From: Microcaldota archaeon
GTDB lineage: Archaea > Micrarchaeota > Micrarchaeia > Anstonellales > Bilamarchaeaceae
Length of the DNA: 39,527 bases
Assembly (NCBI GenBank): GCA_023129075.1
Contig: JAGMCT010000003.1
Location: 1 to 39,527 of the forward strand
Direction: 5' to 3'
Shown here: piece by piece, positions 1 through 39,527 of the stretch
How positions within the stretch are numbered: the stretch's first letter is position 1
Layout: each line of letters begins with the position of its first letter
The notes under the pieces: generated by a model
Databases searched by the model: none
What the model saw: only the letters and a program-made list of their open reading frames with translations
Told to the model about the DNA's origin: nothing
Translations under genes and position numbers: made by a program

Positions 1-3000
1 GTGGGTTCTTCCATAAGCCCTGCAGCTACATTTAGAAGCCTCCTTTCTTTTTCATTCAGTGCAACCACTGCCTCAACAAGCGCCCCGCGCTTTACATCTT
101 CTTCTCCTCTTTTCTCCCCTATATAATAAAGTCCGCCTTTGAATGAGCTTTCCTTTCCAAGACCTCCGCCGACTAAATAATGGTGCCCATCCCCATTATC
201 AAATACCCTGTAGACTGCTCCAGTATGCAGGAAGTATCCTTCCCCCACACCTACCCTTGCTTCTCCTCTGAATTCCTGTTCTGCTATCCTTTCCTCAATC
301 CGTTCGCTTTTTATCTCTCCTGCAACATACACATCATTATCATACGCAAGCTGGAAATTTCCATTCCAATAGGTTTTTCTGGCTGCATCTTCTATTGCAG
401 ATGACATGTTTGTTCTTTCTGTTTCGCTCATAATGTATCTTCTTGTAGTATACTCATCCATAAGACTCCACAAAGGTGTGCTCGTAAGGCTTCCTGTTGC
501 ATGGAAATCCCCATATTTCGAAATACCATAAAGCGCAAGCATGAATTTGTTCTTTTCGCTAATCTCAATCTCATCTGTCTTTTCCCCAAGCCCTTCAAGC
601 AGCTGGCTGTAAATAAGCGCTGATGTCCACTCTACTCCTTCTCTTGTTTTTAGGAATGCCTCTGATGCTCCCTGTTTCTTATTTACAACTCCCTTAAGAA
701 GCGTATAGAATTCCGGAGTCATGAGCGTACTTCCATAAAATTTGCTCAAAAGATTGGCTCCGCTTTCGGTTCCCAATATCCCTTTTGCATAAACCCTTCC
801 GCTTGTAAGGTGCTCCAATTCTCCGAAGGCTGTCCACTCGCTCATTCCGAGTGTTCCTCCGCCAATCATCCCGCCCCACATAACTGACGGTTTTATGTAC
901 TGAATTCTCACCCTGCCTGTCCATACATTCCCTATTTCCTTTATCTCCATTTTTTTTATTTTGTTGTTGAGTTTTTTCAATTCACTGTTCAATTTTTCTT
1001 CCTCAGTTCCAACTTCCCTGCTTCTTGCTTCTCCCAGTTTTTCTTCCAGCTCTTTTCTTTTTACCAAAAGCTTTCTGTATTCCTTATTTTTGTTCTCAAG
1101 CATTTCTTTTGCTTTTTCAATTTTTGGAGAAGCCTGTGTCGCTCCTACAATAACCTTTATGTCTCCTGCTTTTATTCTTGCAGCCACCCCGTGCTCCTCC
1201 TCTATACTTCTCTCTCCAAAACCAGTTTCTGTTGTTGCAACTCCTTCTTCATGATAAAGGTAGGCTGCACCAGGGAACATCACTTTTGCATCATCATAAT
1301 TAAGTCCGAATGCAACAAATCCCCCGCCATCAAATGTTTCCTTTAACCCAATTTCTTTTCTATATTCCTCATCCGTATACAAACCTGTCTTTCCTATAAG
1401 GGCCCCTCCAAATCCTTTTGGATGAGGGATATACGCCCTGGCTGCAAGGAAGTTTCTTATTGAGGTGTAATCCTCCTGCCTTAACTGTACTTCAATAAGG
1501 TTCCCATATTCATCTCTATTGTAAGTATGTACATTCAATCTTTCAGTATCCCATTTCTCTTCGCCAGATTTTCTTGCTTCTATCTCTGCAATTATGTATA
1601 ATTTTTCTTCTCCTTTTGAGACTGCACCAACAAGTCCTTTGCTTATCAGCCCCTCAAGAACATCCCTTGTATAATCTTCGCTCGGAGCCCACCTGTAATA
1701 TTCTTCACCAGCTACTCTGTCAATGCTGTATGTTTGTATTATATTTTCAGCACCAAGAGCATATCCTCTTCCTTCCTCTCCTTCAAGCCCGGGCTCACCT
1801 TTGACTTCCACACCTGCAAATGCGCTTGCTCCGTAAGGACCGAGCCCTTCAATCATTGCACTTCCTCCAAATCCTCCAGGCATCCTTGAAAGGTTTCCCC
1901 CCATGCCTCCTGCACTCAAGTCAGTAAGCCATAAACTCTCAGCATAATCCCTTTTTACCTGCATGAATGCAGAATAAACAGCCTGTGCAAGAACATTTCC
2001 TGAGAGGAGTGCTGTTGCGCTTCTCACCCCTGCGAGTGCAGGCATACTAGGCACAATCTGAAGTTTTGAATAAATCCTCTGGTTAACTATTTCAGGAGTA
2101 TATTCCATTACAAACCTCCCTAATTCAAATGTGGCGGAGGTATCTCTGAATGCAAAATAGTTTGTGCCGGAGAAAACAAATGGACGGAATATCATCGGCT
2201 GGTATGTACTTATATTCCTAAAGGCAGTTTCAATTTCTGAGAAAGGAGTATGTTTTACCCTTCCTGTTAAATCATCCAGAGCTTCTCCAAGCAGGTCCTC
2301 TTCCGCTATTTCTTTCATAACATCTTCTATAGATGTATCTGTTGAAGCATTGTTTATGTTCGCCTCTATCTTCCGGAAGATTCGTATATACCTGTAAGTT
2401 GAGCTTGGTTTTAACTGCGGAGGAAGCACATAAGAACTGCTGGACCTGAACATCTCATTGAATGCCTTGAGCCCTGTTTTCACATCCCTGGTTGTGTTTC
2501 CTTTATGAACAATAGGAGTATGTACCTTGAATATATATTCCCTGAGAAGTGCAGGATTATATGAAAGCACCCTGTGCATATTCTCAATTGCAAGTTTTTG
2601 TGTTGAATAATCCAGACCTCTTGCACTCATGCTTTTTATTGCATCAGCAATCACTGGAAGGTCAACTGCATAGGCGCCGTGGGCAATGAGTGTTATGAGT
2701 TTCTCAGTTGTAATCGTATCATATCTTGCGGTTTCTGTTTCGGTTACCATCCCGATTTTTTCTTCTTCCTTCTTTCCGGTTCTTAACTGGCTGTCAATCT
2801 GCCTAGACATATCAAGTAAATCATGATAGGCCTGAAGGATGTTCCTTTTTCCTTTTTCTGCTCCTTTATTTTTCTCAAGATAAATGGCCCCTGCCAGTTT
2901 CTCATCTATTCCTGCAAGATATGCAAGATATGCTGAGGCTATCTTCTTCTTTTTTTCTGTTAGTTCCGTTGGAAATATCTCCTGCAGTTTTCCGTCTCCC

Positions 3001-4358
3001 CCTACCTTCATGAGCTGTCTGTCTTCCAGTATTGTATTGAGGATTCCGAGGTCATTTCCATACCCCGTTAGTTCCCGCATGTTCCTGCCTTTTCCAAGGA
3101 ATAAATTTACCTGGTCAACAAGTTCTTTTGCAAACTCTTCTTTCACCACCTTGAATAAGTCCACTCCATATTCACGCCTTACGTACTCGCTGTCCTGCAT
3201 TATACCGTATGCTTCTCCTCCGTAAAGTGCACTGGTAGCTCCCTGATACCATTTATAGACCTCTTCTTTGAACTTCTGGTCTTTGAATGCCTTACTCAGT
3301 ATTTGTCCGTCAACCTTACCCTTTAATTTCTCTTTTATTCTCTCCAGAGGGTCGCTTTTCAGCACCTCTGCATATTCACTCTGGAGTTCCTTACCCATTA
3401 CCTTGCCTTCTTTCTGAGCCTTTTTCATTCCGATATAAAGAAGCAATGCTCTTCTTGCTTTGTTGCTTCCTCTAAGTATTACGTCCTCAACTTTGTTACC
3501 CACTGGGTCTTGTTTTAGGATTTTTTTCACTTCTTGTTTTTTTTCTTTTACATATTTAATTAGCTTTTTTGAGCCTTCTCTATCCTCGTTATTTTCCTTT
3601 TCCTCCATAAGAGAATTCTTGTGGTTAAGAAGCATATCCCTCAGTGTTTCAAGCTGGGTTTCCTGCACGAACCTTGCAGGTGTTTTCTTGAGTTTTTCAG
3701 CACTTATTTTTATTTTGCTGTAAAGCATTTTTGTATTCTCAGCATTATATGCAAGCAGAGCAAGATAGAATCCAAATCTGTTTTTCTCAGCCAGGAATCT
3801 CTTCATTTTTTCGTATTTTTCCCCTAATTTTTCTCTATTAGTTTCTATCCATTTCTTCATTTTTTTTATGTGTTCTCCTTTCCATGCCCTGTTGTATGTT
3901 TTAAGTCCTGCAAATCTCCCTATTGCTTTAATGTTTTTTTCTTTAAGCTGTTCTTCTGCCCATTTCCCCAAATCTCCGGCATCAACCCTTTTTCCTGTGA
4001 CTTCACTATATCTTTTTACAAGTTTTTTTCCGAGGTCGTGCACTCCTCCACTTAAGTCAATAAGGGTTCTAAGCTCCCTTCTCTTTCCTATATCTCCTTC
4101 ACTTGTTAATTCTTTCTCTGTCCATTCTGATATTTTTTTAAATTGAGTACCTACTGTGGAATTTTTTGTTTTTCTTTTTTGAGCAGCTCTGGCCATAAAT
4201 ACACCTATATTATTTACTCCTTCATTATTTATATTACTTTCTATGATGCCCTCTGAGAGGGGTTTTGTCTTTGCAATAGCAGGTCCAAGCATGCTTATTA
4301 CTATTCCTGCAGCAGTAATCCTCTTTAGTATTCGTTGAAGAAACCTTCCATTGGTCAT
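1..4358 (-). CDS. Giant secreted protein of unknown function (3' end outside window)
   Basis: One open frame runs on the minus strand from an ATG at 4358 to the window edge, giving at least 1452 residues without a stop. The N-terminus has basic residues, a hydrophobic stretch (about residues 16-29, AAGIVISMLGPAIA) and a likely signal-peptidase site after AIA, so it is probably exported. Residues about 60-500 are lysine/glutamate rich and look helical. The later part is richer in Gly, Tyr and aromatic residues (for example GGMGGNLSRMPGGFGGSAM), as in beta-rich surface proteins. A second charged, coiled-coil-like stretch lies near 960-1100. I recognise no catalytic motif or named domain. A TATA-like TATTTAAATA at 4386-4395 precedes the start. 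It could be a surface or adhesion protein, which is inference. Short plus-strand frames across it are shadows. Confidence 0.85.
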   Translation of the reverse strand, partial: MTNGRFLQRILKRITAAGIVISMLGPAIAKTKPLSEGIIESNINNEGVNNIGVFMARAAQKRKTKNSTVGTQFKKISEWTEKELTSEGDIGKRRELRTLIDLSGGVHDLGKKLVKRYSEVTGKRVDAGDLGKWAEEQLKEKNIKAIGRFAGLKTYNRAWKGEHIKKMKKWIETNREKLGEKYEKMKRFLAEKNRFGFYLALLAYNAENTKMLYSKIKISAEKLKKTPARFVQETQLETLRDMLLNHKNSLMEEKENNEDREGSKKLIKYVKEKKQEVKKILKQDPVGNKVEDVILRGSNKARRALLLYIGMKKAQKEGKVMGKELQSEYAEVLKSDPLERIKEKLKGKVDGQILSKAFKDQKFKEEVYKWYQGATSALYGGEAYGIMQDSEYVRREYGVDLFKVVKEEFAKELVDQVNLFLGKGRNMRELTGYGNDLGILNTILEDRQLMKVGGDGKLQEIFPTELTEKKKKIASAYLAYLAGIDEKLAGAIYLEKNKGAEKGKRNILQAYHDLLDMSRQIDSQLRTGKKEEEKIGMVTETETARYDTITTEKLITLIAHGAYAVDLPVIADAIKSMSARGLDYSTQKLAIENMHRVLSYNPALLREYIFKVHTPIVHKGNTTRDVKTGLKAFNEMFRSSSSYVLPPQLKPSSTYRYIRIFRKIEANINNASTDTSIEDVMKEIAEEDLLGEALDDLTGRVKHTPFSEIETAFRNISTYQPMIFRPFVFSGTNYFAFRDTSATFELGRFVMEYTPEIVNQRIYSKLQIVPSMPALAGVRSATALLSGNVLAQAVYSAFMQVKRDYAESLWLTDLSAGGMGGNLSRMPGGFGGSAMIEGLGPYGASAFAGVEVKGEPGLEGEEGRGYALGAENIIQTYSIDRVAGEEYYRWAPSEDYTRDVLEGLISKGLVGAVSKGEEKLYIIAEIEARKSGEEKWDTERLNVHTYNRDEYGNLIEVQLRQEDYTSIRNFLAARAYIPHPKGFGGALIGKTGLYTDEEYRKEIGLKETFDGGGFVAFGLNYDDAKVMFPGAAYLYHEEGVATTETGFGERSIEEEHGVAARIKAGDIKVIVGATQASPKIEKAKEMLENKNKEYRKLLVKRKELEEKLGEARSREVGTEEEKLNSELKKLNNKIKKMEIKEIGNVWTGRVRIQYIKPSVMWGGMIGGGTLGMSEWTAFGELEHLTSGRVYAKGILGTESGANLLSKFYGSTLMTPEFYTLLKGVVNKKQGASEAFLKTREGVEWTSALIYSQLLEGLGEKTDEIEISEKNKFMLALYGISKYGDFHATGSLTSTPLWSLMDEYTTRRYIMSETERTNMSSAIEDAARKTYWNGNFQLAYDNDVYVAGEIKSERIEERIAEQEFRGEARVGVGEGYFLHTGAVYRVFDNGDGHHYLVGGGLGKESSFKGGLYYIGEKRGEEDVKRGALVEAVVALNEKERRLLNVAAGLMEEP

Positions 4359-4462
4359 AGAAAACGGTTTTTTAAAATAAGAATATTTAAATATATGTTT
4401 CCTGCAACATTTTTCATTCCTCCTTTTAAATCTATCCTGTTCTATTTTTCATAGTGATTTTT

Positions 4463-5893
4463 ATGAAACTGGAAAAGATTTCAAAAGCTATTTACAGGAT
4501 GCCACCCCATGAGGACATGAAGGTTCCTGCCTATATCTTCGCAAATGAAAAACTCATAAGACACATAAGGGCAGACCGCACCCTTTCCCAACTCAAGAAT
4601 GTTGCTTCGCTCCCTGGAATAGTAAAGTACGCTCTTGCAATGCCCGATGCCCACGAGGGATACGGCTTTCCAATAGGCGGGGTTGCTGCTTTTGATGCGG
4701 AAACAGGCATCATTTCTCCTGGAGGGGTTGGTTACGACATAAATTGTGGAATTAGATTGGTTACTGTGGACTTAACACCAGAGGAAGTAAAATCAAAAAT
4801 AAAGGAACTCTGCGATAAGCTCTTCATAAACATTCCGAGCGGAGTAGGAAGCCAGGGAAAATTAAGGATTTCCCATGAAGAGCTGGATGAGGTAGCTCTT
4901 AGGGGAGTGGAATGGGCAGTGGAAAAAGGATACGGAAGAAAAGAAGATATTCAGAATACTGAGGAATACGGAAGAATAGAAGGAGCAGACCCCTCCTGCG
5001 TTTCCCCAACAGTAAAGAAAAGAGGAAAATCCCAGCTTGGTACATTAGGAGCAGGAAATCATTTCCTTGAGATGCAGGAAATCCAACAGCTCTTTGACGA
5101 AGAAACAGCAAAGAAATTCGGTCTTGAAAAAGGAAAGACTGCTGTAATGATTCACACCGGCTCCAGGGGCTACGGCCACCAAATCTGCACCGACCACGTA
5201 AAGAATGTCCTCCGTTATGCAGAGAGCAACAACCTTTTCCTTCCTGACAGGGAGCTTGCTTATGCTCCAATCCAAAGCAGGGAAGGTTCTGATTATTTAA
5301 AAGCCATGCGCTGCGGGGTAAATTTTGCATTTACAAACCGCCAGGTAATAATGCACTGGGTCCGCGAAACCTTTGACAATGTTTTTGGTCCCGGCACTTC
5401 TGATTCTATGCATCTGGTTTACGATGTTGCACATAATATTGCAAAGATGGAAGAGCATGTTGTAGATGGAGAAAAAAGAAAACTCATTGTTCACAGGAAG
5501 GGTGCAACCCGTTCTTTTCCTGCAGGAAGACCAGAGCTTCCTGAGCACTATAGTAGTGTAGGCCACCCGGTTTTAATAGCCGGCACCATGGGCACTGCCT
5601 CTTATGTCCTTGTAGGAGAGCAGAAAGGCCTTGAACTTACCTTCGGTTCCACCTGCCACGGAAGCGGAAGAACCATGAGCAGAGGGCAGGCAATAAGAAC
5701 CCATGACGGCGCACAGCTTGCACATGATTTACTTAAGCAGGGCATTTATGTAAAGGCCACAAAACCAAGAACCCTTGCTGAAGAAGCCCCTGACGCTTAC
5801 AAGAATGTAGATGATGTTGTTGCAAGTGTTGCTGAGGCAGGGATAAGCAGACCTGTTGCCCGCATGAAGCCTTTGGGAGTTGTAAAAGGCTGA
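4463..5893 (+). CDS. rtcB: RNA-splicing ligase RtcB
   Basis: RtcB joins RNA ends carrying 2',3'-cyclic phosphate or 3'-phosphate to 5'-hydroxyl ends, using GTP and Mn2+. In archaea it ligates tRNA exons after intron removal. The protein is full length (476 aa). The family metal and guanylate sites are visible: GGVGYDINCGIR with the metal-binding Cys near residue 95, GAGNHFLE, HTGSRGYGHQ, the VAHNIA histidine, and STCHGSGR, whose His is the known GMP-attachment residue of the family. HRKGATRSFPAGRPE is also typical. A longer frame starts with GTG at 4454, but that GTG lies in the GTGAT ribosome-binding sequence just before the ATG at 4463, so I prefer the ATG. A TTTTAAAT box lies near 4423-4430. 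No partner (Archease) is adjacent. Confidence 0.97.
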   Translation: MKLEKISKAIYRMPPHEDMKVPAYIFANEKLIRHIRADRTLSQLKNVASLPGIVKYALAMPDAHEGYGFPIGGVAAFDAETGIISPGGVGYDINCGIRLVTVDLTPEEVKSKIKELCDKLFINIPSGVGSQGKLRISHEELDEVALRGVEWAVEKGYGRKEDIQNTEEYGRIEGADPSCVSPTVKKRGKSQLGTLGAGNHFLEMQEIQQLFDEETAKKFGLEKGKTAVMIHTGSRGYGHQICTDHVKNVLRYAESNNLFLPDRELAYAPIQSREGSDYLKAMRCGVNFAFTNRQVIMHWVRETFDNVFGPGTSDSMHLVYDVAHNIAKMEEHVVDGEKRKLIVHRKGATRSFPAGRPELPEHYSSVGHPVLIAGTMGTASYVLVGEQKGLELTFGSTCHGSGRTMSRGQAIRTHDGAQLAHDLLKQGIYVKATKPRTLAEEAPDAYKNVDDVVASVAEAGISRPVARMKPLGVVKG

Positions 5894-5900
5894 TTTTTTT
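5894..5900 (+). terminator. Poly-T terminator after rtcB
   Basis: A run of seven T directly follows the rtcB stop codon. Archaeal RNA polymerase commonly terminates at such T-tracts without a strong hairpin. The next gene has its own TATA-like box about 25 nt upstream of its ATG, which fits a transcription break here. Confidence 0.5.
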
Positions 5901-5950
5901 GCTGTTTCTGCTTCCAAAACACTTTTAATATTCACCTTATAATTACCTCT

Positions 5951-6769
5951 ATGAGACTACCTGCTGTTGCCGGCCAGTTTTATCCGGTTTCCACCCGGGA
6001 ATTAGGCAAGATGTTCTCTTCTTTCTTTGACAGACAAATCCAAAAAAAGAAAGCTTATGGAATTGTTTCTCCGCATGCTGGCTATGCCTACTCCGGAAGA
6101 ACCGCAGCCCTTGCTTTTGCTTCAATAAAAAACCTTCTTTCTATAGACACTGTAATTTTTATAGGTCCGAACCACACAGGAAAAGGAGAGATGGTTTCTA
6201 TTTCCCTGGAAGACTGGCAGACTCCCTTAGGTATTTCACAGAATAACCGAACCCTTGGCCAGGCAATAATAAATAATTCCAATTTCATCTCCCATGATGA
6301 AGAAGCGCACAGATGGGAGCATTCAATAGAAGTCCAGCTTCCATTCCTTCAATTTCTTCATCCCAAAGCAAAGATAGTTCCAATCTGTATGCTTGCACAG
6401 GATATTGATGCGGTAAGAGATGTAGGAGAGGCCATTTACGAAGCAGAAAAGGAAACCAATTCAAATTTCATCGTAGTTGCAAGCTCTGATTTCTCCCATT
6501 TTATTCCTGCAGAAGAAGCAGAAAAAAAAGACAAAAAGGCAATAGAATTCATAGAAAAATTGGATTATAAGGGTTTCCAGAAATATGTTGAAGAAAACAA
6601 TATTTCTATCTGCGGACAAGGTCCAATTGCTTCCCTTATGTATTATATTGAATTAAAAGGGGGGAAAAAAGCCGAGCTTTTGGAATACACAAACTCTGGT
6701 GCAACAACAGGAGATTATAGAAGCGTGGTTGCATATGCTTCCCTCCTTTTCCCAAAGGTGATTCCATGA
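5951..6769 (+). CDS. MEMO1 family protein (AmmeMemoRadiSam system protein B)
   Basis: This 272-aa protein matches the MEMO1 family in length and motifs: N-terminal LPAVAGQFYP, SPHAGYAYSG (His42), FIGPNHTG (His75), HSIEVQLPFL, SSDFSHF, and C-terminal SGATTGDYRSVVAYAS. These histidines line the family pocket, whose fold resembles LigB-type extradiol dioxygenases. The biochemical role in archaea is not established. Bacterial and archaeal relatives occur with AMMECR1 and a radical SAM enzyme, and both partners are present elsewhere in this window. A TTTTAATA box at about 5925-5932 sits 26 nt before the ATG, so the mRNA is probably leaderless. Its stop overlaps the next start in ATGA, implying translational coupling to the isopentenyl-diphosphate isomerase gene. 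Confidence 0.93.
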   Translation: MRLPAVAGQFYPVSTRELGKMFSSFFDRQIQKKKAYGIVSPHAGYAYSGRTAALAFASIKNLLSIDTVIFIGPNHTGKGEMVSISLEDWQTPLGISQNNRTLGQAIINNSNFISHDEEAHRWEHSIEVQLPFLQFLHPKAKIVPICMLAQDIDAVRDVGEAIYEAEKETNSNFIVVASSDFSHFIPAEEAEKKDKKAIEFIEKLDYKGFQKYVEENNISICGQGPIASLMYYIELKGGKKAELLEYTNSGATTGDYRSVVAYASLLFPKVIP

Positions 6770-7767
6770 CCACGGAAAAGAGAAAAAAAGACCATCTTTC
6801 AATTGCACTGCGCAAGGAGAGCCAATATATAAAATCTGCACTTTTTGAAGAGGTTGATTTTGTCCACAACGCACTCCCCGAATTGGATTTGGAAGATGTT
6901 CAGTTGAAGGTTTCTTTCCTTGGAAAGGAGGTATTTCCCCTTCTTATTACTGGAATGACTGGTGGAAATCCATCCACAAAAAGGATAAATCTTGCCCTTG
7001 CAGAGGCAGCTGAAAAACACAATCTTGCCTTTGGAGTCGGAAGCCAGCGCGCTATGGTTGAGAATCCCTCCCTTACAGATACTTATAAGGTAAGAAAGGC
7101 TGCACCTTCCATTCCATTATTAGCGAATATTGGTGCTGCCCAGCTTCTTTCTTATCCTCTCTCTACTCTTGAAAATATTGTTTCTTCCATAGATGCAGAC
7201 GGCCTTGCCATCCATCTTAATGCATTGCAGGAGGTAATCCAGCCTGAAGGAGACAGGAATTTCAAAGGTATTCTTGAGAAGATAAAGGAAATCTGTGAGA
7301 AAGTTTCAACAAAGATAGTTGTAAAGGAAACAGGTGCAGGAATCTCCCGTCCTGTTGCTCTGAAATTAAAGGAAGCAGGCGTAGACTGGATAGATGTTTC
7401 TGGTGCAGGCGGAACCTCCTGGAGCAAGGTAGAATACAAAAGAGGCAAAGCAGTCCCTGGTTTCGGTGAATGGGGAATCCCTGCTGCAGCCTCCATCTTT
7501 ATGTGCAGGGAAACTGTTTCCCTTATAGGAAGCGGGGGCATAAGAAACGGAATTGACTGTGCAAAGGCTGTTTCCCTTGGTGCTGATATGGCAGGAGCTG
7601 CCAAACCATTCTTCTCTGCTCTTAAAGCCAAAAGACTGGATGAGGAGATAGAACTCTGGAAATCCCAAATGAAGCTTACTGCTTTCCTCACAGGAAGTAA
7701 AACCCTGAAAGAGTTACAGCAGGTTTCCCTGGTTATGGGTCCCAACTTAAAAAGATGGCTGAGCTAA
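6766..7767 (+). CDS. fni: Type 2 isopentenyl-diphosphate delta-isomerase
   Basis: This FMN- and NAD(P)H-dependent enzyme interconverts isopentenyl and dimethylallyl diphosphate, which feed archaeal membrane-lipid synthesis. The 333-aa length and motifs fit IDI-2: LITGMTGG near residue 65, GVGSQRAM, ANIGAAQL, HLNALQE, VVKETGAGISRPVA, VSGAGGTSWSKVE, and the FMN phosphate-binding GSGGIRNGIDCAKAVSLGAD. The start overlaps the MEMO1 stop by 4 nt. Its 3' end overlaps by 4 nt with the convergent resolvase gene. MEMO1 genes lie beside mevalonate/isoprenoid genes in many archaea, as I recall. Confidence 0.97.
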   Translation: MTTEKRKKDHLSIALRKESQYIKSALFEEVDFVHNALPELDLEDVQLKVSFLGKEVFPLLITGMTGGNPSTKRINLALAEAAEKHNLAFGVGSQRAMVENPSLTDTYKVRKAAPSIPLLANIGAAQLLSYPLSTLENIVSSIDADGLAIHLNALQEVIQPEGDRNFKGILEKIKEICEKVSTKIVVKETGAGISRPVALKLKEAGVDWIDVSGAGGTSWSKVEYKRGKAVPGFGEWGIPAAASIFMCRETVSLIGSGGIRNGIDCAKAVSLGADMAGAAKPFFSALKAKRLDEEIELWKSQMKLTAFLTGSKTLKELQQVSLVMGPNLKRWLS

Positions 7768-8153
7768 AAAACAAGCTCCTGAAGACTTCTTCCTATTAAT
7801 TTTGCATTCTTCCAGTTTATAGAATAACTTCCTTTATTTTTTTTGAATACTGAAAGAGGAATAAACACCCACTGTTCTCTTTTTCTTCTCCACCCTATAT
7901 AACTGGTTATCCCTGTTGTCTCCTCCCATTTCACAAGATTCTCAAACTGCTCTTTTTTTATTGCAAGATTCTCTGTTTCAATTGCCTTGCTTTCTATCGC
8001 ATACTGCATCCCTTTTTTGAATGCCATTAAATCCGGGCTCAGGGAGGAAACTCCGCTTCCTGCCGCTCTTATCACAGCAAATCCCCTGTCATGAAAGTGT
8101 TTTATCAATTCCCTTTCTGCTGCAGAGCCTTTTCTGTATCTCCAAAAAGCCAT
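7764..8153 (-). CDS. hjc: Holliday junction resolvase Hjc
   Basis: Archaeal Hjc cleaves four-way DNA junctions during recombination and fork repair. This 129-aa protein has the PD-(D/E)XK nuclease arrangement: KGSAAERELIKHF with the N-terminal Glu, an AAGSG turn, SPDLMAF with the metal-binding Asp, and YAIESKAIE giving the ExK pair. Downstream KEQFENLVKW is typical of the family. A frame extended by three codons would start at TTG 8162; I chose the ATG at 8153 as the usual start codon. The gene converges with fni, and the stop codons overlap. It lies about 50 nt downstream of the 315-aa unknown gene on the same strand. Confidence 0.93.
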   Translation of the reverse strand: MAFWRYRKGSAAERELIKHFHDRGFAVIRAAGSGVSSLSPDLMAFKKGMQYAIESKAIETENLAIKKEQFENLVKWEETTGITSYIGWRRKREQWVFIPLSVFKKNKGSYSINWKNAKLIGRSLQELVF

Positions 8154-8203
8154 ATTATCCAAACATCCTGTCTTTATTTTTTTAATTCTTTAAAAAAAGT
8201 CCA

Positions 8204-9151
8204 TTATTCTGCTTTATGGTTTGCTTTTTTCATTAGTTCACTGAGTTTCGCTTGGTTTCTTGTTCTTTCCATACTTTTTGCAATGTTTTTCTTTATAATA
8301 GAATTAATCTCTTTCTTTTCCTTTCCTTTTTTTACTGCTTTAATTATCTCTTTTGCCCCTTTCTCACTAATTAGCGGAGCCAAACCTACCTCAAGTTTTT
8401 CCAACTCCCTTTTTTCAGCTTCCTTTTCAATTGCTTCATCCGTTGTTTTACTTAATCTTTGAACACTTTCCATCGTAATCTCCATTGCCCTTTGTGCAAC
8501 TGCTTCTGCTACAGCTTTATTTGCCATATCCTCATCAGTTCCTGAATCCAAAAGACCGCCAAGGACAGCAGCAGCCGAGAATCCTATTCCCAAAGCGGTT
8601 TCTGTTACTGTTTTTATATCTCCGCCTGTTTTGATTGCTTGGCTAACCATTTTTTCTTGTGTTTCTTCACCCTTCCAAGTACCGAGAACTTTCATTCCTT
8701 CCACGGTTTCTCCGGTTTTCTTTTTATCTCCTTTTTTAAGATACTCTGCACCAAGATTAATATCAAGAAGTTCCAATACTCCCATTCTTTTCTCAGCAGG
8801 AAGATTAAGAAGTTGATTTTCTATAGCTTCTTTCCCAGCATCAAAAGGAGGTGGAGGGGGATTTTTCTTTAAATATTTTTTGATGTTTTCATTCCAAATG
8901 GTTTGTATCTCTTCTTTTTTCGGTTGTATGTTTTGTTTTTTACAGTTATCAGAATATTCATGCATCTTTTGTTGTATGCCTGTAAGTATCGATGGGTGAT
9001 TTCTTACATATACTTCTGCTTCCCGTGGAAGTATTGGTTTTAGCTGTTGGGCTGTTTGCTTTGCTGCGTATTCTTGTGTTTCCATAATATATTTCGTTTG
9101 TCCCTGTGCTGATTTCTCCTCTTCTTTTGGTACTGATTTAGTTTTCCCCAT
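8204..9151 (-). CDS. Unknown protein, charged and helical, in the envelope cluster
   Basis: I do not recognise this 315-aa protein. It is rich in Lys, Glu and Ala and looks largely helical. There is a proline-rich turn (KKNPPPPPF) near residue 95 and a short hydrophobic Gly/Ala segment (ALGIGFSAAAVLGGLL, about residues 187-202) that could be a single membrane or buried helix. No signal peptide is evident. It starts 9 nt after the stop of the upstream secreted-protein gene, so the two are almost certainly co-transcribed. A GAGGG-like ribosome-binding site precedes the ATG. The role is unknown; partnership with the exported protein is inferred only from gene order. Confidence 0.75.
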   Translation of the reverse strand: MGKTKSVPKEEEKSAQGQTKYIMETQEYAAKQTAQQLKPILPREAEVYVRNHPSILTGIQQKMHEYSDNCKKQNIQPKKEEIQTIWNENIKKYLKKNPPPPPFDAGKEAIENQLLNLPAEKRMGVLELLDINLGAEYLKKGDKKKTGETVEGMKVLGTWKGEETQEKMVSQAIKTGGDIKTVTETALGIGFSAAAVLGGLLDSGTDEDMANKAVAEAVAQRAMEITMESVQRLSKTTDEAIEKEAEKRELEKLEVGLAPLISEKGAKEIIKAVKKGKEKKEINSIIKKNIAKSMERTRNQAKLSELMKKANHKAE

Positions 9152-9160
9152 TTGATCCCT

Positions 9161-9916
9161 CTAAACTGAAACATATAAACTGTAAACCTTATCGTTATAA
9201 AACTGAATCTGCATTATAGGAGTGCCCTTCCCCACAATATTCAAACTCTGTCCAAATTGATCTATTGGGATTACACTAACCTGAACATAAGGACCATCTT
9301 CATCTACACCATTCTCCCCAACCAATTTAACATACTTCAAATCTTTTCCTTTTTCCTGTTTGTAAAGTTTTGCTAATTTATCTAATTGAATCCCTGCGGA
9401 GAGTTGTTCTCCCTTTTTGCCACGGTAGATTACCCCTACGTGCTGTATTTTTTTCCCTTCTTCATCGGTTCCTATCGTTGCAGTGAATATAATTCTTCTA
9501 TTTGAATTTGGAAGAGGAATATTTAATTGGTCATTAGTGACATATCCAATTCCCTGGACTATACGATAATCACCGATCGATCGACCCCTCCAATTCTTCT
9601 TGCTGAATTTATAGTTTCCCTGTGCGTCTTTGTAAACACCACATACTCCATGCTTTCTATCCAATCCCTTTAATTCCTTCAAAGAAACCTTTGGAAGTTT
9701 CTTAACATCATTAACTCCTGCATCTGTTTCTGCTGCTTGTACTCTTGTAATGTTTGTAAAATCAACAGGAGAACCCAATAGAGCTGTTATAATTGCAGCA
9801 CTTACAGCAGTCTTCTTCACTCCATTGCCTATCCTTTTAGCTCTGGAAATAGCTGTTTTAATAGAAGGACCTTTCTTAATTCCCTTCTTCTTAGAAATAT
9901 TATCTTCCTTCTTCAT
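9161..9916 (-). CDS. Exported protein of unknown function
   Basis: The 251-aa protein has a long basic N-terminal region (residues 1-36), a hydrophobic core (TAVSAAIITALLGSPV) and a likely signal-peptidase site near VQAAET, so it is probably secreted or surface bound. The mature part has alternating polar and hydrophobic stretches suggesting beta structure (for example RRIIFTATIGTDEEG, QHVGVIYRGKKG, YVQVSVIPIDQFG). No catalytic motif is apparent. It is the first gene of a two-gene unit with the 315-aa protein. The AGGTG ribosome-binding site (9922-9926) and the TATA box at 9946-9954 support the ATG at 9916. Its promoter is nearly identical to that of the adjacent lipoprotein gene. Confidence 0.8.
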   Translation of the reverse strand: MKKEDNISKKKGIKKGPSIKTAISRAKRIGNGVKKTAVSAAIITALLGSPVDFTNITRVQAAETDAGVNDVKKLPKVSLKELKGLDRKHGVCGVYKDAQGNYKFSKKNWRGRSIGDYRIVQGIGYVTNDQLNIPLPNSNRRIIFTATIGTDEEGKKIQHVGVIYRGKKGEQLSAGIQLDKLAKLYKQEKGKDLKYVKLVGENGVDEDGPYVQVSVIPIDQFGQSLNIVGKGTPIMQIQFYNDKVYSLYVSV

Positions 9917-9954
9917 ATTAACACCTATTTATTTAAGAGTAAACTTATTTAAAA
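9914..9954 (-). promoter_or_regulatory. Promoter of the exported-protein operon, copy 1 of a repeated promoter
   Basis: Reading on the minus strand, TTTTAAATA (9954-9946) is followed by AGTTTACTCTTAA, an AGGTG ribosome-binding site and the ATG at 9916. The 37 nt ending at the ATG match the lipoprotein promoter at 10695-10659 at all but about four positions. Co-regulation or promoter duplication is inferred. Confidence 0.7.
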
Positions 9955-10004
9955 GGCTTACGATTGAGCAGAAGAGAATACTAAGAGGAAACACTCTTCA
10001 TTTA

Positions 10005-10661
10005 TTAGTCACCCCATCTGTATTCCCATCCAAGTCTCCTTCCATCAGGACTTGGTTTAGGAACATACCCATGTTTTTCATACTTAAAGTCTTCAGGTCG
10101 CTTGAGAGGCTTACGAGGGTATTTTCTATCAATACGATGACTAGCAAGAATCAAAAACTCCAGGGCATCATCAATCTCGTTTCTTTGGACTAATGGTTTT
10201 CCTTTCTTATCCACAAGGTCATTTCTATTCGTTAAATCCCGTAAAGAATCGCGGATGCCTTTTGTATAGAGTAGATGCCAATTGAATCGGTCATCTCCCA
10301 TTATTAGAGGGAATTCGTACTCTAGTGAAAATGGCTCTGGTATTGGAAGCGATTTCAGCTCCTTCAACAGTTTGCTCAATTCAGTAAGGTGTTTGCTTGT
10401 GAATTTTGCTGTGGTAGACAAATCAAATAAACCCATTGCAACCTTTCTTGCAATCTTTACATTCTGGTCTTGAACACTTTGTACATCCTCATGATTTGTT
10501 TGCACAGTTCTATCATTCCTTGTATTCTTATGTGTTGTTCCACAACCAAGCATCAAAGAACTGGATATTACACATATGGCAGCTGCTTTTCCAAATGCTT
10601 TTAAGAAAGATTGTTTTCTCTTACTGACATTTTCTACCTTAGGTCTGAATTTAAACTTCAT
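10005..10661 (-). CDS. Predicted lipoprotein of unknown function
   Basis: The N-terminus of this 218-aa protein has many basic residues, then a hydrophobic segment (AAAICVISSSLMLGCG) ending in a lipobox-like LMLGC with Cys40, and then a Thr/Asn-rich linker. This is the layout of a lipid-anchored exported protein. The rest is charged and mainly helical, with a basic, aromatic C-terminus (GRRLGWEYRWGD). I recognise no domain. It has its own promoter and lies directly upstream of the exported-protein operon on the same strand. A weak inverted repeat (GAAGAG at 9971-9976, CTCTTC at 9994-9999) follows its stop. Surface location is inferred from the signal alone. Confidence 0.8.
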   Translation of the reverse strand: MKFKFRPKVENVSKRKQSFLKAFGKAAAICVISSSLMLGCGTTHKNTRNDRTVQTNHEDVQSVQDQNVKIARKVAMGLFDLSTTAKFTSKHLTELSKLLKELKSLPIPEPFSLEYEFPLIMGDDRFNWHLLYTKGIRDSLRDLTNRNDLVDKKGKPLVQRNEIDDALEFLILASHRIDRKYPRKPLKRPEDFKYEKHGYVPKPSPDGRRLGWEYRWGD

Positions 10662-10700
10662 AATAACACTATATTACTTAAGAGTAAACTTATTTATAAA
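10659..10700 (-). promoter_or_regulatory. Promoter of the lipoprotein gene, copy 2 of a repeated promoter
   Basis: On the minus strand TTTATAAATA (10700-10691) is followed by AGTTTACTCTTAAGTAATATAGTG and the ATG at 10661. The block from AAATAAGTTTACTCTTAA to the start codon repeats the promoter at 9950-9914. A TCGTAAGC octamer lies upstream of both TATA boxes, at a different distance in each. Confidence 0.7.
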
Positions 10701-10781
10701 CCTAACTCTTTGAATAAATGCTTACGAGAGTATTCCGAAGGAGATTATGGTAGGCATTAAAAGGGTATTGGCGGACCAAAC

Positions 10782-11054
10782 TCACCTCTGGGCCCTCCAC
10801 CTTTCAATAATACCGAAGATTTCATCCTTTCTCTCAAAATTCAAGCTTGTTTCAAGACCATAAGAAGTTGGTTTCTTGACCAAAAGTCCATCCTTAATTA
10901 ATTGCTCTGCTGCACCCTTTATTATTCCCCTTAAATGCAGGGGCGCACCCTTTGGGATATTATCAAAACTGGTGTGCTTTGCTCCCCACCAACCATGGCG
11001 GGCAAATTTACTTAGTATCCAAGGAACAACATCACTTTCTGTAATATTTGACAT
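10782..11054 (-). CDS. Small winged-helix-like protein, possibly DNA binding
   Basis: This 90-aa protein has the look of a compact winged helix: VVPWILSKFARHGWWGAKHTS, an LRGIIKGAAEQLIKDGLLVKKP segment that fits a recognition helix and wing, and YGLETSLNFERKDEIFGII at the end. It resembles small conserved archaeal proteins I have seen, but I cannot name the family. It starts at the ATG at 11054 behind a GTGA ribosome-binding site. It is transcribed away from the neighbouring winged-helix gene from a shared palindromic TATA box. Confidence 0.7.
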   Translation of the reverse strand: MSNITESDVVPWILSKFARHGWWGAKHTSFDNIPKGAPLHLRGIIKGAAEQLIKDGLLVKKPTSYGLETSLNFERKDEIFGIIERWRAQR

Positions 11055-11088
11055 GGCAGTTCACTATTAAATACGTTGAACATACATA

Positions 11089-11096
11089 TTTATAAA
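11089..11096. promoter_or_regulatory. Palindromic TATA box serving two divergent genes
   Basis: TTTATAAA is its own reverse complement. Its centre lies 26 nt before the ATG at 11119 on the plus strand, the distance expected for a leaderless transcript. About 26 nt in the other direction it would start a minus transcript with a short leader containing GTGA before the ATG at 11054. One TBP site may serve both genes. Confidence 0.6.
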
Positions 11097-11118
11097 CATT
11101 TCTCTTCTATATGTCATT

Positions 11119-11448
11119 ATGGAGAGGTCGCTGCTGGTTGGATTTCTGGGGAATACGCCATTTATAAAAGTGGTTGACTTCTTAATTGAAAACAGCATTT
11201 TTGACTACACAAAAACAGAAATCGCAGGGAATGCAGGCATCTCAAGAGCTTCACTGTATGGCATTTGGCCTATGATTGAAAAGTACGAGATTGTGAAGGA
11301 GAGCAGAAGAATAGGCAATGCCACTTTATACAAACTAAACAAAGACAATCCGCTGGTCCAAAACCTGATTGAATTGGATCTAAAACTCAGCAAAGAATAT
11401 GTGGATAGTTCCGCAAAGAAAGTTAGGGTTGGCTGCAAACCCTTTTAA
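11119..11448 (+). CDS. Winged helix-turn-helix transcriptional regulator
   Basis: The 109-aa protein carries a clear wHTH: a helix (NTPFIKVVDFLIEN), then TKTEIAGNAGISRASLYGIW as helix-turn-recognition helix (residues about 34-53), then a wing ending RRIGNATLYKLN. The C-terminal helix (NLIELDLKLSKEYV) could dimerise. This is the general archaeal ArsR/MarR-like layout, and the ligand and target are unknown. Transcription is probably leaderless from the shared TATA box at 11089-11096, so autoregulation together with the divergent gene is plausible but inferred. The peptidase gene follows after 25 nt with its own promoter inside this gene's 3' end. Confidence 0.85.
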   Translation: MERSLLVGFLGNTPFIKVVDFLIENSIFDYTKTEIAGNAGISRASLYGIWPMIEKYEIVKESRRIGNATLYKLNKDNPLVQNLIELDLKLSKEYVDSSAKKVRVGCKPF

Positions 11449-11452
11449 ATAT
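11443..11452 (+). promoter_or_regulatory. Promoter of the M24 peptidase gene
   Basis: TTTTAAATAT spans the stop codon of the winged-helix gene. Its centre is about 26 nt before the ATG at 11474, as expected for a leaderless mRNA. This decides the start of the peptidase against the longer frame that begins at 11399 inside the regulator gene. Confidence 0.6.
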
Positions 11453-11473
11453 AAAACTCCAAGACTTCAATTT

Positions 11474-12412
11474 ATGGACACCCTTCTTTATATGGGAGAA
11501 TCCTTCAACCCAAATTTTTACTATTACACAGGAATTGAATCTGACCATTCATTTTTCCTTAAAGAAAAAAATATTCTTTTTACATACGAAATGAATTACG
11601 AGTATGCAAAAAAGAACTTCGAAGGGAAAATTGTCCTTATAAAAGACCCAATTCCATCCTTAAAAAAATATGTAAAAAAGGAGCTCGCAGTTGACCTTTC
11701 TTCAATCTCCGTACCTTTATACAAGCTTCTCCAAAGAAATTTCAGGATAAAAAATTCTTCTCAGGCACTTTTAAAAGAAAGAGGAATCAAAAAACCAACA
11801 GAAGTAAAATACATAAAAAAGGCCTCAGAACTCACCAACTCCATATTCAACGAACTGGACCTCTCAAAACTAAAAACCGAAAAGGATGTTGAAAAAAAAC
11901 TCCTTCTTCTTACTCTTGAAAAAGGCCTTGAACCTGCATTCCCCCCAATAGTTTCCACAGGTATAAATACCTCTTTTCCGCATTCAATTCCAACAAAAAA
12001 GAAACTCTCTGATTTTATTCTTATAGATTATGGAGTAAAATACAAGAAATACTGCTCGGATTTTACAAGAATATTCTTTCTCAAGCCCTCAAAAAAACAA
12101 AAAGAAATTTATCAGTCCCTTCAAAATATTTTCCATGAAATTGCTGATGAACTCCCCTGTTTCAAGAACGGCTCAGAACTTACAATATTCTCCAAAAAAC
12201 TCTTCAAAAAATACAAAATAAAAGAACCGCCACATGCAATAGGCCATGGAATAGGTCTGGAGGTTCATGAATATCCTTCTCTTGGCTCAAAATCCAGGGA
12301 CTCTTTAAAGAATACAGCAATGGCAATAGAGCCTGCTACTTATCTCAAAAAATTCGGCATGCGATATGAACGAACACTTTTTTTCAATGGAAAAAAAGCA
12401 AGAATATTTTAA
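11474..12412 (+). CDS. M24 family metallopeptidase (Xaa-Pro dipeptidase-like)
   Basis: This 312-aa protein has the pita-bread fold signature of M24 peptidases, which remove N-terminal residues or split Xaa-Pro dipeptides with two metal ions. The five ligands are in place: Asp in ILIDYG, Asp in CSDFTR, His in AIGHGIGLEVHE, Glu in AIEPATY and Glu in RYERTLFF. The N-terminal half (ESFNPNFYYYTGIESDH) is a short creatinase-like domain as in Xaa-Pro dipeptidases, and methionine aminopeptidases lack it. The frame is open back to 11399, but the promoter at 11443-11452 supports the ATG at 11474. It ends opposite the 3' end of the DsbA-like gene. Confidence 0.9.
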   Translation: MDTLLYMGESFNPNFYYYTGIESDHSFFLKEKNILFTYEMNYEYAKKNFEGKIVLIKDPIPSLKKYVKKELAVDLSSISVPLYKLLQRNFRIKNSSQALLKERGIKKPTEVKYIKKASELTNSIFNELDLSKLKTEKDVEKKLLLLTLEKGLEPAFPPIVSTGINTSFPHSIPTKKKLSDFILIDYGVKYKKYCSDFTRIFFLKPSKKQKEIYQSLQNIFHEIADELPCFKNGSELTIFSKKLFKKYKIKEPPHAIGHGIGLEVHEYPSLGSKSRDSLKNTAMAIEPATYLKKFGMRYERTLFFNGKKARIF

Positions 12413-12421
12413 AAAAAAGAA

Positions 12422-13453
12422 TTAGCAGTTTCCATCCGGCCCTACTGCTTCCTCACTAAGTTCTGAACCACAAGCTTCAGGTTCTGATAAGAATGCAGAG
12501 CATATTGCTGTTTTGTAGGATTCTGGATCTCTCTGCCCGTTGTAAAGCATGTTGTTTATGTAAAGTGTTGGTGAACCTCTTACTGCCCATTCAGCTGTTT
12601 TCAACACTTCTCCATCTGCAATCTCATTGAACTGAGTTTCATAAATCTCTTCAACCTCGCTTATATTTATTCCAAGCTCTTCAGCAGGCCCCTGCCAGCA
12701 TTCTTCTATTCCGTTAAGTGAACACTGTGCATTTACTTTATACACATAATCCATCCACATCTGCGCCCCGTATAAATTGTATATTATCTTTTCCCTGATA
12801 TCCTGATTTAATTCAGGCGCCCCATGCAATGACTGGTAGTTTCCATTTTCCCCGCTTATTATGTAAACAGGTTCAAACTCTATATCCTCCCCCATCAAAT
12901 TAATTACAGGTTCTATTCCATTCTCAGCAATGTTTCCAAAAGGACAGAAACTCATCAAAAATAATTTAACCTCAGGTTTTTCACTCTTTTCGTATTCCAT
13001 TCCGCTTCCTTCACCACCCTGGTTTTCTGCTTCTTTCATTGCCTCAATCTGAAGCTTCAGTGCATCAGTCTGGATTTTCATCTCTTCAAAACCATAAATA
13101 CCGCCGTAAATATATTTATAATCTTTAGATATATACACAGGAACATCTCCCTGTATTGTTGCAAATAATATTTCCACATAATTCCCTTTATCTAAATATG
13201 ATTTGTATTCCATTTCTATTTCCATTCCAGTGCTTGCATATGCCATTGTTTCCATCATGTCTTCAAGTTCAGCTACCATTTCCATATCCAGTGTAAAATT
13301 TTCGGTTTCAGTAACATCTGCTGCCCCCGCACTTCCGATTATTGTATAGAATGCATATACTCCCAAAGCACCCAAAAGTAGACCTATAACTCCTGCCATA
13401 AGCGGGGAAATCCCAATTGTTTCTTCTTTTATATTTTTTTCTTTCTTAGCCAT
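12422..13453 (-). CDS. Membrane-anchored DsbA/thioredoxin-fold protein with CPFG site
   Basis: The 343-aa protein begins with a charged tail and one transmembrane segment (SPLMAGVIGLLLGALGVYAFYTII), placing the rest outside the membrane. A linker region follows with many Met and Glu (for example MEMVAELEDMMETMAY). The C-terminal domain starts at VKLFLMSFCPFGNIAE. It continues through paired cysteines (AQCSLNGIEEC) and a cis-Pro-like RGSPTLYINN loop, as in DsbA or GILT-type thioredoxin folds. The active site has one Cys (CPFG instead of CPxC), so simple disulfide exchange by a CXXC pair is not possible there. I chose the ATG at 13453, preceded by GGTGA, rather than the longer frame from 13489. 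Confidence 0.8.
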   Translation of the reverse strand: MAKKEKNIKEETIGISPLMAGVIGLLLGALGVYAFYTIIGSAGAADVTETENFTLDMEMVAELEDMMETMAYASTGMEIEMEYKSYLDKGNYVEILFATIQGDVPVYISKDYKYIYGGIYGFEEMKIQTDALKLQIEAMKEAENQGGEGSGMEYEKSEKPEVKLFLMSFCPFGNIAENGIEPVINLMGEDIEFEPVYIISGENGNYQSLHGAPELNQDIREKIIYNLYGAQMWMDYVYKVNAQCSLNGIEECWQGPAEELGINISEVEEIYETQFNEIADGEVLKTAEWAVRGSPTLYINNMLYNGQRDPESYKTAICSAFLSEPEACGSELSEEAVGPDGNC

Positions 13454-13494
13454 TAAGTTCACCTGCAATGAGATTAATATTATGTGCACATATA

Positions 13495-13503
13495 TTTTAA
13501 ATA
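13495..13503 (+). promoter_or_regulatory. Promoter of the Sec61 beta gene
   Basis: TTTTAAATA is centred about 27 nt before the ATG at 13526, the spacing for a leaderless start. It supports the short reading frame rather than the one opening at 13484. Confidence 0.55.
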
Positions 13504-13525
13504 CTTTCTTAGCATCTTTTTTGGT

Positions 13526-13690
13526 ATGAGCTGGAAAAGGTCCAAGGTTTCAATGCCGATGTCCTCTGCAGGAATATTAGGTATGAGTTCAGGCGAGCAA
13601 CTCGGAGGGGTTCTCATAGACCCAAAAACATTCGTAATTGCAGTTCTAGTTACTATCATGGTTATCAAGGTCCTTGGCTACTTCCTTTAG
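13526..13690 (+). CDS. Preprotein translocase subunit Sec61 beta (SecG-like)
   Basis: This 54-aa protein matches archaeal Sec61 beta: a short basic N-terminus, the Pro/Ser/Gly segment (MPMSSAGILGMSSGEQLGG), the conserved IDPKT, and a single C-terminal transmembrane helix (FVIAVLVTIMVIKVLGYF). It is the small tail-anchored subunit of the SecYE translocon. The frame is open upstream to 13484, but the TATA box at 13495-13503 and the homology start at MSWKRS favour the ATG at 13526. Its last 45 bases overlap the 3' end of the convergent HD-domain gene. Confidence 0.88.
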   Translation: MSWKRSKVSMPMSSAGILGMSSGEQLGGVLIDPKTFVIAVLVTIMVIKVLGYFL

Positions 13691-14728
13691 TTTTCCTCTT
13701 ATTTCTTCCAATTCCTCTTCTTTACACAATACAAGTATTCTTTTTCTTTTCTCTTCCGCTTCCTTAAGGGAATTCACCAATGCAGAAAGCTCCTCAAGAT
13801 TCCCCCCTCCTTCTATTCCTATTCTTCCTCTTGGGGGATATGAAGGAATATCCATAATAATCTCCTCTCCGAATCTTTCCCCCAGCATTTTCTCATTCTC
13901 TTTACTCATCCTAAAGTTTCCGGCAACCTTATACAGCCTTCTTTCATGCAGTTTTTTTGCGTGTTCTGAACCTTCTTTCACAAGTACATAAAGAATTTCA
14001 TCATCCCCATATTTCATAAATAATTCAGGATCCATTCCTTTTTCTATTCCATATTCAATTGCTTTTCTCAGCATTGCAGAAGCAATCCTTACTGTTTTAT
14101 GAAAATAAACAGCAGAAAACATTAGGAACCTCCCTATCATAAGGGATTCGGCAGCTTCTATTCCTGAGCTTTTTAATATGAGCTGTCCATTCTCCTGCTT
14201 TAGGGTGCTTACTATTCTCTCTATATCTATTATTCCATATGCAACCCCGGTATGATGTGCATCCCTTGCCAGATAATCCATTCTGTCTGCACCAAGCGCA
14301 GAAGAAATCACCTCTCCATTTATTCCCTCATTCATTTCTGCAATTTCCTTTTCGCTGAATTTTTCTTTTAATACATCTCCGAGTTCACCTTTAAGCATAA
14401 TCTCCTTTCCTTTTTTTTCATGATTTCCAAAATATCTTGAAAGTATTCCCTCGCTCTCATGCGAGAATGCAGCATGCCCTATATCATGGACAAGTGCATA
14501 TACTCTTGCCCTTTCTTCTTCTATCCCAAGTTTTCTGCATATCCTTCCTGCAAGCTCAAGTGTTCCAAGTGAATGCTCAAATCGTGTATGTGTTGCCCCA
14601 GGATAGATAAGGTGCGTAAGTGCAAGCTGTTTTATTCTCCTCAATCTCTGAAATTCAGGAGTATCTATTATTCTTTCTTCAAAATCTGTAAATGTTATTG
14701 TTCCATGGAGCGGGTCCCGTATATCCAT
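13646..14728 (-). CDS. HD-domain phosphohydrolase (SAMHD1/dGTPase-like)
   Basis: HD proteins of this group hydrolyse dNTPs or other phosphate esters. The 360-aa protein begins with DIRDPLHGTI and has the metal-binding set: ATHTRFEHSLGT, then VHDIGHAAFSHESE with the HD pair, and GADRMDYLARDAHHTGVAYG with the later Asp. These are the signatures of the SAMHD1-like branch. The C-terminal 80 residues are charged, and the substrate cannot be read from sequence. It is the last gene of the AMMECR1 operon, starting 2 nt after its upstream neighbour. Its final 45 bases are antisense to the end of the Sec61 beta gene. Confidence 0.9.
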   Translation of the reverse strand: MDIRDPLHGTITFTDFEERIIDTPEFQRLRRIKQLALTHLIYPGATHTRFEHSLGTLELAGRICRKLGIEEERARVYALVHDIGHAAFSHESEGILSRYFGNHEKKGKEIMLKGELGDVLKEKFSEKEIAEMNEGINGEVISSALGADRMDYLARDAHHTGVAYGIIDIERIVSTLKQENGQLILKSSGIEAAESLMIGRFLMFSAVYFHKTVRIASAMLRKAIEYGIEKGMDPELFMKYGDDEILYVLVKEGSEHAKKLHERRLYKVAGNFRMSKENEKMLGERFGEEIIMDIPSYPPRGRIGIEGGGNLEELSALVNSLKEAEEKRKRILVLCKEEELEEIRGKLKEVAKDLDNHDSN

Positions 14729-14730
14729 GC

Positions 14731-15462
14731 TTACACCTTTGAAAACAGTCCTTTCCTGCTTTCTTTAACCTCTCCCTTATCATTAAGTATGCGGAGTACG
14801 CAGAGTACTCCTTCTTCATCCTCATTTATTCTCTGTGCTATGTCCCTTAAACTCTCGTCCGATTCCATGCTCTTAAGTATTTTTTCACCAACCCTTTTCA
14901 AATACCTATTCTGCATAACATAATACTTTCCATCAAATCCTTTTATTCCTGAATATGTTCTCCTTTCCTTTGCAAGCATCTCAGATAAAATCCTTGCACC
15001 TCTTTCACTTTCCACTATTGTATAATTTCTGCTCTTTAACTGATTTTCATAATCCAATCCTTCTTTCTTTTCCCGTTCTCTTTTAGGAGGGATGTTTTTG
15101 AATGCTTCATTGTCAATACTATACACGCCTTCAGGATACTTTCTGCTTTTGAATATATGCACTTTTCTTCCTTTTATTAGTTCTTCTACTGCTTCCAGTT
15201 CCTCTTTTGTAAACTCTTTTTTTAGGTTCGGAACAGTTCTCTCCTGAAATCTTATATCTATTAGCTTTCCAAGAACCTTTCCGCTATCTGCTTTCTTTCT
15301 TTCTTTTTTGATTTCTTTCTTCTCTTCTTTTATCTCCCCCAGAAGTGCACTCAATAAATAATATCCTTTCTTCAACTGAAACAGTTCAACTTCCTCTCCT
15401 TTGAATTCCTCCGGAAGCCTGATGTATGTTCCATTCGGCCTTTTTATCAATTTTATCTTCAT
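14731..15462 (-). CDS. Unknown protein with AbrB-like N-terminus and possible C-terminal winged helix
   Basis: I do not recognise the family of this 243-aa protein. The first 38 residues (IKRPNGTYIRLPEEF, then VELFQLKKGYYLLS) read like a swapped-hairpin AbrB-type domain. A Lys/Glu linker follows (residues about 43-60), then a mixed domain containing YPEGVYSIDNEAF and FDGKYYVMQNRYLKR. The final 45 residues (SLRDIAQRINEDEEGVLCVL, then LNDKGEVKES) look like a winged helix. A DNA- or RNA-binding regulator is plausible. It overlaps the AMMECR1 stop by 4 nt and lies 2 nt before the HD gene, so the three are one operon. Confidence 0.7.
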   Translation of the reverse strand: MKIKLIKRPNGTYIRLPEEFKGEEVELFQLKKGYYLLSALLGEIKEEKKEIKKERKKADSGKVLGKLIDIRFQERTVPNLKKEFTKEELEAVEELIKGRKVHIFKSRKYPEGVYSIDNEAFKNIPPKREREKKEGLDYENQLKSRNYTIVESERGARILSEMLAKERRTYSGIKGFDGKYYVMQNRYLKRVGEKILKSMESDESLRDIAQRINEDEEGVLCVLRILNDKGEVKESRKGLFSKV

Positions 15463-16016
15463 TCTTCTTCCCCCACAATGATTGCTTCAAATCTCTCTAT
15501 TTTAACTCCAATTTCCTTCCATGCTTCTGCAGGCATTCCTGCTTTCATACATAGATGCCCTAAATACTCTTCAATATTCCATCCCTGCTCAACCGGCACC
15601 TGCGGAAGAAATAACCCGCTGTTCCATCCTTTCTTTATTATAAGCCCGTCCCTTCCTATTTTTATTTTCTCTAAATATTCCTCAGGTTTGCTCACTTTTA
15701 TTTCTTCCGGCACTGTAAGAACGCTTATTTCTATATGCAGGTCCTTCAACTCATCCGGCTGAAGCCTTGGAAATCTTGGGTCTTCAAATGCAGCATTCAG
15801 GGTATTTTCCACAACCGCTTCTCCCAGGGGCTTTACAGGAAGAGGATATCCTATACACCCCCTCAGCTCCCCTTTCTTTGTTAGTGTTACAAACACTCCT
15901 CTTTTTTCTTTAAACTGCTCAAAATCCACATCCGGAAAAGAGGAAGGTTTATCCCTATATTTGAAGTAATATTCTAATGTTTTCCTTGCAATCTTAGGAA
16001 GAAGTTTCAAATCCAT
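15459..16016 (-). CDS. AMMECR1 family protein (AmmeMemoRadiSam system protein A)
   Basis: The 185-aa protein is a full-length AMMECR1 domain: N-terminal ARKTLEYYFK, GVFVTLTKKGELRGCIGYP containing the family hallmark LRGCIG, AAFEDPRFPRL, IEISVLTVPEEI, GLIIKKGWNSGLFLPQVPVEQGW and EYLGHLCMKAG. The family is conserved from archaea to human, but its biochemical function is unsettled. The invariant Cys in RGCIG suggests a catalytic or modification site (inference). It leads an operon with the AbrB-like protein and the HD phosphohydrolase. A divergent spacer separates it from the first ankyrin gene. Its usual partners, MEMO1 and the radical SAM enzyme, lie elsewhere in this window. Confidence 0.95.
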   Translation of the reverse strand: MDLKLLPKIARKTLEYYFKYRDKPSSFPDVDFEQFKEKRGVFVTLTKKGELRGCIGYPLPVKPLGEAVVENTLNAAFEDPRFPRLQPDELKDLHIEISVLTVPEEIKVSKPEEYLEKIKIGRDGLIIKKGWNSGLFLPQVPVEQGWNIEEYLGHLCMKAGMPAEAWKEIGVKIERFEAIIVGEEE

Positions 16017-16062
16017 ACATGTATTTCAATAAAAAGATTTTAATCCTTATTTCATACATATC

Positions 16063-16071
16063 TTTTTAAAT
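16063..16071 (+). promoter_or_regulatory. Promoter of the first ankyrin gene pair
   Basis: TTTTTAAAT is centred 26 nt before the ATG at 16093, fitting a leaderless transcript. The following TTGTTTC resembles CTGTTTC after the TATA box at 21555-21561 (gene at 21586), a weak similarity. Confidence 0.5.
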
Positions 16072-16092
16072 TGTTTCTGCAAATGTATTATT

Positions 16093-16902
16093 ATGGATTT
16101 GAATGAAGAACTTTTGAGAGCTGCTAAGGAAGGAGATGCGGAAGCAGTTGAACGGCTAATTCAAGAAGGAGCAGATATTAATACAAGGGATGACTGGGGT
16201 GAGACAGCTTTAACACATGCTATCGAGAATGGACATACAGAAACAGCCAAATTCCTTATAGAAAAAGGAGCAGATGTAAATGTAAAGGACTGGGAAGGAC
16301 GGACAGCACTAATACGGGCTGCTGAAAAAGGGTATACAGAAACAGCAAGATTTCTCATAGAAAAAGGAGCAGATATTAATACAAAGGACATCCTTGGTAA
16401 GACAGCACTAATACTGGCTGCTGAAAAAGGGCATACAGAAACAGCAGAATTTCTTATAGAAAAGGGAGCAGACATTAATACAAAGGACATCCTTGGTAAG
16501 ACAGCACTGATGTTGGCCGTAAGTAAAGGACATACAGAAACAGTCGAGTTCTTAATACAAAAAGGAGCAGATGTTGTTTCTGCATATAAAAAATATAACG
16601 CAAGAGAAACAATAAATCAACTTGCAAGAGAAAAACCAGAATTATTCACAAAAGAACAAAGATTTATATTTGAAATGTATTCTAATCCAAAGAAGTTTCC
16701 TCAAGATAAAAAGAAAGAAGTTATCAAGGTTCTAAGGGAATCCCAAAAGAAAGGAATAATATCAAAAATAGAATCATTGAAATTATTTACTAATCTTCAG
16801 GAAATATGGAACGAGAATACAAATATTAAGAGTAAAGAAATGAGAAAACCACTGAATAAACCAGATGGGAATAATCTGAAGAGAATAAACAGAGTGATGT
16901 AA
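16093..16902 (+). CDS. Ankyrin-repeat protein with shared C-terminal domain and RKP tail (5 repeats)
   Basis: The 269-aa protein has about five ankyrin repeats (residues 1-160) with the consensus GxTALxxAxxxGHTETAxFLIEKGADINxKD. A non-ankyrin region follows (about 165-250), shared with the proteins at 16902 and 21030: ETINQLAREKPELFTKEQ, MYSNPKKFPQDKKKEV, ESLKLFTNLQEIWNEN. The end is MRKPLNKPDGNNLKRI. Repeats 3 and 4 are nearly identical in DNA. No signal peptide or membrane helix is present, so the protein is probably cytoplasmic. Ankyrin repeats normally bind other proteins; the partner is unknown. Its TAA overlaps the next ATG in TAATG, so the pair is translationally coupled. Confidence 0.9.
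   Translation: MDLNEELLRAAKEGDAEAVERLIQEGADINTRDDWGETALTHAIENGHTETAKFLIEKGADVNVKDWEGRTALIRAAEKGYTETARFLIEKGADINTKDILGKTALILAAEKGHTETAEFLIEKGADINTKDILGKTALMLAVSKGHTETVEFLIQKGADVVSAYKKYNARETINQLAREKPELFTKEQRFIFEMYSNPKKFPQDKKKEVIKVLRESQKKGIISKIESLKLFTNLQEIWNENTNIKSKEMRKPLNKPDGNNLKRINRVM
16351..16550 (+). repeat. Tandem 99-bp repeat inside the first ankyrin gene
   Basis: The 30 bases starting at 16381 (beginning ACAAAGGACATCCTTGGTAA) recur at 16480 with exact sequence, 99 bp apart. The flanks also align closely, with GAAAAAGGAGCAGATATTAA matching GAAAAGGGAGCAGACATTAA. This equals one 33-residue ankyrin repeat and marks a recent in-frame unit duplication. Confidence 0.8.
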
Positions 16903-17507
16903 TGAATTTGAATGAAAAACTGCTGAAAGCTTCTAAGAAAGGAGATACAGAAGAAGTTGAATTACTACTAAAAAAAGGAGCAGATATAAATGCAAAAGAC
17001 GTGAATGGTAAGACAGCACTAATGTGGGCTGCTGGGTATGGACCAATAGAAATAGCTGAATTACTAATAGAAAAAGGAGCGGATGTAAATGCAAGGAATG
17101 AATATGGTCAGACTGCACTTATGTGGGCTACAATGTATGGACATAAAAAAATAGTTGAATTACTAATACAAAAAGGAGTAGATGTTTTTTATGCATATAA
17201 ACATAATGATGCAAGAGAAACAATAAATCAACTTGCAGGAGAAAAACCAGAATTATTTACAGAAGAACAGAAACTTATGTTTGAAATGTATTCTAATCCA
17301 GAGAATATCTCTCTGGATAGAAGAAAAGAAGTGCTTAAACTACTTAGAAAATTCCAAAAGAAAGGCTCAATATCAAAAACAGAATCATTGGAATTATTTA
17401 CTAATCTTCAGGAAATATGGAACGAGAATACAAATATTAAGAGTAAAGAAATGAGAAAACCAGAGAAGAAACCAGATAAAAACAAGATAAGGAAAGCAAT
17501 TCAATAA
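16902..17507 (+). CDS. Ankyrin-repeat protein with shared C-terminal domain and RKP tail (3 repeats)
   Basis: This 201-aa paralogue of the previous protein starts with MNLNEKLLKASKKGDTEEVE, has three ankyrin repeats (GKTALMWAAGYG, GQTALMWATMYGH), and then the same C-terminal domain. ARETINQLAGEKPELFTEEQ, MFEMYSNPEN and SLELFTNLQEIWNENTNIKS are nearly identical to the first protein. It ends MRKPEKKPDKNKIRKAIQ. The difference in repeat number with a constant C-terminal half suggests a fixed functional end and a variable recognition part (inference). The start lies in the TAATG overlap. Confidence 0.88.
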   Translation: MNLNEKLLKASKKGDTEEVELLLKKGADINAKDVNGKTALMWAAGYGPIEIAELLIEKGADVNARNEYGQTALMWATMYGHKKIVELLIQKGVDVFYAYKHNDARETINQLAGEKPELFTEEQKLMFEMYSNPENISLDRRKEVLKLLRKFQKKGSISKTESLELFTNLQEIWNENTNIKSKEMRKPEKKPDKNKIRKAIQ

Positions 17508-17604
17508 ATTCCTTTTCCAAGAAGAAAATCCACAGCGTTTAAATATTTCTTTTTAAAGGTTCGCATTACACTGCGCACTTTTAGGCTTTTCTACGCATTA
17601 CAAT
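17508..17604. other. Convergent spacer with a TATA-like box and a direct repeat
   Basis: This 97-bp spacer separates the convergent ankyrin and helicase genes. It contains GTTTAAATA and two exact copies of CGCATTACA (17562-17570 and 17594-17602). A short TGCG/CGCA pair lies between and around them. I cannot fold it into a tRNA. It may be termination sequence or a small transcript; evidence is weak. Confidence 0.3.
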
Positions 17605-19797
17605 CTAAACTGAACACCAATCCTTTACTCTTTTGCTTATCTCTTTTGCGCTATCCTTATGCAGATAATAATTATCATTTCCGCACTGCGAGTCCAGTAT
17701 ACACTTGGGGCACCCACTCTCACATTCACAGTTCTTGAGCCTCTCATAACTCATTCTTGCAATCCTTGAAAAATTAGAATAAATAATATCAGAAATCCCG
17801 TTCCCTTCCTCCATTCCTTCATATACATACATCCTTCCGGAAGGATAGCTTATTCCTCCTACCTCTTTTTGGTCCCCTCCGCTCACCGCAGGGCTCATTG
17901 AAATGAATACATGCTCAAACCCGTGGATTCCCCCCTGGAAATCCTCCACATCAAAGGAAAAAGGGTCAATATCCATCCACAATGCATAGGTATCATATTC
18001 ATATACATACGGCTCCTCAAAATTCTGATTTCCAATCCTTGTTCCCCTGAATACATCCTTTACTACAAATCCTGAAACGCTGTCCCTTATATGAATTTTC
18101 CCATAGGATAATGCAATCTCCCCCATCTCCTTGTGCTTTTTCTCTTCCAATACTTCTGCTTCCCTCTCTCTTACAGGCTGTGTATATGCCTCAACATTAT
18201 CCCCTACTAGTTCCACATATGCAACCCCATTCTCCAAATCCAGTCCTTTTGAAACAAACGCCCTCCCCCCATGCAGGTATATCGCCCCTTCAAAAAGCTC
18301 CCCAATGGCCATTGCAATATCCCTTTGCCCTATCTGCTTCTGCGTTCCTGCATCAAGAATACGAATATTTTTTCCACCGCTTCTTATATTCAATTTATGT
18401 ATCCTTCTTGCTCCTTCAATACTCACAGAATAAAAATAACCCCATCTCTTCATCAGCCCTTCTTCTTCCAATTCCTTAACAATTTCCTCCCATCCATTCT
18501 CTTCTATTTCCTCTTTGGTAAGCATCAGGTCTTTTGCAGAAGAAAGTACATGCCATTTTAGAATATGCCCATTCCCAGGATTTACATAACAGCTCTCAGG
18601 CTCCCCATGCAGATATTCCTCTTCATTTTCATAGTAATACATATCCAAAGGACTCTCCCTCGCGATAAACACCCCATAAGCCTCCTGTCCTTTTCTCCCG
18701 CATCTCCCTATCCTTTGCTCAACCTTTGTAATACTTCCAGGAAACCCTGCCAGTATAACAGCATCCACATCCCCCATATCCATTCCCAGCTCAAGTGCAG
18801 AAGTAGTTGCCATTACTGCATTCCTATTTTTTTTGAATTCCTGCTCAAGCTTTTCCCTATTCTTATAAGTTAATCCTGCTCTGTAAACCATCACAGGAAT
18901 GTCCATTCCCTTTCCCATAAGCCCGAGCCGCTCAACCACAGAATGCGAATTTCCGAATATAAGGGTTTTCACCCCAAGCTCTTCTGCAACTCTCAGAGAA
19001 GTGGTGGTGTAGCTCTCTGTTTCCGGATTAATAAGAACATGCTCTACTTTTCCTCTGCTTCCTCCTGCTCCTTTCACCTCTTCAAAAGCTTCCCCAAAAA
19101 GCTTTTCACAGAATCCCCCTGCGTTCATTACAGTTGCAGAGGTTGCAATAAACTGCAATTTTCTCTTAAACCTATTTTTCAAAAGCCTTTTTAATCTCAT
19201 TACTATATTTGCAGAATGGGCTCCAAGCGTCCCGCTGTAGGTGTGTATTTCATCCACAACCACCAACCCCAATTTACTCAGGAATTCCTCAAACAATCTA
19301 TTATTCAACAAAATATGGTGAAGCATATCCATATTCGTTATCAAAACCTGGGGAGGATTTTCCCTTATCTTCTTTCTTTTGTGCTGAGGCACATCTCCGT
19401 CATAAATCTCTGCTCTTATTCCATACAGCCTGAACGGTTCAAACCTTTTCAGCTGGTCTCTTTCCAGAGCCTTTGTAGGGTAAAGCAAAAGTACTGTTTT
19501 TCCTTCTACTGCTTTTTCCACTATTGCAGAAAGGAATATCTCGCTCTTTCCGCTTGCAGTTGGTGCTGTAATCACCACGTTCTTCCCTTTTTTTACTTTT
19601 TTAATTCCTTCAGCCTGATGCTTGTATAATTTTTCTATTCCAATTTGGGAAAATACGCTCTTTACAATAGGATTCAGTCCTACCTCTCCATATTTTATTC
19701 TCTGGTTTCTCTTAAATGCCCTCTTCGGGCTAAATTGCTCAAGCATTTTTCCCCATTTTTTTCTAATATGGAATCCTTTTAAAATAAAAGGAGACAC
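17605..19797 (-). CDS. DEAD/DEAH-box helicase with C-terminal DUF1998 cysteine cluster
   Basis: The 730-aa protein is a superfamily 2 helicase: HQAEGI (Q-like), Walker A APTASGKSE (Lys84), TKALERDQ, DEIH at about 182-185, motif III TSATV, and helicase C motifs ATTSALELGMD and QRIGRCGRKGQ. The C-terminal region ends with the cysteine cluster CECESGCPKC plus DSQC, typical of DUF1998 and of the MrfA/YprA-like DNA-repair helicases. That family translocates 3'-5' on DNA, so a role in DNA repair is likely. The frame starts at GTG 19797, which sits in a GAGGTG sequence. The ATG at 19746 (MLEQFSPKRA) is a plausible alternative start. It interrupts the ankyrin/HEAT island on the opposite strand. Confidence 0.9.
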   Translation of the reverse strand: MSPFILKGFHIRKKWGKMLEQFSPKRAFKRNQRIKYGEVGLNPIVKSVFSQIGIEKLYKHQAEGIKKVKKGKNVVITAPTASGKSEIFLSAIVEKAVEGKTVLLLYPTKALERDQLKRFEPFRLYGIRAEIYDGDVPQHKRKKIRENPPQVLITNMDMLHHILLNNRLFEEFLSKLGLVVVDEIHTYSGTLGAHSANIVMRLKRLLKNRFKRKLQFIATSATVMNAGGFCEKLFGEAFEEVKGAGGSRGKVEHVLINPETESYTTTSLRVAEELGVKTLIFGNSHSVVERLGLMGKGMDIPVMVYRAGLTYKNREKLEQEFKKNRNAVMATTSALELGMDMGDVDAVILAGFPGSITKVEQRIGRCGRKGQEAYGVFIARESPLDMYYYENEEEYLHGEPESCYVNPGNGHILKWHVLSSAKDLMLTKEEIEENGWEEIVKELEEEGLMKRWGYFYSVSIEGARRIHKLNIRSGGKNIRILDAGTQKQIGQRDIAMAIGELFEGAIYLHGGRAFVSKGLDLENGVAYVELVGDNVEAYTQPVREREAEVLEEKKHKEMGEIALSYGKIHIRDSVSGFVVKDVFRGTRIGNQNFEEPYVYEYDTYALWMDIDPFSFDVEDFQGGIHGFEHVFISMSPAVSGGDQKEVGGISYPSGRMYVYEGMEEGNGISDIIYSNFSRIARMSYERLKNCECESGCPKCILDSQCGNDNYYLHKDSAKEISKRVKDWCSV

Positions 19798-19886
19798 CTC
19801 ATTTCCGGTGTTTCCGTTATATTCGTTGTAATAAACAGAAGGTTTAAATACATTTGTTGCAATAAATCTATTGGAGTGTTAAAAGT

Positions 19887-21029
19887 ATGGAAGAGAAAAC
19901 AAGGTTTAGAACATTTGCGGAGAAAAATCTCCCCTTTCTTACTGGAATTTATGATTACATTGAAGAAAAAACTGAAGAAAGAAGAATTGAGAGACGAATC
20001 CTTGCAGAGGAAGTAAGAACAAATTTATTTGTTAAAAGTAAGATGCACGAGCTTTTTGATGAGAACAAAAACGAAATGGCCATCCATGGTTTGGAGAAGG
20101 TCGCCAAGGAAGGTAAGGATATTTCGATAGCTGTTCCCTCCCTTTTGAAAGTCATTTTTTCAACTAAAATTAAGAATGCCCATGTAAAAGCAGGTTCTGC
20201 AAGAGCTTTGGCCAAAGCTGCTAAAAATGAGAAAAACAGGCAGTTTATCGTTGACCAAATCATTGAGAAAATATCTCCTGATGGAGATACGAAAAACTGG
20301 GGAAGTATGTCTTGTGCACTCTCATTTCTTTCTCATGCTATTAATCAAGATATTGATATTTCCATTGCTTTCCCCAAGTTAAATAATCTGCTTCTTGACA
20401 AATATTGGGCCAATTTATATGCTTCTGGAGATGATTTCAATATCAAAATGAAAGCAATTGATCTTTTTCGGCGTGCTGCCATAAACGGAATTGACATCTC
20501 CACCTCGTTTCCGGTATTTTTGAATTTACTCGTTACTGGAGATGGGGAAACATATAATACAGACTATAGCAGGAGGACAATCACAAGGGTTTTGAGAGAG
20601 GCAGCAGAAACAGGTGCAGACATCTCTCTCGTTATTCCCAAACTTATTGAATTTCTTGGAGAGCGAGATCCAGATCTAACAAAAGATGCTAAGGAAGCTT
20701 TAGCATATGCAGTTACAAATGAAAAAACAAGAGAACTGACATTAAGGTTGCTTGTAGAGTCAATGGCGGCTCATGATAATAACATACGACTTGGAAATGT
20801 TTTTAGCACTCTTGAGATTTCTGCTGAAAACTGCAAAAGCAAGAAAGAACTAGTGCAATTTCTAAGGAGGATGGGTGGTTCTTTGGAAGTAAAGGAATTA
20901 GCAAAGAAAATCTACAATGAATGGATGGATAAGCAGAACAAAAAAATAGAATTGCAGAGACCTGAAATGAGAAAACCACAGAAGAAACCTAATAGGAATA
21001 ACCTGAAAAGAATGGAAGGAATGGTTTAG
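19887..21029 (+). CDS. HEAT-like repeat protein with RKP tail
   Basis: This 380-aa, almost wholly helical protein has a degenerate repeat with the signature GxDISxxxPxLxxLL at least four times: GKDISIAVPSLLKVI (about residue 77), DIDISIAFPKLNNLL (about 155), GIDISTSFPVFLNLL (about 200) and GADISLVIPKLIEFL (about 243). Helices such as ARALAKAAKNEKNR and KEALAYAVTNEKTR lie between them. This resembles HEAT/armadillo solenoids, which bind proteins. It ends IYNEWMDKQ, then ELQRPEMRKPQKKPNRNN and LKRMEG, the same tail as the ankyrin proteins. No signal peptide is seen. The next gene begins immediately after its stop codon, so HEAT and ankyrin proteins are co-translated. A TTTAAATA box at 19843-19850 and a GGAGTG site precede the ATG. 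Confidence 0.85.
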   Translation: MEEKTRFRTFAEKNLPFLTGIYDYIEEKTEERRIERRILAEEVRTNLFVKSKMHELFDENKNEMAIHGLEKVAKEGKDISIAVPSLLKVIFSTKIKNAHVKAGSARALAKAAKNEKNRQFIVDQIIEKISPDGDTKNWGSMSCALSFLSHAINQDIDISIAFPKLNNLLLDKYWANLYASGDDFNIKMKAIDLFRRAAINGIDISTSFPVFLNLLVTGDGETYNTDYSRRTITRVLREAAETGADISLVIPKLIEFLGERDPDLTKDAKEALAYAVTNEKTRELTLRLLVESMAAHDNNIRLGNVFSTLEISAENCKSKKELVQFLRRMGGSLEVKELAKKIYNEWMDKQNKKIELQRPEMRKPQKKPNRNNLKRMEGMV

Positions 21030-21536
21030 ATGGATTTGAATGGAAAACTGCTGAAAGCTGCTGAGAAAGGAGATACAAGAGAGGTTGAACGGTTAATACA
21101 AGAAGGAGTAGATATAGATGCAAAAGATAATTATGGTTGGACAGCACTACTACTGGCTGCTAAGGAAGGACATACAAAAACAGCTGAACTATTGATAGAA
21201 AAAGGAGCAGATGTTATTTACGCATATAAACATTATAGTGCAAAAACAACAATAAACCAAATAGCAGAAGAAAAACCAGAGTTATTTACAGAAAAAGAGA
21301 AACTCATGTTTGATTTGTATTCTAATCCAGAAAAGATTCCTCAAGATAAAAAGAAAGAAGTAATTGAAGCTTTAAGAGAATCCCAAAAGAAAGGTTCAAT
21401 AACAAAAGAACAATCATTACAATTATTTACTAATCTTCAGAAAATATGGAATGAGAATACAGATATTAGGAGTAAGGAACTGAGAAAACCAAGAAATATA
21501 AGAAATCAGAATAGAATAAAGAGAATAGTAAACTAA
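21030..21536 (+). CDS. Ankyrin-repeat protein with shared C-terminal domain and RKP tail (2 repeats)
   Basis: The 168-aa protein is the shortest of the three ankyrin paralogues. It has two repeats (MDLNGKLLKAAEKGDTREVE; GWTALLLAAKEGHTKTAELL), then the common C-terminal domain (TINQIAEEKPELFTEKEK, MFDLYSNPEKIPQDKKKEV, LFTNLQKIWNENTDIRSK) and the tail LRKPRNIRNQNRIKRIVN. It begins at the base after the HEAT gene's stop and has no own ribosome-binding site, so its translation probably depends on the HEAT gene. That coupling suggests the two products act together (inference). Confidence 0.87.
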   Translation: MDLNGKLLKAAEKGDTREVERLIQEGVDIDAKDNYGWTALLLAAKEGHTKTAELLIEKGADVIYAYKHYSAKTTINQIAEEKPELFTEKEKLMFDLYSNPEKIPQDKKKEVIEALRESQKKGSITKEQSLQLFTNLQKIWNENTDIRSKELRKPRNIRNQNRIKRIVN

Positions 21537-21585
21537 TCAAAGAAAAGAAAAAGCTTTTAAACTGTTTCCCATATTCTATAACTTA

Positions 21586-22047
21586 ATGGAGAAAATCAAA
21601 ACCCTCCAAACTCGTGCTCTTGGATGGACCCAGGAAAAACACATGTCCCTTAAATTTCTCTTTATGCGAAAGTCAAAGAAAGAAGACCTTCTCTCAAAAG
21701 CAAAACATCTTCACGTTATTGCAAAAACTGCCAAGGAAATATGGAAAAATGGAATATGGAAAGATATAATAGATGAAGAAAGACCAACCATGGGCTTCCA
21801 CACAGGACAGATATCTTTTTATCGTGCAATTCTTGATGAAACTCAAAAAGAAGACATGTCTCCGGATACCTTGGACCACCTCTCAAACCTCTTAAACAAT
21901 AAAGAAAAGATTCTTGAGCATATCAAAAAAAGAGAACTCCCAAAAGAAATAAAAATACTAAAAGAAGAATACCACGAACCGGATGTTCTTATTGCCTATT
22001 TTAAGAAGTACTGCTCAAAAGAAACTGAGAAAGAAGAAAGCTCTTAA
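21586..22047 (+). CDS. Unknown helical protein
   Basis: I do not recognise this 153-aa protein. It is charged and mostly helical, with LLSKAKHLHVIAKTAKEIW, a central MGFHTGQISFYRAIL, LDHLSNLLNNKEKILEH and a Lys/Glu-rich end. It has no signal peptide, and it does not carry the tail module of the neighbouring repeat proteins. A CTTTTAAAC box centred about 27 nt before the ATG suggests its own leaderless promoter. One base separates it from the convergent L15e gene. Confidence 0.7.
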   Translation: MEKIKTLQTRALGWTQEKHMSLKFLFMRKSKKEDLLSKAKHLHVIAKTAKEIWKNGIWKDIIDEERPTMGFHTGQISFYRAILDETQKEDMSPDTLDHLSNLLNNKEKILEHIKKRELPKEIKILKEEYHEPDVLIAYFKKYCSKETEKEESS

Positions 22048-22048
22048 T

Positions 22049-22597
22049 CTATTTGCTGATTCCTTTCTTCATTCTTTCCTTTTTCTTTGACCTTCTCCTC
22101 ACTTTCTTTTTTCCTTTTGCCCTTAAGCCTCTGCCCTTTTGCCCTGAACTGCTTAATCCTCTATACACTCTTCCCTTTCCGAGGTTAAGGTCCAGGATGC
22201 TCAAATCCACAAGTATTACCTCGTAGAATTTATTTCTTCCATCCTCCCCTACCCAATAGGAGTTCAGCACTTCAAGATTAGGATATTCCCTATTAACTTT
22301 CTGTTCTGCTATTGTCTGATGGCTCATGTCCGGGGATTTAATCAGATAATTCTTTGAAGGCTTTCTTCCACCCTTTGGCTTTCTTCTTCTCCTGTTTCCT
22401 TTTCCAATCCTTGTTCTTACAACAACATAACCCTGTTTTGCTTTATATCCAAGTTCTCTTGCTCTTGTAACATTGGTTGGTTTTACACGAAGAATTACGA
22501 GCTCGCCTCTCCATTCCACAAGCCTTTGTTTATAGATATCGTCCCTTTCCTTTCTTGTTTGTTCAAAGTTCTGTTTAATATACTTATATGCACCCAT
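22049..22597 (-). CDS. rpl15e: Large ribosomal subunit protein L15e
   Basis: This is a structural protein of the 50S subunit found in archaea and eukaryotes and absent from bacteria. The 182-aa length and sequence are typical: GAYKYIKQNF, RLVEWRGELVILRVKPTNVT, RARELGYKAKQGYVVVR, KGNRRRRKPKGGRKP, REYPNLEVLNSYWVGEDGR, FYEVILVD and RGLSSSGQKGRGLRAKGKK. A long basic C-terminus contacts rRNA. It is transcribed divergently from the ATP synthase operon. The TATA element TTTTTAAAATAA at 22673-22662 would give a leader of about 45 nt. Confidence 0.97.
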   Translation of the reverse strand: MGAYKYIKQNFEQTRKERDDIYKQRLVEWRGELVILRVKPTNVTRARELGYKAKQGYVVVRTRIGKGNRRRRKPKGGRKPSKNYLIKSPDMSHQTIAEQKVNREYPNLEVLNSYWVGEDGRNKFYEVILVDLSILDLNLGKGRVYRGLSSSGQKGRGLRAKGKKKVRRRSKKKERMKKGISK

Positions 22598-22661
22598 TCT
22601 AAAACCTCGCTCTATTCAGGGAACTACTCCCACATCTTGAGCATTCCCTTATAACATACGG

Positions 22662-22695
22662 TTATTTTAAAAACCTTTTTATTTATGCTTTAAAC
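22662..22695. promoter_or_regulatory. Divergent promoters of rpl15e and the ATP synthase operon
   Basis: On the minus strand TTTTTAAAATAA (22673-22662) lies upstream of rpl15e. On the plus strand CTTTAAAC (22688-22695) is centred about 24 nt before the ATG at 22715, fitting a nearly leaderless start of the first ATPase gene. Confidence 0.5.
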
Positions 22696-22714
22696 TCCAA
22701 GGCAGGGTTGTTAT

Positions 22715-23035
22715 ATGAAAAGTTCCTTTATGAATGTTGTGGGAGAGGTAAAGGAAGCAGAAAAAAAAGCCAATATTATAGAGGAAGACGCAGAGATAGA
22801 AGCCGAAAGAGTAATAAAAGAAGGAAAAGAGCAGGCTTCTGAAATAATTTTTGATGCTGAAAAAGAAGCTCTTAATGTAAGAAATAATATTATAAAAAGG
22901 GGAGAGAAAACAATAAACAATGAAGTAAAAAAGATAATAGACAAGGTGGAAAAGGAATCACAAAAAATAAAAAAACTCAATCTGACTCCAAAGCAAAGGG
23001 AGAAGGTGTTCAAAGAATTCGTTTCCTCAGTGTGA
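22715..23035 (+). CDS. ahaH: A-type ATP synthase subunit H
   Basis: The 106-aa protein is a single long charged helix (for example EVKEAEKKANIIEEDAEIEA). It matches the small coiled-coil subunit H, which pairs with subunit E to form the peripheral stalks of the archaeal A1Ao ATP synthase. Identification rests on helix character, length and position as first gene of the operon before subunit I. The next gene starts 4 nt after its stop. Confidence 0.85.
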   Translation: MKSSFMNVVGEVKEAEKKANIIEEDAEIEAERVIKEGKEQASEIIFDAEKEALNVRNNIIKRGEKTINNEVKKIIDKVEKESQKIKKLNLTPKQREKVFKEFVSSV

Positions 23036-23039
23036 GCAT

Positions 23040-24914
23040 ATGTTAAGGCCAGTTGAAATGCAGAAGGTTAATATGGCCGTTCCCAAATCTCTTCTAAATA
23101 ATATACTCAAAAAGATACATTCCCTTGGATTGATAGAAATAAGAAGGTTCAAGCAGGAATTTCCTGCAGGAAAAACCGTTGAATTATACGACGGGGTTGC
23201 TTCTCAGGTTGTAAGGCTTAGAAGATTAAAAAGACTATTGAGAATAAAAACCAGAAAATCTGTTGAGCTTGAACTGAACGAAGCGCTGAAGAGATCTGAA
23301 AAACTTTCTTTTGATTCCACTCTTGAATCCTACCACCATGAACTCAGGAGATACAAAAAGGAGCAGGCTTCACTTGAATATAGGTTGAGGCGCACTCTTG
23401 AAATTCTTTTTCTTGGAGATGTTGATCTCTCGCAGATGCAGACTGAAAAATTGGAATTCCATGTTGGAAAGATACCAAAGCAAAAACTTACTCAATTAAG
23501 AAAATATCTCCAGGAAAACCATCCTGAAAATTATGAACTAAAATTTCATGCTCTTAAGGATGAAACTGTTATTGCGCTCTTATCCAAAAAGGAAGCCTTT
23601 GACGGGAGTTTTGCACTCTCAAGATTCGGCTTCACAGAAATAAATACCGAGGGTTTTACAACCCCCCAGAAGACAGCAAAGCAGATAAGGGCAAAGATAT
23701 CCGAAAGAAAAGAGAAGATAAAAAAAATAAATGAAAAACTTTTTCATATTGCTGATGATTACAGGGAGGAACTGCTGGTTCTGGAAGGGGCGCTTTCTTT
23801 GTGGGCCGATAGGTTGAACCTCACAAAGGAATTTGGAATGAGTGAAAGAACAGCATTCATTACGGGTTGGGTAGTTTCTTCAAAGTATGAAAAGTTCAAA
23901 ACAGCACTTGAAAAGGAATTCGAAGGCTCTATTTTCATCCAGAAGGCCGAAGCGGACGAAGAATCGCCGGTGGTTCTTGATAATCCAGAGGTAGCAAGTC
24001 AGTTTCAGTTTCTTGTTGAACTATTTTCCCTGCCAAAACCCGGAGAGATAGACCCCACCATTATACTATTTTTTACAATACCAATAATATACGGCATGAT
24101 GTTCGGTGATGTTTTTTATGGTATAATCTCATTTATTTTTGCAACATTTCTTTACACAAAGTTCAAGAAAGGAATGATGCATGAGATTGCAAGGATATGG
24201 GCGCTCTCAGGGATTGCGGGAATTATTTTTGGAATTGCTTTTGATGAATGGCTGGGAACATCGCATTTTGCTTTCCTTAATTTATTTGCAAACCTGGGTT
24301 GGTTGAGTCCTGTTGCAGGGCCCCTTTACGACGGCTTCAGCAGGTCCCATGGACTGCCCCTGCTCATTGTTGCCTCCATTTTTATCGGCCTTATACATCT
24401 TGCACTTGGTTTCCTTCTTGGTGCAATAAATGAATGGCACCACAATAGAAAACATGCTTATGCAAAACTCTCATGGATTTTTTTTGAACTTGGTGCTTTC
24501 CTTACGATTGCAACCTACATGTATAACCTCTTCCCTGAAGCAGTAGGGTTTGCAGGAGCAATCATTCTTGGGGTTTCATTCATACTTATTGCAGTCTTTG
24601 AAGGATTGATAGGGATAGTTGAAATACCAAGTTTACTCGGGAATGTTCTTTCCTATGCAAGGATTGCTGCCGTAGGGCTTGCAGGCGTGATGATTGCAGA
24701 GGTTATCAATGAGGCACTGTTCCCTACAGGGGCAGGCGGAATTCTTGGAGTGCTTTTAGTACTTCCATTATTGCTCTTTTTGCACTTTTTAAACATTTTA
24801 TTGGCAATGGTAGAATGCATCATACAAGGCGGACGTCTCAATCTTGTGGAATTCTACTCAAAATTCTTCCAGGGTGGAGGAAGGGTTTTTGTTCCTTTTA
24901 AAATAGAAAAATAG
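23040..24914 (+). CDS. atpI: A-type ATP synthase subunit I (membrane stator subunit a)
   Basis: Subunit I carries the half-channels for ion flow next to the c-ring and anchors the peripheral stalks. The 624-aa protein has a soluble N-terminal half with helical hairpins (about 1-330). A membrane half follows with roughly seven to eight segments, starting at DPTIILFFTIPIIYGMMFGD. The essential Arg of the channel is in SYARIAAVGLAGVMIAEV near residue 540, and an acidic ALVECI-like segment (LLAMVECIIQGGRLN) follows. The C-terminus FVPFKIEK is typical. Its TAG stop is fused to the GTGA ribosome-binding site of subunit K. Confidence 0.95.
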   Translation: MLRPVEMQKVNMAVPKSLLNNILKKIHSLGLIEIRRFKQEFPAGKTVELYDGVASQVVRLRRLKRLLRIKTRKSVELELNEALKRSEKLSFDSTLESYHHELRRYKKEQASLEYRLRRTLEILFLGDVDLSQMQTEKLEFHVGKIPKQKLTQLRKYLQENHPENYELKFHALKDETVIALLSKKEAFDGSFALSRFGFTEINTEGFTTPQKTAKQIRAKISERKEKIKKINEKLFHIADDYREELLVLEGALSLWADRLNLTKEFGMSERTAFITGWVVSSKYEKFKTALEKEFEGSIFIQKAEADEESPVVLDNPEVASQFQFLVELFSLPKPGEIDPTIILFFTIPIIYGMMFGDVFYGIISFIFATFLYTKFKKGMMHEIARIWALSGIAGIIFGIAFDEWLGTSHFAFLNLFANLGWLSPVAGPLYDGFSRSHGLPLLIVASIFIGLIHLALGFLLGAINEWHHNRKHAYAKLSWIFFELGAFLTIATYMYNLFPEAVGFAGAIILGVSFILIAVFEGLIGIVEIPSLLGNVLSYARIAAVGLAGVMIAEVINEALFPTGAGGILGVLLVLPLLLFLHFLNILLAMVECIIQGGRLNLVEFYSKFFQGGGRVFVPFKIEK

Positions 24915-24922
24915 GTGAAAAT

Positions 24923-25147
24923 ATGGATATAGAAGCAACTGGTTTGATTGCAATTAGTGCAGGTATCGCAATGGGTCTTGCAGCCCTTGGTACTGGATGG
25001 GCACAAGCGTCCATCGGTTCAAGTGCTATGGGAACCCTTGCCGAGAGGCCGGAAGAGTTTACAAAACTCCTGATATTCCTGGCTTTGCCGGAGACTATCG
25101 TAATTCTGGGTTTCGTAATTGCTATTATGCTTACCGGAAAGGTATAG
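24923..25147 (+). CDS. atpK: A-type ATP synthase subunit K (c-ring)
   Basis: This 74-aa protein is one helical hairpin with two transmembrane segments (IAISAGIAMGLAALGTGWA and LIFLALPETIVILGFVIAIM) and a polar loop GTLAERPEEF. The Glu in LPETIVI is the ion-carrying carboxylate of the rotor ring. One carboxylate per hairpin indicates a standard, non-duplicated c subunit. No Na+-binding residue set can be assigned with confidence, so the coupling ion is not determined. GGTGA precedes the ATG by five bases. Confidence 0.95.
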   Translation: MDIEATGLIAISAGIAMGLAALGTGWAQASIGSSAMGTLAERPEEFTKLLIFLALPETIVILGFVIAIMLTGKV

Positions 25148-25156
25148 GTGAGGTTA

Positions 25157-25717
25157 ATGGAAGTAAATGACCTTACCTCCACTATCATCAGCGATGCAAA
25201 GAAGCAGAAGGAAAGAATTGTTTCAGGAGCGAAAAAGGAAAAGAAAACAATAATTTCTGATGCAGAAAAGAAAGCAGAGATTTTCATTAAGGAAGCGGAC
25301 AAGGAAGCAGGGATATTCATCCAGAATCAGCGACTTGAGAAGATTGCAGGTGCAAGGCTTGAGGCAAAGAAATTTCTTTCAGAGGCAAAGGAAGATACCC
25401 TCAACAACGAGCGGGATGAAATCTTCAAGCGTTTTCCCCAATTTAAGAAAACCAGAGAATATGCAAAGATAGTAAACGAACTGGCAAAGAGAGCAGTAAA
25501 GGAAATAGGAGGTCCAACAATCCTTCATATTAGCAAAGGGGAAAAGAAATTCTACAAGGGAATAAAAGCAGCAATAAAAGAGGACCTTCTGGGAGCCACA
25601 GGTTTTATTGCAGAATCCAAGAATGGAAGGGTGAAGGTGGACTGCACCTTTGAAACACTGTTTCGGGACAAAAGAGAGGAGATGAGGAAAAGAATCGCTG
25701 AGTTTCTTTTCAAGTGA
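25157..25717 (+). CDS. atpE: A-type ATP synthase subunit E (peripheral stalk)
   Basis: Subunit E forms the peripheral stalk with subunit H and caps the A3B3 head. The 186-aa protein has a long charged N-terminal helix (LTSTIISDAKKQKERIVSGA onward, to about residue 90) and a compact C-terminal domain (GFIAESKNGRVKVDCTFETL) as in the family. A longer frame begins with GTG at 25148, but that GTG is part of the GGTGAGG ribosome-binding site, so I use the ATG at 25157. Confidence 0.92.
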   Translation: MEVNDLTSTIISDAKKQKERIVSGAKKEKKTIISDAEKKAEIFIKEADKEAGIFIQNQRLEKIAGARLEAKKFLSEAKEDTLNNERDEIFKRFPQFKKTREYAKIVNELAKRAVKEIGGPTILHISKGEKKFYKGIKAAIKEDLLGATGFIAESKNGRVKVDCTFETLFRDKREEMRKRIAEFLFK

Positions 25718-25729
25718 GGTATATACACT

Positions 25730-26812
25730 ATGGGTTTCAATCCGTTTTACAGCCGTGCACTCGTTTATGGGTATTCCAATGCCAGGGTTAAAGCTAGAAA
25801 GGCTATGCTCCTTTCAAAGACCTTTCTTGAAGACCTTGCTTCCCAGAGAACGATAGATGCAATGATTGAGATGCTGCAGAGGACAAGATATAAGGATTCA
25901 ATAGGGCGATTTTCAGGGAGTGTAAAGGGTGCAGACCTTATAGAGCTTGCTGCAGGAGCAGATTATGCAGAGGTTGCTGAAAAGGTTTTTTCTTTTGCAC
26001 CTGAAGACGCAAAGGATGTAATAAAAGCAGTACTCGGGAAATGGGACATCCACAACCTCAAGACAATCATCGCCTTCAAGAGAATTTCTTCAAAATGGGA
26101 AAAGGCAAGATCATATATGATTCCTGCAGGAACACTCAGGCTCCATCAACTGGAAAGGATATTCAAAGCAGAGCCCGGAGAGATTTATAATGTTATAAGA
26201 AAAACAAGGGCAGGAAGAGAGATTCTTGGACACTCCAGCGAAATTATAAGGGGAACAGAACTGGAAAAGAGATTTATGAGTGCAGTAAAGGATGCAAGCG
26301 TTCTTTCTCAACTGCAGGTTATTCTTGACGCCAGTATGTATGAATTCCTTAACAAGCCCATCTCATCCGACTCGGATATGATTGCACTGCGCAAGATAAT
26401 CCGCCTTACAATAGATGCAAAAAATCTCATTAATATCATGCGTTTGAAAAAACATAATGTCACTGATGAAGAAACGCTTAGAAAATATATAATAAGGGGA
26501 GGAACATTCAATAATAAAATGATACATGATATGATTACTGCAGAAGGGCTTGAGAATACCTTCAAGGTTGTGAAGAGAATATTCCCTGTAGAATTCAGCA
26601 AGGACGAGGTCCTTTCAGACCTTGAGTCCAAGCTTGATAAGGTTATTGCAAGAAAAAGAATTACATTTTTCTACAGAAGCAACCTTTCGCTCGGAACCCT
26701 CGTGGGTTTCCTTTTTGTAAAGGAAGAGGAAATGAATAATTTAAGAAAGATTGCAAGGGCAAGGGAAGGCAACCTCTCCGAAGAGGAGGTAAAAAAGATG
26801 CTTATAGTCTAG
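25730..26812 (+). CDS. atpC: A-type ATP synthase subunit C
   Basis: Subunit C (equivalent to V-ATPase subunit d) is the funnel-shaped adaptor joining the central shaft to the c-ring. The 360-aa protein shows the family start YSRALVYGYSNARVKARKAM, the middle segment WDIHNLKTIIAFKRIS, later DAKNLINIMRLKKH, and a C-terminal GTLVGFLFVKEEEMNNLRKI that is highly typical. It lies between E and F in the expected order. Its TAG stop overlaps the GTGGG ribosome-binding site of subunit F. Confidence 0.93.
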   Translation: MGFNPFYSRALVYGYSNARVKARKAMLLSKTFLEDLASQRTIDAMIEMLQRTRYKDSIGRFSGSVKGADLIELAAGADYAEVAEKVFSFAPEDAKDVIKAVLGKWDIHNLKTIIAFKRISSKWEKARSYMIPAGTLRLHQLERIFKAEPGEIYNVIRKTRAGREILGHSSEIIRGTELEKRFMSAVKDASVLSQLQVILDASMYEFLNKPISSDSDMIALRKIIRLTIDAKNLINIMRLKKHNVTDEETLRKYIIRGGTFNNKMIHDMITAEGLENTFKVVKRIFPVEFSKDEVLSDLESKLDKVIARKRITFFYRSNLSLGTLVGFLFVKEEEMNNLRKIARAREGNLSEEEVKKMLIV

Positions 26813-26824
26813 GTGGGAAAGATT

Positions 26825-27151
26825 ATGGACGAGAGGATAGCAGTTATCGGCGATGCAAGCCTTTGTTTCGGTTTTAGGATTATCGGTCTTGAAAGGACAT
26901 TTATAGTTGAAAAAGGCAGGGAATTCGAGAGTACAATAGAGAAAATAATCTCTGAACAAGAATACGGCATAGTTGTAGTAAACCAGCTTTACCTCCAGGA
27001 TATAGACTGGAGATTAAAGAAAAAACTTGACAACCTCGCTCATCCAGTAGTAATCCCTGTTCCGGACTCTTCAGGAGCCAAGGAAACAGGAGAGGACCTG
27101 AATGCCCTTATAAAGAGGGCTTTAGGTTTTGATATTAGTAAAAAGAAATAA
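26825..27151 (+). CDS. atpF: A-type ATP synthase subunit F
   Basis: Subunit F is a small central-shaft subunit that regulates rotation. The 108-aa protein has ERIAVIGDASLCFGFRIIGL, then YGIVVVNQLYLQD, and VIPVPDSSG, matching the family's Rossmann-like domain and its C-terminal helix. A longer frame starts with GTG at 26813, directly after the TAG of subunit C. That GTG belongs to the AGGTGG ribosome-binding site, so I take the ATG at 26825. Confidence 0.92.
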   Translation: MDERIAVIGDASLCFGFRIIGLERTFIVEKGREFESTIEKIISEQEYGIVVVNQLYLQDIDWRLKKKLDNLAHPVVIPVPDSSGAKETGEDLNALIKRALGFDISKKK

Positions 27152-27163
27152 TGGTGATATAGA

Positions 27164-28912
27164 ATGAAGGGAAAACTTTCAAGAATCTCAGGACCTGTTG
27201 TTGTTGCAAAAGGTATTGAAGATGCAAAGCTTTACGATGTCGTAAGGGTAGGAGAGGAAAAACTCGTCGGTGAAATAATCAAGATTGTCGGAAACGAATC
27301 TGTTATTCAGGTTTACGAGGATACAAGCGGTCTTCAGCCCGGAGAAAGGGTTGTTTCCACAGGAGAGCCCCTTTCGGTTGAGCTCGGACCAGGCATTCTC
27401 AAGAGCTTTTACGATGGTGTCCAAAGACCTCTGCAGGGAATAGAAAAGGTAGCAGGCTCATTCATCACAAGAGGAATAGATGTACCTGCACTTGACAGGA
27501 AGAAGAAATGGGAGTTCAAACCCTTAGTGAAAAAAGGTCAGAAGATAAAACATGGGGATGTTCTTGGAGAAGTCCAGGAAACAGAGATCATTACCCACAG
27601 GATTCTCTCTCCTTATTCAGGAACCCTGAAGAGCATAAAAGCAGGAAAATACACTGTTGAGGATGTTATAGGAACCCTTGACACAGGAAGAGGAAAGAAA
27701 CACGACCTTAAACTATACCACAGGTGGTTCGTTCGGAAGCCCCGTCCGTATTCAGAGAAATTCCCTCCAGTTATTCCCCTGCTCACCGGAATGAGAATTA
27801 TTGATACATTTGCACCAATCGCAAAGGGAGGAACAGCTTCTATTCCAGGCCCCTTCGGGAGCGGAAAGACGGTCACCCAGCAGTCCCTTGCAAAGTGGTC
27901 TGATGCCCAGATTGTTGTTTACATCGGCTGCGGGGAAAGAGGAAACGAGATGACAGAGGTGCTTAAGGAGTTTCCCAAATTAATAGACCCAAAATCCGGA
28001 AAGCCTTTGATGGAAAGAACGGTTCTTATTGCAAATACTTCAAATATGCCTGTTGCTGCAAGGGAGGCAAGCATCTACACAGGTATTACTCTTGCAGAAT
28101 ATTACCGCGACATGGGATATGATGTTTCCCTTATGGCAGATTCTACTTCAAGGTGGGCAGAAGCCCTCAGAGAGATTTCAGGAAGGCTTGAGGAGATGCC
28201 AGGAGAAGAGGGCTACCCAGCCTACCTTGCAAGAAAGCTCGCAGAATTTTACGAGAGAGCAGGAAGAGTAAAAACCCTGGGCACAAACCCAAGAGAAGGA
28301 AGCATAACCGTTATAGGAGCCATCTCACCTCCAGGAGGAGACATCTCAGAACCGGTTTCGCAGAACACCCTGCGTGTTACAAAGGTTTTCCTTGGACTTG
28401 ATGCTTCTCTTGCGCATAGAAGACACTTCCCTGCAATCCACTGGCTCAAGAGCTATTCTCTTTATATAGAAGCGCTTGACCCGTATTATAAAGAAAAAAT
28501 CTCTGCAGAATGGCCTTCTCTAAGAGATGAGGCAATGAAACTCCTGCAGAAGGAAGCAGAATTACAGGAGATTGTTCAGCTTGTCGGTCCGGATGCCCTT
28601 CCGGAGAAGGAGCAGGCAGTTCTTGTTGTAACAAAAATGCTAAGGGAAGACTACCTTCAGCAGTCTGCTTTCCATGAGGTTGACACCTTCTCAAGCATGG
28701 AGAAGCAATACCTTATGCTCAAGAATATTATGCATTACTATGAAAGGATAATGGACGCAGTTGAAAAGGGCGTCCAGCTGAGTTTTCTTACTTCTCTTAA
28801 GGTTATGGAAAAAATCGCAAGGATGAAGGAGATTCCGGAAACAAAGATGAAGGATATCAAATCAATTTACGAGGAGATAGATGCTCAATTTGAGGAGGCC
28901 ATTAAAAGGTGA
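27164..28912 (+). CDS. atpA: A-type ATP synthase catalytic subunit A
   Basis: Subunit A hydrolyses or synthesises ATP in the A3B3 head. The 582-aa protein has the Walker [13 protein letters not shown], a catalytic Glu region [13 protein letters not shown], and [20 protein letters not shown]. It also has the non-homologous insertion typical of the A/V type between the N-terminal barrel and Walker A (about residues 120-185). [20 protein letters not shown] is typical as well. There is no intein. GGTGAT precedes the ATG. Its stop codon overlaps the ribosome-binding site of subunit B. Confidence 0.98.
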
Positions 28913-28917
28913 TTATT

Positions 28918-30294
28918 ATGAAAGAATATAAAACAGTAAGCCAGATTGCCGGTCCGTTGATTTTTGTTGATGATGTTTCAGGCGTAGGATATAATGAACT
29001 TGTGGAGATTATCCTTCCAAGCGGAGAAAGAGGAAAAGGCCAGGTTCTTGACATCAGCGAAAAAACAGCAGTTGTACAGGTATTTGGTTCAACCTCAGGT
29101 CTGAGCACAACAGGAACCTCGGTAAAATTCCTTGGAGAGTCTCTGAGACTCGGAGTAAGCGAGGATATGCTCGGAAGGGTATTCACAGGCCTTGGGGAGC
29201 CCAGGGATAAAGGTCCAAAGCCCATTGCCGAAGAGCGCCTGGACATTAATGGTGCACCTATCAACCCTTACTCAAGAGATGAGCCAAGGGATTTCATCCA
29301 GACAGGTATCTCAACAATTGATGCAATGAACACGCTTGTTAGGGGACAAAAACTCCCAATCTTTTCTGCCTCAGGTTTGCCGCATAACCAGCTTGCGGTT
29401 CAAATCGCCCGCCAGTCCAAAACAAAAGACCAAAAGGAGGATTTTGCAGTAATATTTGCAGCCGTAGGTATTACTCACGAAGAGGCATCATTCTTTATGC
29501 GTGATTTTGAGAAAACAGGAGCTCTTGAAAGAGCAGTGCTTTTCCTTAATCTTGCAGACGACCCTTCAGTTGAGCGTCTTATTACACCGCGTCTGGCTCT
29601 TACTACAGCAGAATACCTTGCTTTTGAAAAGGATATGCACGTCCTCGTTATTATCACAGACATGACCAACTACTGCGAAGCCCTTCGTGAAATCGCTTCA
29701 GCACGTCAGGAAGTGCCTGGAAGAAGAGGATATCCCGGCTACATGTACACCGACCTCTCCACCATCTATGAGAGAGCAGGAAGGATAAAAGGAAAGAAAG
29801 GAACGATTACACAGTTTCCGATTCTTACAATGCCAGGAGATGATATCACACATCCTATTCCTGACCTTACAGGATATATTACAGAAGGCCAGATTGTACT
29901 GAGCAGGGATTTGCACAAAAAGAATATTTCTCCTCCTGTTGACCCGCTTCCTTCTCTTTCCAGGTTAATGAACCTTGGTATAGGAAAGGAAAGAACAAGG
30001 GAGGACCATAGAGGATTAGCAGACCAGCTTTATGCAGGCTATGCAACCGGCCGGGACCTGAGAAGCCTGAGCGCTGTCGTTGGAGAGGAATCCCTCAGTA
30101 ATGTGGACAGGAAATACCTCAAGTTTGCTGATGAATTTGAAAAGAGATTTATTACGCAGGCCTCAAATGAAGACAGGTCTATTGAACAGACTATGGACCT
30201 TGGATGGGAATTGCTTTCAGCACTGCCTGAAACAGAACTAAAGAGAATAAAGAAAGAATACATTGAGAAATACGGAAAGAAATTCAGGAAATAG
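28918..30294 (+). CDS. atpB: A-type ATP synthase subunit B (non-catalytic)
   Basis: Subunit B alternates with subunit A in the head and contributes the arginine side of the active site. The 458-aa protein shows [43 protein letters not shown] in place of a Walker A motif, [20 protein letters not shown] and [22 protein letters not shown], all typical. The longest frame begins at GTG 28909, which is within the AGGTGATT ribosome-binding site, so I use the ATG at 28918. TAGGTGA follows the stop and another GGTGA precedes subunit D. Confidence 0.97.
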
Positions 30295-30317
30295 GTGAAA
30301 ATAATAGGTGAGAATTA

Positions 30318-30962
30318 ATGGCAGAGGAAAACCCAAACCCCACAAGGATGGAACTCCTTAAGATAAAGGCAAGGATAGTGCTTGCTGAAAAAGGGCACAA
30401 CCTACTTAAGCAGAAGAGGGACGCCCTTATAATGGAGTTCTTCAAAATCCTTGAAAAGGCCAAGGACCTACGTGGAGAACTTAATGAAAAGATGAAGTTT
30501 GCCTATGAAAAACTCTATATTGCACAGGCATACCACTCTGCCCATGAGCTTGCCTCTATTTCTGCCTCTCTTAAAAAAGACCTCCACCTTACAGTAAAGG
30601 TAAGGAATGTCATGGGTGTGCAGATTCCTGATATAAAATCCGAGCTTGAGGAAAGAAGCTATCTTGAGAAGGGCTACTCTATTATAGGTTCCTCTGCAAG
30701 AATAGACTCTGTTGTTGAGGCATTTGAAGATGTTTTCCAGCTGGTTCTTACTCTTGCAGAAACAGAAACCTCAATAAAAAGGCTTATACAGGAAATAGAA
30801 AAAACCAAGAGAAGGGTGAATGCGCTTGAATATGTTGTTCTTCCCCGCCTTGAAAGGCAGAAGAAAGACATTATCTTCCGTCTTGAAGAGATGGAAAGGG
30901 ATGCATTCGTAAGTCTTAAGGTAATTAAAAGAAAGCTTGAGGCCGAAGCCGCAGCTAACTAA
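30318..30962 (+). CDS. atpD: A-type ATP synthase subunit D (central shaft)
   Basis: Subunit D is the coiled-coil rotor axle. The 214-aa protein has long N- and C-terminal helices (KARIVLAEKGHNLLKQKRDA and TKRRVNALEYVVLPRLERQK) with a short central part (VQIPDIKSELEERSY), exactly as in the family. It is the last gene of the operon in the common archaeal order H-I-K-E-C-F-A-B-D. A short T-run (CCCTTTTTG) just after the stop may end the transcript. Confidence 0.96.
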   Translation: MAEENPNPTRMELLKIKARIVLAEKGHNLLKQKRDALIMEFFKILEKAKDLRGELNEKMKFAYEKLYIAQAYHSAHELASISASLKKDLHLTVKVRNVMGVQIPDIKSELEERSYLEKGYSIIGSSARIDSVVEAFEDVFQLVLTLAETETSIKRLIQEIEKTKRRVNALEYVVLPRLERQKKDIIFRLEEMERDAFVSLKVIKRKLEAEAAAN

Positions 30963-31017
30963 TCCCTTTTTGATATTCCTGCATAATTATAAATGAGCCG
31001 TGTTATTTAGTGATTGA

Positions 31018-31650
31018 ATGGAAAATTATAAAATAAAGGAGCTTGCCGAGAAATTATCGGATAAAGATGGCAGGGTTAGACTTAAAGCGTCCTGGGATTT
31101 AATGGTTGCTGCAGACAATGGTGCTGACATCTCCATTGTTTTTCCTGATCTTATAAAAGCATTTTTGGATAGGACTAGCGGCGTGAAAAATAATAGCATC
31201 CTGGCTTTAAAGAAAGCCGCCGTTGGAGGAGAGAGCACACTTAATGTTCTTCAGGAGTTTGTAAAAATGCTTTCTAATGCAGATGCAGATTTGAGATATC
31301 TGGCTGTTTTTGCTTTGAAAAACACTGCTGACGACGGCGTTGACATCTTTGTTGCAGTCCCAAAATTATTAGAATTGCGCAACGATGCAGACGATAATGT
31401 AAGAACGATTGTTCCTTTTGCTTTAAAATCAGCTGCCCGTTTTTTGGAACAAAGAATTTCAGGCACTGAAGATAAAAAAGAGGTTTTATCTATTTTGAGA
31501 AAGTTTAGTTTCGTTGGCAAAGAAGAAATGTTAATAATTTACAAGATTTGGTCTGCTGAACAGAATGAGAAAACAGGAGAACTGCAAAAACCCAACCTAA
31601 GAAAACCGCAAAAAAACCCAGCAAATAATTTAAGAAAAATCGTCTACTAA
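31018..31650 (+). CDS. Short HEAT-like repeat protein with RKP tail
   Basis: The 210-aa helical protein has HEAT-type units such as VRLKASWDLMVAADNGADIS, SILALKKAAVGGE and LRYLAVFALKNTADDGVD, with the signature GADISIVFPDLIKAF and GVDIFVAVPKLLELR shared with the protein at 19887. The C-terminus (IIYKIWSAEQNEKTGELQKP, then NLRKPQKNPANNLRKIV) matches the tails of that protein and the ankyrin proteins. A TTATAAAT box about 29 nt upstream suggests a near-leaderless mRNA. It lies 73 nt before the MoxR gene on the same strand, which has its own TATA box. Protein binding is the likely activity; the partner is unknown. Confidence 0.85.
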   Translation: MENYKIKELAEKLSDKDGRVRLKASWDLMVAADNGADISIVFPDLIKAFLDRTSGVKNNSILALKKAAVGGESTLNVLQEFVKMLSNADADLRYLAVFALKNTADDGVDIFVAVPKLLELRNDADDNVRTIVPFALKSAARFLEQRISGTEDKKEVLSILRKFSFVGKEEMLIIYKIWSAEQNEKTGELQKPNLRKPQKNPANNLRKIVY

Positions 31651-31681
31651 GTGTGTCAATTAATTAAAATTGATGGTCTAT

Positions 31682-31717
31682 ATTTAAAAACCTTTCCGTG
31701 CATAATAATATTGGTGT
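31682..31717 (+). promoter_or_regulatory. Promoter of the MoxR / HExxH-VWA operon
   Basis: ATTTAAAAACCTTTCCGTGC followed by ATTGGTG precedes the ATG at 31724. Eighteen of the first 21 bases match the promoter at 35818 upstream of the short paralogue of the VWA protein, suggesting common regulation or duplication of the promoter with the gene. Confidence 0.55.
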
Positions 31718-31723
31718 TTAAAT

Positions 31724-32773
31724 ATGGAAGGTAAAGCAATTCTCCCGGATAAGATAAATGGACTCAATAAGAGAGGAGAGATATATGTTTCTTCTCCAGA
31801 GGCAATAAAAAATACTCTTGAATCTTACAAGGTGGACTCCGCTGATTTAAGGGGCAAATACAAGGATATTGGAGGTCAAAAAACTACTCTGATTGCATCC
31901 CATAAGATGCAGCACCCCGTGCTTATGGTAGGACCTACAGGAACAGCAAAATCCCTTCTTGTGCAAACCTATTCTGCAGAAAAAGAGCTTCCTCTTTTAT
32001 GGGTTTCAATGAACGAGGATATGACAGATGCAAAATTAAGAGGACATAAAACAATAGCAACCATTCCTTATCAGTTGAATGGAAGGGTTGATGCTCTTGA
32101 AATAACTGCGTTCAGTCCTGCCCCCGTTGCACTTGCTGCTCTTTCTTCTGAGCCGGTAATAGTTTACCTTGATGAGCTTCACAAAATGAGAGAAGGAATA
32201 AGCTCTCTGCTCCATTCAATAACAAACGAAAGGATTGTTTCTTTTCCTGAATTTGGAGGAGAGCAGATAAGGATACATCCGGAGACATTGGTTGTTGCTG
32301 CACTTAATCCTAATTATGGTGCAGGAATAATGGCAATAGACCCCGCCCTTAGAAGAAGATTTGTTCATCTGCTATTTGATTATCCAAATTCAGCAGAAAT
32401 TGTAAAGGAAATTGTCATGGGAGACCTTGAGGCAAGGAATGAACTGGATAATTCAAACAAGGGAGAAATAGAAAAGATAGTCGGTCAGCTCTCAAAGGTT
32501 GTGCACGACCTTATACTAGCATTTAAGCACAAGGATGACAAACATCTTTCTGCAGATGTTACAAAGATATACTCTGAGATTCAGAGAGACAGGATTGAGG
32601 CAATGATAGAGGCGCCTTCGCCCTCTCTTGTAACTGCTGCAGTTGAGCTTTACCTTGCAGGACTTCCTTTGAAAGATGCTGTTGACCAGGCTCTTATCTG
32701 TCCAATAGTGGATGACTTCGGAAGCGTAAGGAAAGGCCTGACCACGTACGTGAGTAACAAGGTAACGATTTAA
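31724..32773 (+). CDS. MoxR-type AAA+ ATPase
   Basis: The 349-aa protein is an AAA+ ATPase of the MoxR/CobS type: Walker A GPTGTAKS (residues 70-77), Walker B VIVYLDELHK (Asp150, Glu151), a pre-sensor VAALNPNYG and an arginine-finger region DPALRRRF. MoxR proteins work with VWA-domain partners to remodel or load cofactors into target proteins. That matches the downstream gene, which starts 19 nt after this stop behind a GGAGGAACC sequence. The substrate is unknown. The pair resembles CobS-CobT and gas-vesicle or NorQ-NorD arrangements, but the partner's HExxH motif sets it apart. Confidence 0.9.
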   Translation: MEGKAILPDKINGLNKRGEIYVSSPEAIKNTLESYKVDSADLRGKYKDIGGQKTTLIASHKMQHPVLMVGPTGTAKSLLVQTYSAEKELPLLWVSMNEDMTDAKLRGHKTIATIPYQLNGRVDALEITAFSPAPVALAALSSEPVIVYLDELHKMREGISSLLHSITNERIVSFPEFGGEQIRIHPETLVVAALNPNYGAGIMAIDPALRRRFVHLLFDYPNSAEIVKEIVMGDLEARNELDNSNKGEIEKIVGQLSKVVHDLILAFKHKDDKHLSADVTKIYSEIQRDRIEAMIEAPSPSLVTAAVELYLAGLPLKDAVDQALICPIVDDFGSVRKGLTTYVSNKVTI

Positions 32774-32792
32774 GGAGCAAGGAGGAACCGGA

Positions 32793-35765
32793 ATGAAATT
32801 TAGGAAGATTGGGGATAAAAACGAAGGAAATAAAAAAGTACTTCAATTCCCATTCAAAAAAAGAAAACTTTCCTCGGACAAGGATTACAAACAGGCTCTT
32901 CTTGAGATTGTAAAGGATACCGGAAATATTGCCCTTCTTGCACTGCTTGAAGGCGAAGCGGTGTTTAAGAAGATTGAAGAAGAGGAGGATAAACCGAGCG
33001 AAGGAGAGGAGGAGAATAAGAAGCCCGAAAAAAAGGTAAAGCTGATAGAGCTGCCTAAGGTAAACATACAGAAGATTGTAGACGCCAACAAAGACCTTAA
33101 CCTATTTGAAAGAAAGGTCCTTTACCTTAACGGAATTATTTCTCATCTTATTGATGAAGGGCAAAATGCAGTAGTTGTGGAATTTTTTATTGTAAAGGAC
33201 AATGAAGGCAGTTTGGTAGGAAATCCCGAAACAATAGAAAAACTACTTACAAGCTCTACATGGAAGGTTGCAAATCTTTACTTCTCCATAGATACTCTTT
33301 ACGATATGGCCTGCTATAATATGTTTATTGATATTTTAATAGAAAATATGGACCACACCATTTACTGGAAGCCATTTCTTGATGAGATAAAGGACCTGCA
33401 TCCAAGCGAGCAGTTTGCTGTTCTTATTGGTGCAGATGATGAGGGAAAGCTTGATATATACATAAAGCAATGGATTGAAAATACGGCAGTTCTTTATGCA
33501 GAGGCTGTTGAAGGAGGGGGGTTTGAAGTAATAGCAAGGATTCTGAGCCATGGGGCTGAACTTAAGGTGGAGCAGATAGAAGGAGAGGAAGGACCACATA
33601 CAACAATCAATGGAGATATATTCCTTCCGCCTTACAAGAACAGGTTTGATACCAGAGAACTCAACCTAATCAGCTATGAAACAGACCTTTACCATGAAGC
33701 AGGACATCACAGGTATGCTTCCTTTGAAATAAATCTTCATCCGGATGCCCTTGATTATAAGGTGCTTGGACTAGATGCAGAGATAGTTCCAAAAAAGAGA
33801 ATGTTCAGAAAAGGAGAGCAGATTCGTACTTCTATTGGAGGAAAGGAAGATACCATTGAAGTTGCTGAAGACTGCGAGGGTTTTCTGCTGACCTCAAGAA
33901 AAGATGGTTTACAGTCAACCGAGATTCATTTCCCTATAAGGAATTACAATGATGTGGGGAGAATGTTCAAATACCCTCAGCTTTTTTACTTTCTTCATAA
34001 TATTTATGATGACAGAAGGGTTGACCACTGCACGGTTACAGAGAATCCAGGCCTTAGCAAGAAATACGTAGAGGATAAGCTTGCCTCGCTCAAAAAAAGG
34101 CCCGAGTTAAAATCCCTAATGGAGCAGACAGAAGGAGACATGGAAGAAAGGCAGAACGAATTTCAGATTGTTCTTGAGCTTGCACTCCAGAAGATAATAA
34201 CAGGAAAAACAAAAGAAGAAATTCCCCCTGAATACAAGGATAATGTTAATGAACTCTACTTTCTTGCCCTTGAGATGGATTCAGTAATAGCATCTCTTGA
34301 AGATACATTCCATGATATTAAAGGCAATCCGCTCACAGACGGTACAGATTCATTCAATGTTTCTGCAAAGGCATACTATGTTCTTGAGCCCCTTGTTGAT
34401 GAGATAGCAAAAAAGATGGGCAGGGAGCTTAAGAAGGAGGACATTCCCGAGGACATGAGGGGTTCCAGTACAGACCTAAGCAACCCCAGTTCAAGTCCAC
34501 AGGTAAAAAATAAGAAGCCGTCCAGAAAGAAAGGTTTCAATCCCCTTGGGAATCCATATGATGATTCTCAACAGCAGGATTCGGAAGAAGGAGAAGACCC
34601 CAATGGAAAGGAGGGAGAAAAAGACCCGTTCCAGCCAAAGAGAGAAAAGAAACCTGGAGAAGGCAAGGATAAAGAACCCAAAGAAGGAGACAAGAGAAAA
34701 GAAGGAAAGGAAAATAGTGAAAAAAATGACAAAAAAGGAGAAGGAGAAGAAAACGACAAGAAAGCCAAAGGAGAAGAAAATGATGGGAAAGAGCAGGATA
34801 AGAAGGAAAACCAGTCCTCTGAAGATAAATCCTCAAAGGATTCTGGACCTGTTGAAAAGCCCCAGCCATACACAAAAGGAAAAAAGGAACACCATTATGA
34901 TGAATGGGTGGAAAAGGATAATGAAAAAGGATACAAAAAAGCCACAGCAAAGGTAACCGAAAGATTCAGCAGAGAAAAGGAGAAAACAAATCCGAGTAAG
35001 ACACTTGCTGACAGGATTTCAAGGATGTTTCTTCCGCATGCTCCGAAAGAAGGAAAATTAATAAGACCTATGGATTCAGGAGATATAGATATAGAACTTT
35101 ATAACGAATGGAGGACTGCAAAAAAAACAGGAACGATTCTTCCTCCGGATTATTATTCAACAGTAGAGCACAGAAAGAGAAGCGTTAGGGTTCTCATACT
35201 TATAGATGGAAGCCAGTCCATGGAAGAAGGCCAGAAACTGCAGACAGCCTTTGATTCAGCAGCGCTTGTAGGAACTGCAGCAAATATCCTTAAGGATAAA
35301 TTAGAGGTTTATGTAATGGCAGGAGGCAGGGATGTGGATTTCGTAGTCTGTAAAAAAGAAGAAGAAAAAGATGTTTTTCTTCCAAAGGACAGGCCCAGCG
35401 GTGCAACACCTCTTGCAGCTTCCATAAGGCACGTAAATGCAAGGGCCCAGTACCTTAATAAAAAGAATCCAAAGAAGTTTACCCATGTTATAGTAATTAC
35501 AGACGGTCAGCCAAATTGCTCTGAAACCCCTGTGCAGAATACAATGAGAGCTGTTGAGGAGATAAGAAAATCAGGGATTGGAAAGATTCCGCCTTCAGTA
35601 TTCGGAATAACTGTTGCAGGGAGTGATTCAGAAAAAGAGAGTTTTACAAATACTTACAGGGAAATATTCGGACCCCGCGACTTCAGGTGCATAAGAAGCA
35701 TAAACCAGCTTCCAAAGATTCTTATTGATTATTACAAAAGAAGGATTTTTCCGTTTGCAAAGTAA
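32793..35765 (+). CDS. Large VWA-domain protein with HExxH metallopeptidase-like motif
   Basis: The 990-aa protein has four visible parts. (1) A helical N-terminal region (about 1-245) is repeated as a separate protein at 35862. (2) A central region holds YETDLYHEAGHHRYA, with His301-Glu302-Ala-Gly-His305 as a zinc-type HExxH, and about 100 residues later NIYDDRRVDH (Asp406, Asp407) as a possible third ligand. (3) A long Lys/Glu/Asp linker covers about 560-705. (4) The C-terminal VWA domain has MIDAS motifs LIDGSQS (Asp805), GATPLA and TDGQPN. The plan resembles CobT-like or DUF2201-type putative metallopeptidase/VWA proteins. It probably acts with the MoxR ATPase. Protease activity is inferred from the motif only. 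Confidence 0.85.
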   Translation: MKFRKIGDKNEGNKKVLQFPFKKRKLSSDKDYKQALLEIVKDTGNIALLALLEGEAVFKKIEEEEDKPSEGEEENKKPEKKVKLIELPKVNIQKIVDANKDLNLFERKVLYLNGIISHLIDEGQNAVVVEFFIVKDNEGSLVGNPETIEKLLTSSTWKVANLYFSIDTLYDMACYNMFIDILIENMDHTIYWKPFLDEIKDLHPSEQFAVLIGADDEGKLDIYIKQWIENTAVLYAEAVEGGGFEVIARILSHGAELKVEQIEGEEGPHTTINGDIFLPPYKNRFDTRELNLISYETDLYHEAGHHRYASFEINLHPDALDYKVLGLDAEIVPKKRMFRKGEQIRTSIGGKEDTIEVAEDCEGFLLTSRKDGLQSTEIHFPIRNYNDVGRMFKYPQLFYFLHNIYDDRRVDHCTVTENPGLSKKYVEDKLASLKKRPELKSLMEQTEGDMEERQNEFQIVLELALQKIITGKTKEEIPPEYKDNVNELYFLALEMDSVIASLEDTFHDIKGNPLTDGTDSFNVSAKAYYVLEPLVDEIAKKMGRELKKEDIPEDMRGSSTDLSNPSSSPQVKNKKPSRKKGFNPLGNPYDDSQQQDSEEGEDPNGKEGEKDPFQPKREKKPGEGKDKEPKEGDKRKEGKENSEKNDKKGEGEENDKKAKGEENDGKEQDKKENQSSEDKSSKDSGPVEKPQPYTKGKKEHHYDEWVEKDNEKGYKKATAKVTERFSREKEKTNPSKTLADRISRMFLPHAPKEGKLIRPMDSGDIDIELYNEWRTAKKTGTILPPDYYSTVEHRKRSVRVLILIDGSQSMEEGQKLQTAFDSAALVGTAANILKDKLEVYVMAGGRDVDFVVCKKEEEKDVFLPKDRPSGATPLAASIRHVNARAQYLNKKNPKKFTHVIVITDGQPNCSETPVQNTMRAVEEIRKSGIGKIPPSVFGITVAGSDSEKESFTNTYREIFGPRDFRCIRSINQLPKILIDYYKRRIFPFAK

Positions 35766-35817
35766 TGCTATTTAGATAAGGTCTTAATCTCTTACATATT
35801 TTAACATTAAGACATAC

Positions 35818-35856
35818 ATTTAAAAACATTTCCATACACTTAATATATTAGGTGAT
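35818..35856 (+). promoter_or_regulatory. Promoter of the short VWA-protein paralogue
   Basis: ATTTAAAAACATTTCCATAC is followed by TTAGGTGAT and the ATG at 35862. It closely matches the promoter at 31682 before the MoxR gene, with nearly the same TATA-to-start distance (44 versus 42 nt). Confidence 0.55.
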
Positions 35857-35861
35857 CAAAG

Positions 35862-36488
35862 ATGACAAGTAAATTAGGAAATAAGGAGTTAAGAAATAAG
35901 GTAAGAGAAAGAAAAAAGCATATGTCTCTAGCTGAACTAGCTGAAAGGGGCACAATTAAGTTAAAACCACACACAGCCAAAGAAATCGAGCTTTTAAATA
36001 TTGTTAGGAGCACCAGAAATACACCTTTGTTTGAATTGATGGCGAATATGGATAGTTCTGATATGAAGCAGATAGTAAAAACGAATAAGAATACTGCCGT
36101 TTTTGAGAAAAAAATTAAATGGATTAATGCTATTACTATGGAATTAGTAAATAGAGAATGGTTTTCTTCGATTACTAATTTATTTGCTGGAAAAACAACA
36201 GAAGAGAAACTGGTTGGCAACCCAGCCTCAGTCAAGAAATTGCTCGTATCCGATATAAAAAACATCAAGAATGTCTATTATGCGCTGGACTTTTTCAAGG
36301 ATGATGGTTCACTCTACTCTGTTTTCGTTGATAATGTAATTAAGTATACAAAGCTTTCTCCTGACTGGAAGCCATTACTGGATAAGATAAAAAATATGGA
36401 ACCCGCCGAGCAATTCTCGGTTCTTCTTGGAACTCATGATAACTCTGGGTTTGTTAAGAAGTTTGTAGAAAACAATACTAAGCAATAA
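35862..36488 (+). CDS. Stand-alone paralogue of the N-terminal region of the HExxH-VWA protein
   Basis: The 208-aa protein aligns with about residues 30-245 of the protein at 32793. Shared positions include the LVGNPxxxxKLL block, the NxYxxxD block, WKPxLDxIK and PxEQFxVLxG. It stops before the region holding HExxH, and has no linker or VWA domain. It ends with its own stop, has a GGTGA ribosome-binding site and a promoter, and is followed by a terminator hairpin. It therefore looks like a functional gene and not a decayed fragment. It could bind the same partner as the large protein and act as adaptor or competitor (inference). Confidence 0.82.
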   Translation: MTSKLGNKELRNKVRERKKHMSLAELAERGTIKLKPHTAKEIELLNIVRSTRNTPLFELMANMDSSDMKQIVKTNKNTAVFEKKIKWINAITMELVNREWFSSITNLFAGKTTEEKLVGNPASVKKLLVSDIKNIKNVYYALDFFKDDGSLYSVFVDNVIKYTKLSPDWKPLLDKIKNMEPAEQFSVLLGTHDNSGFVKKFVENNTKQ

Positions 36489-36496
36489 ATATATTG

Positions 36497-36537
36497 CAGA
36501 ATATAGGAATTAATCACAAAACTATATTCTGTTTTTT
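36497..36537 (+). terminator. Hairpin terminator overlapping the end of the radical SAM gene
   Basis: CAGAATATAG (36497-36506) and CTATATTCTG (36522-36531) are perfect 10-bp inverted repeats with a 15-nt loop, followed by TTTTTT. This fits an intrinsic terminator for the short paralogue gene. The right arm also encodes the last residues of the convergent radical SAM protein. Confidence 0.6.
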
Positions 36538-37524
36538 CCCGCATTTAGGACACTTTGCTTCTTTTAATTTATTTTCAATCACCCCAAACCCTCTTCTTTC
36601 AATTAACAGTTCCCCGCAGTTATAACAATAGGTGCTTTCGGTTTCCACATCCCCCCTGTTCCCGGTGTAAGCATATCTTACCCCCTCCTCCATTGCAATA
36701 CTTCTTGCCTTCTTCAATGTCTCCAATTTCGTGGGCGGTGTATCCATCATCCTGAACGCAGGATAAAATGCAGTAAAATGCAATGGAATATCCTTATCCA
36801 GCTCAGCAACCCATTTGCTCAATGCTCTTATATCCTCTTCCCCATCATTGTACCCGGGAATTATCAGATTAATCAATTCTATATGCATCACTTTATGCAG
36901 TTCTTTTATATCCTGCAGTACATACTCCAGCTCAACATTGTAGCACAATTCCTTATAGGTTTTTTCATCAAATCCTTTCAAATCTATCCTTGAGGCATCT
37001 ATCAATCCTTTCATCTCTTTTATTGCAGCAGGAGTCATGTATCCATTCGTTACAAATACATTGAATATCCCTTCTTTTTTTGCAATCCTTGCCGTGTCCA
37101 GTGCATACTCCATAAAAATAGTCGGTTCTGTATACGTATATGCAATCCCAGGAAGATTCTTCTCTTTTGTTATCTCCACTATCCTTTCAGGAGAAAGCTC
37201 TTCCCCATGTATCTCTTTAAACGCATTGCTTATATCCCAATTCTGACAGAATTCACATCTAAAATTGCACCCCACAGTTGCAAAGGAAAAAACCTCTGCC
37301 CCAGGCTTAAAATGATAAAATGGCTTTTTTTCTATTGCATCTATATTTGTAGCAACAGCTTTCCCATAATTCAGGGAATATAATTTTCCATCTCTATTCT
37401 CCCTTACTCTGCAGAAACCCCTTGCTCCATCCTCTATCCTGCACATCCTGTGGCATAAATAGCACAATATTTCTTTATTCTCCAATTTTTTATACAGAAT
37501 TGCCTCTTTCATATTCTCCCTCAT
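36514..37524 (-). CDS. amrS: AmmeMemoRadiSam system radical SAM enzyme
   Basis: The 336-aa protein matches the AmmeMemoRadiSam radical SAM family (related to pyruvate formate-lyase activases). It has an N-terminal cysteine set CYLCHRMCRIEDGARGFC, the [4Fe-4S]-binding CxxxCxxC in GCNFRCEFCQNWD (Cys86, 90, 93), YTYTEPTIFMEYA, VTNGYMTPAAI, RIDLKGFDEKTYKEL and a C-terminal zinc-finger-like CYNCGELL/CPKCGKK. It reductively cleaves SAM to make a radical; the substrate is not known. Its ATG overlaps the stop of the hydrogenase gene in ATGA, so the two are translationally coupled. MEMO1 and AMMECR1 partners are elsewhere in the window. Confidence 0.94.
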   Translation of the reverse strand: MRENMKEAILYKKLENKEILCYLCHRMCRIEDGARGFCRVRENRDGKLYSLNYGKAVATNIDAIEKKPFYHFKPGAEVFSFATVGCNFRCEFCQNWDISNAFKEIHGEELSPERIVEITKEKNLPGIAYTYTEPTIFMEYALDTARIAKKEGIFNVFVTNGYMTPAAIKEMKGLIDASRIDLKGFDEKTYKELCYNVELEYVLQDIKELHKVMHIELINLIIPGYNDGEEDIRALSKWVAELDKDIPLHFTAFYPAFRMMDTPPTKLETLKKARSIAMEEGVRYAYTGNRGDVETESTYCYNCGELLIERRGFGVIENKLKEAKCPKCGKKQNIVL

Positions 37525-38633
37525 ATAGGATGTTTTCTTTCGTAATGCCAGTTAAAGTGCAGATGTTTTACTGCTTCTGCACTTCCTGCTTCTCCGAGCC
37601 ATTCCTTATATATCCTTTGCACTATCGGATTTTCAGAAGGAACCCTGCTTTCTTTTGCATCAGCAGCCCCCCGCATTCCTTTTCCTCTTTTTTTTATTTT
37701 TTCCAGTTCAAAAGGCAGAGTCTGGCCAGGTCCTCCAACACAACCCATTGGACAGGCCATAACTTCAATAAACTGCAGGTTTTTTCCTTGTTTTAATTCT
37801 TTCATAATATTTTCAAAGTGGGAAAGTCCGTATACAATAGCAGTATTTAATTTCATTTTCCCTATTTCAACTGTTTTTTCCCTTATACTTTCATTCTTCC
37901 TGAACGCTTCGTCCGGCTCTTCCTTAAGCAAAACAGACAATTGATTTAGAAATGCTTCTGTAAGCCCTCCGGTAACACCAAATATTGTTCCGCTCCTGCT
38001 TCCGCAGGGTAAATACTCAGAGAATTTTCCAGGTTCCATATCCTTTATATCCAATTCTTCTTTTCTTGCCCAATCCCCTAATTCACTGGTAGTTATTACA
38101 TAATCCACATATTTTATCCCGTCTGAATTTCTAAATAATGTTTCATATTTTTTCAATGAACACGGCATTATTCCAACAACTATAATTTCTTCGGGTTTTT
38201 TCCCTATTTTCTTTCCCATATAATATTTTACCACACTTCCTATTGCCATCATTGGAGAAACAATCAGTCCAAGTTGGTTATAAATCTCAGGATACCTCTG
38301 TTTGCAATATCTCCTCCACCCAACACAACAGGAATTAAAATGAGGGTGTGAAAATTTCTTTCCTTTTTTAATCATCTCTGCAAATTGACTGGCTTCTTCA
38401 TAGATAAGCAAATCAGCTCCAAGAGGAGTATCCACCACTTCATAGAACCCAAGTTTTTTTAATAGAGAAATTGTTTTTCCGGTTAAATCCAGCCCGACTT
38501 CCAGTCCGAATTCCTCTCCAATAGAAACCCTCACCGCAGGAGCCAGTTGTGCAACAACTGTTTTTCCGTTTTTGATTTCTTCCTTTATCTTAAGAATAAG
38601 CTCTTTTGTTTTACCCATGTAGATTTCTTCCAT
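37521..38633 (-). CDS. Minimal [FeFe] hydrogenase, H-cluster domain only
   Basis: The 370-aa protein carries all H-cluster signatures: PLGADLLIYEE, L1 NSCCVGW (Cys102, Cys103; canonical TSCCPxW), SPMMAIGSVVK, L2 MPCSLKKYE (Cys158), SGTIFGVTGGLTEAFLN, and L3 EVMACPMGCVGGPGQ (Cys294, Cys298). The C-terminal LHFNWHYERK is like the family's LHTxY end. The four cluster ligands and the proton-relay Cys are present, which argues against a NARF-like relic. No N-terminal ferredoxin or accessory FeS domain exists, so the electron partner is unknown. H2 production or uptake is inferred. A longer frame opens at GTG 38651 within GGTGAG. The TATA box 38664-38655 supports a leaderless ATG at 38633. HydE, HydF and HydG are not in the window. 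Confidence 0.9.
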   Translation of the reverse strand: MEEIYMGKTKELILKIKEEIKNGKTVVAQLAPAVRVSIGEEFGLEVGLDLTGKTISLLKKLGFYEVVDTPLGADLLIYEEASQFAEMIKKGKKFSHPHFNSCCVGWRRYCKQRYPEIYNQLGLIVSPMMAIGSVVKYYMGKKIGKKPEEIIVVGIMPCSLKKYETLFRNSDGIKYVDYVITTSELGDWARKEELDIKDMEPGKFSEYLPCGSRSGTIFGVTGGLTEAFLNQLSVLLKEEPDEAFRKNESIREKTVEIGKMKLNTAIVYGLSHFENIMKELKQGKNLQFIEVMACPMGCVGGPGQTLPFELEKIKKRGKGMRGAADAKESRVPSENPIVQRIYKEWLGEAGSAEAVKHLHFNWHYERKHPI

Positions 38634-38654
38634 ATTCTTCTTTTTTCTCACCTA

Positions 38655-38664
38655 TTTTTATAAA
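38655..38664 (-). promoter_or_regulatory. Promoter of the hydrogenase / radical SAM operon
   Basis: On the minus strand TTTATAAAAA is centred about 26 nt before the ATG at 38633, the spacing for a leaderless transcript. A GGTGA also follows, 14 nt before that ATG, which is too far for an ideal ribosome-binding site. Confidence 0.5.
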
Positions 38665-38719
38665 CCTTTAGTGAAATAGATTTGTTGTTATCAATTTTAC
38701 TGCTGAAGCTCCCCGAAAC

Positions 38720-38780
38720 CTTTAAAAAACATTCCCTTAGAACTATAATAACTTTTTTCTATTGAAGAGGTATGAGGTGA
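38720..38780 (+). promoter_or_regulatory. Promoter and ribosome-binding site of EF-1 alpha
   Basis: CTTTAAAAAA at 38720-38729 is a TATA-like box. A strong GAGGTGA at 38774-38780 lies five bases before the ATG at 38786 and decides it over the out-of-frame ATG at 38782. Confidence 0.55.
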
Positions 38781-38785
38781 AATGT

Positions 38786-39527
38786 ATGGCAGAAAAGGAA
38801 CATATGAACTTAGTGTTCATTGGACACGTTGATGCAGGCAAGTCTACCGCAGTTGGTAGGGTACTTTATGATACAGGGGCGCTTCCTGAGCAGGCTTTAA
38901 GAAAGTTGAAAGAGGAGGCAGAAAAGCTCGGTAAGGCAACATTTGAGTTCGCATTTACAATGGACACCCTCAAAGAAGAACGAGAGAGAGGAGTTACCAT
39001 AGATGTTGCTCACAAAGACTTCCAGTCAGCTAAGTATTACTTCACTATTATTGATGCACCCGGACACAGAGACTTCATTAAGAACATGATTACAGGTGCT
39101 TCACAGGCTGATGCTGCAGTTCTTGTTGTTTCAGCAAAAGATGGTGTGCAGCCGCAGACCAAGGAGCATGCATTTCTTGCAAAGGTTCTTGGTATCAAAC
39201 AATTTGTAATTCTCCTTAATAAGATGGATGCTGTGGATTATTCCGAGGATAAATATAAGGAAGTAGAAAAACAGGTTCAGGAGCTTCTTACAAGCATGGG
39301 TTACAAGATGGAGGATGTGAAATTTATTCCAGTTTCTGCTTATTATGGAGACAACCTTGCAAAGAAATCCGAAAAGATGGCTTGGTTCAAAGGACCAACC
39401 CTTCTTGAGGTTCTTGATATGTTTAAGGTGCCTCCAAGGCCTACGGATAAACCTCTAAGACTTCCAATTCAGGATGTATTCACTATAACCGGTCATGGAA
39501 CCGTTCCTGTAGGAAGGGTTGAAACTG
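38786..39527 (+). CDS. tuf: Translation elongation factor EF-1 alpha (3' end outside window)
   Basis: EF-1 alpha (EF-Tu) delivers aminoacyl-tRNA to the ribosome as a GTPase. The 247 visible codons contain the P-loop GHVDAGKST (residues 13-21), switch [32 protein letters not shown] with the catalytic His region, NKMD and VSAYYGDNL, followed by the start of domain 2 ([22 protein letters not shown]). The gene runs off the right edge. No long frame remains on the minus strand here. Confidence 0.97.

What the first reader, a model, noticed from the sequence alone, without database searches (positions are those of the whole stretch)
16093..31650. One C-terminal tail module on five proteins of two different repeat classes
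Seen: proteins at 16093, 16902 and 21030 (ankyrin) and at 19887 and 31018 (HEAT-like) all end in an IWxE or IYxxW helix, then MRKPxxKPxxNNLKRI or a close variant: MRKPLNKPDGNNLKRI, MRKPEKKPDKNKIRKAI, MRKPQKKPNRNNLKRM, LRKPRNIRNQNRIKRI, LRKPQKNPANNLRKIV. Known: ankyrin and HEAT folds are unrelated solenoids that bind proteins. Inference: a shared basic tail on unrelated binding domains suggests one common receptor, such as a sorting, docking or recruitment signal, with the repeats selecting targets. I know of no described family with this tail.
Basis: partly seen in the sequence, partly recalled or inferred. Interest (0 to 1): 0.82.

Follow-up and report, generated by a model that had tools for sequence, protein, structure and literature searches.

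The report
Shared tail links repeat proteins, MoxR-VWA
One small symbiont-type archaeon carries at least 33 proteins, built on two unrelated repeat folds, that all end in the same C-terminal module, and related archaea show a similar arrangement beside a MoxR ATPase and a von Willebrand/metalloprotease-like protein, so the tails look like docking tags for that machine, a previously undescribed modular recruitment system.

Summary
The five tails belong to one ~60-residue C-terminal module (two helices plus a disordered basic end) found on 33 proteins of this ~1 Mb Micrarchaeota genome: 18 ankyrin, 15 HEAT. All lie within 3 residues of the C-terminus; the next-best hit is at E=0.14. No other of 301 Micrarchaeota genomes gives a true profile match.
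Strong relatives of this VWA protein occur in only 7 of 301 genomes, beside HEAT genes. The arrays have their own C-terminal modules. Tail kinship mirrors VWA kinship (G000-G040; G059-G037), and two clusters in one genome have different tails. This points to a cluster-encoded receptor, the MoxR-VWA pair, rather than general sorting or secretion machinery. Docking itself is inferred, not shown; co-inheritance of an operon would give the same correlation, and a negative control did not separate tails from ordinary paralogy. Closest known kind: bacterial MoxR-vWA ternary conflict systems with effector-associated domains.

The parts
16093..16902 (+). ankyrin protein, 269 aa; tail module 16711-16899
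16902..17507 (+). ankyrin protein, 201 aa, 1-base overlap with the previous gene; tail module 17322-17504
19887..21029 (+). HEAT-like protein, 380 aa; tail module 20841-21026
21030..21536 (+). ankyrin protein, 168 aa; tail module 21351-21533
31018..31650 (+). HEAT protein, 210 aa, first gene of the MoxR-VWA run; tail module 31474-31647
31724..32773 (+). MoxR-type AAA+ ATPase (AAA_5), proposed motor of the tail-handling machine
   Evidence: homologue in the G040 HEAT operon
32793..35765 (+). 990-aa VWA protein with HExxH(H) zincin-like motif and MIDAS; proposed tail receptor
35862..36488 (+). 208-aa paralogue of the N-terminal part of the VWA protein (34% identity over 140 aa)

Best explanation
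The tail is a C-terminal docking tag. Shown: a two-helix plus disordered basic C-terminal module sits on 33 ankyrin or HEAT proteins, and HEAT arrays with cluster-specific C-terminal modules lie beside a MoxR AAA+ gene and a VWA/HExxH gene in several Micrarchaeota. Inferred: the VWA protein (MIDAS, possibly with its zincin-like domain) captures the tail, MoxR uses ATP to remodel or release the tagged protein, and the variable ankyrin or HEAT solenoid selects the target. The cell thus deploys a repertoire of interchangeable target binders through one machine.
For: Tail on two unrelated folds, 33 copies, always terminal. Tailed HEAT gene, MoxR and VWA adjacent and co-directional in the window, and MoxR-VWA-12 tailed HEAT genes as one operon-like run in G040. 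In 301 genomes strong VWA hits occur only in G000, G037, G040, G045, G051, G059 and G087; HEAT repeat genes lie next to them. Among 84 order genomes the six VWA genomes have 13-39 HEAT_2 matches versus median 2 (p 6e-5; within the family p 3e-4). VWA tree pairs G000+G040 (100/99) and G059+G037 (100/100) are the pairs whose tails resemble each other (z 4.5/4.5 and 5.2/8.6; other pairs mostly near 0). G087 has two clusters with two different tails. HExxH and MIDAS DxSxS are present in all 15 VWAs checked. Known MoxR-vWA pairs capture an extended substrate peptide through the vWA site (PMC7159879). The most basic tails go with the most acidic VWAs (few, non-independent points).
Against: No binding was tested. 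Co-divergence and linkage could reflect an operon inherited as a unit. A leave-one-out control also recognised shared C-termini in repeat arrays without a strong VWA relative (G073, G044), where the end is a repeat itself. Several HEAT-rich genomes (G073, G027, G026, G043) have no detected VWA relative. In G000 most tail genes are far from MoxR-VWA. MIDAS ligands are usually acidic while this tail is basic.
Confidence: 0.5

Rival explanations
1. The tail is a secretion or cell-surface targeting signal that sends repeat proteins to a host cell, like C-terminal signals of type IV effectors.
For: Micrarchaeota are DPANN and thought to depend on hosts; ankyrin effectors with C-terminal signals are known in bacterial pathogens (own knowledge); the end is basic and disordered.
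Against: Two clusters in one genome have clearly different tails that follow their own VWA gene; related clusters have non-basic helical tails. No secretion genes were seen beside the tail genes that were read, but the genome was not searched for them.
Confidence: 0.15
2. The module is a C-terminal cap of a paralogous family, spread by duplication and one or two domain swaps, with no common partner.
For: The tail tree nearly separates ankyrin from HEAT with 2 label changes; tandem arrays show duplication; plain repeat arrays also share C-termini.
Against: The disordered end is conserved too; in G000 HEAT proteins the last 45 residues are more alike (0.41) than the region before (0.29) or the first 80 (0.27), also in G040, G087b and G045 (not G087a; no real difference in G000 ankyrin proteins); a cap for one fold need not be kept on another.
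Confidence: 0.22
3. The tail is a substrate site: the HExxH domain of the VWA protein cuts or degrades tailed proteins, so the tail is a degron or processing site rather than a docking tag.
For: HExxH plus a conserved N..(E/D)D.R(I/V)(D/E)-like stretch in the VWA family.
Against: Zinc binding and protease activity are untested; no cleavage site is evident.
Confidence: 0.1

Closest known systems
MoxR-vWA ternary conflict systems (VMAP and others) with effector-associated domains, Kaur et al. 2020, PMC7159879
   Same: MoxR AAA+ plus vWA core; many proteins in a genome share a small, mostly helical lineage-specific adaptor module; solenoid repeats occur in these systems.
   Different: No third core component such as VMAP found; the tail was not found on MoxR or the VWA, so homotypic coupling fails; partners are solenoids, not enzymatic effectors; VWA carries HExxH; DPANN archaea.
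RavA-ViaA, CbbQ-CbbO, NorQ-NorD type MoxR-VWA chaperones
   Same: Two-gene AAA+ and VWA unit thought to remodel a client.
   Different: Few fixed clients there (own knowledge); here an expanded, variable client or adaptor repertoire. No curated family of that kind is matched over its cut-off beyond the generic AAA_5 and VWA domains.
Ankyrin effectors of Legionella and other bacteria (Dot/Icm)
   Same: Multi-copy ankyrin proteins with C-terminal signals (own knowledge).
   Different: NCBIfam hits are only to the repeats, far below cut-off; tail also on HEAT proteins.

Membership tests
MoxR-vWA ternary conflict system (Kaur 2020) | adjacent MoxR AAA+ and vWA genes | tested here: met
MoxR-vWA ternary conflict system (Kaur 2020) | third core component (VMAP, beta-propeller, FtsH, iSTAND) | tested here: not met
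   no such gene recognised in the window run or the G040 run; HEAT proteins take that place
MoxR-vWA ternary conflict system (Kaur 2020) | EAD copy fused to a core component as well as to effectors | tested here: not met
   tail profiles do not match VWA or MoxR proteins
Dot/Icm-type ankyrin effector | match to a curated effector family over its cut-off | tested here: not met
   best effector model 89.5 bits versus cut-offs of 450-1400, repeats only
Known anti-phage defence system | PADLOC model match beyond generic repeats or AAA core | tested here: not met
   ankyrin repeats and weak generic AAA hits only
Zincin metalloprotease (VWA protein) | HExxH motif | tested here: met
   present in all 15 VWA proteins
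Zincin metalloprotease (VWA protein) | zincin fold, zinc binding and peptidase activity | not testable with these tools
   no model of the VWA protein was made; needs biochemistry

The most novel reading that the evidence does not exclude
Micrarchaeota own a modular recognition system in which an expanding repertoire of HEAT or ankyrin binders, each stamped with a cluster-specific C-terminal tag, is loaded onto a cognate MoxR-VWA-zincin machine; tag and receptor co-diverge, and one lineage has transferred the tag to a second fold and scattered it over the genome, possibly for immunity or host interaction.
Probability: 0.4. Interest if true: 0.87.

Novelty: new variant of a known kind. Interest (0 to 1): 0.73.

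Why it matters
DPANN archaea have tiny genomes, yet about 3% of the genes here (33 of roughly 1,000, inferred) carry this tag. That investment is unexplained, and a tag-plus-receptor pair gives a direct, cheap test. If right, it would be an archaeal counterpart of bacterial MoxR-vWA conflict systems in streamlined, presumably host-dependent cells.

Tried and rejected
A DNA pattern for the tail was too strict and missed even the known copies. Weak tail hits in G206, G112, G074 and G227 were chance: other proteins or wrong frames. A profile polluted with wrong-strand ORFs was discarded and rebuilt; plain hhalign of the G000 and G040 tails is not significant, so their homology rests on the shuffle tests. 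A DNA-level element was rejected: four-fold sites are no more alike in tails than upstream beyond a small difference in ankyrin proteins. AlphaFold was run on window proteins only, as its rule asks, so alignments were shallow and the VWA protein was not modelled. The leave-one-out 'shared tail' test did not separate tail arrays from plain repeat arrays. MoxR in viral contigs: none. AAA proteins near two other tail or ankyrin loci (C23, C21) look Cdc48-like and Lon-like, not MoxR (judged by sequence).

Full report
WHAT WAS CLAIMED AND WHETHER IT IS THERE. Pfam gives ankyrin for 16093, 16902 and 21030 and HEAT_2 (E 6e-6, slightly under cut-off) for 31018; 19887 has no HEAT hit of its own but aligns to 31018 over its length (E 2e-16). 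The shared stretch is about 60 residues, not 16-20.

HOW MANY AND WHERE. A profile of the five tails against the whole genome gives 33 matches at E <= 1.3e-8; the next is 0.14. All 32 complete ORFs end 0-3 residues after the module, and the copy truncated at a contig edge also ends there. The repeats before it are ankyrin in 18 and HEAT in 15 (several of the ankyrin ones and from the sequence). Other ankyrin proteins in the genome lack the tail (for example those on C12, C21, C3:17893, C5:41781 and the 2456-aa protein on C24), so it is not just how ankyrin proteins end here.

ANATOMY. AlphaFold on window proteins gives two confident helices at 204-219 and 225-249 of the 16093 protein (block pLDDT about 88-90), then a low-confidence end. 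In the 31018 protein helices 153-162 and 168-189 are followed by residues 188-210 with pLDDT under 50 (modest overall confidence, mean 69). So the module appears to be a two-helix hairpin plus a disordered basic peptide in both contexts. Four-fold synonymous sites differ little between tail (0.50 HEAT, 0.62 ankyrin) and the region upstream (0.57, 0.54), while HEAT-protein amino-acid identity is 0.44 in the tail against 0.23 upstream; the constraint is on protein. The last 3-4 residues (RVM, MVN) overlap an SD-like GGTGATG/GGTGAA before the next gene where some genes abut, so those residues may be shaped by translation.

DOMAIN SWAP. The tail tree separates ankyrin from HEAT tails with two label changes: an ankyrin protein (L034:18074-18844) with a HEAT-type tail, and 31018 beside the ankyrin tails (93/92; few columns, weak resolution).

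WHO ELSE HAS IT. The genome is a micrarchaeon, judged by its closest named A-ATPase relatives. In 301 genomes of its phylum the tail profile finds no true match outside this genome. However, G040, another genus of the family, has 12 tandem HEAT proteins ending in YxRW...EH...PPxRFRxP...R-rich tails. Their profile scores this genome's tails above shuffles (set mean 2.59 bits against -0.04, s.d. 0.42; highest shuffled set 0.82), chiefly the HEAT-type ones. This is weak but reciprocal similarity.

THE LINK TO MoxR-VWA. In G040 the array directly follows a MoxR gene and a VWA gene, 32% and 33% identical to window 31724 and 32793, and in the window these two directly follow the tailed HEAT gene 31018. 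A six-member VWA profile finds strong relatives in 7 of 301 genomes: G000, G037, G040, G045, G051, G059 and G087, the last with three copies. HEAT-repeat genes adjoin each one read: about 16 flank the VWA on G087:C22, five follow it on C27, and similar runs lie in G045, G059 and G037. G051 shows one neighbour and G087:C25 runs off its contig. More distant VWA-like genes in G074 and G080 adjoin ankyrin genes. Among 84 order genomes the six VWA genomes have 13-39 HEAT_2 matches against a median of 2. Forty-seven genomes reached by name, many of other archaeal phyla, gave only two that are evidently G040 and G087 themselves.

TAILS TRACK THE VWA. Arrays have their own C-terminal modules, for example G087:C22 'HDFGCRETEVLKPPEIPREFERLVLKDVPKAK' and G087:C27 'RPSGVREVSERPKDVTIERMFRGMASDVRQPK' within one genome. 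Cross-array tail similarity (z against shuffles) is 4.5/4.5 for G000-G040, 5.2/8.6 for G059-G037, 2.8/2.5 for the two G087 clusters and 1.9/2.4 for G045-G059; most other pairs are near zero, though a few one-way values reach 3-3.6. The VWA tree independently pairs G000+G040 (100/99) and G059+G037 (100/100) and joins G045 to the latter. In G000 HEAT, G040, G087b and G045 the tail is more alike than the region before it; not in G087a or G074, and hardly in G000 ankyrin, G059 and G037. These facts fit a tag read by a cluster-encoded receptor better than a tag for general cell machinery. They do not exclude simple co-inheritance of an operon.

LIMITS. A leave-one-out test also recognised C-termini in arrays without a strong VWA relative (G073, G044), where the protein ends in a repeat, so shared ends in tandem paralogues are not by themselves informative. 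Some HEAT-rich genomes lack a detectable VWA relative. Genome incompleteness (93% here) limits absence claims. The HEAT count and the VWA search use the same small set of related genomes, so the p-values ignore phylogeny. Nothing biochemical was tested.

MECHANISM. In known MoxR-vWA pairs the vWA domain captures an extended peptide of a substrate and MoxR transmits an ATP-driven change (PMC7159879). All 15 VWA proteins examined keep a MIDAS-like DxSxS and an HExxH motif (HExxH and DxSxS invariant in the six-way alignment). I therefore propose that the tail docks on the VWA protein, MoxR remodels or releases the complex, and the solenoid chooses the target. The genes are shown to be there; docking, remodelling, proteolysis and target choice are inferred.

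KNOWN OR NEW. The nearest described kind is the set of bacterial MoxR-vWA ternary conflict systems, where small effector-associated domains recruit many proteins to a core. It may work like them, but two defining features were tested and not met: no third core component recognised and no tail copy on the core. No Pfam or NCBIfam model covers the tail or the VWA N-terminus, PADLOC gives only generic hits, and no paper in the searched library was found to join these elements in Micrarchaeota. By matching coordinates and scores, G040 is probably isolate Zod_Metabat.1079 and G087 AlinenSediments_bin-3476.

Noticed in passing
window 32793-35765 and relatives: VWA protein family with an HExxH(H) motif and a conserved N..(E/D)D.R(I/V)(D/E)-like stretch, no Pfam N-terminal domain; looks like a VWA-zincin fusion not in the libraries searched.
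   Followed up: partly
window 35862-36488: Stand-alone paralogue of the N-terminal part of the VWA protein, next gene downstream of it.
   Followed up: partly
G074 loci L158-L168, L258:5576-6163: Ankyrin proteins of another Micrarchaeota family share a different C-terminal end (GxExFxxxFRECT); one lies beside a VWA-like gene.
   Followed up: partly
L034:361-7731 (G000 contig C24): A 2456-residue protein with many ankyrin repeats and a very basic end but no tail module.
   Followed up: no
L177:4618-8001 (G080): Large VWA-like protein with HExxH directly upstream of two ankyrin genes, in another family.
   Followed up: partly
window 16899-16905 and other gene junctions in L041, L044, L045, L038: Abutting tail genes end in codons that contain an SD-like GGTGATG or GGTGAA for the next gene, suggesting translational coupling.
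   Followed up: partly
window 22715-30962: A-type ATP synthase gene run directly followed by the tailed HEAT-MoxR-VWA run.
   Followed up: no

Follow-up and report, generated by a model that had tools for sequence, protein, structure and literature searches.

An archaeal H-cluster-only [FeFe] hydrogenase from a genome lacking HydE, HydF and HydG, and a companion membrane protein that may import its cofactor

Minimal [FeFe] hydrogenases, archaeal and consisting of the H-domain only, have reportedly been found in DPANN archaea. HydE, HydF and HydG are regarded as required for [FeFe] hydrogenase. Hydrogenases without maturases are described in Entamoeba, Mastigamoeba and R. rubrum, and the R. rubrum enzyme has been claimed to be inactive (PMC4967309). 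In addition, the synthetic complex [Fe2(adt)(CO)4(CN)2]2- matures apo-HydA in living E. coli without HydEFG (PMC6984386).

The window, namely the whole stretch of 39,527 nucleotides analysed here, is contig C19 of an archaeal MAG (G000; assembly of 0.99 Mb, 93% complete). On its reverse strand, the hydA frame (37521-38651) matched PF02906 (E-value 8.6e-72) and the small-subunit tail PF02256 (4e-11), while no ferredoxin-type FeS domain was found in this frame by the same domain search. Homologues begin with M-x-DEIYLNK, so that the likely hydA start is the ATG at 38633, giving a HydA protein of 370 aa. Alignment to known [FeFe] hydrogenases placed three motifs on the reverse strand: P1 (NSCCVGW, 38316-38336), with the proton-transfer Cys108 and the cluster ligand Cys109; P2 (MPCSLKKYE, 38142-38168), with the ligand Cys164 and with Lys167 as the equivalent of the [2Fe]-pocket lysine; and P3 (EVMACPMGCVGGPGQ, 37722-37766), with the ligands Cys300 and Cys304. 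All six residues are invariant across the clade in a 16-member alignment, Cys108 is the first cysteine of the protein, and the equivalent of the proton-path E282 is Gln in the window copy. An archaeal TATA-like box (TTTATAAAAA, 38655-38664, reverse strand) was recognised by eye upstream of hydA. The divergent gene on the forward strand encodes EF-1 alpha (38762-39526, cut by the contig end), an arrangement that recurs in a sister genus (six genomes).

The AF2 model of HydA (pLDDT 88) matched CpI in Foldseek with a TM of 0.87 and an rmsd of 2.1-2.5, and the predicted fold is the CpI/HydA fold. Judged by its sequence, HydA is a group-A-like, H-cluster-only [FeFe] hydrogenase H-domain in an archaeon. 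The initial annotation had described it as an H-cluster-only enzyme of 370 residues with all cluster cysteines and motifs, no accessory FeS domain and an archaeal host, and the domain search, the three motifs and the relatives from the order, which go under the names Micrarchaeota, 'ainarchaeum' or archaeon, bear this out. The host being a Micrarchaeota-type (DPANN) MAG, HydA falls among the minimal (H-cluster-only) DPANN hydrogenases, with which it shares the archaeal setting, the restriction to the H-domain and the complete H-cluster motifs. With group A CpI and HydABC it has the H-domain fold and the ligands in common; unlike them, it is devoid of F-cluster domains, belongs to a group with NSCC[IV]GW and GGPGQ variants, and resides in a genome without HydEFG.

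The gene directly behind hydA is amrS (36514-37524, reverse strand), whose product matched TIGR04337 at 349.6 bits (cut-off 220). The two genes share an ATGA stop/start overlap (37521-37524), as noted in the initial annotation, and amrS has a second possible start four codons in; AmrS is a bona fide AmmeMemoRadiSam member. The further proposal, that AmrS is coupled to HydA maturation or to a modification of HydA, did not survive a survey of neighbourhoods. Specifically, AmrS adjoins HydA in none of the 28 other loci of the order (29 examined, including the window) and in none of 32 HydA loci from GTDB genomes, an outcome that the initial annotation had itself named as refuting its proposal. 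AmrS is encoded in 65 of the 84 genomes of the order, 36 of the 54 without HydA included, and is missing from the HydA-bearing G079, which is 97% complete. The overlap and the higher frequency of AmrS in genomes with HydA (29/30 versus 36/54, p=0.001, kinship ignored) are what speaks for such a role, and the latter makes a weak shared-lifestyle link possible. Since AmrS is a neighbour only here and is common without HydA, the coupling of the two genes is most likely a local feature; AmrS as a hydrogenase maturase does not agree with neighbourhoods and distribution across the order, and it is very improbable that it matures or modifies HydA.

Elsewhere in the order, the AmrS match breaks at the radical-SAM cysteine motif inside a single long open frame of about 600-1090 aa, which is reminiscent of inteins (G043:C32, G042:C100, G037:C135, G046:C54, G020:C19 and G062:C58). 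Further along the window, a 990-aa VWA protein (32793-35765) lies beside a MoxR-like AAA ATPase (31724-32773), and is followed by a 208-aa ORF (35862-36488) with similarity to a portion of this protein (34% over 140 aa).

A search of the window's own genome, a check that the initial annotation had called for, found no hydE, hydF or hydG. By sequence, its six radical-SAM proteins comprise AmrS, one Elp3-like, one TYW1-like and one HhH-tailed protein, plus two more long proteins, with neither HydE nor HydG among them, and nothing matched HydF over the cut-off. A canonical HydEFG-matured system encodes all three; on gene content, this genome is not one. The same holds for most of the order. Indeed, PF02906 (HydA) was detected in 30 of the 84 genomes, HydG over the cut-off in 12 and HydF in 2, and HydA occurs together with HydEFG only in G046 and G080, so that 28 of the 30 HydA genomes are without HydEFG. 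HydABC-type multi-subunit enzymes of the order follow the same pattern. MAG incompleteness was rejected as the cause: for the 28 absences, the product is 1.5e-26 if they are independent. HydA without a full HydEFG set is shared with Entamoeba, Mastigamoeba and R. rubrum (PMC4967309); in contrast to the scattered losses in those organisms, the loss is systematic here and is matched by a conserved membrane protein.

HydG was also observed in genomes of the same order without HydA and HydF, where it adjoins a HydE-like protein with an N-terminal HypC domain (MCYAIPG...; PF01455 and TIGR03956). Such fusion loci are L125:7186-9800, L126, L127:7142-9872, L128, L129, L132 and L136, in G028, G023, G044, G027, G029, G031 and G056; L130 (G018) and L131 (G016) carry HydG and a HydE-like protein without the HypC fusion. 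A [NiFe] hydrogenase large subunit is present in 9 of the 10 genomes with HydG and without HydA, and HypF exceeded its cut-off in only 1 of the 84 genomes. This suggests that, in HydA-less genomes, HydG and HydE supply CO/CN for [NiFe] maturation, for which the origin of the CO in anaerobes is still an open question (PMC12134894). Across the order, [FeFe] HydA and [NiFe] PF00374 hardly ever occur in the same genome, both being found only in G020, and weakly.

Clustering of HydA neighbourhoods brought out the membrane protein, c2, of about 185 aa. It is encoded near hydA in 17 loci from several families, with both H-cluster-only and HydABC-type enzymes. When its presence was scored by a genome search with the c2 alignment (A2), c2 was found in 28/28 genomes with HydA and without HydEFG, in 0/2 with HydA and HydEFG, and in 1/54 without HydA (Fisher p 8e-19). 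Unless stated otherwise, our tests count genomes, which are incomplete MAGs, as independent; at the genus level, the association of c2 with HydA gave counts of 17/1/1/15 and a p of 2e-7. The sole HydA-less genome with c2 is G082, and its family member G083 has HydA. Five genera include members with and members without hydA, and in 20/20 of their genomes c2 and hydA are either both present or both absent, for which joint gain or loss, rather than shared descent, is the simplest explanation.

At the distant loci L045, L155 and L168, hydA and c2 stand in tandem, with a spacing of 0-10 nt or a 4-nt overlap. L155 and L168 are archaeal contigs that group outside the window clade (one is labelled Microcaldota), and the pair therefore also exists beyond that clade. 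In g3, the sister genus, the locus reads EF-1alpha/hydA, and c2 either follows hydA immediately or is separated from it by a few genes. In the window's own genome it is AmrS, not c2, that lies directly behind hydA, and c2 is encoded on a separate contig (C4:5894-6430).

One species pair allows c2 and the maturases to be compared in place. G046 belongs to a genus whose other four members have c2 and no HydEFG, and its HydA nests inside the c2-bearing siblings. Comparison with G047 showed flanks of 80-84% identity (G046 L133:757-998 and 5994-6345 versus G047 L210:6638-6872 and 7537-7890), between which G047 has c2 only (L210:6936-7502) and G046 has an M29 peptidase followed by HydG-HydE-HydF. 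In view of these flanks and a fitting composition, contamination was rejected as the source of HydEFG in G046. A second contrast is given by the HydEFG-bearing G080 compared with G013, G014 and G020. One event and one further contrast are direct evidence that the HydGEF cassette and c2 are alternatives, and a functional exchange of c2 and HydEFG is well supported on genomic grounds. The exchange rests on the two genomes with HydA and HydEFG, 88 and 90% complete, and the joint chance that both miss c2 through incompleteness is about 1%.

Searches of Pfam, NCBIfam and PDB sequences gave no useful match for c2, and tblastn gave none against plasmids; PF12822 (ECF_trnsprt) reached an E-value of 0.49 in one of five members and did not match the G000 copy. 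For the L146 copy, the AF2 model (pLDDT 82.8) shows a short N-terminal helix and six long ones. Its PDB hits at a Foldseek probability of 0.99 are ECF S-components only (5edl, and TmRibU with a TM of 0.61/0.67), with weak E-values of 0.14-0.34, and its TM against BioY is 0.52. The modelled c2 therefore matches an S-component-like fold, the match being structural only. Like RibU, BioY and YkoE, c2 has a six-helix fold and a similar size; unlike these S-components, it matches no sequence family, and its presumed substrate is no vitamin but an organometallic cofactor. Lys, Gln and Asn are among the invariant residues of c2 (K129, Q41 and N100 in the L054 copy). Polar residues that never vary lie in predicted membrane segments of the family and, we speculate, would suit an anionic ligand. 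As in shared (group II) ECF systems, c2 is in some genomes unlinked from an A-T module.

A compact ECF operon, conserved in HydA-bearing genera (L238 in G000:C4, and L239-L248), encodes an S-like protein of about 250 aa, an ABC ATPase of about 240 aa and an EcfT of no more than 164-181 aa, which is very short; in G000 it lies at L238:8174-10112, on the same contig as c2. EcfT was recognised in 15 of the 30 HydA-bearing genomes and, within family f1, in 11/17 genomes with HydA versus 0/26 without. With EcfT in about half of the HydA-bearing genomes, the energiser of c2 is uncertain.

The S-component-like shape of the c2 model, together with the HydEFG gap, suggests that the cofactor is taken up and not made. 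On balance, we lean slightly towards the view that HydEFG-less members of the order obtain the diiron cofactor of the H-cluster, or one of its precursors, by salvage through an S-component-like importer; the narrower claim, that c2 itself is a dedicated importer of the [2Fe](adt)(CO)(CN) unit or of a near precursor, is put forward tentatively, at somewhat less than even chances. In such cells, HydA would be catalytically competent and would pass ferredoxin electrons to H2 in a fermenting DPANN archaeon; a gene of the pyruvate:ferredoxin-oxidoreductase type (POR_N) is present in G000. Because HydE, HydF and HydG are missing, the cell would have no means of assembling the [2Fe] part of the H-cluster itself. 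HydEFG-bearing neighbours or hosts would release the completed diiron unit or a near precursor, although we know of no natural release of free [2Fe] unit. The released compound might then be imported by c2, powered by the shared ECF A-T module where this is present, and enter apo-HydA with no help from HydF, in the manner of the synthetic complex in the laboratory. Cells able to take up the [2Fe] unit could do without HydE, HydF and HydG altogether, in agreement with the gene content observed.

Several results count for cofactor import: the absence of HydEFG, the co-occurrence of c2 and HydA, the locus swap, the S-component-like fold and the catalytic residues that HydA keeps despite the absence of HydEFG. 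The uncertain energiser, the purely structural S-component match with its weak E-values, the exchange drawn from two genomes and the Gln at the E282-equivalent count against it. The association of c2 with HydA and its replacement by HydGEF require functional exchange only, and EcfT went unrecognised in roughly half of the genomes. Both points would also fit a reading in which HydA of HydEFG-free cells depends on c2 as a partner, yet c2 does not import the cofactor. Such a protein might import another ingredient for a home-made maturation route, or act as an insertase or chaperone for the cofactor. We consider this unlikely, given the S-component-like fold and, as regards a home-made route, the six radical-SAM proteins encoded by G000, none of which is a CO/CN-forming candidate.

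Less probable again is that c2 ties HydA to the membrane, or carries a substrate or electron partner that has nothing to do with the cofactor, its absence from the HydEFG-bearing genomes being a coincidence. With two such genomes, both incomplete, a coincidence is conceivable, but the in-situ replacement seen between G046 and G047 argues against it, as does the fact that c2 goes with H-cluster-only and HydABC-type enzymes, which have a common cofactor and different electron partners. Slightly more doubtful still is a HydA that has lost its [2Fe] unit and serves another redox or structural role with [4Fe-4S] only, like eukaryotic Nar1/IOP1, in which an N-terminal Cys cluster binds a second [4Fe-4S]; HydEFG would then be gone because HydA no longer carries the [2Fe] unit. 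This would account for 28 of 30 carriers without HydEFG and recalls the similar inactivity claims for the maturase-less R. rubrum hydrogenase (PMC4967309). On the other side stand the invariance of the ligands, Cys108 and Lys167 in the clade, the absence of any cysteine N-terminal of residue 108 that could form a Nar1-like cluster, the same pattern in HydABC-type enzymes, and the regain of HydGEF beside such a HydA in G046.

In a literature search of incomplete coverage, no report was found of an ECF S-component linked to [FeFe] hydrogenase; minimal DPANN hydrogenases and maturase-poor carriers were already known, and what appears to be new is the association of c2 with HydA and its S-component-like fold. 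If cofactor import by c2 is true, c2 would be the first salvage transporter known to handle an organometallic cofactor of hydrogenases, and salvage would offer biotechnology a HydEFG-free loading of hydrogenases. It would also explain how activity is possible in minimal DPANN enzymes, with symbiotic archaea running their hydrogenases on cofactors made by other cells. The combination of intact HydA, absent maturases and a matching S-component-like protein in a whole archaeal order would reveal the H-cluster cofactor as a nutrient that cells can share.
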